Source of the DNA: Isoetes taiwanensis
Taxonomy: Eukaryota > Streptophyta > Lycopodiopsida > Isoetales > Isoetaceae
Assembly: GCA_021234155.1 (NCBI GenBank)
Contig: JAJEKV010000084.1
Span: 558,001-622,000 of the forward strand
Direction: 5' to 3'
Length of the DNA: 64,000 bases
Shown here: positions 1 to 64,000 of the stretch, piece by piece
How positions within the stretch are numbered: position 1 is the first letter of the stretch
Layout of the letters: each line of letters opens with the position of its first letter
Notes under the pieces: model-generated
Databases searched by the model: none
Seen by the model: the letters and a program-made list of their open reading frames with translations, nothing else
Told to the model about the DNA's origin: nothing
Program-made: the position numbers and the translations under genes

Positions 1-151
1 TTACAACAGTCCTAGAGGGATTAAGTCCCCTTATGGATCCAGCCTTTTGGCCTGTTGACTGGCACTCTTTGCATAATGTGCATAGCAATGATGATAACAA
101 TCAGCGCTGAAAAATTAGATACATTTAATGACCTCATTAACTATTAAATAC

Positions 152-3100
152 TTGCCATTTCACTAGGCGTGTACCCAGCAAGCTTAGCAGTGGCAAAGAA
201 CTCTGGATGAGTGACGTCAATGTCTTCGTGACTGCATAAACATAATTCAAGCATTGAAAACCACAAACACTGACTACCAATGAAAACATTTACGAAGATG
301 AACATGGTTAAAAGGGATGGTTATGCCTCGAAGAAAACAATGCCTCACATTTAATTAGACAAAATCCACCAGAATTATCAACCTAGCCATATGATCCTAC
401 AACATATTAAGTTAAATCCACTATATACATTCTACCGCCAGTCTTTCACCTTTATAGAGACATCCATTACACAAAGGAACTGTTGTTAGCTCTTCTACTC
501 TGCCTAGTTCCTTTTTGAATGAGTCTCTCAGAAAAAAATAATGAGCTTTATTAGATGGGAACTTTAGAAAAGGTCAAAAATGCTAAGAGAAGGGAAGGCA
601 GGCATCCATAAGGAAAGGATAAAGATAGATACTTTTGGCGAATTACAACAATGCAATTATAAAAGTAAGGACTAAAATAAAAGGAACCAAACGATATTTG
701 GGATGCCTGTGTTGGTGAGCATCCTTCAAAGTGAAGAATCCCAGACCCAGGTAGTCATCTATTTTTTAAGTCGAAATGACCTTAAAACTGGACCAATCCA
801 TTGCATTAATGATCTGGAGTAAGCCTAGTTCAAATGGACAAAATGATGAAGAATATGCAGAGCTGAACAGTAAATCTCTGTTTCTTGCAGACTTAAGAAG
901 CATGTAGCCTTTTGAGACAAACTCAGCAAGCTGTCATGATGAGCTACCGAATCTCACCAGATTAGTCAAAACAGGGAAGGCATATCTGTCAGGGATCCCA
1001 AGTCAGCATCTTTAAATAGAGACTTAGAGGAATAGATCAGATGGTTTTGCAGCAGAAGCTGCCCTGGTTTGCCTCCAAAGCTTGCAGATTTCTAGAATGT
1101 ATATTGACTGCCCAAATTTTGTATATTCCTCACTATTGTGATCCTTTTAAGGAAAAATCATCAGCAGTGTGTGCCAATATCTCTCCAATAATTCAGACCT
1201 GAAGGTACTAGTTTGGAGAGAGTAAAACAAGCATCAAAGTTCATTTATAACAAAGCCTCCTTTAAGGAAAGAATAAGAAAATCAAAATTAGATCTTCCTT
1301 GGCCAAGTAGCCTAGTTGAGAGGTATTGGGCACCACTCCCTTTTTTTTTTTATGATTTTGTTATTTAGTCTTGCATATTGTAATATTATGGCTTCACAAA
1401 GTTAATATATATGTTCATCTTTCTTCTTTCAATGACATCAATTTGCTCAGGCGTTGTCCTACAATGTAATCAATATGAACGTCATATTTAAAAACCACAC
1501 TCCTAACTGCATTGCACATCAAGTTGTTATGGCAACACTAACAAAGTCCACGCGTATTAAGGGCAATATTATGTTCATACCTGACATTAAGATCCCCACA
1601 CCATATAAGAGGCTTGGAAGAAGTTTGTGTAACAAATCTAAGTACTCTCTTATCCCACTTTCTTCTCCTTTCAAACCCCATCTCGTCATCTTTCCACCCA
1701 TTATTTGGTGCATAAGTATTTAGAAGTTGGAAAGACTGGAATTCAGCAATGATAACTCTCCCGTCAGGTTCATGTTTCAAAAGGCCTGTTTCTGTTCTAA
1801 TCACATATCCAAAATAAAAACGATGTTATAAAATCTAGTGTATATGCTAAAAAGGGCGATTGCAAGGAAGCTTAATATCTGCCCGTTTTGATAAGACTTA
1901 ACCTAAGGATTTCCTTCATCTTCTTGTGCATTAGAAAAGGCAAGGACTGCATGTCAAGATTGTCATCACAATATGAAGAAATTAATATGATTTATCAGAT
2001 CCATGGGTGTGTCATGTCATCAGCAATCGCCATCAAGCATACTACCTAAAAGCAAGCATGGCAAAGCAAAAGAAAATGCTAACATCGTCTAGGGTGGTAA
2101 TACTATGATGAAAGTTTATAAACCATATGATACATTTCTTCGTCAACATTAAGGAACACTATGGTTTAATTTGATATTATGAAAAGTCTACCAGCAATGC
2201 ATGTGAATAATAAAATCTATGAGACTTTCACTTTTCCTTTTTAAAATACTGTAGATATTCATATAGTTGGCAAGCCACATAGACAATCCACCTCTAATTG
2301 TGTGCCCCATTTTGAAAAAAAGAAGCAGATAATTAAATGATCAGTGACTTGATGCCACAATCACATATTCCTGCTCCAATTATAGCTTTGGCAGTTTACT
2401 TTGCTGTTTGCTCGGGTTTTTTTCCTTCCTTGGCAATATTACTTGATTCTGCATGCCTCAAATTCTTCATTGCACAAACAAGCATCCAGCAAAATATCTC
2501 TTTCTGAGTTCAACGCTATGGGGATACTTTATTCATGTCTTCAGGAGACAACTTATTTAGAGAAGGACGTGATTAATTTTTGCCCAGAGGAGTGTTTTTT
2601 CTTTCTTCTGATCTTAATAATACCACTTTACGGAAGAACCAAATAGGAACAGAATGTGATGTTCTAAGGTCGACATTATCAAGCAAAAAATGTTCTTTAA
2701 CATTGACAGACATATACAATGACACTTCAATAGCATACCTGAAACATCATCAAAACAATATTTTACGGCAATTGGCTTCATCTGACGCTTGACAAGAAGG
2801 GCCGTTCCCCCATACTTATTATCCGCCAAAGACCACCAAACTTGGTAATCTACCAGAGGAGAAACAGATAGAGCACGCATAATTGTCTGTACATACTTAA
2901 CTGTCAGCAAAATAACAAATCCTACGAGTTATGATTTAAAAGAAACAGAAAAATCAGATGCATAAGAGCAGCCAAACACATGAATTATAAATTATTAAAC
3001 CTTTTCATATTGCTAATCTCTTCATGAATTAATAAGGCTTCACCTTCTTTCGTTATCGGTTCTTACAAGTTTACCATTCTAAAGTTTACTATGATTTAAT

Positions 3101-4372
3101 GGTGTAAGGATGGAAAGTTAGGTATGTGAATGGCTCTGCAGTCCAATGGCAGTGGCACAGTAAGACCTTATCGAGGCTGAAAACTCTGCCACTTCTAGTT
3201 ACAACCCCATACTCTCATTTATGGTCTCCCATCCTTCCTTTCAAGACTTCTTGTAGGAGAGAAATAACCTTCCTTCGCCATCCAAATGTTCTGTTTGTGA
3301 GGTCAAAGAGCCTAAAATAGGTTAGAGCACATGGCATTGCTTGCTTTCCTTTCTCCCTAGCCAGTTAAGTTCAGAACCTGTATTGACTGCAGTTAGTTGC
3401 CTGCAGGATGCCAATGTGCAGGATGCCAGTGCCATGCTGCTATGCTCTGGTAGTATCCAAAATATCCAGCTTTTAAGGTTTATAAGATATGGATTGTATA
3501 TTCTTGTGAACATAAAATCATATCTATATATATGTTGTTCAGCCCAAATTGCCTTCTAATACACAATCTGAGCTTGAAGAGCTGCTTTCATGGCATTGGC
3601 CAGAAAAACAGTTGCACTTCCAAACTGTGGCATTATAGATGGATAAAAGTTATCACCATACCATTCGGCATTCTCATAGGACATGGTGAGAGCCAAATTA
3701 ATCTGTCACTAGTCCACAAAAAGCGATCATCCACATGTGCCCCTGTAATCTTGACGTACTTATGTCCTGTCAGTATGGAGTTTTGGAGAGCTTTGTCGAT
3801 ATAATAGAATCTTATTGGAGTAGTAGTTATTAAGATCCATAATATGCTTTTCGCATGTTTGTATCAAATCAATTTTTGAATTATTGCCATGACTTCGTCA
3901 GCTGCTCATTCATTATAAATGACGTCAATACGTCTTCCCATTGCAAGGGATATGCAAAGTATCAAGCTAAAGAGAGGAGAATAAGAAGTTCTAATATACC
4001 TGCTTATCATCTCGAGCAGAACTCGTATCGTCCTTCATTTCCGACTGATTTTTCTTCTCGCCTTTACGTCCAGCTGCGGGTATGCGTACTTCCTGAATGC
4101 AACATTTCTTAAAGCCCGCAAAATTTGAGATAGATGGCGGCCTAGAAACTCGCCTGAATAGCAATGACATCGGGATCAAGACGTTTGATGAGATTGAAAA
4201 ACTCTTCGCGACTGTTCTTGAGACGCAATAGAAAGCTATTGGCATTCCACGACATAAATTTGGTGGGCTCTTGGACGGGTTTCCCGTTGTCGGGTTGTAA
4301 GACCGTATCTGGCTGTGCTTGCTTCTTTGAAGGAAGTTCGTCTCGCTTCACGGGCTGGAAGAAGCGCTTCAT
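152..4372 (-). CDS. APE1L: APE1L-type AP endonuclease / exodeoxyribonuclease III family, 5' five exons (3' end outside window)
   Basis: Enzymes of this family cut DNA 5' of abasic sites in nuclear base excision repair and trim blocked 3' ends. Five exons join in frame with splice-consensus ends: 4154-4372 (begins MKRFFQPV), 4000-4092, 2739-2886, 1581-1791 and 152-231, giving about 250 codons. Family hallmarks in order are FMSWNANSFLLR (the Asn loop), DPDVIAIQ|EVR (metal-binding Glu at the exon 1/2 join), YQVWWSLADNKYGGTALLVK, EPDGRVIIAEF, LLNTYAPNNGWKD, KPLIWCGDLNV (catalytic Asp and Asn) and HEDIDVTHPEFFATAKLAGY. The N-terminal MKRFF..PV matches plant APE1L rather than the longer ARP. An upstream in-frame TTG is ignored; the ATG at 4372 fits the family start. 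Intron 1 is a 61-nt GC-AG intron; the other introns end GT-AG. Exon 5 ends in phase 1 and the remaining C-terminal third (the DHCP region) is not in the window. No frameshift or stop is seen, so the gene is probably functional. Confidence 0.93.
4093..4153 (-). other. 61-nt GC-AG intron of APE1L
   Basis: On the minus strand exon 1 ends ATTCAG, the intron starts GCGAGT and ends TTGCATTCAG, and exon 2 starts GAAGTACGC. Removing exactly these 61 nt restores the family sequence VIAIQ|EVRIPAAG. Without removal, translation ends two codons after Gln-Ala-Ser-Phe. GC-AG introns are a known minor class; this one is also very short. Confidence 0.8.
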
Positions 4373-4625
4373 TGCGCACAAAGCTTTTTAAAATTAAGGT
4401 GGGAGTCTTCAGGGCGAAATCACACTTGGGCAAGGCAAGTGCGATTCCGGCCTCAATACTGTTCTAAACTTTGAGCTAATCAGATCACGCTTAGTGCTTT
4501 TATCAGCTCGAAGGTCACATGTTAGTCCATAAAGATCACGTGTGGCCTAAATAGGTTCAGGCCCCTAAAGGAGCATATTAGCAAATGCATACTATTCCTT
4601 CGGGCTAAGGATTTAACTATATATA

Positions 4626-4857
4626 AAAAAAATTTATTAATAGATAGTATTTTAATGTCACGCCACTAGGCAGCATCCAACTGGACATGTGACCACACAC
4701 CACACTACATTGCTCGGTTGGGCCCTGCCCCCAACCACCTTACATTGCATCTGTTAGGATTTGACCCCCAACAGTACCGAGTGCGATTCTGGGCGGTCTC
4801 GAACTCGAGACCACATTGCTAAGGAACTAGTGTGTTACCACTAGACCAAACGCTGCG
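4626..4857 (-). mobile_element. tRNA-derived SINE
   Basis: Read on the minus strand, the head is tRNA-like: an A-box-like TGGTCTAGTGG (4838-4848) and a B-box-like GAGTTCGAGACC (4795-4806) at normal spacing form an internal Pol III promoter. The body carries no reading frame. The 3' end has a small hairpin GCC-TAGT-GGC (4662-4671) followed by GTGACATTAAAATA and an AT-rich tail. This terminal arrangement matches the 3' ends of LINEs elsewhere in the window, suggesting it is mobilised by such a LINE. It lies between the APE1L promoter side and the PLATZ copy. Exact ends are uncertain because no target-site duplication was identified. Confidence 0.7.
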
Positions 4858-5141
4858 GAGGCCTTCGCCATCGCAAACATTTCTTTAGTTCTAACTCTGT
4901 GAAGTTGGATATACCATAACTTCTAGGCCCTTGTTTAGTAAGGGATTTGTGATAGTTCGAGTTGCATAAATGGCAATTTTGAATACATTTCTTATCAAGA
5001 CATATATAATTCAGTTTATAATTATTCTTTTTCCTTTTTTTTTGTTCTGCGCTGCAATCTAAATGCGGCTTTCTAGGGCACATGTGCGGCCAGATTGAAA
5101 GAGACGCATGCGCCCTGTTCTGCACTCTGTTCTCGCCGGAT

Positions 5142-5546
5142 ATGGCGATCCAGAAACGGGAGGGGCCTGGTTGGATAAAGCTCTTTCTTTCGGGGTGTTA
5201 TTTCGCGCATTGCAGAGTTCATGCTTCTGGGAAAAGTGAGCGGAATCATTTCTGTTTGGATTGCGAAGAAGGGCCCTTGTGCTCCAAAGGATTGCAGAAG
5301 CATGGCGATCATAGAACTCTTCAAGTCCGGCGAGCTTCCCACATGGACACAGTTCGGATCTGCGACTCCCAGAAATTTCTCGATGTCTCCGGCATTCAGC
5401 CCTACACGATTGGGGCCAAAATAATTTTTCTTCTTAGTCGCCCTCAATCCAGAGCTTCCAAATCCGGCCCCTGCAGCTGTGAAATGTGCGGCAGAACCAT
5501 CTCCGATCCGGTTAGATTCTGCTCCATCAGTTGCAAGCTTGCATAG
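5142..5546 (+). pseudogene. PLATZ zinc-binding protein, intronless copy with one lost zinc ligand
   Basis: PLATZ proteins are plant-specific zinc-dependent DNA-binding regulators that act in the nucleus. The 134-residue frame from the ATG at 5142 (MAIQKREGPGWIKLFL) covers the whole PLATZ domain: C24-x2-H27, FCLDC (C38, C41), C47, H54-x2-H57, then LQVRRASH, QKFLDVSGIQPY, GAKIIFL, CEMC (C113, C116) and FCSISCKL (C127, C131). The expected Cys in CSxC is Gly50 here, so one zinc ligand is missing. The stop comes immediately after CKLA, whereas family members usually carry a further C-terminal region. Plant PLATZ genes normally have introns and this copy has none, which fits a processed retrocopy. 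The frame stays open upstream to an ATG at 5082 but that extension has no family support. A KCS fragment follows in the same frame directly after the TAG. Confidence 0.85.
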
Positions 5547-5939
5547 ACCTACGCTCCTCCCGGTCTGTTTGGTGACAAAGGGCCTCAGATGACCCTGCAG
5601 TACGCCAAGGAAGAAACCCATGAAGCTTTTCTGGCAGTCATGGAAGAACTGCTGCACAAAACAGGGATTCCTGCGCACAAAATTGGCATTCTGGTAGTTC
5701 AGTGCACTGGCTACAGCTCTGTTCCATCTCTGAGCTCCATGATCGTGAATAAATTTAAGCTTGGGATGGACACTCTTACATATAACCTATCAGGCATGAC
5801 CTGCAGTGCAGGAGTTATTGCCTTAGATCTGGCAAAGGATCTGCTCAAATCCGCCCTCTCCGAATATACCTGTCGGAGTGAGACCCATGCCCATCACCAT
5901 TTGCTCCTTCAAAACATGAAAATACTACTTTCGTCCTGA
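5547..5939 (+). pseudogene. 3-ketoacyl-CoA synthase (KCS/FAE1 type) fragment
   Basis: KCS enzymes condense malonyl-CoA with long acyl-CoAs at the ER to make very-long-chain fatty acids. The frame begins TYAPPGLFG and runs through AFLAVMEELLHKTGI, KIGILVVQC, PSLSSMIVNKFKL, YNLSGMTCSAGVIALDLAKDLLK, which is the central KCS segment including the active-site Cys (SGMTCSAG). Homology stops near 5849 and an unrelated tail runs to the stop at 5939. The N-terminal membrane segments and the C-terminal catalytic His and Asn regions are absent, so it cannot be a working enzyme. It is continuous in frame with the PLATZ copy across one TAG, so the two pieces form a chimera of unrelated gene fragments. Confidence 0.85.
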
Positions 5940-7175
5940 AGTTTTTTCCCCTAGGCTCCTGTTTGCCCTTTTAATTCTTTTTTTTTCGTGATGGAGAAAT
6001 ATCAGAGAGCCGTTAGCTTCTTATTCAGCATCTGGGATGCTTGCCTTCATTGGATAATGGTTTTGGCTCATATTTTTTTACACATGATTGAGACGTCTAA
6101 GTTCAGCAGTTTCTAGTTTACTTTGGCATTCGGGGGTCTAAGAGCACCTTCAATAGGATCTCAGCATGTCAAGGCACAGTCTTACTACCCCCTCGAAGTC
6201 TTGAAGATTGTAATAAACTCATGGTGAGCTCAGGAATTTCCAAATTTCATTTGCTCTGACTCTTCTTTTATGTGTTTTCAGGGGCTCTTTTAGGTAGTGG
6301 CACCTCATTTCATGCAGATAGTTCCGAAATAGTTATTTAAAAACTTCAAGGCCCTGGATATGATCCTACAAGGACCACTTGGGGCAGTTTTAATTTTAGC
6401 TCAGTCCGTTTTTTGCGCGGTTAAGTTGCATCAGAGAATTCGTTGTGAAGTCGACTGATTGGATATTGCAGGTTGTATTGGACCTTGATGAAACATTAGT
6501 ATGTGCATATGACTCTAGATGTATATTAAGCTAGAGAAAAATGTAGATAATGGAATAATTCTATTAGATTTTGTTACTCTAGATGTATAACTCTTTATAG
6601 TTTGATGAAATTGTATAACATGTAAATAAAAAGCAGCATCTTTCAAGAAGGGCTTGCATCGGGGAAGTCTTGGGCAATGGGGTGAGATGAATTCAAAGGG
6701 AAGGGAAATTTTAGCTGCTTGAACAATAAAGTTGTAGTGATCTATAAGACATCAAGGAATCATTGAAAAAACTAAGAAAAGCTTTAGACCAATTGTCAAT
6801 GGTGACCTATATTGCAACACTAGCCTTGCTAGTTTTAACGTCTAAGAACTAGATTAATATAACAGCATATACATGTTGTTAGAAATCCATCATATTGAAT
6901 GCTATCTATGAACCATTTACGGTTCCAATATACTAATAGGGAGACAAATATATCTCTAATTCGAGTGTGTTTCACAACATTGTGTTAATAGATGTTTATT
7001 AATAGATGTTTGTTAATAAACAATGGATCTAATTTCACAGGTTTGGAAAGGCATTAACTTTACATTCTTCTTTCTCAGTCACACATTATTTTCTTCTAGA
7101 ACACAAGGTGAGAAAGCACATGTCCAAATCATGTATATTTTTGGACATGTTGACGAGATAGTTGAAGAGAAATGT

Positions 7176-7199
7176 TCGCGGCGGCCTTGGCCGCCGCGA
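7176..7199. repeat. GC-rich 11-bp perfect inverted repeat
   Basis: TCGCGGCGGCC and its exact reverse complement are separated by TT. It is an isolated all-GC block in AT-rich sequence and resembles the core of the palindrome array at 23.66-24.04 kb. Confidence 0.9.
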
Positions 7200-7592
7200 T
7201 AAATTTCTTGTATCTATAACACATTGTGATTGAGAATGTTGCATATCATCGCGTCATTACAAGAGTAATCAGCTGCTAGAGGTTCATCAGTTGTTCGAGG
7301 TTATTTTCAAGAGTAATCAGCTGCTAGAGGTTATCTTTAAGGACATTATGAACAATCATAATTATACATGTTCTGGTTATGCCACAATTGCTTTCTCTAA
7401 TTAATGTTGCTATTTTGTTTGAAGCTGCTTGTTTGGCAGGTTTAACTATGGATCTCCCTTTCCCTCGGGCAACAGAAAGGTGATGCCTGATTAAGTCAAT
7501 ATAATTGGGTAGGCATTTCTTTGAACTGTCATGTGGTATGTGCCAATATCTTGTATACTATTTGTATCGATTATTTAGTGAATAAGTGCTTT

Positions 7593-7746
7593 GCATTACA
7601 TTGCAATGAACACTATTGATCCTTATAGCTTCGTACATTGTCGGATATGCTTCTGTTGTTTTGAAGCATGCATTACATTGTTATGAACGCTATTGATCCT
7701 TATAGCTTCGTACATTGTCAGATATGCTTCTAGTTGTTTCGAAGCT
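7593..7746. repeat. 77-bp tandem duplication, two units
   Basis: Units 7593-7669 and 7670-7746 share the GCATTACATTG...GATCCTTATAGCTTCGTACATTGTC...ATATGCTTCT framework with a few substitutions. No coding role is seen. Confidence 0.85.
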
Positions 7747-9238
7747 TGTTTTAGAAACTTTGACACCATATCTTTCTTCATAAATCCGGCTAGATGTCTT
7801 AGAGCAATTTGCCCAGATTGCAAGCAAACGCCCACAATTGTTATATTGTAGGGGTAATCTATCCGGTTCCCCTTTGAAGGAGCTCACTCCTAGCTTTGCT
7901 GTTACCATGGCATTCCATACCAAATTGGAATGTGGTCACATATAAGTTATAGTAGAGAGAGAAGTTTGTATCAAGTATATATTGTCTTTGAATTTTAATG
8001 ATTGCAAGTTAGAAACCTAGAGTTAAGGTTGTAAGGGAAATTAACTTTAGACCAAATAAATGTCGAGCTGAAGGTCGGGTTGTGGGTTCTTAGACTGATT
8101 TGCTTCAAATAGCTGGCTTTTAAATTGTAAAGAGAAACTCCTGCAAATCTTCAATCCGAAAGCTTAAACGAGGTTCAAGCAAATAATGAAAAATAATACT
8201 GAAGAGAAACTCCTGCAAATCTTCAACCCGCAAGCTAAAAATAATATTGAAGAAAGAAAAATAATGCTGAAGAAAAATAAGGTGGATGTTAGAGCAGATA
8301 TAGAAAAACCATGGATCTACGAAGGCAAGCCCTATTCATGCCTATGTTCAAGGCCAGATAACCAAAGAGCCCTAATCATCCATGCCGTAGATCAAAAAAG
8401 AAAACATGAAAAACAAAATAACGCTTACAGTGCTCTCTAGCCTAGAAAATGTACTTCAAACAGTAGGGAAGGTATTGCATCAAAAGTGCCTTGAGTGAAA
8501 ACTTCCTTTTCTTTCACAATGCTCTCTTCCAGAATTGCCTTGCTTTGATGCCAGAACTTGGCAGCATCTGGCCTTCGGCATTCCTCCCTTTGCGGTTAAG
8601 GTAACAATTCCGGGCATGGCCAGCCCATAGTGTGACAGGCAATGTGTATAAAGGCCCGAGAACGGACATCGTATGGCCGACCGGCGATTACTAGCGATTC
8701 CAGCTTCGTGCAGGGTTGAAAAGGATATTGGACGGCCTTTCTTACGACAGAGGTGGAGAACATACCACACGCTTAGACAAAACATACCTCCAGATTATGT
8801 ATAGCAGCCACAACGCCGAGCCTAACTCCTTTTGTTGTCGGCCCATCTCATCTGCAACCTGGCATACAAAATCGCTGAGGAAATTTTGATGAGGTGGATG
8901 GTCCAAAGGAGCAGACCCTTGGTTAAGGGTTGCCAATGCTCACAGTCCGGCGATTGTAAATGAAACATGATTTAATTGAAATGAAGAAAGATGATAAATA
9001 TTAGAAGACCATTCTCTTAGGTGAGGAAGGGATCACGTCCAATGAGGTTATGTCCATGTGTGCACCAATATAGATAAACTTAATTAAGCATCCATCCAGA
9101 TATTGACTTTGCATTGACCAACCCCTTTTTGCCCTCTTGAATTAGTTTAAATATTGATCAAGTTTAACATTGCAAACAAGCATGATTTTGTTAATTGGAG
9201 AGAATAACGCGATTTTGAGAATTTTGACCTCATCTAAT

Positions 9239-10461
9239 CTAGTCAAGCACAAAGCCTGAGAGTGCGATGAGCATGAACACTCCTTCTTCGCCCCTGGGGC
9301 TGAATTTGCGGTGTATTACCGCTATTCTCCCATCCAGCAGCAGGGGGAGATAGTATCTCAGCGACCTGTCATTGTGCGACGTTGTTGATTCGTCGCCCCC
9401 TCGGCCGCCAGCTCTATGTCTTCCGGCATATTCATCGACCTCCACCTCGGTAAACTCTCTATAATCCCTGATTGTCGATGAAACTCGCCTGATGTCGATT
9501 CTGCCTCTTCTCTCTGTGGGGGCTGGTGTCGAAGAGCTCGGCATCAAAATGTTTGTGGTCTTGCCATGGATCCCCATCCGTTCTTGGATGGCATAGAACT
9601 CCTCATCAGATGCCAGGTCCCGAGCTTCCATTATTTGCCTGATGTTGCTGTAGGCTTGGATGTCTGAAGTCGACTCCCCTGTCGGCTTCTCTTACCTGAA
9701 GCGGGAAATCTGAAACTCCCCGGACGATGAAATCATCCAGATTGGGTTATTGCCGCAGTTGGTGCAGCAACTCGTCGAGTCGGTACTCCCTTTCCCTGCA
9801 TTCGGGAAGGTTCTGGATGTCGTTGAGGAGCAGGTACTCCTCGCCGTCGATGATGATGGGGGCTAGGCTTGTGATACCTAACCTAAGTGGGGGAGCGATC
9901 CTGAGGGTCTGCCGGTTTCGTTCGAAGTTGCGTAACTCCTCTTCCGCTAACTGCTGCTCTTCTGCTGGGTCGAGCTCGATGTAGTCCTCGTCTTCTGCTC
10001 TTCCTTCTTGCTCCTGTTGGTATTGCAAAAGGAGCTGATCTGCTGCTAAGGAGGCTATGAGGTCCACCTCCATGGGAGGGATAGAGGTTTCCCCCATGGG
10101 GTTTTCAGCACGGTGGGAAAGGAAGATTGCTAAGGCGGCGTTGTAGGAGAAATACTTGGTCCTGTCGACTGTCAAGACCATGTAATCTGGCAACCTCTGG
10201 GCCCTGTTGGTCAGGTACTTGGCAATGTTTGGAACATCACCCAAGGCTGCTTGAAGGGATGGCCGGGGAACAAAATATCCTGTACAAGGGGGGAGCTGCA
10301 CTAGGGACTAGCTTGGAACTCGGCTAAAACTTGTCTATATGCTGGGGTTGCGTGCAGAGTGGCTTGGACATCTATTTCTTTCTGGAAGACTTGGAATATG
10401 GTATTGACATCGGTCTCAGCTGCATGGGTGATGGTAATCGCCTAAAGTCAGCAGTTGCCAT
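9239..10461 (-). pseudogene. Second gene of the H3-like cassette, unrecognised and frameshifted
   Basis: I do not recognise the family. The likely start is the ATG at 10461 (MATADF), chosen because it lies 40 nt after the leader motif, as in the H3-like gene, where the gap is 41 nt. The open frame then moves twice: a short second frame (AETDVNTIFQVFQKEIDVQ, LAEFQASP), then 9747-10301, a 185-codon stretch with a strongly acidic middle and REYRLDELLHQL at its end, then 9239-9631 with basic GRIDIRRV and the end IALSGFVLD. No zinc knuckle, protease, reverse transcriptase or histone fold is visible. A GTAAGA splice-donor-like site occurs near 9690, so part of the break could be an intron. It may be a gag-like or accessory protein of the neighbouring LTR element, or a captured host gene. 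Confidence 0.5.
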
Positions 10462-10573
10462 GGATCTAGAGAAGATGGGACTAACAAACGGATGCAAAAG
10501 CGCCTCAGGGAGCTGGAAAATCGCCTAGAGGGTCTGGAGCAAACTTGTAGGATGGTAAGTGAGAAATAGGAGC

Positions 10574-10582
10574 CTATTTATA
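10574..10582 (-). promoter_or_regulatory. TATA box of the second cassette gene
   Basis: TATAAATAG on the minus strand, 56 nt upstream of the shared leader motif (10502-10517) and downstream of hairpins 1 and 2. The order is the same as in front of the H3-like gene. Confidence 0.6.
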
Positions 10583-10775
10583 GACTAGGGGAAAACCCTA
10601 ATTTTTGGATGACTTGAAAAACTCTTGGGTTTGGCCAATTCTAGCCTATATTGAGGTACAAATGGGAATTGGAAGGCTAATTTGAGGGTTTGAGCATGAC
10701 TGGGACTATCTAATGAACCTATTGCAACAAACTGGAGGTCAATTGGACATGGCATGGTAAAGAAAATGCTAGGAG

Positions 10776-10842
10776 GTCTTGCACGTTGCGCCCAGGTCAA
10801 GACCTAGAGTCTTGGTTTTGCTCCTGGCGCGACGTGTGAGAC
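10776..10842 (-). repeat. 67-bp foldback element, copy 1
   Basis: Near-perfect outer arms of about 20 bp (GTCTTGCACGTTGCGCC against GGCGCGACGTGTGAGAC) enclose a second hairpin CAAGAC-CTAGA-GTCTTG. Four copies of the same length and orientation occur within 2.2 kb. Confidence 0.9.
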
Positions 10843-10975
10843 ATCTGCCCTATCTTGGTCAAAACTTGTCCAATTTGGGTGATTTAAGGGTCAAATCATG
10901 CTAGACTCATCGAGTTAGGCAAGATTGACTCCTTACTTGGTCGATTTGGAGGTGTTTTAGTCTAGTTTGGATATG

Positions 10976-11042
10976 GTCTCACACGTTGCGCCCAGGTCAA
11001 GACCTAGAGTCTTGGTTTTGCTCCTGGCGCGACGTGTGAGAC
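10976..11042 (-). repeat. 67-bp foldback element, copy 2
   Basis: Same design as copy 1, exactly 200 bp away; the inner hairpin is identical and the outer arm starts GTCTCACACG. The sequence between copies 1 and 2 is unrelated to that between copies 3 and 4. Confidence 0.9.
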
Positions 11043-11185
11043 ATCCTCACTTCTTGCCCTTAAAATGTCCAAACTAACTAAAAAAAAAGCCAAATGTTGC
11101 TAATTCGACCTAATTAACATGAATAGTCCACTTATAACTTTCAACAAAACACTTTGTATTAAACAAAATTTTTGATTTACAAAAA

Positions 11186-12493
11186 TTAATAGGGCTCTCC
11201 CTTAATTACACTGGCCAAGTGCATATCCTTCCTCATTAAGGTTACTCGCTTGGCATGCACGGTGCAGGCTGTGGAATCTTCGAAGTGCTGCACCAGCTTT
11301 TGTTCGGTTGCTTCCTGTAGTGCCAACAGCATCTCGTCCGTCACCCTCATGCCGGTGTTGTATTCCTGTATGACTTCTCTGACTAACCGGGCGAAGGGTG
11401 CTCGGGGGACTAGGAAGCCGAAGCTACGCTGGAAGTGCCTGATCTCTCGTAGCGCTCGTCTCTCGCTCTCCTTTCTGCTGGCTCTCTTTTTCGCTGGCTT
11501 CTTGGGAGGCTTGGGCTTTTCTGGCGGCGGCCTTAAGGTCTGCTTCTTCGATGGACGTCCACCTTCGACGATTCTGACCATGTTCTCTTGGTAGTAGGAG
11601 TTGTAAGCCTCCCACTTCCTCATGTACGCGTTGTGCTCCCTCAGCTTCCGCTCGTAGACCTTGACATGGTCTATCACGTACGACTCCCGGGCAGGTCGCG
11701 GGGCTTTCTTCCTGTCCCACGTCGGGTATGGTGGGGGTGCCTGCACTTGACCTGGCTGCTCTTGGTCCGGTGCTCCCTACTCGTCACCTTGGGGTTTAGA
11801 AGAACTCCCACCTGCAGCATTGGGGTTGAAGTCTTCATCTTCAGAGTCGCTTGAGGGCGGGGGCTGGTCAGCTGGTCGCTCCTCGATAATGAGCTTTGTT
11901 CGTGAAACCTTCTTCATTTTCCTTTGGCCCGCCTCCACGAATTTTCCTTTCTTCCGCTTCAGTTCCTCGGCCTCCTTGGCCTCCTTCTCCTCCCTCTTCC
12001 TCTTATTCTCCGCCTTTTTCTTTGCTCGGCGCCGCTCTTTCGCTTCGTGCATTTGGATCCATGCCTCGAGCTGCTCCTCCTCGGTCTGCTCGGGGGTGGG
12101 CTCCCTCCGCTCTTCTTGCTCCTTTGCCTCCTCCTCTCGAATCCAGGCTTCGAGCTGCTCCTCCTCGGTCTGCTCGGGAGTCGGCTGCCTCTGCTCTTCG
12201 CGAGCCTTGGTTCTCCTCTCTCGCTCTGCTGCCTCCTCCTCGAGCACTTCTGTAACTGCATTTGAGTGCACCTCGTCTTGATCGACCTGCTGGTTTATCT
12301 CCTCGTTCTGTGCTCCCTCCGGCTGGGATCCTTCCCTTTGGTGCTCATCTGAAGCTGTTCCCTCGCTCGATGAAGACTGGTCTTTTTGGTTAAGAAGGCG
12401 CTCCTGAAGCATCCGCTGTATCAGGCTCGGATCTTGGGCACTGGCCGATTCACCAGGTCGGGGAACTCGAGCGGTCTGTTTGGTTCTGGCCAT
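11186..12493 (-). pseudogene. Giant histone H3-like protein with H3 tail tip and H3 fold; one in-frame TAG
   Basis: One frame of 435 codons, interrupted only by TAG at 11777-11779. Residues 1-9 (MARTKQTAR) equal the N-terminus of histone H3, including R2, T3, K4, T6 and R8; position 9 is Val, not Lys. Residues 10-346 are unrelated to H3: a Gln/Glu-rich part, a 28-residue tandem repeat built on PTPEQTEEEQLEAWI (residues 104 and 132), a Lys/Arg-rich stretch that could be a nuclear signal, an acidic SDSEDEDFNP patch, then Pro/Lys-rich sequence. Residues 347-435 align without gaps to the H3 fold (ALREIR, PFARLVREV, LALQEA, HFED, HAKRVT, MRKD, LA) and end at the normal H3 stop. About half of the fold residues match canonical H3 by eye, including C110, H113, R116 and D123 of the H3-H3' interface. 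Loop 1 has normal H3 length, so it is not a typical CENH3. It lies 0.7 kb downstream of an LTR primer binding site in the same orientation. The TAG could be CAG changed by one C-to-T; readthrough or a sequence error are alternatives. Confidence 0.85.
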
Positions 12494-12534
12494 GTCTTAC
12501 GGTTCGTCGATCCGAGGTCGGGCGCCCAAAAATT

Positions 12535-12550
12535 GCCTTAGGGAGCTGGA
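12535..12550 (-). promoter_or_regulatory. Shared 16-bp leader motif before the H3-like gene
   Basis: TCCAGCTCCCTAAGGC on the minus strand. The partner at 10502-10517 differs by one base. Each copy lies 40-41 nt before its gene's ATG and 45-56 nt after its TATA box, so it is probably in the 5' UTR. Confidence 0.6.
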
Positions 12551-12595
12551 GCAGATTTTCTAAGGAGAAAACGTACAAATGAGGGGGGTCTAGAT

Positions 12596-12604
12596 CTATT
12601 TATA
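12596..12604 (-). promoter_or_regulatory. TATA box of the H3-like gene
   Basis: TATAAATAG on the minus strand, 103 nt before the ATG at 12493. Identical in sequence to the box before the second cassette gene, which suggests each gene has its own Pol II promoter rather than relying on the LTR. Confidence 0.65.
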
Positions 12605-12705
12605 TGGGCAATTTTTAGGTTAAAGTTCAAGTTACTCTATTGGATGAGCCAAGACACTTATTAGCCTTCTTACATGGGCTTAATTTAGACTTTTTTAATC
12701 CATTG

Positions 12706-12772
12706 GTCTCGCACGTTGCGCCCAGGGCAAGATCTAGAGTCTTGGTTTTTGCTCTGGCGCGACGTGTGAGAC
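12706..12772 (-). repeat. 67-bp foldback element, copy 3
   Basis: Outer arms GTCTCGCACGTTGCGCC and GGCGCGACGTGTGAGAC. The inner stem is CAAGAT with GTCTTG, so one end pair is a T-G wobble. It lies 213 bp before the H3-like ATG. Confidence 0.9.
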
Positions 12773-12919
12773 ATTGCGGATTTTTATGCTAAATTATATG
12801 ATTTCTAGGCATATTTCTAGGGGTGTAATATACCAATCTAGCTACATCCTACCTTAAAACTCGATCTAGCATGTTACTTTTTTGAAATTCATCAAGTATT
12901 AAGGTGTTTATGGGCCAAT

Positions 12920-12986
12920 GTCTCGCACGTTGCGCCCAGGGCAAAACCTGGAGTTTTGGTTTTGGCTCTGGCGCGACGTGTGAGAC
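12920..12986 (-). repeat. 67-bp foldback element, copy 4
   Basis: Same outer arms as copy 3, but the inner stem is CAAAAC with GTTTTG. Relative to copies 1 and 2 a G-C pair has become A-T on both sides, which keeps the pairing. It lies 187 bp from the primer binding site. Confidence 0.9.
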
Positions 12987-13172
12987 ATGCTTACCTTTAG
13001 AAAGATTTGGCTCAAGTTTTAGTCTTTTTATGTTCCAATTCACTTCACTGTTACTAGCTTAGCATATACTACAAAAATGAGAAAATTTTTTCCCACTTTT
13101 CGAGGTTTGAGGATCCTATCAAGTTAGTACTACTGGGAGTATGGCCAGTGCTTTGCTCTTGGTCTTCAAGAA

Positions 13173-13188
13173 CATTGCTCTGATACCA
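13173..13188 (-). promoter_or_regulatory. LTR-retrotransposon primer binding site (initiator Met tRNA)
   Basis: Minus strand TGGTATCAGAGCAATG. Its first 12 nt are complementary to the 3' end of plant initiator tRNA-Met. It starts one base after the LTR end, the usual position for minus-strand priming. Confidence 0.85.
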
Positions 13189-13189
13189 C

Positions 13190-14721
13190 TGTGACGTCCC
13201 CTACTCATATACGGTGCACTCACCGTATACGAACAAGAGTTCATCCCCCATACCAGCTTCTGCTGATACAGGGCCCTCCACGTATCACTGTAACCTTGAT
13301 GAGTTCCAGTGGGAAGAGTGGAGGGGTCATTTTACCCCATCTCCCTCAAGGCCTACCTAGCTGCGGAAGCGTAAACATACATGTCAGTATACAACAACAA
13401 CATCACATGACCATCTCGAAGGATGGCTCACCACATATCTGCATAAACAAGATCAGCACATCACATGTGGGAGTCCTACCCAAGGCTCAGACTCAAGGGA
13501 AAGGACTGACGGCTTGGGTCTCCAGAGTTCATTGCAGACAGAATTCATGGCAATGGATTTGGCTGGCATGAGAACATGGCTTAGGATAGTCCACTCCATC
13601 CGCCCCTCCTGTGCACACTTCGCAAAGTAGGTTGAAAAGTGTTGGGACCTGACTGTAGCCCGCCGGATGCATAGCCAAAAGGGCTATTCCTGGGTTGCAT
13701 CTCCCCAGTTCTGATGGGGCCGGTAGGGATCACTCCCTCCAGAGATCTACATGCTGACTCAAGGTGACTAGAGGGCCACTGCCCTTATTCGACTTGAACC
13801 CACTGGAGAGTGGCGCATCACTCCACGGGTGTCGAGCCCATGCCTTGCTTACACTCAGTGGCAAGCCATTAGACCTAGTCCACAGTGATCCCCGGTAGGC
13901 CTTACACACCAAAGGGGTCGTTCAAGAGTCAGAACACGAACCTCGTTATAAGCCAGTCTGGCCCCTTCACCCACAACCAGGCGTGGCCGAATCTACAGTG
14001 TGCTAAAGAGGCTAGCTAGGAGCATCACTACTAGGCCTTAGGGTCTCTACCCCCCTTCCCAATACAATGAGTTCACAGAGATACATATCCATATACATCA
14101 CAGAAGAACTAAAGAACTAGATCTAATCTATATCATAGAGTTAGGTTCTTTAGTTAGAGCTTGGTATCTAGGGATCTAGATGGCTGCTATGGGCAATTAA
14201 TAGGCTAAACCTACTGATTCAATGACTGAAAGACGGTTTAGGCTATTAAATTGACTAAATACCTGATCCTTGGCTCGCTCCTCCTGCCCTGAACTCGACC
14301 ATCCTGCTGAACTGCTAGAAGATGGAGCTAGAAGGGGAAACTAACGAGCTAATTCGCTCAGACAGAGTCTGGGAGGCGGTTTTGACTCCTGGAGCAAGCA
14401 AAACAGAGCCCTAAAATGGCATGAACGATAATAGCAAGTTAGGGTTTCTCTTACCTAAATAGACAAGGGTTTAGGGCTAGGGTTTCCAATTACCCCTGTG
14501 GGATAATTGGTGTGGCCCACTTGCCTTTATGAGGTGGCATAAGGGTCCACAGGGAAGATGTGCACCTAGATAAATGTGCACATTGGTAAATGCACACACC
14601 TTGCAAGTTGCCCCCTTAGGGGCTACCCGCTTGGCTACACGTCGGCGTACACGTCAGTCGGGGTGGCATGTACGCGTGACGAGGCAGTACCTGGGACCGT
14701 ATACTGTGTTGGAACGTCACA
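13190..14721 (-). mobile_element. LTR (5' LTR of a minus-oriented retrotransposon)
   Basis: The 1,532-bp block has TG...CA ends inside an 8-bp terminal inverted repeat TGTGACGT/ACGTCACA, and a primer binding site abuts its inner end, so it is not a solo LTR. A perfect inverted repeat ATACGGTG-CACT-CACCGTAT lies at about 13209-13228 near its 3' end. No second LTR was found toward lower coordinates, and no reverse transcriptase or integrase is visible between 9 and 13 kb. The element is therefore truncated or non-autonomous; the H3-like cassette occupies the position of its internal region. Confidence 0.75.
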
Positions 14722-17261
14722 GTAATTTTCTTGTTTCCGCGTAGGTTCATGACATTCTCCAAACACAAATCAACGTGTCTTTTCCAATCCAGATACCCAT
14801 GGTCATATCATTGCAAATGATTGACAGTGGATGTGGTTGTATGGGGCATGGTTTTTAGTCATAGGAAATTCATATTTTGCATATGATAGACCTGGTTTTG
14901 AATGAACAGGATATTGGGTATGCACAGCCAAGGGTGCTCCACATATAAAATTTTCAACTTGGCAATCATGTCTGCAGAAACATGATGTCTTGGTGCTGCA
15001 CAGACATGTGATGACAGTTTGGACATTTCATAAGGCATGTCTTAGAATGTTTTCATTTGCAAATCTCTATATTGAGGGATAAGTTCATAACTTTGCAGAT
15101 GGTGGGAGCTGCTATTTGATTAGCTTTCATTCTTCACGATGGTGCACATTTCATCTTTGATTAATAGCAAATGCAAGTCATAATAAGTCTCTATAGCCCA
15201 TTTCTTATAGGTTTTAGCAACTATTGAGGGAGGAATTTGCTTAGAAATCGTATGCACTATCCTTTTATTGCTTGAAACTCAAGGGTGAAAAAAAGGAAGT
15301 ACATCTCCCCTGGCCCCTCAACAAACTGCTTTCAATGCTTTTTATTACTTCTAGCATTTATTTATAACACGTAGTCAATTCAATGTTCATTTTCCGCATC
15401 CAGAGTTGGTTAGAGAAGATGGTATAAGTGATCGTAAAATTAGAGTCATTGTCTTTACTCGATCCAATACGAAGCTTTAACTATCGTTAAATAACTACTA
15501 TGGATGTGGATGGACTTGAATTATCAGATGCCACCTCAATGTGTAGGTTCACTAACAAATCTGAGCATATAATAAAAAGAGCAATGTTTAGGATCTGTTA
15601 ATAATAATTAATTTGCATTATTCCAATGATGGGTATGCAATGCCTTAAATGGAGGCACATGGCAATAGCTACATATGTTTGATAAGGGCCGACATGCGAT
15701 GATGTCAAAGTAGTTAGTGTGCTTCAGTGTTTATTTTACTTCGCTTTACTCTAGGACTTTTATCTACTTCTCTTCTTTTTAGATTCATAATATTTATTGT
15801 GTCCAGATTATTGAAATGACTAACTCTGGAGAGCTTTGGCGAGCTTTGGCAGGTGTTTATCTCATAAAATGGATGCTTAATGGTATCTTTAGAATCTCAG
15901 TTTGCATGGAAAATGCAACATAATTTTTCTAGCAAGGCAGCAGGTTAATAATAGGGGCACATTCAGTTTATTCTCATGCTTACCTTTATATGTAGATCTC
16001 ACAAGAGATCACTTTCATTCTCCACCTATAAGCAAATGTTTGGATCATATTTTAGTGTGCTATTTTATCAAACGAGCATTTCCTAAGTGATGCACTATTT
16101 AGTGTGAGAGGCACTTGAATATGTTGATACTTATGTTGAGTTTCACAGTCTACTCCTGCGAAATTCTGTTGTTGGCAAACTTGGAAATGAAACTCGGATT
16201 CTGCCCACAATCATGGCATATGCATGCCGAAATCTGAAAGGGGGAAATCGAGATTGAATTGGAAATGAAAAAATTGAAATTGAAATTAGAGCAAAAAAAA
16301 AAAAAAAAAGGCCTCGATTTTTGGAAAATCAATTTTTTTTTCTGGGAGCCAAAGAACTTCAAAACCTTAGGAAAATCGAATAGAAAAAAATCCAAAAATA
16401 TTTTCCTCCATATCAAAAAATTCCAAATTAACAAGATAGATAGGCATGCCAAAAATTCTTTATGGATCTATTACAAGATAGATGTGACAAAAAGAGAGGG
16501 ACAATGGAAAGCTGAACATTGGGACCAATGGTCTGATTTTAATAATGCTATTATCCTCTACTAGTTAATAGTCATTGTAGCAGTTCTTTAGAAATTTGTA
16601 CATTTGGATAATGGTCAAGGACCAAAGGCACATGAGAATTGGAGACATTCTTGCGATTGAGAGCAAGAAAAGTTTGGCATAAAGGGGGACTCATTCTAAA
16701 ATGCTACAACTCTATGGTGGCGATTGTATCAGTTGGAGAATAATGGATTTGGATTATGATATGCACCAAAGGTAACACAAAAGAATTGGAATCAATCTTG
16801 CAACTGAACAGATGTGGTTGTGGATAATGGTGATAGACTAAAGATAAGGTGGAAGAACTAGAAGTGATATCATAATCGATTAAAACCTTTCACTGTTTCT
16901 ACGTCTTTGCAAGTTTCGTAACATAAACAGGGCATCCATACATATAGCAAACGTTAAACTGCCTTCCAATGGTCGTAGATTAAATGAATTAGTCTAAACA
17001 TATTCAATTCAATCCTTTCTTCCAACTTCATCGATATGCACTCACACTAATTTAGATCACTTCTACTATCTCATTTAATAAAAGCCGTTGCCAAGAGCAT
17101 CAATGAGCAACCATGATATCGTGAAGATAATTTTACTTTCAAAAATGATTGTTAACCATAAAATCATCTCCCTAAAGGTTACCACATAAACAGAGACCAC
17201 ACAACAATGAAATAACCACCCCTTCAAATTTTTACTAAAGCCCGGCGACGCCGGACACCAT
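14722..17261. other. No recognisable gene; AT-rich
   Basis: Nothing coding is supported. A purine-rich stretch near 16230-16310 consists of GAAATTG-type repeats leading into an A17 run, and a T-rich stretch follows. Confidence 0.6.
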
Positions 17262-18616
17262 AACTAGTATTTCTTAGTCAATTATGTGACATAGCAGGAA
17301 TGACAGTCAACCAGCAGAAAACCAAGTTGTTGCCGATCCTGTCTGCGCAGCATGATATCCCGGACTTCTATTACAGAGGGCAAATGATGGAAGTTGTAAC
17401 GACCTTTAAGTATATGGATATCGATTTCTCTGCTAACATGCTATGGGATGACTGTGTAGAAAGAAGGGTCAGCGCGGGATGGAAAGCCCAGTATGCAATG
17501 CAGAATAGCTGTTACAGAATAGATCTCTGCGATTGGGCACGTAAAGCACACCTGTTTCGAGCACTCGTTGAACCAGTATTGTTGTATGGGGTAGAGGTCT
17601 GGGGGCCAGCGACTAGCAAGGGCACTTGGGATGAGCTAGAGAGGGTACAGAAGGCTTCCCTGACATACACCCTAGGCGTCAAGGACACGGTGCCTTATCT
17701 GATTTTGCTGTATGAGACTGGCTTTTGGCCCCTGCAACATTCTGCTATGCGCAGGCACCTTGCGTATTTCCATAAGGTTGACAGCATGGATGCACGTCGT
17801 CTTCTTCCCCGGGCTCTGTTATTGGCACAAGGGCCACAACGTCTGAAGAGAGTGTGGCAGGAGCATTGTAGGGGATGGTTCGCAAGATGGTCCATAGACT
17901 ATCAACAGATTATGGATATGTCGAAAATCGCGGAACAGGAGCTGCATTTGAATGAGCGCTTTGCTACCTCTCTGTGGGATACGCCCACTCTTGCAAAGCC
18001 CAAAACAGAGCACTACCACACGTAGGTTAATCCGTCGCTTGAGCATGGCCCCCACCAGTATTTGAAGGCACACATCTCTACCAAGAAACGGAGAGCTATA
18101 GCTGCAATAAGGACAGGGTCCCACCATCTCAGAATTGAGACAGGTCGCTGGAGTACGGGTGGAGGGCAGGGAATCCCCCGGCATGAGAGATTATGCCAGT
18201 GCTGTCACATGCAGATAGTAGAAGATGAACACCATGCTCTACAGGAGTGTCCGGCATATGCACGCATCCGAGCAGCTCATGCCAATCTCAGATGCTCTGA
18301 GATAGCAATTCATCAACTGCTGGCTTCGCCAATGGTTGCACGTCTCGCGTCCTACGTTCTGCAAGTCTCCACCGTCAAAGAGTCCCTCACAGCACAGGGA
18401 ATTTGAGCGCCCAGATAGGGACTCTGAATGCCTATTATAAGGGTTTTTCCTCCCACATGGGGGGTTTTTTTGTCCCAGTGGTAGAGACGCATTGTACAGG
18501 GTTTATGTGGTTTTCTTTGGTGTTTGGATACTTTCCAATATATTGTATGTCTATAACCATCTCATAGGCCAGTTGGCCTACGTGGACGTTAAAATATACT
18601 TCCTTCCTTCCTTCCC
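17262..18616 (+). mobile_element. LINE, 3' portion (RT thumb/C-terminal region, zinc knuckle, 3' UTR, TTCC tail)
   Basis: The frame from about 17262 reads CDIAGMTVNQQKTK, a reverse-transcriptase palm-to-thumb signature, then LLYGVEVWGPATS, a thumb motif of LINE polymerases. It ends with a Cys/His knuckle (LCQCCHMQIVEDEHHALQEC) near 18190-18260 and a stop at 18406. One in-frame TAG (18023-18025) splits the frame. The 3' UTR ends with hairpin TAGGCC-AGTT-GGCCTA (18565-18580), then CGTGGACGTTAAAATA and a short TTCC repeat. The 5' truncation is usual for LINEs. It has no catalytic YxDD and cannot move by itself. Confidence 0.85.
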
Positions 18617-19767
18617 TATATTCGACCCTTGAGTAAGGGATAGTTGAATTGGGTATCATATGTGCTGTAATGTTCAAAAAAAAAAAAGTATTATTTGATA
18701 AGGTTTTGCTTGAAGTTATTTTTCATTTATTGAAAGCAACATAGGGTGGAAAAAAACCCCACCTCATCATAATCTTGCGTTAAGAGAAACATTTGAGCAT
18801 GTGAAGAGGTGTATGCCATAACCCAATGCTATAAAGCAACATGCAACATTTGAGCATGTGAATAAGTGTATGCCATAACCCAATGCTAGAAAGCAAGTAA
18901 CATGCAATCCTTACCTAGTCCAAAATTGTGAACAGACTGCACTCTTTTAAAATTAGATGGAATGAGAAGTTTCATCCAGTTAATTTATGATGTTTGTAGT
19001 TCTATACTTGATCAAGACCTAAACTAACGTCTACAGACATAGATATGCATGTCAGAATTTATGATGTTTAAGCAAGATTTCATTAATTAGAGAAATTTCA
19101 TTTTCTCATTTGACAACGAAATAGGTCGTGATCATCTCAGGCAAACTAAAAAATGGTTGAATGCAACTAGAATGAAGCGTTAATAATTAGTAAATCAGCT
19201 TGAAAAAAATTACGAGCGCCGAAAATCATCTGTACAGCTATAGCCTCTAGGTGTCATAACATTTAACTATGGGGTTCAAAAAGCATCACTAGTGGTCCCA
19301 AAGATCACCATGGCGATCATTTGGACAAGACGGCAAGGCAATATATAAAGAATTTACTGCTTGCAATTATCTAATATTAATCTAAAAAATAAACAAATCT
19401 TGTCGGAATAATCGCGGTTGCGATTTCTTAGACAAATATATTCATGTAAAGTAGGCACACATCATAAAGCATGTATTTTCAAAGATGTATAATTACAAAA
19501 AAGGTAAGTGTAATTATTAAAAATCTTTGCATATAAATTGACATTTTTATTGAGTTTCTTTCAGAGACTCTACATCAATGCCAAGCTCTGCAGCTATTCC
19601 TTTCCTGCGGCAATCATCTGTGATGTGTCCATTTCTGTATATCCTGTAGTATTCGGCATATCCACATCAATTGCGACATCTATTTCTTGCATACGCCCTG
19701 ACATATGAGAACTGTCCAACAATTCATCCGCCAATGCCATAGAGTATTCTGTAGAGCGAACCAACTT
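18617..19767. other. No gene; tandem duplication of about 60 bp at 18.79-18.90 kb
   Basis: AACATTTGAGCATGTGAA...GTGTATGCCATAACCCAATGCTA is present twice in a row (about 18787-18846 and 18847-18905). The rest is AT-rich without recognisable features. Confidence 0.6.
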
Positions 19768-22700
19768 CTATCTCTTTGGTGAATGGTCGCCATCTAGTCT
19801 ACCACTTCCAGATGCGTCATCAAACATTCCCATGTATTCGAAATTATGAAGCGGCTTTTCTACAGAACATGTTATCGCTGACAAGATCTTCTCAAGATTT
19901 TTGTTCAGTGCCTCCAGCTTTTTGAACTGTAGATCGAGCTCAGCAGATGCGTTTCCTGTTTTTTCTAGCAGTGCCCTAGTTTCCTGTAACCTCTCTTCGA
20001 AACTTTTCTGATCCAGAGCAACTAGTATTTGATCCATCTCACTGAGATCTGTCTCCTGAGTTATATTGATGTCCGTCATGTCTGAACTGTTTGGCTTAGG
20101 GTATAGCAATTTCTTCTTCCGCTTTTTTGGCAGGCTTTGCCATTTTCTCTATAGTTTCAAAGAAGGATCTAAGGAAACGGCATACCTTATCATCATATTC
20201 AAAGGAAACACTGTGTTTTCCTTGCATCAGACCAACTCTTGAAGCTTTTCGGTCGGCCGAGAAAAAAATCAAGAACACAACTATCCAGTGGAACCAGTTC
20301 CTTCACCATGTAGTAAATATATGATGTTTTTGCCTGGCTCTTATGGCGAAGTCGCCATCTATTGCTGCCCAAGAGAACTTGGGTTTACCTATAAAATACT
20401 CCAAATATTTTTTCTTTGTTTTTATATCCACCTCTTCGTCACCATTAATGGATATTTCAGAGGGGGCGTGCTTTTCGGTACATTGGTCACTTGAATCAGC
20501 CGTAGCTCCAGTTTCGGCTTCACAGGCAATACACGAGCCTCACTTCTGTTTATCGTGACATAGGTCACGTGATACTGGAACTCTTGATATTTTTCTTGCT
20601 CTCCTAGCCTTGTTCTTCGTAAGCCCCAAGGGAAACATGAGAACTACCTTGAATCTGACTTTGACTATACATGCAGTTTGGCAAATGGGCGGATCTGAGG
20701 AACATGATGATATGATAAACTTTAGCTTTTGTCATGCATGCAATCCTGCTAAATAAATCTACGTATTTTTCCACTTCCCATAGCGTCGTGAAACTACGCG
20801 TGTCAATAAAAATCATTGTGGCATTCTCAGACACCGGTGCAAAAACAGAAATACCAGATTTGGTGACATGGTGCACGATGTTCCTCTTCTCTTTCAGTTT
20901 TCTTGCCTCTTCTGACTTTATAATGGCCATAATAGCTTCCAAAAAAGCACTGGGGAATTGCCTTGCACTGAGTCTTTATTATAGTTGGCTTTAATATAAT
21001 CAAAATTTGTGTCAGCTATATCCAGCAATCGTTGCTCAGAAAGATCTGGAAAACATGCAGCTAACTCCTCAAACCTTCTGTATTCCTTCTCTGATATACA
21101 ATTGACGTAGGACAACACTTCACGATGCATCAGTGACAGCGTTCTGATGTCTAGCGCCCTCTGTCGGCAATCAAAGCGGCTTGTATAACCGGATTGAACT
21201 TTCAGAAAGACTTTGCCTTCAAGAATTTCGTCCATCAGTTGGCTGACCTCGGCATCATTAATTCCTCGAAGGTATCTTAGAAAAGTTTTGTTAAAGAATT
21301 CCTTAGAAGGCTTATCTGACAGTTCCCCATTATCATCAGCTAGCTTACGCGCTGCCCACTTGTTAACAACAGAAATAAGTTTGGACCATGATTCTTTTTG
21401 CATGAAAAGGAATTGCTTTTCATCCTTAAGTTCTTTAACCTTCAAGGTCGTTGTAGCTACATCGACAAAATCCTGTAAACAACAGCTGGTCAGGACCGCA
21501 ACGACAATCTTCTTTAGCTGAAAATAAGAATTAACATTCCAAGTGAATGATACTATAGTGCCTATTGGGCCTTGTGGAGGGCATCCATAAGCCTTGTGAT
21601 GATTCCTTAATTGCTGGAGTTTTTCAATTAGTGGCTCCTTATATACTGTATCCGCGATAACGTCATTGCACTGTATGGATAACTGAATATACTCATTGGA
21701 GAGATTTCTATTTTGCACCCGCTTCTTCACTTTGCATAAGCTTAGCAAATTCCAGCCGTTGCTCGGAGAACAAAGAATTTGTGCAGCAAAAATACTGTGA
21801 TCACTAGAAATAATATAAAATTTCTTGTTCAAGAGCTCCTCAGGATGGGACCAGGTGATCAATCTCATGCATTGGTGTTCCATCAATTAATAGGCATTAT
21901 ATACAGACGGTCTAATTATAGAGAGAAATATGCAATAAAACTTACCTTGTCACTGGGTCAAATGGGATGACATCGGCAGGCGTGAGAACCTCCGTTGGGC
22001 ACCTTTTTGAAGCTCTTGATTAACGTTTATACATGATCATTAGATCGAATCCTATGAGTTAGATTTGCGGGGCTGTCTCATAATAAAAAATGCTGATCTT
22101 CTGGAACCAATTCACTCCCATAGGATAAAATCTTTTAAATTCTTCTAGTTTAGAGGCGGTCTGTTCATTGCACTTTATGGATAACTGAATATACTCATTG
22201 GAGAGATTTCTATTTTGCACCCGCTTCTTCACTTTGCATAAGCTTAGCAAATTCCAGCCGTTGCTCGGAGAACAAAGAATTTGTGCAGCAAAAATATTGT
22301 GATTACTAGAAATAATATAAAATTTCTTGTTCAAGAGCTCCTCAGGATGGGACCAAGTGATCAATCTCCTGCATTGGTGTTCCATCAATTAATAGGCATT
22401 ATATACAGGCGGTCTAATTATAGAGAGAAATATGCAATAAAACTTACCTTGTCACTGGGTCAAATGGGATGACATCGGCAGGCGTGAGAACCTCCGTTGG
22501 GCACCTTTTGAAGCTCTTGATTAACGTTTATACATGATCATTAGATCGAACCCTATGAGTTAGATTTGCGGGGCTGTCTCATAATAAAAAATGCTGATCT
22601 TCTGGAACCAATTCACTCCCATAGGATAAAATCTTTTAAATTCTTCTAGTTTAGAGGCGGTCTGTTCAGCAAGCTTCTTTTTTCCATCTGGATTTGAAGT

Positions 22701-23415
22701 AGATGGCCAAGTCAACATAGAAGTCGTAGCTACAGGGTTGGTGGATGAGGTGGGAGTAGACGAAGTAGAGGGCTGCCTTGTCTCTTCAGTATTTAAGTTT
22801 CGAAGCTTAATCTTGAAGGTACTTATATTTCTTGGCAGAGGTGCTTCATGTGCATCCGAGTCTTTCACTGGAAGAGGCAAAAGCATATTTTGACCTGAGG
22901 GATCGACAATGGCAGATCCACCTGGATTTGTATTCTGTACAGGCTGAGACGACATTAAGGATTCTTTTGGAGTCGGTGGTTCACCTGCAACAGCTAATGG
23001 GACCTCAACTTTTTTCTTGGCAACGGTTAACCAGTTCGTGTCCATCCAGAAAGGCAATTTGTTGTCTTTTGTAGCCTTCAATGCAATGGAAGGAGGTTTC
23101 TTATCAGCCGAAAGACCCTTTCTGCACATGCTGAAGCCAACTAGTATATCTTATATCTCTGTTGCACTTTATCCCAGACAAGCTCAACGAATCATAAGAT
23201 AGCAGGTTCCAACTATATCCTTTGGCACTTGTAGGTACCCCCTTGCCACTAGCGGGCTTATTCGCCTTGCTTGCAGTCATGATAGAAGGATCATAGTTTT
23301 TCCAGCGCAAAACATACTCCACAAATTGAAGTTGCTGTGTATCCTCCACGCTGCATATGATTGCATCTTGGACATTATTCTTTGTGCCTTCCCACATAGT
23401 GACTATTATGTCCAT
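19768..23415 (-). pseudogene. Unrecognised multi-exon gene, probably decayed
   Basis: I do not recognise the family. Coding-like segments in order are 23415-23104, 23129-22560 (Pro/Ser/Thr-rich linker, then EEFKRFYPMGVNWFQKISIF), 21886-20918 (322 codons, with ISEKEYRRFEELAACFPDLSEQRLLDIAD), 20942-20604 (ATMIFIDTRSFTTLWEVEKYVDLF), about 20540-20096 (DGDFAIRARQ, KHSVSFEYDDKVCRFLRSFFE) and 20109-19768 (coiled-coil-like ERLQETRALLEKTGNASAELDLQFKKLEALNKNLEKI cut into heptads; stop at 19768). A splice donor AAG|GTAAGT lies near 21951 and again near 22452. Adjacent segments overlap in different frames near 20930 and 20100, which fits small frameshifts. The 502-bp duplication fuses the end of one exon-like piece to another. 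It could be a host gene or the cargo of a DNA transposon. Confidence 0.5.
21664..22667. repeat. 502-bp tandem duplication inside the unrecognised gene
   Basis: Units 21664-22165 and 22166-22667 differ by a handful of substitutions and a one-base indel. Both begin CATTGCACT(G/T)TATGG. The repeat junction shares TCA with both ends. Each unit contains the end of one exon, an intron with donor GTAAGT, and the start of the next exon. Confidence 0.92.
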
Positions 23416-23658
23416 CTGCTCAAAATCTTCTGGGCCCTTTCAGTTGGTCACAAAGAGACACGTGTCTTTCCGGCAGTCTCCTGCCACATGTGGTTTGGCC
23501 TGGCTATTTCCATGCACCATTTTCGACTTCTATTAGGAGTTATGATGCGCATGGGTTCCACGTTGGGCCGCGGAAAAGTTCCAGTGCTGCAAGTAAAATA
23601 TAAAACTGATAAGTTAAACCATTCACTGCTCAAAGACATGGCAAAGTGCACACAAGGA

Positions 23659-24036
23659 ACGCGGCCGCGATCTTTATCAGTAGACAGAGAGAAACATTAT
23701 TAACTAGACATTATTTGAGGTTTAGGAGAATGTGTTCGCAAGGATCGTGGCCGCGATTCTTGTTAGCAAGTAGACAGATAACTAGACATTATTTGAGGTT
23801 TAGGAGAATGTGTTCGCAAGGATCGCGGCCGCGATTCTTGTGAGCAAGTAGATGAACTAGACATTATGTAGTGTTTAGGTTAATGTGCTCAAAAGGATCG
23901 TGCCAGCGATTATTGTGAGGAATATATTGAAACTATTTTGTATTTATTAGTGAAATGGATCGCGACCACGATTCTTACAAGCATTACGACTGTAAAAATA
24001 AAGAAATACTGCTCGAGAACATCGTGGCCATGATCC
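23659..24036. repeat. Array of six GC-rich palindromes at 61-84 bp intervals
   Basis: Cores near 23660, 23743, 23822, 23896, 23958 and 24020 are variants of ATCGCGGCCGCGAT; the third is a perfect 14-bp palindrome. The first three units also share flanks (ACTAGACATTATTTGAGG, GTTTAGGAGAATGTGTTCGC). Later units decay, with paired changes in some arms (GATCGCGACCACGATT, CATCGTGGCCATGATC). The array lies upstream of the 19.8-23.4 kb gene on that gene's strand. Confidence 0.8.
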
Positions 24037-24630
24037 TATCGAGCTTATAGACTGCTAAAAAAAGCATAACCAATGCTAGAACGACAGCACTGGTCGTGAA
24101 AAGCGCGGAAAATACCTTCCTTTAATGCGGCTGCGAGACATGGCGGTGGTCGAAGGCGCTCAAAGTTTTCTGTCGAGCTCGTAAATTGGATCGCAAAGGA
24201 GCCGAGTTTTGGAATTTTCGTGAATTTATAGGATGGGGGTCATTAATGGCCCACCATAATGACGGCCAGAAAATCGAATTCATGAAATAATAAATTCGTA
24301 GTATGAATAAATTCGGGTCCGGAATATTCTTAGAAATGCCAGATTTGCAATTTTCATTCTCTGTAAGGACGCCACCATTAAGTTCAAAATTTTGTACTGT
24401 GGGCCGGGGGAAAGGACTATAATAGTCATGGCCTGTGAGTTTAAATGAGAAAATGACAGACACAATATGGCATGGGACGCGTTGAAGGACAACATAATAC
24501 TCATGGCATGCGAGTTAAATGAAACAATGACAATCAGAATATGGCATGGAAAAGCCCCGCCGAAATCACCAGAATTTGAAATTCAAACTCAATTCACCCA
24601 TCTACACGGTCACACCAGCCATTCATTCTA

Positions 24631-25268
24631 ATGCCAACAATATCTACTGGAGCACATAAGGTTGTGAAGCATATGGGTGCCTTACGATCATCCATTGCGA
24701 AGTACATGATGCAGTGGGCAAATATATCTCATGGTGGTATGAACTCGTGGTCTAATGCATACATGAATGAGGTTATTGACTACTGGTCGAATCTAATGCA
24801 TGCACTTGGACAGGTCCCACCGGCCTCCAGGAAATTAGAGACTTTTGGCCTCTCACTAGACAGTCCGTGCTAATGGAGCCTGAGTCAGTAATGCTCGACG
24901 AGTACACAACACGTCCGCACTATGTCGGCCCTGCAAAGGATAAACCACAGAACCCAGTTGAAACATTCGACCCATACTAGGATGTCAAGAAAGGTATGCT
25001 CTTGCTCCTTAGACCAGGAGACTCATCTCTTGCATGGATGGCCTTTGCTGAAGAGGACCATGTACAAGACCCTACTCTTCCCCACTACGAAGAGGTGTTT
25101 GTGTCTTGGTGGGAGCCGATAGCAAGAAAAGGTACTGCTTATGCACAACAGTATAGGGTTTGCAGGCATAAAAGATGGAGGCCAAATCCAAACGACAGGC
25201 CCCGTTACCAACATCTCAAAACCATAGACTATAGTTGGTCCGTCAAGGACAAGCCACATACGTTGTGA
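24631..25268 (+). pseudogene. Unrecognised protein remnant with one frameshift and one TAG
   Basis: Family unknown. Segment 1 (24631 to about 24840) reads MPTISTGAHKVVKHM...NEVIDYWSNLMHAL. A shift moves to a second frame with DEYTTRPHYVGPAKDK and ETFDPY, then TAG at 24978-24980, then DVKKGMLLLLRPGDSSLAW, YEEVFVSWWEPIARK and YRVCRHKRWRPNPNDRP, to the stop at 25266-25268. The Trp/Arg-rich composition and consistent reading make past coding likely. It could come from a transposon-borne gene. Confidence 0.45.
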
Positions 25269-26353
25269 TATCTGCAAGTGTAGTGGCTCAGTTACAGGAA
25301 TTACTGGCCAAAGAGGCCACAGAGGACGGAGAAGAAACTTGAGTCTTCAAGGTACATTAAAGTAGTTGCTATTCATTACTCTCTGCATTTTTCAGATTAA
25401 TACAAGAGCTCTTATACATTACTATATCTTATATGCCAGAACGCCACTAGATTATATATTGCTGAATAGGTGATACAAACACCTAAAGCACACAATAATC
25501 ACCACAGTTACTCGTCGTGACCACGCAAGCATATGGAGTTAATCTCATAGGCGTAGCTTTCATGAAGCCATATGAGATGAAAACATGTGGTAACTGAGGA
25601 AATCCATCTCACGGCGATTAGCTATGGACTGCAAGTATGGATCAAGCAGGATGCCTCTCTGAATGCATTTATGCAGATCATTGTAAGTCATAGAGCAACT
25701 GATGGTTTCGATATCTGTCGCTGGAGCAGGCGACAATGCTCTATCGCTAGCAGATCCTGAACGCCGAAACATTATAACTGAATGCCTCCTTCACTCAAGT
25801 GCGGATATATTTATACCCTTGAATAATAGTATATTTATAATGGTGTATATATCTACCATCAATAATAGTGGTCACGTAATACTTGGGTGGCAATTAATAA
25901 TTTTGATGGATACTCGTGCTTTAAAAGTACATGCTCGGCTGGCTTCAAACACCGACTATCCTGTCTTAGTCAAGAGAGCGATGGCACTTGACATCTTCGA
26001 CTTATTTGTGGCCCTAACCGGCCGGGGAAGATTGGCGTGGCTTGCGGCCTACGTCCGACCCATGAGTAGAAGACTTGGTGCAAGCCTTGCAGGGCGGGAC
26101 GTCAACCAACATCCTCAGGAACTTGGGACGCTCGGTAGGAACGGCCCAAGTTAAGAAGTTTCTTGAGGATAACCCATCCTACCGGCGATTTCAAGAATAG
26201 TTACTCTTGATCCCGGAGGCTTTGTATTAAGATATTATATAATATAAATATAATTTCTTTTGCACTTTAAATGTTTTGTTGATGTATTTTGTTCCACAAC
26301 TATACCAACAAACACATATAATCTGAAGAACAAATAAAACTAACATAAAGGCC
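25269..26353. other. No recognisable gene
   Basis: AT-rich stretch with short unrelated frames. No RNA gene, terminal repeat or family motif was recognised. Confidence 0.5.
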
Positions 26354-27158
26354 ATGATGCGACTTGTGTATGCAGCTAGAGGCCCGGGGCTCGAGGGGAA
26401 CAACAACGAGACCGTGGGGAAGAAACGGACTCCTTGGGCCACACACCCAAGAAGGAACCTGTATGAGGCGTTTGGTGCCATGTCTCCCGAGGAAGAAATG
26501 TCTCAGATGAGAACGGACCTTGAGCAAATAAAGGCCTTCTTGGCAGCCCAAGGAGGAGTTGTTCCAGATGGCAGTGTCCAGTTGCCCGAAGCACCACCTC
26601 AGAATACGAAGAAGGACAAGAGGAAGAGCAAGAGAAGGAGGTCCCCCAGTACGGAATCCTCTGACTCAAGTTCGGATTCGGACTCGACTCAGGCGGCGGT
26701 CGCAGAAACGAAGGGCGAGCAGAACCCAAGGAACCACGAGGACCTCGGACTACCAGAAGAAGGTAGACTCAACATTGGGAAATGTATGGAAGGCCAGGAA
26801 GCTCGAGCAATTCTCAGGCGAGAACAGGTCAGGCATGGAAGCAGTGGCTTGGCTCGATGAGATGAGTGAGTATGGTAACGCCTATGGAATGAAGGACAAG
26901 GACAAAGGCAGGGTGGCAACAGCCAACCTTAAAGGAGCAGCACGCATTTGGTGGAAGGGTTATGCCAAGGCCCATGGCTTAAGCAGGGATGGTTGCAGGT
27001 TCAAAAAGTTTGCCAAGGCTTTCAAGCGCTATTACGTCCCAAGGGAACACAAGTCCAACATGATGCAGCAGTTCTACAGGTTGCAGCAAGGAAACAAATC
27101 AGTCCAGAAATATACAGAGGAATTCATGAGACTATGGCTTTATGTGCCGAAATGGTGA
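26354..27158 (+). pseudogene. LTR-retrotransposon gag remnant, frameshifted
   Basis: Frame 1 (26354 to about 26740) encodes a gag N-terminal part: SPEEEMSQMRTDLEQIKAFL coiled segment, then a basic and Ser-rich linker. Frame 2 continues with the retrotransposon Gag core: FSGENRSGMEAVAWLDEM, RVATANLKGAARIWWKGY, FKRYYVPREHKS, QFYRLQQGNKSVQKYTEEFMRL. The core matches the general plant Ty3/gypsy Gag pattern (product size, WW, then LxQG and SVxxYxxEF). It ends abruptly at about 27160 against a minus-strand integrase fragment of another element. Gag packages retrotransposon RNA in cytoplasmic particles; this one is broken. Confidence 0.75.
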
Positions 27159-27186
27159 TGTTGCAGGGAATAAAATGAGCCATCTT

Positions 27187-28540
27187 AAAGAAACGATCAA
27201 CAACAACCATGATGGCATCATAATCCCGAGAGAGTGGCAACTCCCGAATAAAGTCTATAGAAATACTCTTTCAAGGTCCATCTGGTACTGGCAGTAGCTG
27301 AAGAAGGCTATAAGGAAGATGCTTTGGAACTTTCGCTCGACAGTAGATGTCATATGATCGAATAAAAGCTTTAATAGAGCGACAAAGCCCAGGCCACCAA
27401 TACTTTCGACTAATAAGTTCAAGAGTCTTGGCTACTCCAAAGTGTCCGACCATAGGTGAATCATGGCAAGCCTGGACAACCCAAAGCCTAGAAGCACCGT
27501 CTGGCATATACAGAAGCCCATAACGGAATAGGAGCCCATCTCGAACTTCAAAACGATCATAGTCCATTGCATTTGCTGAGAAGATGATGTAGAGCCAAGG
27601 TGTGAGAATGCATCTTTGGCCACTGGATCGAAGGGCATAGATGCTCGAACAAACTCCAACAAAGATGTATCACGAGACCTCTCGAATAAAGTGAGAACTA
27701 TAAGCTGGAACCGATTAGGACCTAGAATAACCTGTGATTGCTGATTAAATGCAGGATCCCCTGGCTTGAGTTAGGAGCATCGAGACAAGGCATCAGGCTT
27801 CCCTTGGAGGGGTCTCAGACGGTACTTGATCACAAAGTCAATGCGAGATGGTACTTGAGTATGCCACCGGGCCTGGCAACGGTTGAGCACTCGAACAGAT
27901 GAAAAATATTCTAGATTTTGATGATCTGTATAGGTTGTGACCTTATAAGAAGATCCCTCTAGGAAACGTCTCCACTCCTTAAAAGAATCAACTATCGCCA
28001 ACAACTCCTTGTTATAAATGGGATAGTTGATTTCAGTGACTTGAAACTTCCGCGAAAGTGATGGGCGTCAAATGCAATTCATGGTCATTCCCCTCTCACA
28101 TGACGGGGATACCACCAAAAGCAAAATTAGAAGCATCTGCCCGACAACCCTATGGCAAAGGATCTGCATGAGCACGACGTCGTGGTGAAAGCATGCTTGA
28201 ATGTAACGGCGCGGTTCGGCTTCCACACTCCATTCAAATGGCATGTCCTTAACCGTGAGGCATGTCAAAGGAAGGGCAATCTCCGAATAATCCCAAATGA
28301 AAGACCGATAAAAATTGGCAAATCCAAGAAAACACTGAACATCTCGAATGGATGAAGGTGCCAGAATAGTGCTGACCTTTTTGGGATCCATAGAAACTCC
28401 ATGTGGAGTGATATAATAGCCAAGGAACTCCGCATTATCATGTTCGAACTGACACTTCTCAAGTTTGGCATATAACTCGTGCTCACGAAGCTTCTAGAGG
28501 ACCTGTCGAACATGTCTCTCATGTTCGACAGGTTGATTCT
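27187..28540 (-). pseudogene. Ty3/gypsy integrase, RNase H and RT C-terminal part (unit 1)
   Basis: In coding order: RT C-terminal part (28540-28068) with FLGYYITPHGVSMDPKK in mixed frames and SIRDVQCFLGFANFYRSFI; RNase H (28049-27771) with ELLAIVDSFKEWRRFL and YTDHQNLEYF (catalytic Glu and Asp); integrase zinc region (27662-27271) with ACHDSPMVGHFGVAKTLELI, YYW-type KYWWPG; and the start of the integrase core (LSRDYDAIMVVVDRF) to about 27187. The two zinc Cys of the HHCC site are replaced by Tyr (SYDIYC in place of SCDVC). The frame is broken by several shifts and a TAA after RNase H, so no active polyprotein remains. Confidence 0.85.
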
Positions 28541-28544
28541 TTGC

Positions 28545-30042
28545 TCCATAGACCGGCTGGTTCATCTGCCTTAACAGCTCTGCGTGACCTTAGGGAATTC
28601 TGCGTGACCTGTAAGGTCTTGGTACGATCCTGCCTAGCACAATATATCTGCACAAGGGCCAGCATCAAGCCACCCGATCCTGCAAAGAGGAATTTTGTGA
28701 CATCACCGACTCCTTCTCTCTTAGCATCAGGTTTTGTTTATTGCTCTTATTGTTCTTACTGTTCTTGCTATTTGCGGCTGTTTGCCCACTGCTTACCCAT
28801 CGCCCCTAGCCATGACGCGCAAAGCTAAGGATATGGCAAGGAAGGCAGCAAAGGCTGCACCCTGCCAGCCCCCTACCCCTACACCCACGGTTTCTGCAGA
28901 TGCATCCCCGGTCTCCTGCAATCCGACCACATCACAGTCCCCCTTGCTTACAATTCAATCCAGGATGCAATCGGTGCAGTGCGGAGTTACGATTCTGAAA
29001 AATTCATGCGGCTCCCTCTAGAGCGGTTGGGCACGAGTTCTAGAAATAATGGAGCACCTAATGAAAGAATACATAGGTCATCTTTGCTTGCTCCCCTTTG
29101 CCACCCGGACGGATCGGCACACATCTTTACGGCTTCGGATGCCATGATCTGGTGAGGCACTCGCGAGGTACATCCGACCATAGCCATGTCCACGGTGGAG
29201 TGCGATGTCGCGCCCATACGGTGGCGATGGCGATTACGAGAGGCCCCCATCCCAGAATCGAATGTTGGATGCAAGATGCGGCTCGGGGAGCATGCAGGGA
29301 ACCCGGCAAAGCGTCCGATAGCACATTGAATGTTGGATCACGGGATGCAACTTCGGGGAGCATGCACAGCACCCGGCAAGCAGTCCAGATAGCACATGGA
29401 ACCCATGTATGGGCGATGCACAGGCGGGATCGTTCCCTCAATTTGCGTCTAGTAGGTGTCCCAGACATAGCCTCCTATTCGGATAGCGAGACTGCTGCAC
29501 ATTTTTTCACGGATATTATGCGCATCCATAGTCCAGGAACTTTTACAGCGTGCCGAGTAGGTGCTTATCGGCCCGACCGGCCACGCCATCTTCTAATCTG
29601 ATTTTTCGGCGTCCGGGGACGGCTATATGTGCTTTCTGACATGGAAGTCACCTCAAGGGCACTCCCTTTTCGGTCCAGGAAGATCTTTCCCCAGTTCAAT
29701 TAACTCGGCGGCGTGATGAGTTATGCAAGGTTCGAGATGCGAGGCTTCAAAGAAAATGGGCAGTCTATCGGGGAGGTGGCGCACTTATTCTTGATCAGTG
29801 GCCTCAGAACCCCTGGGTAGGTTACGTCTAATCGCACCAGGGGATATGTCCAGTCACTTCTGCTCGACTCGAGTTTTGCTCTGTTCTTAAGACCTTTGGC
29901 ATTGTGTTTGTCTTGCTTGTATTCCATTGTCTATAATGTTTTACGTGATTCGGGCTTATGCCCTCCCATACGTATTAGGTCCCATAACCCGATTGGGTTT
30001 TCGCGGACGATAAAATCTTTATCTATCTTATCTATCTTTGAG
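28545..30042 (+). mobile_element. LINE-derived insertion in gypsy RT (unit 1 copy)
   Basis: About 1.5 kb on the plus strand interrupts the gypsy reverse transcriptase just after its LDD motif. It has a short frame starting MTRKAKDMARKAAKAAP with a Pro/Thr-rich run, like the basic start of a LINE first ORF. A 66-bp tandem pair follows (about 29260-29395), then a 3' end with hairpin AACCC-GATT-GGGTT (29986-29999), CGCGGACGATAAAATC and a TATC-rich tail. No reverse transcriptase is present, so it looks like an internally deleted, non-autonomous LINE. The 5' boundary is approximate. Confidence 0.65.
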
Positions 30043-30756
30043 AGTTTTAGAATAAATAAGATCATCCAAAGAGATGATAACAGAAGTGTCTAAGAACTCC
30101 CATAAGACATCATTGGCCATATGCTAGAATACTGTTGGAGCATTGGTAAGCTCAAATGGCATAACTGTGTACTCAAAGTGCTCATATCGGGGTACGAAAA
30201 GCTGTTTTCCACTCATCACCTTCCCGTGATTCGGATAAGATTGTAGGTACCCCAAAGGTCAATCTTAAGTAAAATAATGCGCATCTTGGAGTTGCTTCAA
30301 TTATGGGATCGAGGAGGAAGGGATATCGATTTAAGCAACTTTGTGATTCTATTGACGTCCACGATAATCAACGACCGGGCAGAATTATCCTTAGTTAGGC
30401 ACTCCAGCAGGGGACTGAGAATGTTGAATGAAACCAATGCCTAGATTCTCTTCAATGTAATCCCACAAAACCTTCAACTCAGCGGGAGATAGACCATATA
30501 TCGGACTATATGGTGGCATTGTGTGGGGCTGCAAATAGTCGATCGGACAATCATATGGACAATGCTTTGAAAGCTTTCTGGTCTTGACGTTGTCAAAAAC
30601 ATCAGAGAAGTTGTCATATTTATCTGGGAGCATTGGAGCGGACTTCACCTGTGCAGAGCTAGCCGACGGATGGACCTGGATTGCAAATACTGAATTTGGA
30701 TCTTGCCTTCCAGATTTAATAAACTTGTGAAGTGAAATCTTTGAGATACAAAACAA
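30043..30756 (-). pseudogene. Gypsy reverse-transcriptase N-terminal part (unit 1)
   Basis: Reads FSDVFDNVKTRKLSKHCPYDCPIDY, YSPIYGLSPAELKVLWDYIEENLGIGFI in pieces, then SPAGVPN and a stop. The continuation to the catalytic region is frameshifted and reaches VIISLDDLIYS at about 30061-30083. The usual Tyr of the YxDD box is Ser. The LINE-derived insertion starts about ten codons later. Confidence 0.85.
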
Positions 30757-30765
30757 ATGATCAAC

Positions 30766-32110
30766 AACGATCAACAACAACCATGATGGCATCATAATCC
30801 CGAGAGAGTGGCAACTCCCGAATAAAGTCTATAGAAATACTCTTTCAAGGTCCATCTGGTACTGGCAGTAGCTGAAGAAGGCTATAAGGAAGATGCTTTG
30901 GAACTTTCGCTCGACAGTAGATGTCATATGATCGAATAAAAGCTTTAATAGAGCGACAAAGCCCAGGCCACCAATACTTTCGACTAATAAGTTCAAGAGT
31001 CTTGGCTACTCCAAAGTGTCCGACCATAGGTGAATCATGGCAAGCCTGGACAACCCAAAGCCTAGAAGCACCGTCTGGCATATCCGAAAGCCCATAACGG
31101 AATAGGAGCCCATCTCGAACTTCAAAACGATCATAGTCCATTGCATTTGCTGAGAAGATGATGTAGAGCCAAGGTGTGAGAATGCATCTTTGGCCACTGG
31201 ATCGAAGGGCATAGATGCTCGAACAAACTCCAACAAAGATGTATCACGAGACCTCTCGAATAAAGTGAGAACTATAAGCTGGAACCGATTAGGACCTAGA
31301 ATAACCTGTGATTGCTGATTAAATGCAGGATCCCCTGGCTTGAGTTAGGAGCATCGAGACAAGGCATCAGGCTTCCCTTGGAGGGGTCTCAGACGGTACT
31401 TGATCACAAAGTCAATGCGAGATGGTACTTGAGTATGCCACCGGGCCTGGCAACGGTTGAGCACTCGAACAGATGAAAAATATTCTAGATTTTGATGATC
31501 TGTATAGGTTGTGACCTTATAAGAAGATCCCTCTAGGAAACGTCTCCACTCCTTAAAAGAATCAACTATCGCCAACAACTCCTTGTTATAAATGGGATAG
31601 TTGATTTCAGCAGCCTGAAACTTCCGCGAGTGATGGGCGATCAAATGCAATTCATGGTCATTCCCCTCCTGTGACAGGATACCACCAAAAGCAAAATTAG
31701 AAGCATCTGCTTCGACAACCTATGGCCGCAAAGGATCTGCATGAGCACGACCTGATCGTGGTGAAAGCATGCTTCAGAGTAACGAAAGCAGATTCAGCTT
31801 CCACACTCCATTCAAATGGCATGTCCTTAACCGTGAGGCATGTCAAAGGAAGGGCAATCTCCGAATAATCCCAAATGAAAGACCGATAAAAATTGGCAAA
31901 TCCAAGAAAACACTGAACATCTCGAATGGATGAAGGTGCCAGAATAGTGCTGACCTTTTTGGGATCCATAGAAACTCCATGTGGAGTGATATAATAGCCA
32001 AGGAACTCCGCATTATCATGTTCGAACTGACACTTCTCAAGTTTGGCATATAACTTCGTGCTCCACGAAGCTTCTAGAAGGACACACGAACATGTCTCTC
32101 ATGTTGACGG
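30766..32110 (-). pseudogene. Ty3/gypsy integrase, RNase H and RT C-terminal part (unit 2)
   Basis: Same order and same defects as unit 1: integrase core start and zinc region 30766-31236 (again SYDIYC in the zinc site), RNase H 31345-31650 (longer open frame here, starting MHLIAHHSRKFQ and including YPIYNKELLAIV), RT C-terminal part 31697-32049 (SIRDVQCFLGFANFYRSFI, PFEWSVEAESAFVTLKHAF). The shared stop after RNase H and shared Cys losses show the element was already dead when it was duplicated. Confidence 0.85.
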
Positions 32111-32111
32111 G

Positions 32112-33597
32112 TTGATTCTTTTGCTCCATAGACCGGCTGGTTCATCCGCATGCTTAACTCTGCGTGACCTTAGGGAATTGCGTGACCTGTAAAGGTCTTG
32201 AATGCGATCCTGCCTAGCACAATATATCTGCACAAGGGCCAGCATCAAGCCACCCGATCCTGCAAAGAGGAATTTTGTGACATCACCGACTCCTTCTCTC
32301 TTAGCATCGGGTTTTGTTTATTGCTCTTATTGTTCTTCTTGTTCTTGCTATTTCGGCTGTTTGCCCACTGCTTACCCATAAGCCCCTAGCCATGGCGGCG
32401 CGAAAGCTAAGGATATGGCAAGGAAGGCGACAAAGGCTGCACCACACCCCACCCCCACCCACGGTTTACAGGATGCATCCCGGTCTCACGCAATCAGACC
32501 ACATCCACGGTCCCCCCTTGCTTACAATTCAATCCGGGATGCAATCGGTGCAGTGCAGATTCACGAGAAAATTACATGCGGCTCCTCTAGGCAGGTTAGG
32601 CCGCAGGTTCTAGAAATAATGGAGCACCTAATGAAAGAATACATAGGTCATCTTTGCTTGCTCCCCTTTGCCACCGACCAGTCGACACATCTTACGCTTC
32701 GGATGCCATGATACGGGTGAGGCACTTCGCAGGTACATCCGACCATAGCCATGTCCACGGTGGGTGGATGTGCGGCCCATCTTGAGGCGATGGCGGTGCC
32801 GAGAGCCCCCATCCCGAGTGAATGTTCGGATGCAAGATCTGGCTCGGGGCATGCAGGAACCAGCAAAAGGCGTCCGATAGCACATTGAATGTTCGGTCGG
32901 GGATGCAGCTTCGGGAGCATGCACGAGCACCGGCAAGAGGCGTCCGATAGCACATGGAACCCATGTATGGGCGGTCACGGCGGGATCGTTCCCTCAATTT
33001 GCGTCTAGTAGGTGTCCCGGACATAGCCTCCCCTATTAGGATAAGCGAGGCTGGCCGCACATTTTTCCACGGATATTATCGCATCCATAGTCCGGGGAAC
33101 TTTTACGGCGTCTTGCCGGTAGGTGCTTATCGGCCCGACCGGCCCGCGCCATCTTCTGAAATACGGTTTTAAGTCCCGGGGCCGGCTATATGTGCTCTGA
33201 CATGGAAGTCACCTCAAGGGCACTCCTTTTCGGTCGGGAAGATCTTTCCCGATTCAATTAACTTCGGCGTGATGAGTTATGCAAGGTTCGAGATCAGGCT
33301 TCAAAGAAAATGGGCGATCTATCGGGGAGGTGGCGCACTTATTCTTGATCAGTGGCCTCAGAACCCCTGGGTAGGTTACGTCTAATCGCACCAGGGGATA
33401 TGTCCAGTCACTTCTGCTCGACTCGAGTTTTGCTCTGTTCTTAAGACCTTTGGCATTGTGTTTGTCTTGCTTGTATTCCATTGTCTATAATGTTTCTGTG
33501 ATTCGGGCTTATGCCCCTCCTTCTGTATTAGGTCCCATAACCCGATTGGGTTTTCGCGGACGATAAAATCTTTATCTATCTTATCTATCTTTGAGAG
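32112..33597 (+). mobile_element. LINE-derived insertion in gypsy RT (unit 2 copy)
   Basis: Same insertion at the same place as in unit 1, so it predates the duplication. The 3' hairpin AACCC-GATT-GGGTT is at 33539-33552. The 66-bp tandem pair lies at about 32819-32950. It differs from unit 1 mostly by small changes and indels at CG- and CNG-containing sites, while the gypsy flanks are almost identical. Confidence 0.65.
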
Positions 33598-34309
33598 TTT
33601 TAGAATAAATAAGATCATCCAAAGAGATGATAACAGAAGTGTCTAAGAACTCCCATAAGACATCATTGGCCATATGCTAGAATACTGTTGGAGCATTGGT
33701 AAGCTCAAATGGCATAACTGTGTACTCAAAGTGCTCATATCGGGGTACGAAAAGCTGTTTTCCACTCATCACCTTCCCAGATTCGGATAAGATTGTAGGT
33801 ACCCCAAAGGTCAATCTTCGTAAAATAATGCGCATCTTGGAGTTGCTTCAATTATGGGATCAGAGGAAGCGGATATCGATTTAAGCACTGTGATTCTATT
33901 GACGTCACGATAATCAACGACCAGACGCAGAGAATTATCCTTAGTTAGGCACTCCAGCAGGGGACTGAGAATGTTGAATGAAACCAATGCCTAGATTCTC
34001 TTCAATGTAATCCCACAAAACCTTCAACTCAGCGGGAGATAGACCATATATCGGACTATATGGTGGCATTGTGTGGGGCTGCAAATAGTCGATCGGACAA
34101 TCATATGGACAATGCTTTGAAAGCTTTCTGGTCTTGACGTTGTCAAAAACATCAGAGAAGTTGTCATATTTATCTGGGAGCATTGGAGCGGACTTCACCT
34201 GTGCAGAGCTAGCCGACGGATGGACCTGGATTGCAAATACTGAATTTGGATCTTGCCTTCCAGATTTAATAAACTTGTGAAGTGAAATCTTTGAGATACA
34301 AAACATAGG
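33598..34309 (-). pseudogene. Gypsy reverse-transcriptase N-terminal part (unit 2)
   Basis: Frame 33941-34306 reads MFCISKISLHKFIKSGR, then FSDVFDNV, CPYDCPIDY, YGLSPAELKVLW and SPAGVPN. It stays open upstream into the linker encoded at 34330-34450. The LDD motif is at about 33615-33637, with Ser for Tyr as in unit 1. Confidence 0.85.
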
Positions 34310-34329
34310 GCATGAGGAAGCCTCTACAG

Positions 34330-34450
34330 AAGCAGGAGTAGGAGCAGGAGCTGGAGCTGGAGTAGGAATTGGAACTGGAGCAGGGGCAGGGGCTGGAGCT
34401 GGAGCAGGAATTGGAACTGGAGCAGGAGCAGGAATTCGAGCAAGAACTGG
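34330..34450 (-). repeat. Coding minisatellite: Pro/Ala linker of the gypsy polyprotein
   Basis: Plus-strand GGAGCAGGAGCTGGAGC-type repeats encode alternating Ala-Pro and Val-Pro-Ile-Pro on the minus strand, in frame with the reverse-transcriptase start. A flexible linker between protease and reverse transcriptase is the simplest reading. Confidence 0.7.
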
Positions 34451-34696
34451 AGCTGAGACATCATCGAGAGCATGCTCAGAATATGGGGTATAAACTGGAG
34501 CAGAGACAAGAGTCGAATCAGAACATGACGTAGAAACAGGAACAACAAGAACGGAATCAGGAGCCCACGATACTGCATGGATTGAAGTCGATATTGGTAC
34601 AAAGGCCTGAACTACAGATGAACTGGAACTAGAGCTAGAACCAGCAAATTGAAATGATCTAGTATGCTAATCAATCTGTGGGTTATAAAGCTCGAG

Positions 34697-35705
34697 TCAA
34701 AGCAGACACAAGGCTACTGGCGCATGTGGGCTAGCGATAAGATTGAAGGAAATGCTACAAGAAACTCTTTCGAACAAAACATTACATTCTGTAACTGTAC
34801 TCGAGGAGATCTCCCCTCCATCAATTAATTCAACAGAACTAGGATGCTGAACCTTGCTTCTACGGATGGCGTGCTTACTGGCGAATGCACTATCCATAAA
34901 GCATGCACCACAATCAAGTTGCGCCAATGCTTCCAACCTTCCAACCTCTGATTTCAATGATATAGAGATGAAAAATGCCTTGCTGACCTTGTCCGATGGA
35001 ATAAACATGTCAAGAAGTGTGGAAGAAGTGTGAGAGAAGGCGGCTAGCCGACGAGAGACTTCTACTACTTGGACCGGCCCCTGAAGTTTTTCGACTGATT
35101 TGAACGCTTCACAGGGCATCTACAAGCAATATGACCAGCTCCTCTACAGTAGAGGCAAAGATTAGCCTCTTTCTGATGCTGCTTCTCAGCCGCAGATAAG
35201 AGTCGAAGTGCCCGATCGATCTGCATAAACTCAGGTCCAGACCTGCTGGATTCTACCCCGGGGAAGGCATAGCTACAGACGCTTGTGTGATTGGGAAAAC
35301 CTGACTACGTCTCTATTGCCTATGTTCGAAGAGCCAATTATCACATCGAACTGCAAACTGAGGGTCCTCCATAGACAACAACATATCTTTGACATTCTCA
35401 TGTAAACCCCTTCGAAAACAATCTCGAAGTGCAACATCATCCCAGGCTGTATCTACCACAATTTGACGAAATTCTGATGCATGTACTGAAGCTGGACGAG
35501 AGTTTTGCCTTAGATTGCAAAGTTTTGTGACTGTTGTGCGCTGACGATCGGTGTCTCCAAAGCATGCCTCGAGTTCTGCAGTAAAAGCAGCAAAATCTTG
35601 CAACTCTGGGGCTCCTTTCTCCTGTAAAGGAGCAAACCAACTTAGAGCTGGCCCTATGACGAGAGAACTAATCAACCCAACTTGTTCCTTGCCCGGGGGA
35701 TTCAC
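34697..35705 (-). pseudogene. Ty3/gypsy gag, zinc knuckle and protease (copy A)
   Basis: Gag core 35705-35313: NPPGKEQVGLISSLVIGPAL, SWFAPLQEKGAPELQDF, LCNLRQNSRPASVHASEF, DCFRRGLHENVKDML, typical of chromovirus-like gypsy Gag. A CCHC knuckle (CLYCRGAGHIACRC) lies near 35116-35157 in another frame. The protease region 35119-34697 has ALAQLDCGACFMDSAFA, where the catalytic D-S/T-G is D-C-G. Frameshifts separate the parts. The N-terminal part of Gag is missing or out of frame beyond 35705. The continuation into linker and RT lies at 34309-34450. Confidence 0.85.
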
Positions 35706-36402
35706 CTTTGATCAGCGTATAACCCACGAGAGTTCAACGGAGGGGTGTTTTTTGGACCATTTGCGTACGTGTGCTTAGGGGTTAGGGGTGTTTTTAGGCA
35801 CTAATTTGGAGCAATATCTATACACAAAGGGGTTAAATTGCCTTTTAAAATTGCGTATATAAGGGGAGTTTTTTGCTACCCTCGAACGCAGATGCCATAC
35901 CCCCTTATGTATAAGTGCATCCCGGGGTTCCCTCCTCGACCATGGAATATCAATAAGGGTGGAGCTAGATCACAAGCCCTGATCTGATTCAAAAACCTAC
36001 AAAGCTTGGACCGATTTCTTTGTCCGGACTTTTCTAGCGACCTAATCTTAGGCCCCCGATAGCCTCAATCTAGAGGTAGAAGCGATTCATGTGAAGTAAC
36101 ACGTTCCTTAAAGCTCTTTATAAAACATCAAATATGAGCAAAAAAAATGCTTAGGATCGAGCAAGCAAGAACCGAAGGGGATTACGCTTCAAACCGTCAT
36201 GAACCTATGAGCGAAAATAAGAAAAATACTTCAAAAATATGCAAGAAATACGGAGGAAATATGCCAAGATCGACAAAGAATCTAATACATGAACAAGAAT
36301 CAGAAGTACAATGGCCCAAAGGCAAGCAGGAACATGAGACAAATGCCAAGAAGGCTCAAGACTGGCATTGAACCGGAATGGTTCGACAAGACGGAGGTGC
36401 CT

Positions 36403-36415
36403 CCTTATATATTTA
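36403..36415 (-). promoter_or_regulatory. TATA box reading toward gypsy gag (copy A)
   Basis: TAAATATATAAGG on the minus strand with an inverted CCAAT box directly upstream (plus GCCAAT at about 36417-36422). Confidence 0.55.
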
Positions 36416-36458
36416 GGCCAATGGTTAGGATCGCGCCAAGTGTCATGCATGCATGTAG

Positions 36459-36478
36459 GTTCTAGACTATTCTAGAAC
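36459..36478 (-). promoter_or_regulatory. Heat-shock-element-like site (copy A)
   Basis: Minus strand GTTCTAGAATAGTCTAGAAC is four adjoining nTTCn/nGAAn pentamers with one mismatch (GTC for TTC). It is 44 bp upstream of the TATA box, a usual distance for heat-shock-factor sites. Confidence 0.5.
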
Positions 36479-37924
36479 CTCTTGGAAACAACTCCGATAT
36501 GAGAAAGACGTGAGGGAATGTCTTCAACAAATATTGGTAGCGCACTTGACAAATGTGTGTGACTTGCAACTAGAAGGTTATGAGTTTAAACCTGTCTTGT
36601 GCAACTACCCTTTTACATCTGTGTGCCATCTTTTGTATATACGAGTATAATGTTCGTATGATACAAATATCCATATGGTCGTCACAGAGAAGGCATTTTT
36701 ATTGAACTTCAGATGCGAAAGGCAATGCCAGTATTTCATGAGCACATACCTATCTATATGATATTTCACGCTGAAACAAATGTACTAAGAAGATATACAG
36801 TGTGATGTAATGCGTTGTTCAGGTCTCTTATTGGAGGCGTATGTGCACATTAGAAAAGACATTGGTCCAGCTTCAGTCATGAGCGCATAGATATCTATGT
36901 TCAATGCCTCTAAAACAAAATGTCAGGCATTAGTTAAGGGCATACTTACTATATTTTGATGGTATGGATATCATATTCTTCAGACTATATCTATACTTGA
37001 TATTACAATGTACAGTTAATATTCTGTCTCCGCACACTTAAGCAGCAAGTCTTTGATGGACTATTATTAGTTGCAATATTACAGTCAATATTTTATGTCC
37101 ACGGATTAATCAGCAATTAATTACGTCAAAATAGGCTGCTACTCTACTGCATCTAATTTAGAGCATCAAGAATGGATATAAATGCGTCAATTCTCAGCTA
37201 AAGGATTACACTTTGCACATGGGACTATGAAATCCTAGAGATGCTTGCATTTAGCAACTACACATTACAAAGGAATGACTGTATTCCATTCCAATTAGGG
37301 AGGAGAACTCAGAAAAGAGAAAATAACTAGTGAAGACGTTGAGAATGCGCTATAGGGTCATTCTCGTCCTTAGACATGCTGTTAACAGCTTCGACAGAGA
37401 ATTATTTGTCGAATGTAAAATTTAGGTATCTCGAATCATGTGGTGTACCTGAATCCATAGTGCATATGGCGATGTCCTACCCAGCTCGCTTTGTGATGCC
37501 CTAGTGACGGATGGCGCCTGCCTGAGCGCCTGCCCGTCTGCCTGCCTGAGCGCCTGGGCGCCTTCAGGGTTGCCTGGGCGCAGTGACGGATGGCGCCTGG
37601 GAGGCGCAGTGATGGATGGCGCCGGTGAGCCTGCGAGAGCGTGCCTGAGCGTATGTGCCTGAGAGCATGCCTGGATCGGTGGAGCATTTCGGTGAGGAGG
37701 CACCTTCACTGGGCGATTTCCCTGAGCGGTTTCTCTGAGCGCTGCCTTCCCTGAGCGTCTGGGCGATTGGCATTGGGGGCGTCTGTTTTCCAGCACACAG
37801 CGGTGAAGAGGTTACGGTTCGGAGGCGTTTGGTGAAGTCTTGTCTGTTGGAGGTATGCTTATTGCTTTTTGCAATAGCATGGATTTTTGGATGTGTAGTC
37901 ATCCTGGCAACAGTTTTTTCCTAG

Positions 37925-38079
37925 GTGGTTTTTAATCTGGGCCATGGTGATTATGTTTTGTTCTGTGGGCTTCGGCCCTTGTTCTGGTTAGGGACTTCGG
38001 TCCCGTCTTGTACTTGTGGTCCCATAACCCGATTGGGTTCCGTGGACATTAAAAGTTTCTTCCTTCCTTCCTTCCTTCT
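37925..38079 (+). mobile_element. LINE/SINE 3' end with terminal hairpin and TTCC tail (copy A)
   Basis: Three successive hairpins: GGGC-TTCG-GCCC (37967-37978), GGGA-CTTCGG-TCCC (37991-38004) and AACCC-GATT-GGGTT (38026-38039), then CGTGGACATTAAAAG and a TTCC repeat to about 38079. The upstream 37430-37924 part is GC-rich with GCGCCTG repeats and no frame; it may belong to the same element. Confidence 0.65.
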
Positions 38080-41000
38080 ATTCTGCTTTTTTGGCTCCAC
38101 AAGTTTTTTCATCCATCTATTCTCCTACCAGCTAATCGTCAATTTATTTCTGATTATTTCTTCTCAACGGGTTGGCTTTATGTGATTGCTTTTGAGGTGC
38201 TGCTGTCTTCACTCTGGCTCTTTGGCTTTTCAAAGGTGAGTTTATTTCGATGGATTGGTTTGTTCTTTTTCATTGTGTTTGGTCTGTAGTGACGAACTGG
38301 TTTGATTCGAGTGGTTTTGATTAATTGCTCTGCGGCTAAGCATGTGTGGTCCGAGTTATTTTGATGGATCCTTTACTCCGAGTTCTTCCGATGATAGCCT
38401 CCTCTGTTTGGGTCTCTCCTTTGCCATCTGATCTCTGCGGTCTGCCCGCCCTTGGTGGATCGTTGGCTTCCCTCTTTCCCATGTTTCCAGTTGTCAGTTT
38501 GTTTGGTTCAGGAAGTTCTAGCGTGCATTCCCGCTTCTCATATTTCTGGTTTCCTACCTTGTTTCTCAGCTTCCTGGCTTACTCTCGATCCTACCCAGCT
38601 CGCTTTGATTCCTTTGTTGCTTGATTCTGGGCCTTGTTTGCATGATGGTTTGGTGCTGGGGATGCAGCTTCCTCATCTGGCCGTCTTACCACGAATCAAT
38701 GCCCCTTTCTGTCCGTTTGACAATCTCTTTTCAAACTAATCCGAGGTCTGCAACAGCCGATATTTGAGCTCGTCGGGTGCCTTTATGGGTCAATTTTTTC
38801 CTTTCCTGAGCCTCTTGATATGTAGCATCCACAACTGCATCAGACCTCATATCCGGCCTGCATCCAGCGCCCATGGCCGATCTGCCACCGCTTCCGATGA
38901 CGCAGTTGCTTTCTTGGGCAGGGATACCAGGTGTCAGTTTCCCTTGCCCCTTTCTTTAGGGTTACCGGGTGCATTTTTTCCCTTCTTACATTTGTTATGT
39001 GCTTGTTCTATGAGTTTGATAGGGCTTGTGTTGGTAGAAGTGTTTTTGTGTTTGTCGTGTTCTTGTCATTGTATTTTGCTCTTGCTTTTGTCGAATCTCG
39101 AATCTCGTGTCCTTTTTTTATTATATTTTATGCTTGCTCGTTAATTTCTTTGGGCGTTCCATCTTCTATGTTACAGCTAACACTATGTGAACATATAAGT
39201 TGTTGCATGTGATGCTCTTGCATATACACTTCTATCGGTGCCCCATATTAATCGACATCTCAAGGTTGCTCATCATGGCGGATTACGTGAGGAAATCAAT
39301 GGCGGCGTTGATCACATACATGTGCAAGGGTTACATGGGAACTAGTTAACATATTTCTTAATAAGATGTACATGATCTATTCCGGTAAGACGGCTTGTGA
39401 CCTACTCTGCTGTACAAGTGACATGAGAGTAAGTTTTGCATATAAGGCTTGATATTCATAATGCACCTTGAAGCTTTGTTTTAGTGGTTCTCCTTGTTCA
39501 GTTCTCTTGACGTTGATAGGCTATACTTTTCTTATTCCCTTGAATCGATATTTTAGGCGTATATGCTTCTTACATGCATTTGTTGTCCTCCTAGTTTCTC
39601 TTGATGTTGATAGACTATACTTTTCTTATTCCCTTGAATCGATATTTTAAGCATATATGCTTCTTACAGGCATTTGTTGTCCTCCTAGCAATAATGTTTT
39701 TGTAGCATGTCACATTGCATTGGCATATTATGCATAGGCGTTTCATCCTGTCATGGGGTATTGTATTTCACATTTGATGTCGTACGGATTGAATGGAACT
39801 TTATCGCTTATGGCTCCTTCTAACTCAAGTTGCATGGTTTTTCTTTGTAACGATGTGAGTCGCTCATAATCGATAAACTCAGGTCCCCTTCAACACCAGT
39901 TTGATGTCTCTCGGGCATTGTACTCCCTATCATGCAGACTTGAACATACTTTTTCTGCCGCGTACATTTATCAAGGTTGCACCCTCTGCCTCCGAGAATA
40001 GGGATCATTGTACAGGTGTGTTCAGGTCCACTTTGCCCTTGTTTGTTCAGTTTGTCTTTAATGTTTGGAACCATTCGTTTGCTCATCGGGGTCGTTTGTT
40101 GGTGTCTCTTGGTTATATGTTGCACAGTTACATATGAGTTAGTTGCATCCAGTCTCCCCTTCCTTTGAATGTGTATCTTCGCCATGGCTTTTGGTCCCAT
40201 GGGTCTTATTTCTTCATTTTTGACATTTTCATTTTCGCCTGTGACTATCTCTATGCTCCTTTGACTTGCTGGATCATATTCGAGTACCATATGTGCTTGT
40301 GTAACTATAGCTAAGGTTGGTATGTCTCTTACTCCATGCTTGTTTTGTTCCTCGATGTTGTCCTTGTGCTCACTTTGGCTAGTTTTTATTTTGTGATTCT
40401 TGTTCTTTCTGCTTTTTGAGTTTCAATATTATTCGGTGGTTATAGATTTCAGGCTCATGCCCATGTTTTCGCTTTTAGTGCTAGTCGCTGACGTTGAAGG
40501 GGGGTCCTTGTAATCTCCTCAGGGCTTACGCTTATCTTCATAGGCTTTATGTGCTTTGTCATTTTAGCTCATTTGTTCTATGATTGTGCACATCATTTTT
40601 TCTGTTTATGGTGCTGTTAGTATGTATTTTCTAGAGAGGCGCATGATCCATTCCTATATTCCTCAGTTCTTCCTCATGGATGTCTTTGAGGGCCTTTGTA
40701 CACTCTTTTCTTAGTTTTTTCATGGCTGCCTTAAGGGCCTATAAGACTTTTGCATGCGGCCTTATATTCGTTGTCCATGTTCTCCGTTCCTATATTCACG
40801 TTGCCATTCATTCCAGTTCGACTTGTGTGCCTGAAAGGAGGGTTCATTTTTGGTTCATTCTTTTTATCTCCCTTTTGCTCCTAATTTCATCAAGCTCCTT
40901 TTGAGTTATATTCCCTCCATTGATTCTTTAACCTCTTGAATCGCCTTGGTTCTTTTCTCTATGTACCCAGTTGCTTTCGTTGATCTTTGCATTCTCTCTC

Positions 41001-42044
41001 ACAGTCGGTCGCTTTTGCATATGATCATTTTGCTCTAAAAGTTCCATTTTTTAGTAAGAGCATCCATTTGAGCATTTCATAACTTCAGTTTGTTGCCTCG
41101 GTTATTGCTTCTCGATTCTATGCAATTCGATCTTTGCATTCTCTATACTAGCATCCTTTGCACCTTAGATCTTCAATCTTCAAAACATACTTTTGTTTCG
41201 TTTCTTTTACTCATGTTTCGGTTTGGTATTTGCTCTTTATGTATGTATGTTTGGCAAGGATGAGTTCTGTTTCTCGGTATAATAATATGTCCATAGTTGG
41301 ATGTCGAGTTAATTACTTTGCTTTTCTATCGTTCCACTCTCTCCGACCAGTTTCTATCCTTTTCATTCATTGCAGGCTTGTTAACTTTGGTCTATTTTGT
41401 TTCTTACTGGTAGTATGCTCTCGTTGTTTCGGTGAATCACATTTCATATTCTTTCTGGTTTTTTCTTTGTGATCAGCGTTTTAGATTAATTTATTTGTTG
41501 GGCGGTGTGTTTTGGTCATAGATGTATGCAATCGGTGGTCTTGTCCCCTTCTTGGCTCATCCTTCCTTAGGGGATTGATCGTTCTTCGTATTCAGAATCA
41601 TTCTTCTACTTAGTTGACCATTCTTTTTGGGTTTCACATTTCATGACCCCATTTTGGAGTTGTGGATGCTTTTATGGGTTGTTGGGACCCGGAGTTGTTT
41701 TTTGTACTTAGCGTTACCTTGGGCTAACACTCTGCATATCTTACATGTCGACTCATCTCTTTGGGTTTCACATTTTCATGGCCCCTTTTTGTAGTTGTAG
41801 ATGCTTTATATGGTTGGTTTGAGGATTTGGAGTTGTTTTTTGTATTTGCCTTATGTTGAACTAACACTTTGCATTGCATATATTTTACATGTCGACTTAT
41901 ATTCCACACCCTTGTATTTTCACATGTGGTTCTACTGGTTTACTTTTTCTATGGTTTGTTATATAGTTCTATTTACACATTACCTTAGGTTGTTCCGCTT
42001 TTAATGTTTTGGTTGCAATTGTTTTCATTGCTCCGCTGTGTCAT

Positions 42045-42045
<1 letters not shown>
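38080..42045. other. T-rich sequence without recognisable genes (copy A)
   Basis: Short hydrophobic frames here are explained by the T-rich composition. A 95-bp tandem pair lies at about 39503-39690 (TTCTCTTGA(C/T)GTTGATAG). Bases 39661-41563 are absent from copy B. Confidence 0.6.
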
Positions 42046-42141
<96 letters not shown>

Positions 42142-42198
42142 GGATAGATGGATAGATGGATAGATGGATAGATGGATAGATGGATAGATGGATAGATG

Positions 42199-42267
<69 letters not shown>

Positions 42268-42279
42268 GTAGGTAGATAC
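42046..42279. repeat. GATA microsatellite with GGATAGAT centre (copy A)
   Basis: GATA repeats flank a central block of GATG-GATA units and end in GGTAGGTAG. Confidence 0.97.
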
Positions 42280-42875
42280 ATTATTGTTCCTTGTACCCTG
42301 AGGCCCGTGGACTTATGTAGCATGGGCGAGCTCCCATATGTAGCAAAATAACAGGGGGTTTCTTTTGTATTTTTATACTTTTTTCCTTAAGGTTTTTATA
42401 TGATTTGATGAGGTATTCCATGAGACGTACTAATTGGTACATATAGAGTGTGCATACGCCGGCCTTGATTTTAGTGCCAATTTCCAATGGTTCACATATG
42501 AATTCCTGAAGCTCAAGCATGCTTTCGACCAAATGCATTTTAGGGTTCGACCAAAAATGCATTTCGTAACGAATCCGGGAAGGCCAAGGAACTTCAGCGA
42601 CCCAAGAAGGCTTTTCATTTGACTTGTGTAGCGGATCTGGTGAAGAAGCAGAGAAGAAATAGCTGCAGTTTTCATACGGTTTGTTTCTCAGGAAAGCCAA
42701 CTGCCCAGAATCGGCTCCTACAAGCAATTCAGGTATTCCAGAATCGGCTCCTTTCTGTACACTGCCCTTTGTTCTTTCTATAGAAAACTCCAAATTAATT
42801 GTCATCGGATGCTAATTCCCTACTTATGTTTTGTCATCTAGAAATTACTGAAATATTGAAATTGTATATGATCCT

Positions 42876-43910
42876 TTGCAAAGGTTGGCTCATCCAGGAG
42901 GGGCTTTAGCAACGAATAAGGTCTCTGCGTTGGTTAAATTTTTGAAAAGGAAGCTTGAGAGTGGCCCAGTATCTTTAGATCCAGATCTTGTTTTACGTGT
43001 TGTGCATAATGCTAAGGCTTCAATCAAGCCAGGTATCTCTTGTATTTTTAGAACGTTTTGATCTGCACCGTTTGTTCTTAATGCCTATGTCATTTCATGC
43101 TTTACAAGGCATGTTTTGTTGAATAATCTAGTTGGTACAGGGCCATATGGTCGTATTGTAGCATCTGACGTTGAAATTACTGCTGGAAAAAAGCCTACCG
43201 TTTTTGTAGTCCCTTGCATTTTCATTTTTGAAATATGGCGTTGCCTGATATGATGAGAATACATAGGTTTCTTGAGAGTTTAACAAACTTTGTGAGATGG
43301 GATTCTTGGATGATGCATTAGAAGCCGCAGAGATTATGCAACAGCAAGGAATTGTTATGACAAGAAACATCGCATACTCCCTTCTACGGAAGCTGAGAAG
43401 CGGAAATCTTTAGAATGCGGTAGAAGACTCCGGTCTCTTATTCTTCACAGGTTGGATAGAATTTCTGTTCTAGGCGATCATCTCATACGGATTTTTTCTT
43501 GCCATAAGAGTTTATATGAAGCTAATTGGGCATTTGATGCAATAGAGAAACAAACTTCATACACATGGCTGCAATCATTCTAACAAATGCTAAAATTTGG
43601 GGAAATGTTGTACGACTCTTGACTTGTACCACAGAATGCACATATTGGAAATAAGAACTGATGTATATACATACGTTGCTGTCTTCAATCTTGCATGATG
43701 AAAAAATTGATGTTTCATGGAAGGATTATACACGCTGAGGGCATTGTTAACAAACTCCAATTGGATGATGTGATGGGGAGCACCCTCATCCATATGTATG
43801 CTATGTCGCGAACTCTTAGGAGATGCATGCCAAGAGCCAAAGCATTCGGCATATCGGTGCCCTGGATATTTATTGAGATCCTTTAAGAAAGCAAATAATA
43901 TTTTAACCGA
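42876..43910 (+). pseudogene. Pentatricopeptide repeat (PPR) protein pseudogene (copy A)
   Basis: PPR proteins bind organellar RNA for editing, splicing or stability. The first segment (42876-43033) reads LAHPGGALATNKVSALVKFL and ends at a donor-like CCAG|GTATCT. After a gap the PPR part begins at 43282: NKLCEMGFLDDALEAAEIM, ECGRRLRSLILHRLDRISVLGDHLIRIFSCHKSLYEA cut into 35-residue units, AFDAIEKQTSYTW, LDLYHRMHILEIRTDVYTYVAVF, HGRIIHAEGIVNKLQLDDVMGSTLIHMYA. These are P/L/S-type repeats. At least three frame changes and stops (for example TAG after SGNL near 43411) break it. Homology fades by about 43905. Confidence 0.8.
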
Positions 43911-44590
43911 ATTCATTCTTATTTTACTCGTGGTATATACCCGGGGATGGCCACATCATTCTTGCTATGGACTCATTGGATGGCCATTTGTCCATTTCAA
44001 TGTTTCTAACATAAAACATTGTCATATATCGAGATGAATAGTCACATTGCAACAAACTATTTCACCTAAAAATGCATTGTATTAAATGAAAATGCAATGT
44101 CCTTGATGTTTTATACAATCTCTTGAATTAATAATTAATATTCACGCCCTTAAAGTTTCTCTATTCTTTCTTTTGTTAGGGCCCGAAGGGCCCAAAATTT
44201 TTTTATATATAACAATCAATACATAATTACCATTAACATTATTAACACAAACCATTGCATTCAATGCATTTAAATTAAAATCCCCCTTAAACCCCCTTTG
44301 GTTTGGGTGCATATTCACACGGGGGTGACGTGGGGGCGGTGAGAGCCCTCATAATTGTATTTTTGCACGCATCTAAATCAACACCATATAGTATTAAAGC
44401 GAAATCTTATAGTATTTTTTTGCTAATCTTGTTATACAAGATAGCAAATTTTGTACTTGCATACCCCACAAACGAGGAACTTTACGTCACGGTGTAGATT
44501 AAGGAATAAAGGGGTGAATATGCCTATCCAACAAAGACACTACTAGCACATCATCTTTGGTTTACAATGTAACCTTTTAAAGGCTTTACT
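43911..44590. other. No gene; AT-rich with GGGCCC hairpin (copy A)
   Basis: Contains GGGCCC-GAA-GGGCCC near 44180, followed by a long AT-rich stretch. Also present in copy B. Confidence 0.5.
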
Positions 44591-44598
44591 TTTCTCTA

Positions 44599-46094
44599 TT
44601 ATCTACCGGCACCCAGCTTTGGATCGGCTTCATGGCCGTTGCGGGTCGCGTCGTTATCAATCGACTTTGAGTGGCGTTTTTGGCGGTTATGTTGCCTCTC
44701 GGGCGGTTCATAACGAAGCCCTTTTTTCTTTATGTACTTCGGTGCTTTGCCGTCATTTCCGTGTTTAAGGCGCGGATCCCTCATTGTTTACGGCCTTGTC
44801 ATCATGGTGTGTACCTGCCAATGACCCCACCTTATATCTCAGATTTGTTCACGATGCTTTCATATCTGGGGCATTCATTTAGCATATGATTTTCATCTTC
44901 CACTTCCCCTCGTCACAAATTACGCATAACCGATCCTCTCTCTCTATTCCCGCCACACTGTTTTTCAATTCTTAGGTCGTGGCTTCCCATTCGAATTTTG
45001 CTAGGATATCCTTCACGGCTTTTCCTAGTAGATTATCCCGATACATCTGGCGCCCTATCTGGCTGTCCCGGGTTGAATATTGTCATAAGCCATGTTGTCT
45101 TCGATTACGTGTGATTTTGCAACCAAGCTTATGCGTGGCTTTGTTTGTCCATTCATCATTCCATTCTCCTTCACTAATGAGGTCACTCTCGGACTCATCC
45201 CCATTTTCCTTGTCCACATTGCTACATCCCTAAACCATCCGTTGCTCGATTATGTGGGTTTTATTTGATTCAATCGATCGCGATGCTTCTTTGCTTATTC
45301 GGTTTTCCACACGCATTGTTCCTTATGAGATATCGATGGCCCTTTCCCATGCCCTTACTTCCATCGGTTTACGCCTTTTCTCTCATATATTATAGTTGTT
45401 TGTGGTGTATTAGTTCTCGGCTTAAATTCTTGTTTATGCCATTGCACGTAAAATTCCTTCTTGCTTTTCCCATTTCTTCTCTGTCGGGGCCGGTCCCCGG
45501 ACCTCGCCCCCATATAGGCGTGTAGTTGCAACTCTTTGCTTGTTGAAACGGATAGCATTTGATTTCCCGACTTATTATCCCGCTTACATTGCGTAAATTT
45601 TTCATATTGTAATAGCTTCCGATGGTCGTTTGGAATCTTGTATATGCCCCTTTAGCCCATTTCCACTGTCGTTGCGATCGCGTCATTATCCCGGATACAT
45701 GTATTACGTTGATTCTTCTAGTTATGTTCCCAAGTATCTAAATGGTTTATGTCTACTTTTGTGGCCGAAAAAGACTATTTTGGTTTTTGCGAGATTAACT
45801 GTCGATACTGTCTTTTTCGCGAAGTTTTTCCAACAGTTTGGATTCAGTAACTGCATGCATCCCCTTGTTCTTTGTGGCCATCATGCTCAGGTCATCTGCA
45901 TATAGCATGATGGGTACTTTGGTGTCTCCTAGAATAGGAGCGTCTGTGTCCCCTTGCTGTTCTGCTATAAAATCCTGTAATGCATCTATGTATATTCCAA
46001 ACAATGTGGGGGATAGTGGGCACCCCTGTTTGACCCCCGTGTCACAATCTATCGCTTTCCCTTCTTCTTCCATTTTCGCATATACACTGGGCTT
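44599..46094 (-). pseudogene. LINE reverse transcriptase, 3' half (copy A, heavily frameshifted)
   Basis: Begins at about 46094 with SPVYAKMEEEGKAIDCDTGV cut at KQGCPLSPTLFGIYIDALQDF, then MLYADDLSMMATKN (the YADD catalytic box). The following palm-to-C-terminus region, which is an open 370-codon frame in copy B (59271-60383), is here split into many frames by small changes, most at positions where copy B has CTG or CAG. Confidence 0.85.
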
Positions 46095-49000
46095 CTTCTA
46101 GTGGATTTAAATTGAGAACATCTAAAGGAAAACAATGCTTCTGATGTGTAATTTTGGGTTTGTGTTTAATTGAGGACCTTGAATGTGGGGATGTTAATAA
46201 TGATATTGGCCTTTATTTGACCATATAGATTATGTCCAAACATTTTATTAGAGAAAATTCTCTTCGAGTACGATGGTAGATCTTCCATGTAAGTTTATGA
46301 CCTACATTTGAGGTTGAATATGGTTTAGCATATCAACATGCAACTTGATGAGAAGTAATTTGACTTTGAAACAATAAACTTGTTTAAAGCAGATGGCCAT
46401 AAGTGGAGGCTTGATATATCGCCTTACACTTGTTAATGTAGTTAAATCTAAAACATTTTTAAATGTAGCTATTTAGTATGTAAATATATTGGACATATTG
46501 TCTCATCTCAATCATAATAGAGAATTAGAAGCCTCTTTGTATACTATTTTATTGAACGCATGAATATGGAAAATAGAAATTTCTATTTGCATAGATCAAC
46601 AACATACTATCAACAACGGACTCTGCAATAGAACAATGCTTTGTACTAAATATCACATCTGCAACTAAACACCATTTTGCTGAGGCAACATACAGGTCGC
46701 AGAGGTGGTAATAAAGATGTTCGTTTGAGAAAAAAAAAAAAAGGAATACCTTCACAAGCAAGTTTCTCATGTAAATCTTGGCCTCAAGTTTTGTCAAAAA
46801 TCCCGACCCATTTTGAAGTAAAAGTTGTGACAGATCAAAAATACAATGAAAATGACTTCCTTACAGTAGCTAGCAGAGGATTTAACAGCTTCCAAAATTA
46901 ATGTGGAGGGGAATACCCTATGGTAGCCAACAACCATTGATGCACGTAAGATCTATAGATACTCTCGGAGTTATTCTTCCCTATCACATTGTGTAACTGT
47001 ATAGGCCACACTATATAGACCTATCCCTTGACTTCATCACATGTGCTTCATACTCTACTCCGCCTAACATGGCAGTACTTATCTAGATTCACATTTTAGT
47101 GCTTTGCTTCAAGGTCTTTCAAAGTCATGTATCAGATACATTGACCGACGTGATTCCAAAAGATGTATGTCTTAGAACCATATGGTTTTTGTGATTCCAT
47201 TCACCTGCGAAAAGCTAGAAATATGAATATCAAATGGCTAGGTTAGCTTGCATCATAAGTATCCTGAAAGTAAAAAAAACTTGATAAACAAAAAAAATCT
47301 GGAGATGCTGCATCAATTTGTATTAATTTCTAGTTGCTAGCTTGGTCCTGTTTTATTTGAAGGATGGTTTAAAAATAGCACAAGCTTGGGTATAATTTAA
47401 AGAAAAGGCAAGGATAATGTATGACATGCCTTATATAAATAGTCAGCATCAAAGACAAGCTATGATTTTGCTAAATTTTGCATACCTGCTGCACAAAGAT
47501 TTAGAAATGCATAAAAAGGATCCATAAGAAGTTGTATAAAGCGAACCACCTAGAAGAACTTCAAAATAAATGCTCCATTAATCCAGGAAAATAAATAGTA
47601 GACGATGAGAATTGTGCAACCAAATATACAGCCTGCAAAAAAGAGAGTGAGAGAAAGTAGGATAAGTATCCGAGGGACTGACTGCATGTCAGTTTCGATG
47701 GAACCTCCAAAATAGAAGAAAAACCAAGACGAAAAAATTACCTCTCTTTTGCAGATAATCAACTTTCCCTGTGCAATTTTCCCTGTGCAGAATGTTAAGA
47801 TAACCGCATCAAAAATGCCCTTTGTATGCTTTCAAAGTCAAAAGAAAAGAACCAAAAGCTAAGCATCTGCCATACTACATATTATCTTTCAAGCTCCATT
47901 CTGGCTATGTGAACCAGGTATACAAATTTGCTGAAGACTGCAAAGACAAGCAAATTACTATCATATGTTTAAAAAGTAGGGGCATATGGGTTATCTGTTT
48001 CATTGCTTTTAATCTCCTTATCTGCTTCCAGCCATGCGATGTTGAAGAGTAAATGCTGGATGTTTTTCCACTTTGTAGATTTTAGGGATAACTAAAGAAG
48101 AATCGAATGAGTTATAAATTTGAGTCAAATATGACATGGAAAGATCCTTAAGAACCTCAAAAAACAAGTAATGTTCGTTGCTACAACAATCATATCAGCA
48201 CAGAGAAATCGCAATCTTGAATTATTGGAGGAGTCTTACCTTGTAGAAAACTGTGTTTATGCCACTTCTGGTGGAGGCAAAATAGCCGAAGATGTGCTGC
48301 AAGTAGTAATGCAATTGGATAATGTAATAATCATGCAAAACAGAGTTCCAATTGGGAGCGATGAGACAATTGATTGGATAAAAAAGATCATGCCATGAAT
48401 CTACATTGGGACACCATTTGTTCACTCCAATAGACAGTCTCAAAGAACCATGCAAAACATGCAAAATAAAGCAAACTTTTAAACACAGAAGAACAGGCAT
48501 ATGAGGCAAGAGGTGCTGGCATTTTGCATCTGAGATTCTTACCTCAATTTGATATGTGCTGCATTTAAATACTGCACGTTGAATGGGCAGATGATCCGTG
48601 GCTAACCAGATTGCATGATGTAAAGCAAGGTACATAACTAATATGCATCATTCAGTTCATCTTGAAAGGTCCTGGTCCTGTGCTTGCCTGCCGAACATAG
48701 CCAGATGATCAGCCAAGGCATAATTGTGGCAAAACCAGTCCCGTTGCTCGCCCTGTGGCAAAGTTGAATTCGGCATCCCAAATCATAGCTAAGGATACAA
48801 AAACTCAAGAAAGCATAGAGGAAATCCATACCTCAAATAAAGAACAAACAGGTAGGCAGTCGACAACCTGAAAGTCCAAAACCAGTTATCCTTGAGAGGA
48901 AGAAGCCAATAGCCTTATGACTTGACACGCCCACCGATCTGCTAAGAATAAACCTGAGGCAAATCAAATAGAAGTTGTGATGGATGAACCCTTCAACAGT

Positions 49001-49242
49001 CTCAAGATCATCCAAATCCTCAGTGGCAAGCTCTTCATCAACGCACTTAAAGCTTTCACGAATCTAGTAGTCACGAAATATAGGGCTTATCTGTATTAAA
49101 TTCCATGAATCTAGTAATTACGAAATACAGGGCTTATCTGAATTATCAGTGGCCATATGCATTTTGGGCACAAAGGGGGGTGCATTTGGGTTCACAGACG
49201 AAGTAATAGGTGTCTTTACAACCACTTTTCAAGAACCCTAAC
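46095..49242. other. Mostly non-coding segment between two LINE halves (copy A)
   Basis: AT-rich with short minus-strand segments that could be exons (48830-49085: DEELATEDLDDLETVEGFIHH, then VSSHKAIGFFLSRITGFG; 47550-47762: a hydrophobic segment). No family is recognised. A 50-bp direct repeat lies near 49068 and 49118. Confidence 0.4.
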
Positions 49243-49392
49243 CTTTCTCAAGAACTGCTCCCATGAAATAGGCAAACTTTTGGCTGGCATGGAGATGTTG
49301 CTCAGATGTTCCTCGGCAACGGAAGCATCTCCGGTATCGTTCTCAAATCGATTAGCAGGCATAAGCGCAAAAATGTGCCCTTTCAAAGACAT
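49243..49392 (-). CDS. Possible first exon of an unrecognised gene (copy A)
   Basis: Fifty codons from ATG at 49392 (MSLKGHIFALMPANRF...SWEQFLRK) end exactly at AAG|GTTAGG. The same exon is preserved at 63781-63930. Downstream minus-strand segments with splice-like ends (DEELATEDLDDLETVEGF near 49010) may be later exons. The family is not recognised, and the lack of a clear continuation makes this tentative. Confidence 0.3.
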
Positions 49393-49398
49393 AATTGG

Positions 49399-49590
49399 GC
49401 GGAAACAATAATCAACGTGGCAATACCTAACTTTAAAACTAATCTAGACCATTAGTTCACATCAAACAAAATCAACCGTCCAAAATAAACATAATAATTG
49501 TGGAAACAATAATCAACGTGGCAATACCTAACTTTAAAACTAATCTAGACCATTAATTCACATCAAACAAAATCAACCGTCCAAAATGAA
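49399..49590. repeat. 102-bp tandem duplication
   Basis: GGAAACAATAATCAACGTGG... is present twice with three or four differences. The window end in copy B falls inside the first unit. Confidence 0.9.
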
Positions 49591-49649
49591 AGTTGATGAC
49601 AAACACTCAAAATCCCTTTAGTATAAAGAAAGATAGTACAATCTTGCAA

Positions 49650-50950
49650 TTGCCCCTACAATATCCTTTGGTGCCTTTGTATTAGTTTTTCCTCCCCTGG
49701 CTGTGTCAAAAGCTTTCCTAAAGTCCACAAAGCGAAGATATTATTTTCTTCCCCGGTTTTATTACGTTCTACCAAGATCCCACGAGTGTCACTAGGTGGT
49801 CTGTTGTTGAGTGTTCCGGCCTGAACCCTGCCTGTCCCTGTGCTCTCCGGTTCCCATCCTCTGCCCAATGCTTCAGCTTATTGTCTAAAACTTTTCCAAA
49901 CCATTTTGCGAAAATGGAACTCACCATTATAGTTCTGTAATTTCCAGGTTCCTGTCTGCTCCCTCCCTTGTGTAGGGGTATCACCCTGTTATATGCCCAT
50001 CTAGCTGGTAGCCCTGTGTGTATGATACCGTTGGAAAAAATCTGTCACCTGTTTCACGATTATTGAATCTACACATTTTAATAGTTCCACTGTTAACCCG
50101 TATAGGTTATATGTTTTCCACGTGGACCAGTTTTTCCATTGTTTCCTACATGCTCCATTTGCTGTAGCTATTTGGTTACGTCCCATTTGCTCTGTTGACA
50201 GTTTTATTATGCCTTGTGCACGTTGTTTCATCAGTCTCCCTTTGTTGCCCCATTGGCTTTGTCGATTTTTGGTGTTGCAGACACCTTAGACCATATTATC
50301 CCATTTGTTGCTTGTTCCTTTTTCCCAATTTGCTCTACTTCGCCATGTTGCGCCATAGGTCTTTGTTCTCCGTGACTTATTTATTCCATGGATCCCATTC
50401 CACATGCATACCTCTTATCCTATTAGTTTGGTGTTAATGGTCTCGCATTCAATTATTCCAATTTTAGTTCACGTTCTCGCGTTGGTTCAATTTTATTCCA
50501 CTGGGCCCTTTCTTGACTCATTTTCTCCTTCAGTTTCCAGTCACAGTTGTTATTTCTTTCTCTTGCTCTTTTTCTCTAAAGTATTTGAGTCTATGTATTT
50601 CCTTCATATTTTCTCTCGTCTACTGCCCGTAGTTATATTTGTTCTTCAGCTCGCCTTGTTCTATTTGGACTCCATTAATCATAGTTTACTCACTCCTTCT
50701 GCCTTTGCGTCTTTGGACCATTTACCTTTGCCTCATTTCATGTCCTCTCATTATTTCTCTTGTTTTGCCTTTAGCATCGTTTTTATGATGTCATTGCTTT
50801 CTGTCTTGGAATTTCTCGTCGCACGTCTCCTTCTTGTTCTTTCTCAGTTGTCCATTTTCTCCCCGCCAGTCCTGGCTTTGACTGTAGATGTCATTGTTCG
50901 ATCTCTTCCCTTGTCCGATATCCTCTTTGACCCCGTTATCTCCTTTGTGT
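49650..50950 (-). pseudogene. LINE reverse transcriptase, 5' half
   Basis: Minus-strand segments read VELLKCVDSIIVKQVTDFFQ, RVIPLHKGGSRQEPGNYRTI, FAKWFGKVLDNKLKHWAED, QGQAGFRPEHSTTDHLVTLV and FVDFRKAFDTA-type sequence near 49710-49740. These are RT motifs 0-2 plus the first catalytic Asp region. The 3' half with YADD lies 3.6 kb away at 44.6-46.1 kb in the same orientation. The upstream part (50240-50950) is pyrimidine-rich and too decayed to assign. The fragment ends at the duplication boundary. Confidence 0.75.
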
Positions 50951-51185
50951 AGTGCCTTTTTTGCTCAGAATATGGGGTATAAACTGGAGCAGAGACAAGA
51001 GTCGAATCAGAACATGACGTAGAAACAGGAACAACAAGAACGGAATCAGGAGCCCACGATACTGCATGGATTGAAGTCGATATTGGTACAAAGGCCTGAA
51101 CTACAGATGAACTGGAACTAGAGTTAGAACCAGCAAATTGAAATGATCTAGTATGCTAATCAATCTGTGGGTTATAAAGCTCGAG

Positions 51186-52190
51186 TCAAAGCAGACACAA
51201 GACTACTGGCGCATGTGGGCTAGCGATAAGATTGAAGGAAATGCTACAAGAAACTCTTTCGAACAAAACATTACATTCTGTAACTGTACTCGAGGAGATC
51301 TCCCCTCCATCAATTAATTCAACAGAACTAGGATGCTGAACCTTGCTTCTACGGATGGCGTGCTTACTGGCGAATGCACTATCCATAAAGCATGCACCAC
51401 AATCAAGTTGCGCCAATGCTTCCAACCTTCCAACCTCTGATTTCAATGATATAGAGATGAAAAATGCCTTGCTGACCTTGTCCGATGGAATAAACATGTC
51501 AAGAAGTGTGGAAGAAGTATGAGAGAAGGCGGCTAGCCGACGAGAGACTTCTACTACTTGGACCGGCCCCTGAAGTTTTTCGACTGATTTGAACGCTTCA
51601 CAGGGCATCTACAAGCAATATGACCAGCTCCTCTACAGTAGAGGCAAAGATTAGCCTCTTTCTCATCTTTGCTTCTCGTTGCCCGCAGATAAGAGTCGAA
51701 GTGCCGTCGATGCATAAACTTCGAGTCCGGACCTGGCTGGATTCTACCGGGAAGGCATAGCTCTGAGGCGCTTGTGTGATTGGGAAAACGACTCGTCTCT
51801 ATTGCCTATGTTCAAGAGCCAATTATCACATCGAACTGCAAACTGAGGGTCCTCCATAGACAACAACATATCTTTGACATTCTCATGTAAACCCCTTCGA
51901 AAACAATCTCGAAGTGCAACATCATCCCAGGCTGTATCTACCACAATTTGACGAAATTCTGATGCGTGTACTGAAGCTGGACGAGAGTTTTGCCTTAGAT
52001 TGCAAAGTTTTGTGACTGTTGTGCGCTGACGATCGGTGTCTCCAAAGCATGCCTCGAGTTCTGCAGTAAAAGCAGCAAAATCTTGCAACTCTGGGGCTCC
52101 TTTCTCCTGTAAAGGAGCAAACCAACTTAGAGCTGGCCCTATGACGAGAGAACTAATCAACCCAACTTGTTCCTTGCCCGGGGGATTCAC
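51186..52190 (-). pseudogene. Ty3/gypsy gag, zinc knuckle and protease (copy B)
   Basis: Near-identical to 34697-35705: Gag core 52190-51798, CCHC knuckle near 51605-51646, protease with LDCGA. The region between knuckle and Gag core (51660-51810) differs from copy A almost only at CTG/CAG/CCG positions. This copy lacks the pol part because the duplication begins just downstream of the protease. Confidence 0.85.
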
Positions 52191-52882
52191 CTTTGATCAG
52201 CGTATAACCCACGAGAGTTCAACGGAGGGGTGTTTTTTGGACCATTTGCGTACGTGTGCTTAGGGGTTAGGGGTGTTTTTAGGCACTAATTTGGAGCAAT
52301 ATCTATACACAAAGGGGTTAAATTGCCTTTTAAAATTGCGTATATAAGGGGGGTTTTTTGCTACCCTCCGAACGCAGATGCCATACCCCCCTTATGTATA
52401 AGTGCATCCCCCGGGGTTCCTCGACCATGGAATATCAATAAGGGTGGAGCTAGATCACAAGCCTGATCTGATTCAAAAAACCTACAAAGCTTGGACCGAC
52501 TGCTGTCAGACTTTTCTAGCAGCCTAATCTTAGGCCCTGATAGCCTCAATCTAGAGGTAGAAGCAGATTCATGTGAAGTAACACGTTCCTTAAGCTCTTT
52601 ATAAAACATCAAATATGAGCAAAAAAATGCTTAGGATCAGAGCAAGCAAGAACCAGTAAGGGATTCTGCTTCAAACTGTCATGAACCTATGCGAAAATAA
52701 GAAAAATACTTCAAAAATATGCAAGAAATACGGAGGAAATATGCCAAGATCGACAAAGAATCTAATACATGAACAAGAATCAGAAGTACAATGGCCCAAA
52801 GGCAAGCAGGAACATGAGACAAATGCCAAGAAGGCTCAAGACTGGCATTGAACCGGAATGGTTCGACAAGACGGAGGTGCCT

Positions 52883-52958
52883 CCTTATATATTTAGGCCA
52901 ATGGTTAGGATCGCGCCAAGTGTCATGCATGCATGTAGGTTCTAGACTATTCTAGAAC
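52883..52958 (-). promoter_or_regulatory. TATA box and heat-shock-element-like site (copy B)
   Basis: TATA at 52883-52895 and the four-pentamer site at 52939-52958, identical to copy A. Confidence 0.5.
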
Positions 52959-54379
52959 CTCTTGGAAACAACTCCGATATGAGAAAGACGTGAGGGAATG
53001 TCTTCAACAAATATTGGTAGCGCACTTGACAAATGTGTGTGACTTGCAACTAGAAGGTTATGAGTTTAAACCTGTCTTGTGCAACTACCCTTTTACATCT
53101 GTGTGCCATCTTTTGTATATACGAGTATAATGTTCGTATGATACAAATATCCATATGGTCGTCACAGAGAAGGCATTTTTATTGAACTTGGTCACGAAAA
53201 GGCAATGCCAGTATTTCATGAGCACATACCTATCTATATGATATTTCACGCTGAAACAAATGTACTAAGAAGATATACAGTGTGATGTAATGCGTTGTTC
53301 AGGTCTCTTATTGGAGGCGTATGTGCACATTAGAAAAGACATTGGTCCAGCTTCAGTCATGAGCGCATAGATATCTATGTTCAATGCCTCTAAAACAAAA
53401 TGTCAGGCATTAGTTAAGGGCATACTTACTATATTTTGATGGTATGGATATCATATTCTTCAGACTATATCTATACTTGATATTACAATGTACAGTTAAT
53501 ATTCTGTCTCCGCACACTTAAGCAGCAAGTCTTTGATGGACTATTATTAGTTGCAATATTACAGTCAATATTTTATGTCCACGGATTAATCAGCAATTAA
53601 TTACGTCAAAATAGGTCGCTACTCTCTCGCATCTAATTTAGAGCATCAAGAATGGATATAAATCGTCAATTCTCGGCTAAAGGATTACACTTTGCACATG
53701 GGACTATGAAATCCTAGAGATGCTTGCATTTAGCAACTACACATTACAAAGGAATGATCAGATTCCATTCCAATTAGGGAGGAGAACTCGAAAAGAGAAA
53801 AATAACTAGTGAAGACGTTGAGAATGCGCTATAGGGTCATTCTCGCCCTTAGACATGTCTTTGATAAACCCGACGAGAGAATTATTTGTCGAATGTAAAA
53901 TTTAGGTATCTCGAATCATGTGGTGTACCTGAATCCATAGTGCATATGGCGATGTCCTACCCAGCTCGCTTTGTGATGCCCTAGTGACGGATGGCGCTTT
54001 GCTGAAGGCCTTCCCGCCCCGCTGCGGCGCTGGCGCTTCCGTGGTTGCCCGGGCGCAAGGATTGATGGCGGGAGGCGCAGGGATGGATGGCGGATGAGCC
54101 GGTGAGCTGCGGCCTGAGCGTATGTGCCCCGAGCATGCCCGATCGGTGGAGTGTTTGGTGAGGAGGCACCTTCACCGGGCGATTTCCACAGCGGTTTCTC
54201 GGCCTTGCGCCTTCCCCGAAAGGCGTCCCGGGCGATTGGCATTGGGGGCGTCTGTTTTCCAGCACACATCGGTGAAGAGGTTACGGTTCGGAGGAGTTTG
54301 GTGAAGTCTTGTCTGTTGGAGGTATGCTTATTGCTTTTTGCAATAGCATGGATTTTTGGATGTGTAGTCATCCTGGCAA

Positions 54380-54542
54380 CAGTTTTTTCCTAGGTGGTTT
54401 TAATCCGGGCCATGGTGATTATGTTTTGTTCTGGGGCTTGGCCCTTGTTGCAGTTAGGGACTTGGTCCCGTCTTGTACTTGTGGTCCCATAACCCGATTG
54501 GGTTCCGTGGACATTAAAAGTTTCTTCCTTCCTTCCTTCCTT
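54380..54542 (+). mobile_element. LINE/SINE 3' end with TTCC tail (copy B)
   Basis: Terminal hairpin AACCC-GATT-GGGTT at 54491-54504 is intact. The two TTCG-loop hairpins of copy A read CTTGG here, each missing a C. Confidence 0.65.
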
Positions 54543-56605
54543 CTATTCTCTTTTTTTTGGCTCCACAAGTTTTTCATCCATCTATTCTCCTACCACTAAT
54601 CGTCAATTTATTTCTGATTATTTCTTCTCAACGGGTTGGTTTTATGTGATTGCTTTTGAGGTGCTGCTGTCTTCACTCTGGCTCTTTGGCTTTTCAAAGG
54701 TGAGTTTATTTCGATGGATTGGTTTGTTCTTTTTCATTGTGTTTGGTCCATGGTACGAATCGGTTTGATTCAGTGGTTTTGATTAATTGCTCTGCGGCTA
54801 AGCATGTGTGGTCCGAGTTATTTTGATGGATCCTTTACTCCGAAGTTCTTCCGATGATAGCCTCCTCGTTTGGGTCTCTCCTTTGCCATCGATCTCTGCG
54901 ATGCGCGCCCTTTGGTGGATCGTTGGCTTCCCTCTTTCCCATGTTTCCAGGTTGTCGGTTTGTTTGGTTCAGGGAAGTTCTAGCGCGTGCATTCCCGCTT
55001 CTCATATTTACGGTTTCCTACCTTGTTTCTCAGCTTCCTGGCTTACTCTCGATCCTACCCAGCTCGCTTTGATTCCTTTGTTGCTTGATTCTGGGCCTTG
55101 TTTGCATGATGGTTTGGTGCTGGGGATGCAGCTTCCTCATCTGGCCGTCTTACCACGAATCAATGCCCCTTTCTGTCCGTTTGACAATCTCTTTTCAAAC
55201 TAATCCGAGGTCTGCAACAGCCGATATTTGAGCTCGTCGGGTGCCTTTATGGGTCAATTTTTTCCTTTCCTGAGCCTCTTGATATGTAGCATCCACAACT
55301 GCATCAGACCTCATATCCGGCCTGCATCCAGCGCCCATGGCCGATCTGCCACCGCTTCCGATGACGCAGTTGCTTTCTTGGGCAGGGATACCAGGTGTCA
55401 GTTTCCCTTGCCCCTTTCTTTAGGGTTACCGGGTGCATTTTTTCCCTTCTTACATTTGTTATGTGCTTGTTCTATGAGTTTGATAGGGCTTGTGTTGGTA
55501 GAAGTGTTTTTGTGTTTGTCGTGTTCTTGTCATTGTATTTTGCTCTTGCTTTTGTCGAATCTCGAATCTCGTGTCCTTTTTTTATTATATTTTATGCTTG
55601 CTCGTTAATTTCTTTGGGCGTTCCATCTTCTATGTTACAGCTAACACTATGTGAACATATAAGTTGTTGCATGTGATGCTCTTGCATATACACTTCTATC
55701 GGTGCCCCATATTAATCGACATCTCAAGGTTGCTCATCATGGCGGATTACGTGAGGAAATCAATGGCGGCGTTGATCACATACATGTGCAAGGGTTACAT
55801 GGGAACTAGTTAACATATTTCTTAATAAGATGTACATGATCTATTCCGGTAACACGGCTTGTGACCTACTCTGCTGTACAAGTGACATGAGAGTAAGTTT
55901 TGCATATAAGGCTTGATATTCATAATGCACCTTGAAGCTTTGTTTTAGTGGTTCTCCTTGTTCAGTTCTCTTGATGTTGATAGGCTATACTTTTCTTATT
56001 CCCTTGAATCGATATTTTAGGCGTATATGCTTCTTACATGCATTTGTTGTCCTCCTAGTTTCTCTTGATGTTGATAGACTATACTTTTCTTATTCCCTTG
56101 AATCGATATTTTAAGCATATATGCTCCTTAGGGGATTGATCGTTCTTCGTATTCAGAATCATTCTTCTACTTAGTTGACCATTCTTTTTGGGTTTCACAT
56201 TTCATGACCCCATTTTGGAGTTGTGGATGCTTTTATGGGTTGTTGGGACCCGGAGTTGTTTTTTGTACTTAGCGTTACCTTGGGCTAACACTCTGCATAT
56301 CTTACATGTCGACTCATCTCTTTGGGTTTCACATTTTCATGGCCCCTTTTTGTAGTTGTAGATGCTTTATATGGTTGGTTTGAGGATTTGGAGTTGTTTT
56401 TTGTATTTGCCTTATGTTGAACTAACACTTTGCATTGCATATATTTTACATGTCGACTTATATTCCACACCCTTGTATTTTCACATGTGGTTCTACTGGT
56501 TTACTTTTTCTATGGTTTGTTATATAGTTCTATTTACACATTACCTTAGGTTGTTCCGCTTTTAATGTTTTGGTTGCAATTGTTTTCATTGCTCCGCTGT
56601 GTCAT

Positions 56606-56606
<1 letters not shown>
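54543..56606. other. T-rich sequence without genes (copy B)
   Basis: Same as 38080-42045 of copy A apart from the missing 1,903 bp at 56125. Confidence 0.6.
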
Positions 56607-56698
<92 letters not shown>

Positions 56699-56763
56699 GG
56701 ATAGATGGATAGATGGATAGATGGATAGATGGATAGATGGATAGATGGATAGATGGATAGATG

Positions 56764-56812
<49 letters not shown>

Positions 56813-56822
56813 GTAGGTAGAT
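56607..56822. repeat. GATA microsatellite (copy B)
   Basis: Same structure as copy A; repeat number differs slightly. Confidence 0.97.
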
Positions 56823-57439
56823 ACATTATTGTTCCTTGTACCCTGAGGCCCGTGGACTTATGTAGCATGGGCGAGCTCCCATATGTAGCAAAATAACAGG
56901 GGGTTTCTTTTGTATTTTTATACTTTTTTCCTTAAGGTTTTTATATGATTTGATGAGGTATTCCATGAGACGTACTAATTGGTACATATAGAGTGTGCAT
57001 ACGCCGGCCTTGATTTTAGTGCCAATTTCCAATGGTTCACATATGAATTCCTGAAGCTCAAGCATGCACGGCTCGACCAAATGCATTTTAGGGTTCGACC
57101 CAAAATGCATTTCAGAACGACCCGGGAAGGCCAAGGAACTTCGCGACCCAAGAAGGCTTTTCGCTGACTTGTGTAGCCGGATCTGCAGTGAAGAAGCGAG
57201 AAAGAAATATAGCTGCGGTTTTCATACGGTTTGTTTCTCGGGAAAGCCAACCCCGCCTGAATCGGCTCCTACAAGCAATTCGTATTCCGAATCGGCTCCT
57301 TTACGTACCTGCTTGCCCTTTGTTCTTTCTATAGAAAACTCCAAATTAATTGTCATCGGATGCTAATTCCCTACTTATGTTTTGTCATCTAGAAATTACT
57401 GAAATATTGAAATTGTATATGATCCTTTGCAAAGGTTGG

Positions 57440-58460
57440 CTCATCCAGGAGGGGCTTTAGCAACGAATAAGGTCTCTGCGTTGGTTAAATTTTTTGAAAA
57501 GGAAGCTTGAGAGTGGCCCAAAGATCTTTAGATCCGGATCTTGTTTTACGTGTTGTGCATAATGCTAAGGCTTCAATCAAGCGGTATCTCTTGTATTTTT
57601 AGAACGTTTTGATCTCAAGACCGCTTTGTTCTTAATGCCTATGTCATTTCATGCTTTACAAGGCATGTTTTGTTGAATAATCTAGTTGGTACAGGGGCCA
57701 TATGGTGGTATTGTAGCATCCGACGTTGAAATTACTCACTTTGGAAAAAAGCCTACCGTTTTTGTAGTCCCTTGCATTTTCATTTTTGAAATATGGCGTT
57801 GCCTGATATGATGAGAATACATAGGTTTCTTGAGAGTTTAACAAACTTTGTGAGATGGGATTCTTGGATGATGCATTAGAAGCCGCAGAGATTATGCAAC
57901 AGCAAGGAATTGTTATGACAAGAAACATCGCATACTCCCTTCTACGGAAGCTGAGAAGCGGAAATCTTTAGAATGCGGTAGAAGACTCCGGTCTCTTATT
58001 CTTCACAGGTTGGATAGAATTTCTGTTCTAGGCGATCATCTCATACGGATTTTTTCTTGCCATAAGAGTTTATATGAATATGAAGCTAATTGGGCATTTG
58101 ATGCAATAGAGAAACAAACTTCATACACATGGCTGCAATCATTCTAACAAATGCTAAGCTGGGGAAATGTTGTACAGCTCTTGACTTGTACCACAGAATG
58201 CACATATTGGAAATAAGAACTGATGTATATACATACGTTGCTGTCTTCAATCTTGCATGATGAAAAAATTGATGTTTCATGGAAGGATTATACACGCTGA
58301 GGGCATTGTTAACAAACTCCAATTGGATGATGTGATGGGGAGCACCCTCATCCATATGTATGCTATGTGCGAACTCTTAGGAGATGCATGCCAAGAGCCA
58401 AAGCATTCTGGCATATCAGAAGTGCCCGGATATTTATTGAGATCCTTTCTGGAAAGCAGT
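57440..58460 (+). pseudogene. PPR pseudogene (copy B)
   Basis: Same broken repeats as 42876-43910. The last repeat is better preserved here (GSTLIHMYAMCELLGDACQ at about 58330-58400, where copy A reads MYAMSRTL), so copy A has an extra local change. Confidence 0.8.
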
Positions 58461-59270
58461 CAATATTTTAACTGAATTCATTCTTATTTTACTCGTGGTA
58501 TATACCCGCAGGATGGCCACATCATTCTTGCTATGGACTCATTGGATGGCCATTTGTCCATTTCAATGTTTCTAACATAAAACATTGTCATATATCGAGA
58601 TGAATAGTCACATTGCAACAAACTATTTCACCTAAAAATGCATTGTATTAAATGAAAATGCAATGTCCTTGATGTTTTATACAATCTCTTGAATTAATAA
58701 TTAATATTCACGCCCTTAAAGTTTCTCTATTCTTTCTTTTGTTAGGGCCCGAAGGGCCCAAAATTTTTTTATATATAACAATCAATACATAATTACCATT
58801 AACATTATTAACACAAACCATTGCATTCAATGCATTTAAATTAAAATCCCCCTTAAACCCCCTTTGGTTTGGGTGCATATTCACACGGGGGGTGACGTAG
58901 GGCAGCGAGAGCCCTCATAATTGTATTTTGCACGTACGAAATCAACACCATATAGTATTCCGCTTGAAATCTTATAGTATTTTGCGAATCTTGTTATACA
59001 GTATAGCAAATTTTGTACTTGCATACCCCACAAACGAGGAACTTTACGTACGGTGTAGATTAAGGAATAAGGGGTGAATATGCCTATCCAACAGCACTAC
59101 TAGCACATCATGCTGGTTTACAATGTAACCTTTTCTGAAGGCTTTACTTTTCTCTATTAATACCGGCACCCCGCTTTGGATCGGCTTCATGACCGTGCAC
59201 GGGTGCGTCGTTATCAATCAGCTTTGAGCTGAGCGTTTTCAGGGCGGTTATGTTGCGCCTCTCAGGCGGT

Positions 59271-60645
59271 TCATAACAGAAGCCCTTTTTCTTTATGTAC
59301 TTCTCGGTGCTTTGCCGTCATTTCCCGTATTGCGTCTGCCAGATCCCTCATTGTTTCTGGCCTTGTCATCATGGTGTGTACGGGCTGACCCCACCTTATA
59401 TCTCTGTACTTGTTCCTGATGCTTTCATATACCGGGCATTCATTTAGCATATGATTTTCATCTTCCACTTCCCCTCTGTCACAAATTCTGCATAACCGAT
59501 CCTCTCTCTCTATTCCCCGCCACCTGTTTTCAATTCTTAGGTCGTGGCTTCCCATTCTGAATTTTGCTAGGATATCCTTCCTGGCTTTTCCTAGTAGATT
59601 ATCCTGATACATCTGCTGCCCTATCTGCTGTCCCGGGTTGAATATTGTCATAAGCCATGTTGTCTTCGGCCCTGTGTGATTTTGCAACCAAGCTTGCGTG
59701 GCTTTGTTTGTCCATTCATCATTCCATTCTCCTTCACTAATGAGGTCACTCAGACTCATCCCCATTTTCCTTGTCCACATTGCTACATCCCTAAACCATC
59801 CGTTGCTCTCGATTATGTGGGTTTTCGCTGATTCACTGATCGCGATGCTTGCTGGCTTATTCGGTTTTCCACCTGCATTGTTCCTTATGAGATATCTGAT
59901 GGCCCTTTCCCATGCCCTTACTTCCATCGGTTTCTGCCCTGTCTCATATATTATAGTTGTTTGTGGTGTATTCGTTCTCAGCTTAAATTCTTGTTTATGC
60001 CATTGCCTGTAAATTCCTTCTTGCTTTTCCCATTTCTTCTCTGTCAGGCCCGGTCCCCAGACCTCTGCCCCATATAGCTGTGTAGTTGCAACTACTGCGC
60101 TGAACAGATAGCATTTGATTTCCCAGCTTATTATCCTGCTTCTGTTGCAGAAATTTTTCATATTGTAATAGCTTCCGATGGCTGTTTGGAATCTTGTATA
60201 TGCCCCTTTAGCCCATTTCCCTGTGCCGTGCGCATCGTATCCCAGATACATGTATTCTGTTGATTCTTCTAGTTCTGTTCCCAAGTATCTAAACGGTTTA
60301 TGTCTACTTTTGTGGCCGAAAAAGACTATTTTGGTTTTTGCGAGATTAACTGTCAGCCCTGTCTTTTCGCAGAAGTTTTCCAACAGTTTCGTTCTGTAAC
60401 CTGTGCATCCCCTTGTTCTTTGTGGCCATCATGCTCAGGTCATCTGCATATAGCATGATGGGTACTTTGGTGTCTCCTAGAATAGGAGCGTCTGTGTCCC
60501 CTTGCTGTTCTGCTATAAAATCCTGTAATGCATCTATGTATATTCCAAACAATGTGGGGGATAGTGGGCACCCCTGTTTGACCCCCGTGTCACAATCTAT
60601 CGCTTTCCCTTCTTCTTCCATTTTCGCATATACACTGGGCTTCTT
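59271..60645 (-). pseudogene. LINE reverse transcriptase, 3' half (copy B, 370-codon open frame)
   Basis: Segment 60645-60405 carries KQGCPLSPTLFGIYIDALQD and MLYADDLSMM. A one-base shift near 60415 leads into an open frame 60383-59271: FCEKTGLTVNLAKTKIVFFG, TQLYGAEVWGPGLTEKKW, a long connection region, then the C-terminal knuckle LCRICDRGEVEDENHMLNEC near 59440-59500 and the end KEKGLLL. This is a plant LINE polymerase palm, thumb and C-terminus. The 5' half is not in this copy's visible part. The open frame argues that copy B, not copy A, has the correct bases at the many CTG/CAG sites where they differ. Confidence 0.9.
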
Positions 60646-63600
60646 CTAGTGGATTTAAATTGAGAACATCTAAAGGAAAACAATGCTTCTGATGTGTAAT
60701 TTTGGGTTTGTGTTTAATTGAGGACCTTGAATGTGGGGATGTTAATAATGATATTGGCCTTTATTTGACCATATAGATTATGTCCAAACATTTTATTAGA
60801 GAAAATTCTCTTCGAGTACGATGGTAGATCTTCCATGTAAGTTTATGACCTACATTTGAGGTTGAATATGGTTTAGCATATCAACATGCAACTTGATGAG
60901 AAGTAATTTGACTTTGAAACAATAAACTTGTTTAAAGCAGATGGCCATAAGTGGAGGCTTGATATATCGCCTTACACTTGTTAATGTAGTTAAATCTAAA
61001 ACATTTTTAAATGTAGCTATTTAGTATGTAAATATATTGGACATATTGTCTCATCTCAATCATAATAGAGAATTAGAAGCCTCTTTGTATACTATTTTAT
61101 TGAACGCATGAATATGGAAAATAGAAATTTCTATTTGCATAGATCAACAACATACTATCAACAACGGACTCTGCAATAGAACAATGCTTTGTACTAAATA
61201 TCACATCTGCAACTAAACACCATTTTGCTGAGGCAACATACAGGTCGCAGAGGTGGTAATAAAGATGTTCGTTTGAGAAAAAAAAAAAAGGAATACCTTC
61301 ACAAGCAAGTTTCTCATGTAAATCTTGGCCTCAAGTTTTGTCAAAAATCCCGACCCATTTTGAAGTAAAAGTTGTGACAGATCAAAAATACAATGAAAAT
61401 GACTTCCTTACAGTAGCTAGCAGAGGATTTAACAGCTTCCAAAATTAATGTGGAGGGGAATACCCTATGGTAGCCAACAACCATTGATGCACGTAAGATC
61501 TATAGATACTCTCGGAGTTATTCTTCCCTATCACATTGTGTAACTGTATAGGCCACACTATATAGACCTATCCCTTGACTTCATCACATGTGCTTCATAC
61601 TCTACTCCGCCTAACATGGCAGTACTTATCTAGATTCACATTTTAGTGCTTTGCTTCAAGGTCTTTCAAAGTCATGTATCAGATACATTGACCGACGTGA
61701 TTCCAAAAGATGTATGTCTTAGAACCATATGGTTTTTGTGATTCCATTCACCTGCGAAAAGCTAGAAATATGAATATCAAATGGCTAGGTTAGCTTGCAT
61801 CATAAGTATCCTGAAAGTAAAAAAAACTTGATAAACAAAAAAATCTGGAGATGCTGCATCAATTTGTATTAATTTCTAGTTGCTAGCTTGGTCCTGTTCT
61901 ATTTGAAGGATGGTTTAAAAATAGCACAAGCTTGGGTATAATTTAAAGAAAAGGCAAGGATAATGTATGACCTGCCTTATATAAATAGTCTGCATCAAAG
62001 ACAAGCTATGATTTTGCGAATTTTGCATACCTGCTGCACAAAGATTTAGAAATGCATAAAAAGGATCCATAAGAAGTTGTATAAGGCGAACCACCTAGAA
62101 GAACTTCAAAATAAATGCTCCATTAATCCAGGAAAATAAATAGTAGACGATGAGAATTGTGCAACCAAATATACAGCCTGCAAAAAAGAGAGTAAGAGAA
62201 AGTAGGATAAGTATATCCGAGGGACTGACTGCATGTCAGTTTAGACGGAACCTCCAAAACAGAAGAAAAACCAAGACGAAAAAATTATCTCTCTTTTGCA
62301 AATAATCAACTTCCCCTGTGCAGAATGTTAAGATAACCGCATCGAACCCGCCCTTTGTACGCTTTCAAAGTTAAAAGAAACGAACCAAAAGCTAAGCATC
62401 TGCCATACTACATATTATCTTTCAAGCTCCATTCTGGCTATGCGAACCAAATATGCACATTTGCTGAGGACTGCAAAGACAAGCAAAATAGTATCATATG
62501 TTTAAAAATGTAGGGGCACATAGGTTATCTGTTTCATTGCTTTTAATCTCCTTATCTGCTGCCAGCCATGCGATGCTGAAGAGTAAATGCTGGGTGTTTT
62601 GCCACTTTGTAGATTTTAGGGATAACTAAAGAGGAATCGAATGAGTTATATATTTGAGTCAAATATGACATGGAAAGATCCTTAAGAACCTCAAAAAAAC
62701 AATTAATGTTCATTGCTACAGCAATCATATCAGCATAGAGAAATCGAAGATTGCAATCTTAAATTATTGGAGGAGTCTTACCTTGTAGAAAACTGTATTT
62801 ATGCAACTTTTGAAGGAGACAAAATAGCCAAAGATGTGCTACAAGTAGTAATGCAATTGGGTAATGTAATAATCATCCAAATCAAAGTTCCAATTGGAAG
62901 TGATGAGACAATTGATTGGATAAATAACATCATGCCATGAATCTACATTGGGACACCATTTGTTCACTCTAATAGACAGTCTCAAAGAACCATGCAAAAC
63001 ATGCAAAATAAAGCAAACTTTTAAACACAGAAGAACAGGGATATGAGGCAAGAGGTGCGGGCATTTTGCATCTGAGATTCTTACCTCAATTTGATATGTG
63101 CTGCATTTGGATACTGCACATTGAATGGGCAGATGATCCGAAGCTAAATTGCGCGATGTAAAGCAAGGTACATAATGAATATGCATCACTCTCTTCATCC
63201 TGAAAGGTCCTGGTCCTTTGCTTGCCTGTCGGACATAGCCAAATGATCAGCGAAGGCATAATTGTGGCAAAACCGGTCCCGTTGCTCGCCCTGTGGCAAA
63301 GTTGAATTCAGCATCCCAAATCATAGCTAATGATACAAAAACTCAAGAAAGCATAGAGGAAATCCATACGTCAAATAAAGAACAACCAGGTAGGCAGTCG
63401 ACAACCTGAAAGTCCAAAACCAGTTATCCTTGAGAGGAAGAAGCCAATAGCCTTATGACTTGACACGCCCACCGATCTGCTAAGAATAAACCTGAGGCAA
63501 ATCAAATAGAAGTTGTGATGGATGAACCCTTCAACAGTCTCAAGATCATCCAAATCCTCAGTGGCAAGCTCTTCATCAACGCACTTAAAGCTTTCACGAA

Positions 63601-63780
63601 TCTAGTAGTCACGAAATATAGGGCTTATCTGTATTAAATTCCATGAATCTAGTAATTACGAAATACAGGGCTTATCTGAATTATCAGTGGCCATATGCAT
63701 TTTGGGCACAAAGAGGGGTGCATTTGGGTTCACAGACGAAGTAATAGGTGTCTTTACAACCACTTTTCAAGAACCCTAAC
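60646..63780. other. Mostly non-coding segment (copy B)
   Basis: Equivalent to 46095-49242. Identical over 60646 to about 62000, clearly more diverged from about 62190 to 63190, and near-identical again after that. Confidence 0.6.
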
Positions 63781-63930
63781 CTTTCTCAAGAACTGCTCCC
63801 ATGAAATAGGCAAACTTTTGGCTGGCATGGAGATGTTGCTCAGATGTTCCTCGGCAACGGAAGCATCTCCGGTATCGTTCTCAAATCGATTAGCAGGCAT
63901 AAGCGCAAAAATGTGCCCTTTCAAAGACAT
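63781..63930 (-). CDS. Possible first exon of an unrecognised gene (copy B)
   Basis: Same fifty codons and donor as 49243-49392, without change in the visible sequence. Confidence 0.3.
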
Positions 63931-64000
63931 AATTGGGCGGAAACAATAATCAACGTGGCAATACCTAACTTTAAAAACTAATCTAGACCATTAGTTCACA

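Follow-up and report, generated by a model that had tools for sequence, protein, structure and literature searches.

A tail-replaced histone H3 encoded by a Ty3/gypsy chromodomain retrotransposon family of Isoetes taiwanensis

Introduction

On the minus strand of a 64,000-nucleotide stretch of the Isoetes taiwanensis genome (the window), a long reading frame, ORF1, carries the tip of the histone H3 tail at one end and an H3 fold at the other. The locus raises the question of whether such a frame is a single gene, what kind of genome it serves, and what an H3 with a replaced tail could do there. Plants rely on H3K9 methylation to silence transposons, and chromodomain retroelements are believed to find their targets by chromatin marks.

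Results

ORF1 joins an H3 tail tip, a long insert, and an H3 fold

The first-pass annotation, made from the sequence alone, described ORF1 as opening with the nine N-terminal residues of H3 and closing with an ungapped H3 fold. Both ends are as described (Table 1). The tip matches H3 at nine of nine positions, and in a tblastn search the fold aligned with H3 residues 47 to 133 at 53% identity (E = 2e-26) with zero gaps. The downstream frame of ORF1 (186 aa) matched the Pfam Histone family (E = 8e-26) and H3 chains in the PDB (E of about 6e-25), and the upstream frame (238 aa) had no Pfam match. The frame is not open, however, and the annotation overlooked the stop at codon 239. That codon is free of a stop in all five near relatives fetched by fold DNA.

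ORF1 has a single internal stop in 435 codons. First-order Markov shuffles had 13.6 on average, none of the 5,000 had one or fewer, and the minimum in any shuffle was three. Because the count lies so far below the shuffles, the frame is or was coding; this test and the relatives described below rule out a chance frame. G+C at the three codon positions of the N part was 0.67, 0.41, and 0.63. Tip and fold lie about 337 codons apart. The insert begins with an acidic and charged part, followed by a conserved segment for which a low-confidence model predicts a long helix (residues 20 to 61 of the 186-aa frame; the AlphaFold models were single-sequence, with pLDDT of 59 and 41). Between the two halves of the 28-codon duplication, dN was 0.13 to 0.28 and dS 0.67 to 1.72, varying with the stretch compared.

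Table 1. Features of the element copy that carries ORF1 (window positions)
Feature	Position	Strand	Remarks
5' LTR, 1,532 bp, ends TGTGACGT...ACGTCACA	13190..14721	minus	from termini and family similarity
Primer-binding site (PBS) TGGTATCAGAGC	13177..13188	minus	1 nt past LTR; sole exact match in window
Leader, 683 nt, PBS to ORF1	12494..13176	minus	
71-nt hairpin, copy 4	12919..12989	minus	leader, before ORF1
71-nt hairpin, copy 3	12705..12775	minus	leader, before ORF1
TATA-like box TATAAAT	12598..12604	minus	about 110 nt ahead of ORF1 start; consensus match only
ORF1, H3-like protein	11186..12493	minus	435 codons, one an in-frame stop
H3 tail tip MARTKQTAR	12467..12493	minus	M plus residues 1 to 8; 9/9 identical to H3
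Insert in place of H3 residues ~9 to 46	11456..12466	minus	between tip and fold
28-codon tandem duplication	12034..12201	minus	within ORF1 insert
In-frame stop, codon 239 of ORF1	11777..11779	minus	private to window copy
H3 histone fold	11195..11455	minus	ungapped against H3 residues 47 to 133 (87 residues)
71-nt hairpin, copy 2	10975..11045	minus	between ORF1 and ORF2
71-nt hairpin, copy 1	10775..10845	minus	between ORF1 and ORF2
TATA-like box before ORF2	10576..10582	minus	consensus match only
Decayed ORF2	9239..10461	minus	broken by frameshifts and stops; still open at 10301-9747 and 9631-9239

Relatives of ORF1 in the genome

We searched the I. taiwanensis genome (1,658,258,908 bases in 1,110 contigs) for relatives. 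The Pfam histone family gave 8,705 first-look candidates, of which the best 150 were scored. The first 15 match from profile position 2, and the eight of these that we opened were all canonical H3 genes (L002 to L009). The other 135 match from position 4 or later, and some may be host exons. Among the best 150 places, 36 have open frames of 400 to 494 aa and 5 have a stop inside the match. Twenty loci were fetched from the 135 on the basis of their fold score and frame length. Each of them codes for a protein of 400 to 459 aa, counted from the likely start, with the H3 fold at its end.

A DNA search with the last 561 bp of the window copy, the fold region, gave 2,054 first-look candidates; 40 places, the window itself among them, were scored and were 83 to 100% identical. 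A DNA pattern for MARTKQTAR-V occurred exactly at 307 places and with up to two mismatches at 2,397, a count that can include canonical H3 genes; the reversed control gave none. Among the tip matches listed (contigs to C980), 6 of 11 fold places had an exact tip 690 to 800 bp upstream. We opened four tip-pattern loci. The window-type fold was in place in two (L033 and L034), and tblastn detected no H3 fold in the 3 kb of either L031 or L032. Only the segment preceding the fold is present in L031. The frames of L031 and L032 start MARTKQTARV and continue with other inserts. Either the tip also stands at the front of other kinds of protein, or these two copies have decayed.

The 307 exact tips and the 40 scored fold places dispose of one caveat in the annotation, that ORF1 might have no other copies. 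The relatives repeat its arrangement, and tip, insert, and fold are one gene as proposed. A lone chimeric gene, or tail and fold joined by an assembly error, is ruled out by all 20 fetched relatives, the 40 fold-DNA places (one of them the window itself), and the stop-codon test.

ORF1 lies in a Ty3/gypsy chromodomain retrotransposon

Ahead of ORF1 are an LTR and a PBS, which we take to be of the plant initiator tRNA-Met type. In 18 of the 20 fetched loci, the LTR region matches stretches of about 60 to 170 bp of the window LTR at 75 to 89% identity. An exact PBS is found in 13 of the 20, with 595 to 778 nt from its start to the start of ORF1; this distance is 695 nt in the window. A profile of ORF2 matched the window in three pieces in the right order, one that passes (E = 3.5e-6) and two that fail (E = 0.035 and 0.052), with E values that refer to a database of three sequences. 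We assigned the window copy to the family from its LTR similarity, PBS position, gene order, and ORF2 pieces. No second LTR was found within the 64-kb window, and no gag or pol match was found beside the copy at window positions 1 to 9200. Therefore, the copy seems to be truncated at its 3' side.

A structurally complete relative (L018/L030) spans 11,169 bp and is flanked on both sides by the 5-bp sequence CAATC, a target-site duplication. Its two LTRs are 90% identical, and a purine-rich, polypurine tract (PPT)-like stretch precedes the 3' LTR in L030 and is also present in L019. In L018, the Pfam families Ty3_capsid, RVP_2, and RVT_1 mark capsid, protease, and reverse transcriptase; after a stop in pol, the same frame resumes with RNase H and then integrase. 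In L030, the one element examined in this respect, the integrase C terminus carries a chromodomain (PF00385; E = 1.1e-8). This relative is thus a chromovirus of the Ty3/gypsy type in which an H3 gene stands ahead of gag, and the window copy is a decayed, 3'-truncated Ty3/gypsy chromodomain LTR retrotransposon with an H3 gene. The LTR, the tRNA-Met-type PBS, and the family copies with gag-pol bear out the mobile-element origin that the annotation had suggested. ORF1 is almost certainly a retrotransposon-encoded H3. The H3 gene was captured, rebuilt, and sited between PBS and gag.

The gene content of the region upstream of gag varies. An open ORF2 of 460 to 502 codons follows ORF1 in 7 of the 20 fetched loci. 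In L026 it is followed by a short ORF3 (166 codons, no Pfam match) and then by gag-pol; L026, L027, L029, and L017 contain capsid and protease parts. In L018, the interval from ORF1 to gag contains neither an open ORF2 nor an open ORF3. ORF2 gave nothing below E 0.1 against Pfam and nothing below E 0.25 against the PDB.

With up to two mismatches allowed, the genome matches the family's LTR/PBS junction at 4,163 places (control, 0), and the H3-bearing element family is very numerous. Looking 1.4 to 2.2 kb downstream, we found the H3 fold at the expected place in 4 of 12 sampled junctions; these were the first listed, all exact matches, and an 800-bp stretch was examined in each. From this sample, perhaps a third of 5' ends, with a wide interval, still have the H3 gene in place.

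The four 71-nt hairpins form two pairs, one ahead of each gene (ORF1 and ORF2). In one hairpin copy, changes fall at matching inner-stem positions, and by eye the pairing seems to be retained. Of two window-type relatives, L034 has hairpin-like motifs on both sides of ORF1 and L033 has none. The hairpins and repeated promoter-like blocks had prompted the idea of a giant-virus remnant, which was dropped once the LTR, PBS, and gag-pol appeared. A scan of viral contigs with two parts of the window protein gave no relative, using a few exact peptide patterns that can miss relatives; an H3-wide profile gave one, 33% identical (L001:1087-1347, IMG/VR). No relative was found in prokaryote contigs. 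Because ORF1 resides in a retroelement, it falls outside virus-encoded histones in the sense of histones encoded by a DNA virus genome.

Several further observations concern the family and the rest of the window. Of the three aromatic residues that form the HP1 cage, two seem by eye to be missing from the chromodomain of L030 (L030:1-438). An incomplete cage has been described for group II retrotransposon chromodomains. L019:1390-9424 (oriented) reads LTR-ORF1-ORF2-LTR-leader, with no gag-pol between the LTRs and a repeat identity of 95.5%; it looks like a shortened or tandem derivative. L015:688-1737 is a window-type fragment (LTR end, leader, hairpin, and fold end) that lacks most of ORF1 and lies directly ahead of the LTR of another H3-bearing element, apparently as nested insertions. 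In the window, positions 34473-49000 and 50962-63447 form a large, near-identical direct duplication with a spacing of 14.5 to 16.5 kb (300-bp samples mostly 93 to 100% identical). A gag fragment at 26736-27149 (plus strand) is 57 to 61% identical to gag of the H3-bearing family, and 27145-33966 (minus strand) holds pol pieces from other gypsy elements with 3.55-kb direct repeats. A PLATZ transcription factor gene or exon lies at 5082-5546 (plus strand; Pfam E = 9e-21), in keeping with a plant origin of the DNA. By eye, 8570-8850 resembles a degenerate piece of plastid 16S rRNA, with no Rfam match.

The fold is retained, and the tail is replaced

By the start of the protein, the 20 fetched copies fall into subfamilies A (MPRFK and variants, 10 copies), B (MExxK, 7 copies), C (MANTK, 2 copies), and D (MARTKGTK, 1 copy). 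The window defines subfamily E (MARTKQTAR). Over H3 residues 37 to 135, the 20 copies are identical to host H3 at 82 to 88 of 99 positions. They have zero substitutions at 63, 65-70, 72-74, 78-85, 108-120, 122-123, and 126-132, among which are presumably residues that touch DNA, H4, and the second H3. Differences from host H3 (L002) are present in all 20 copies at positions 86, 87, and 107 and in 19 copies at 89 and 124. The core lysines K56 and K79 are retained in all 20, and the modifiable sites are thus not all lost.

This pattern bears on where the protein might act. The H3 fold, with or without host H4, could have no role in host chromatin and instead compact the element's cDNA inside the virus-like particle or the pre-integration complex. 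The gene lies ahead of gag and is kept with gag in the elements examined, and several DNA viruses encode histones (PMC9145170). However, the H4 and H3-H3 interface residues of A to D are near-unchanged, seemingly beyond what packaging needs, and we consider a particle protein improbable.

The conserved H3 tail, with K4, K9, K14, K18, K23, K27, and K36, is absent from the family, and the window type has its tip only. In A to D its place is taken by a linker and a domain some 200 residues long; searches with the domain gave nothing under E 0.1 in Pfam and nothing under E 0.25 in the PDB. In the window type it is replaced by a different insert, the second half of which is well conserved. By alignment, we found no counterpart of the K9-K27 segment in the window type or in A to D. 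The annotation had the segment from K9 to K36 swapped for about 335 unrelated residues, which stands for the length and, as far as alignment can tell, for K9, K14, K18, K23, and K27. When H3 residues 1 to 37 were aligned with the segment before the fold, the score was reached by 82 to 381 of 1,000 shuffles in eight other copies and by 12 of 1,000 in the window. Three other relationships were tried and rejected. A motif near PATGG, considered as surviving H3 residues 25 to 34, did no better than shuffles in eight copies; hhalign gave probabilities of 0.5% for the N-terminal domain being related to ORF2 and 0.1% for the window-type insert being related to the tail-side segment of A to D.

The window-type fold is further from H3. 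It is identical to host H3 at 50 of 99 positions, and the 49 changes include R63, F84, and Q85, presumably DNA-contact residues, which are kept in all 20 A to D copies. With this identity and these changes, it is doubtful that the window-type protein would form ordinary nucleosomes. The annotation had also stated that tip and interface are kept while the rest diverged. Tip and fold are conserved and the insert changes faster (see below), but the changes at R63, F84, and Q85 do not fit. Binding to readers of K4/R2, its proposed function, cannot be common to the family, because the exact tip is restricted to the window subfamily and is not kept in A or B.

The window subfamily might instead compete for centromere loading factors, or act as a decoy for H3K4/R2 readers, and we consider either very unlikely. 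The window-type fold is identical to rice CENH3 at 50 of 87 positions, against 42 to 46 of 87 for four H3s. Loop 1 of CENH3 is longer than that of H3, and loop 1 of ORF1 has the H3 length. Alignment scores for H3 (210 to 227) did not fall below those for the CENH3s (221 for rice, 192 for Arabidopsis, and 169 for human CENP-A). A decoy would suit the tip conserved in the window type but not its loss in A and B. Long CENH3 tails do exist (PMC9145170). We rejected a CENH3 origin as the main reading on the H3-like loop 1 and on the identity of the relatives to host H3.

Selection on ORF1 and its neighbors

We calculated dN/dS as the ratio of median dN to median dS within a subfamily. In subfamily A (45 pairs) it was 0.04 for residues 37 to 135, 0.13 for the preceding segment, 0.22 for the linker, and 0.08 for the N-terminal domain. 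The corresponding values were 0.02, 0.13, 0.08, and 0.13 in B (21 pairs) and 0.01, 0.27, 0.12, and 0.09 in C (1 pair). Because the A to C copies entered the sample by fold score and frame length, their dN/dS values are biased downward, most of all for the fold. For gag, dN/dS was 0.08 to 0.14 (6 pairs), and for ORF2 it was 0.08 to 0.21 in the 6 of 21 pairs with unsaturated dS.

For the window type, we used five relatives chosen by fold DNA with the tip disregarded (15 pairs, the window included). The dN/dS was 0.11 for the fold, 0.30 for the first part of the insert, and 0.16 for the second part. The tip had a pN of 0.000 and a pS of 0.34, and it was conserved at nine of nine positions in all four of these relatives in which it is readable as a whole; the stretch of the fifth begins inside the tip and has a stop there, which is omitted from the dN count. 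The two tip-pattern relatives and the window (3 pairs) gave 0.07 to 0.33 for the insert and 0.05 to 0.15 for the fold, with the tip unchanged by construction.

Analyzed separately, tip, insert, and fold each show selection, contrary to the neutral decay across all parts that the annotation had considered. With dN/dS low across its parts, the tail-replaced H3 of the element has been subject to purifying selection at the protein level. Many family copies, including that of the window, are broken by stops or decay, as expected of a functionless gene fragment that was captured and is copied along. However, dN/dS is well under 1 in every part within subfamilies, at dS from about 0.3 to saturation, and 36 of the best 150 histone places have long open frames. 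We therefore regard such a passenger as extremely unlikely.

The H3 and ORF2 genes may be older than the backbones that carry them

The LTRs of eight A elements were on average 83.7% identical to that of one B element (8 pairs), the only B element with both LTR ends found, and A elements were 82.6% identical to one another (28 pairs). Between two A, one C, and one D element, gag had a dS of 0.36 to 0.67. In contrast, synonymous sites of ORF1 and ORF2 were saturated or nearly so between subfamilies A to D; the lowest dS values were 5.9 (fold) and 1.6 (segment before the fold) for C-D and 2.9 (same segment) for B-C. LTRs and gag are thus close across subfamilies where ORF1 and ORF2 have reached saturation. 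This is most simply read as recombination that moved old, diverged H3-ORF2 cassettes between recent backbones, as suggested by few elements (4 for gag; 13 for LTRs, window included).

Discussion

We suggest that the ORF1 protein would pair with host H4 and replace H3 in nucleosomes. Its replaced tail would allow none of the K9 or K27 methylation with which plants silence transposons, and chromatin containing it, above all the element's own DNA, would remain open to expression. The new N-terminal domain might also recruit element or host factors. We put the probability of this whole explanation, an H3 stand-in through which the element escapes K9/K27 silencing, at about 0.45. Its parts differ in strength. 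The near-invariant contact residues and the low dN/dS in A to D make it probable that the protein acts by entering nucleosomes. That the gain to the element is escape from silencing is a tentative proposal, somewhat short of even odds, and the loss of the tail lysines may be merely a by-product of adding a domain.

Among the possible gains, escape from K9/K27-based silencing is the likeliest and tethering of integration comes next. As a tether, the H3 fold would sit in host nucleosomes and the replaced tail would serve as a landing pad for Gag or integrase, guiding insertions. The fold is kept most strictly and the new domain is also under selection, as such a role would predict, and the integrase chromodomain cage, which looks incomplete by eye against that of HP1, would make another targeting device useful. 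However, no fold was found in the 800-bp stretch at 8 of the 12 sampled 5' ends, some of which insertions or deletions could account for, and elements may thus spread without H3. On balance, we find a tether rather unlikely.

In the broader scenario that follows from nucleosome entry and cassette exchange, a retrotransposon lineage would have turned a core histone into a nucleosome subunit of its own, with a fold kept close to that of the host, an element-specific domain in place of the tail that bears silencing marks, and exchanged H3-ORF2 cassettes. We advance it with reserve, as something that may well prove wrong. If escape from silencing is true, an element-supplied H3 that lacks the marked tail would counter silencing directly, in the nucleosome itself, and thousands of copies could write private, mark-proof chromatin on their own DNA or at insertion sites. 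Whether a mobile element can alter chromatin by histone replacement becomes a testable question. The family also offers natural experiments on the need for the H3 tail, because the same conserved fold carries two or more distinct replacements of it. Histone gene counts in I. taiwanensis, and perhaps in related lycophytes, call for care.

Our searches of open-access PubMed Central listed no retrotransposon-encoded core histone. The word "histone" is absent from the main texts of the genome papers of I. taiwanensis (PMC8566536) and I. sinensis (PMC10541799).

Among known systems, the H4 of bracoviruses is a viral histone with an extended tail. Long-tailed CENH3 combines an H3 fold with a long, diverged N-terminal part as ORF1 does, yet it is a host gene; in Dictyostelium the tail exceeds 520 residues (PMC9145170). 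Virus-encoded histones such as bracovirus H4 and the histone doublets of giant viruses place a core histone on a mobile genome, but the genomes are those of DNA viruses or polydnaviriforms and not of retroelements (PMC9145170).

Captured ORFs are known from rotifer LTR elements (PMC5408684). An orchid Ty3/gypsy lineage is reported to carry an AlkB-type RNA demethylase ORF (PMC12786077) and is also a gypsy capture of a host-type epigenetic protein, although the captured protein is an RNA demethylase and not a chromatin component. Extra ORFs of plant LTR elements occur in either orientation and on either side of gag-pol (reviewed in PMC7264820 and PMC6431247); the word "histone" is absent from the main text of both reviews. 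Ogre, Retand, Grande, RIRE2, and env-like elements resemble the H3 family as high-copy elements with extra conserved genes. However, the extra ORFs of these elements mostly lack recognized homology, whereas that of the H3 family is a core histone.

The H3 family also resembles the chromoviruses (Galadriel, Tekay, Reina, CRM, and Tcn1 clades). They have in common with it the LTRs, the tRNA-Met PBS, the PPT, the 5-bp duplication, the chromodomain, and the order gag-protease-reverse transcriptase-RNase H-integrase. What the H3 family adds is sense genes between PBS and gag, the first of which encodes a tail-replaced H3.
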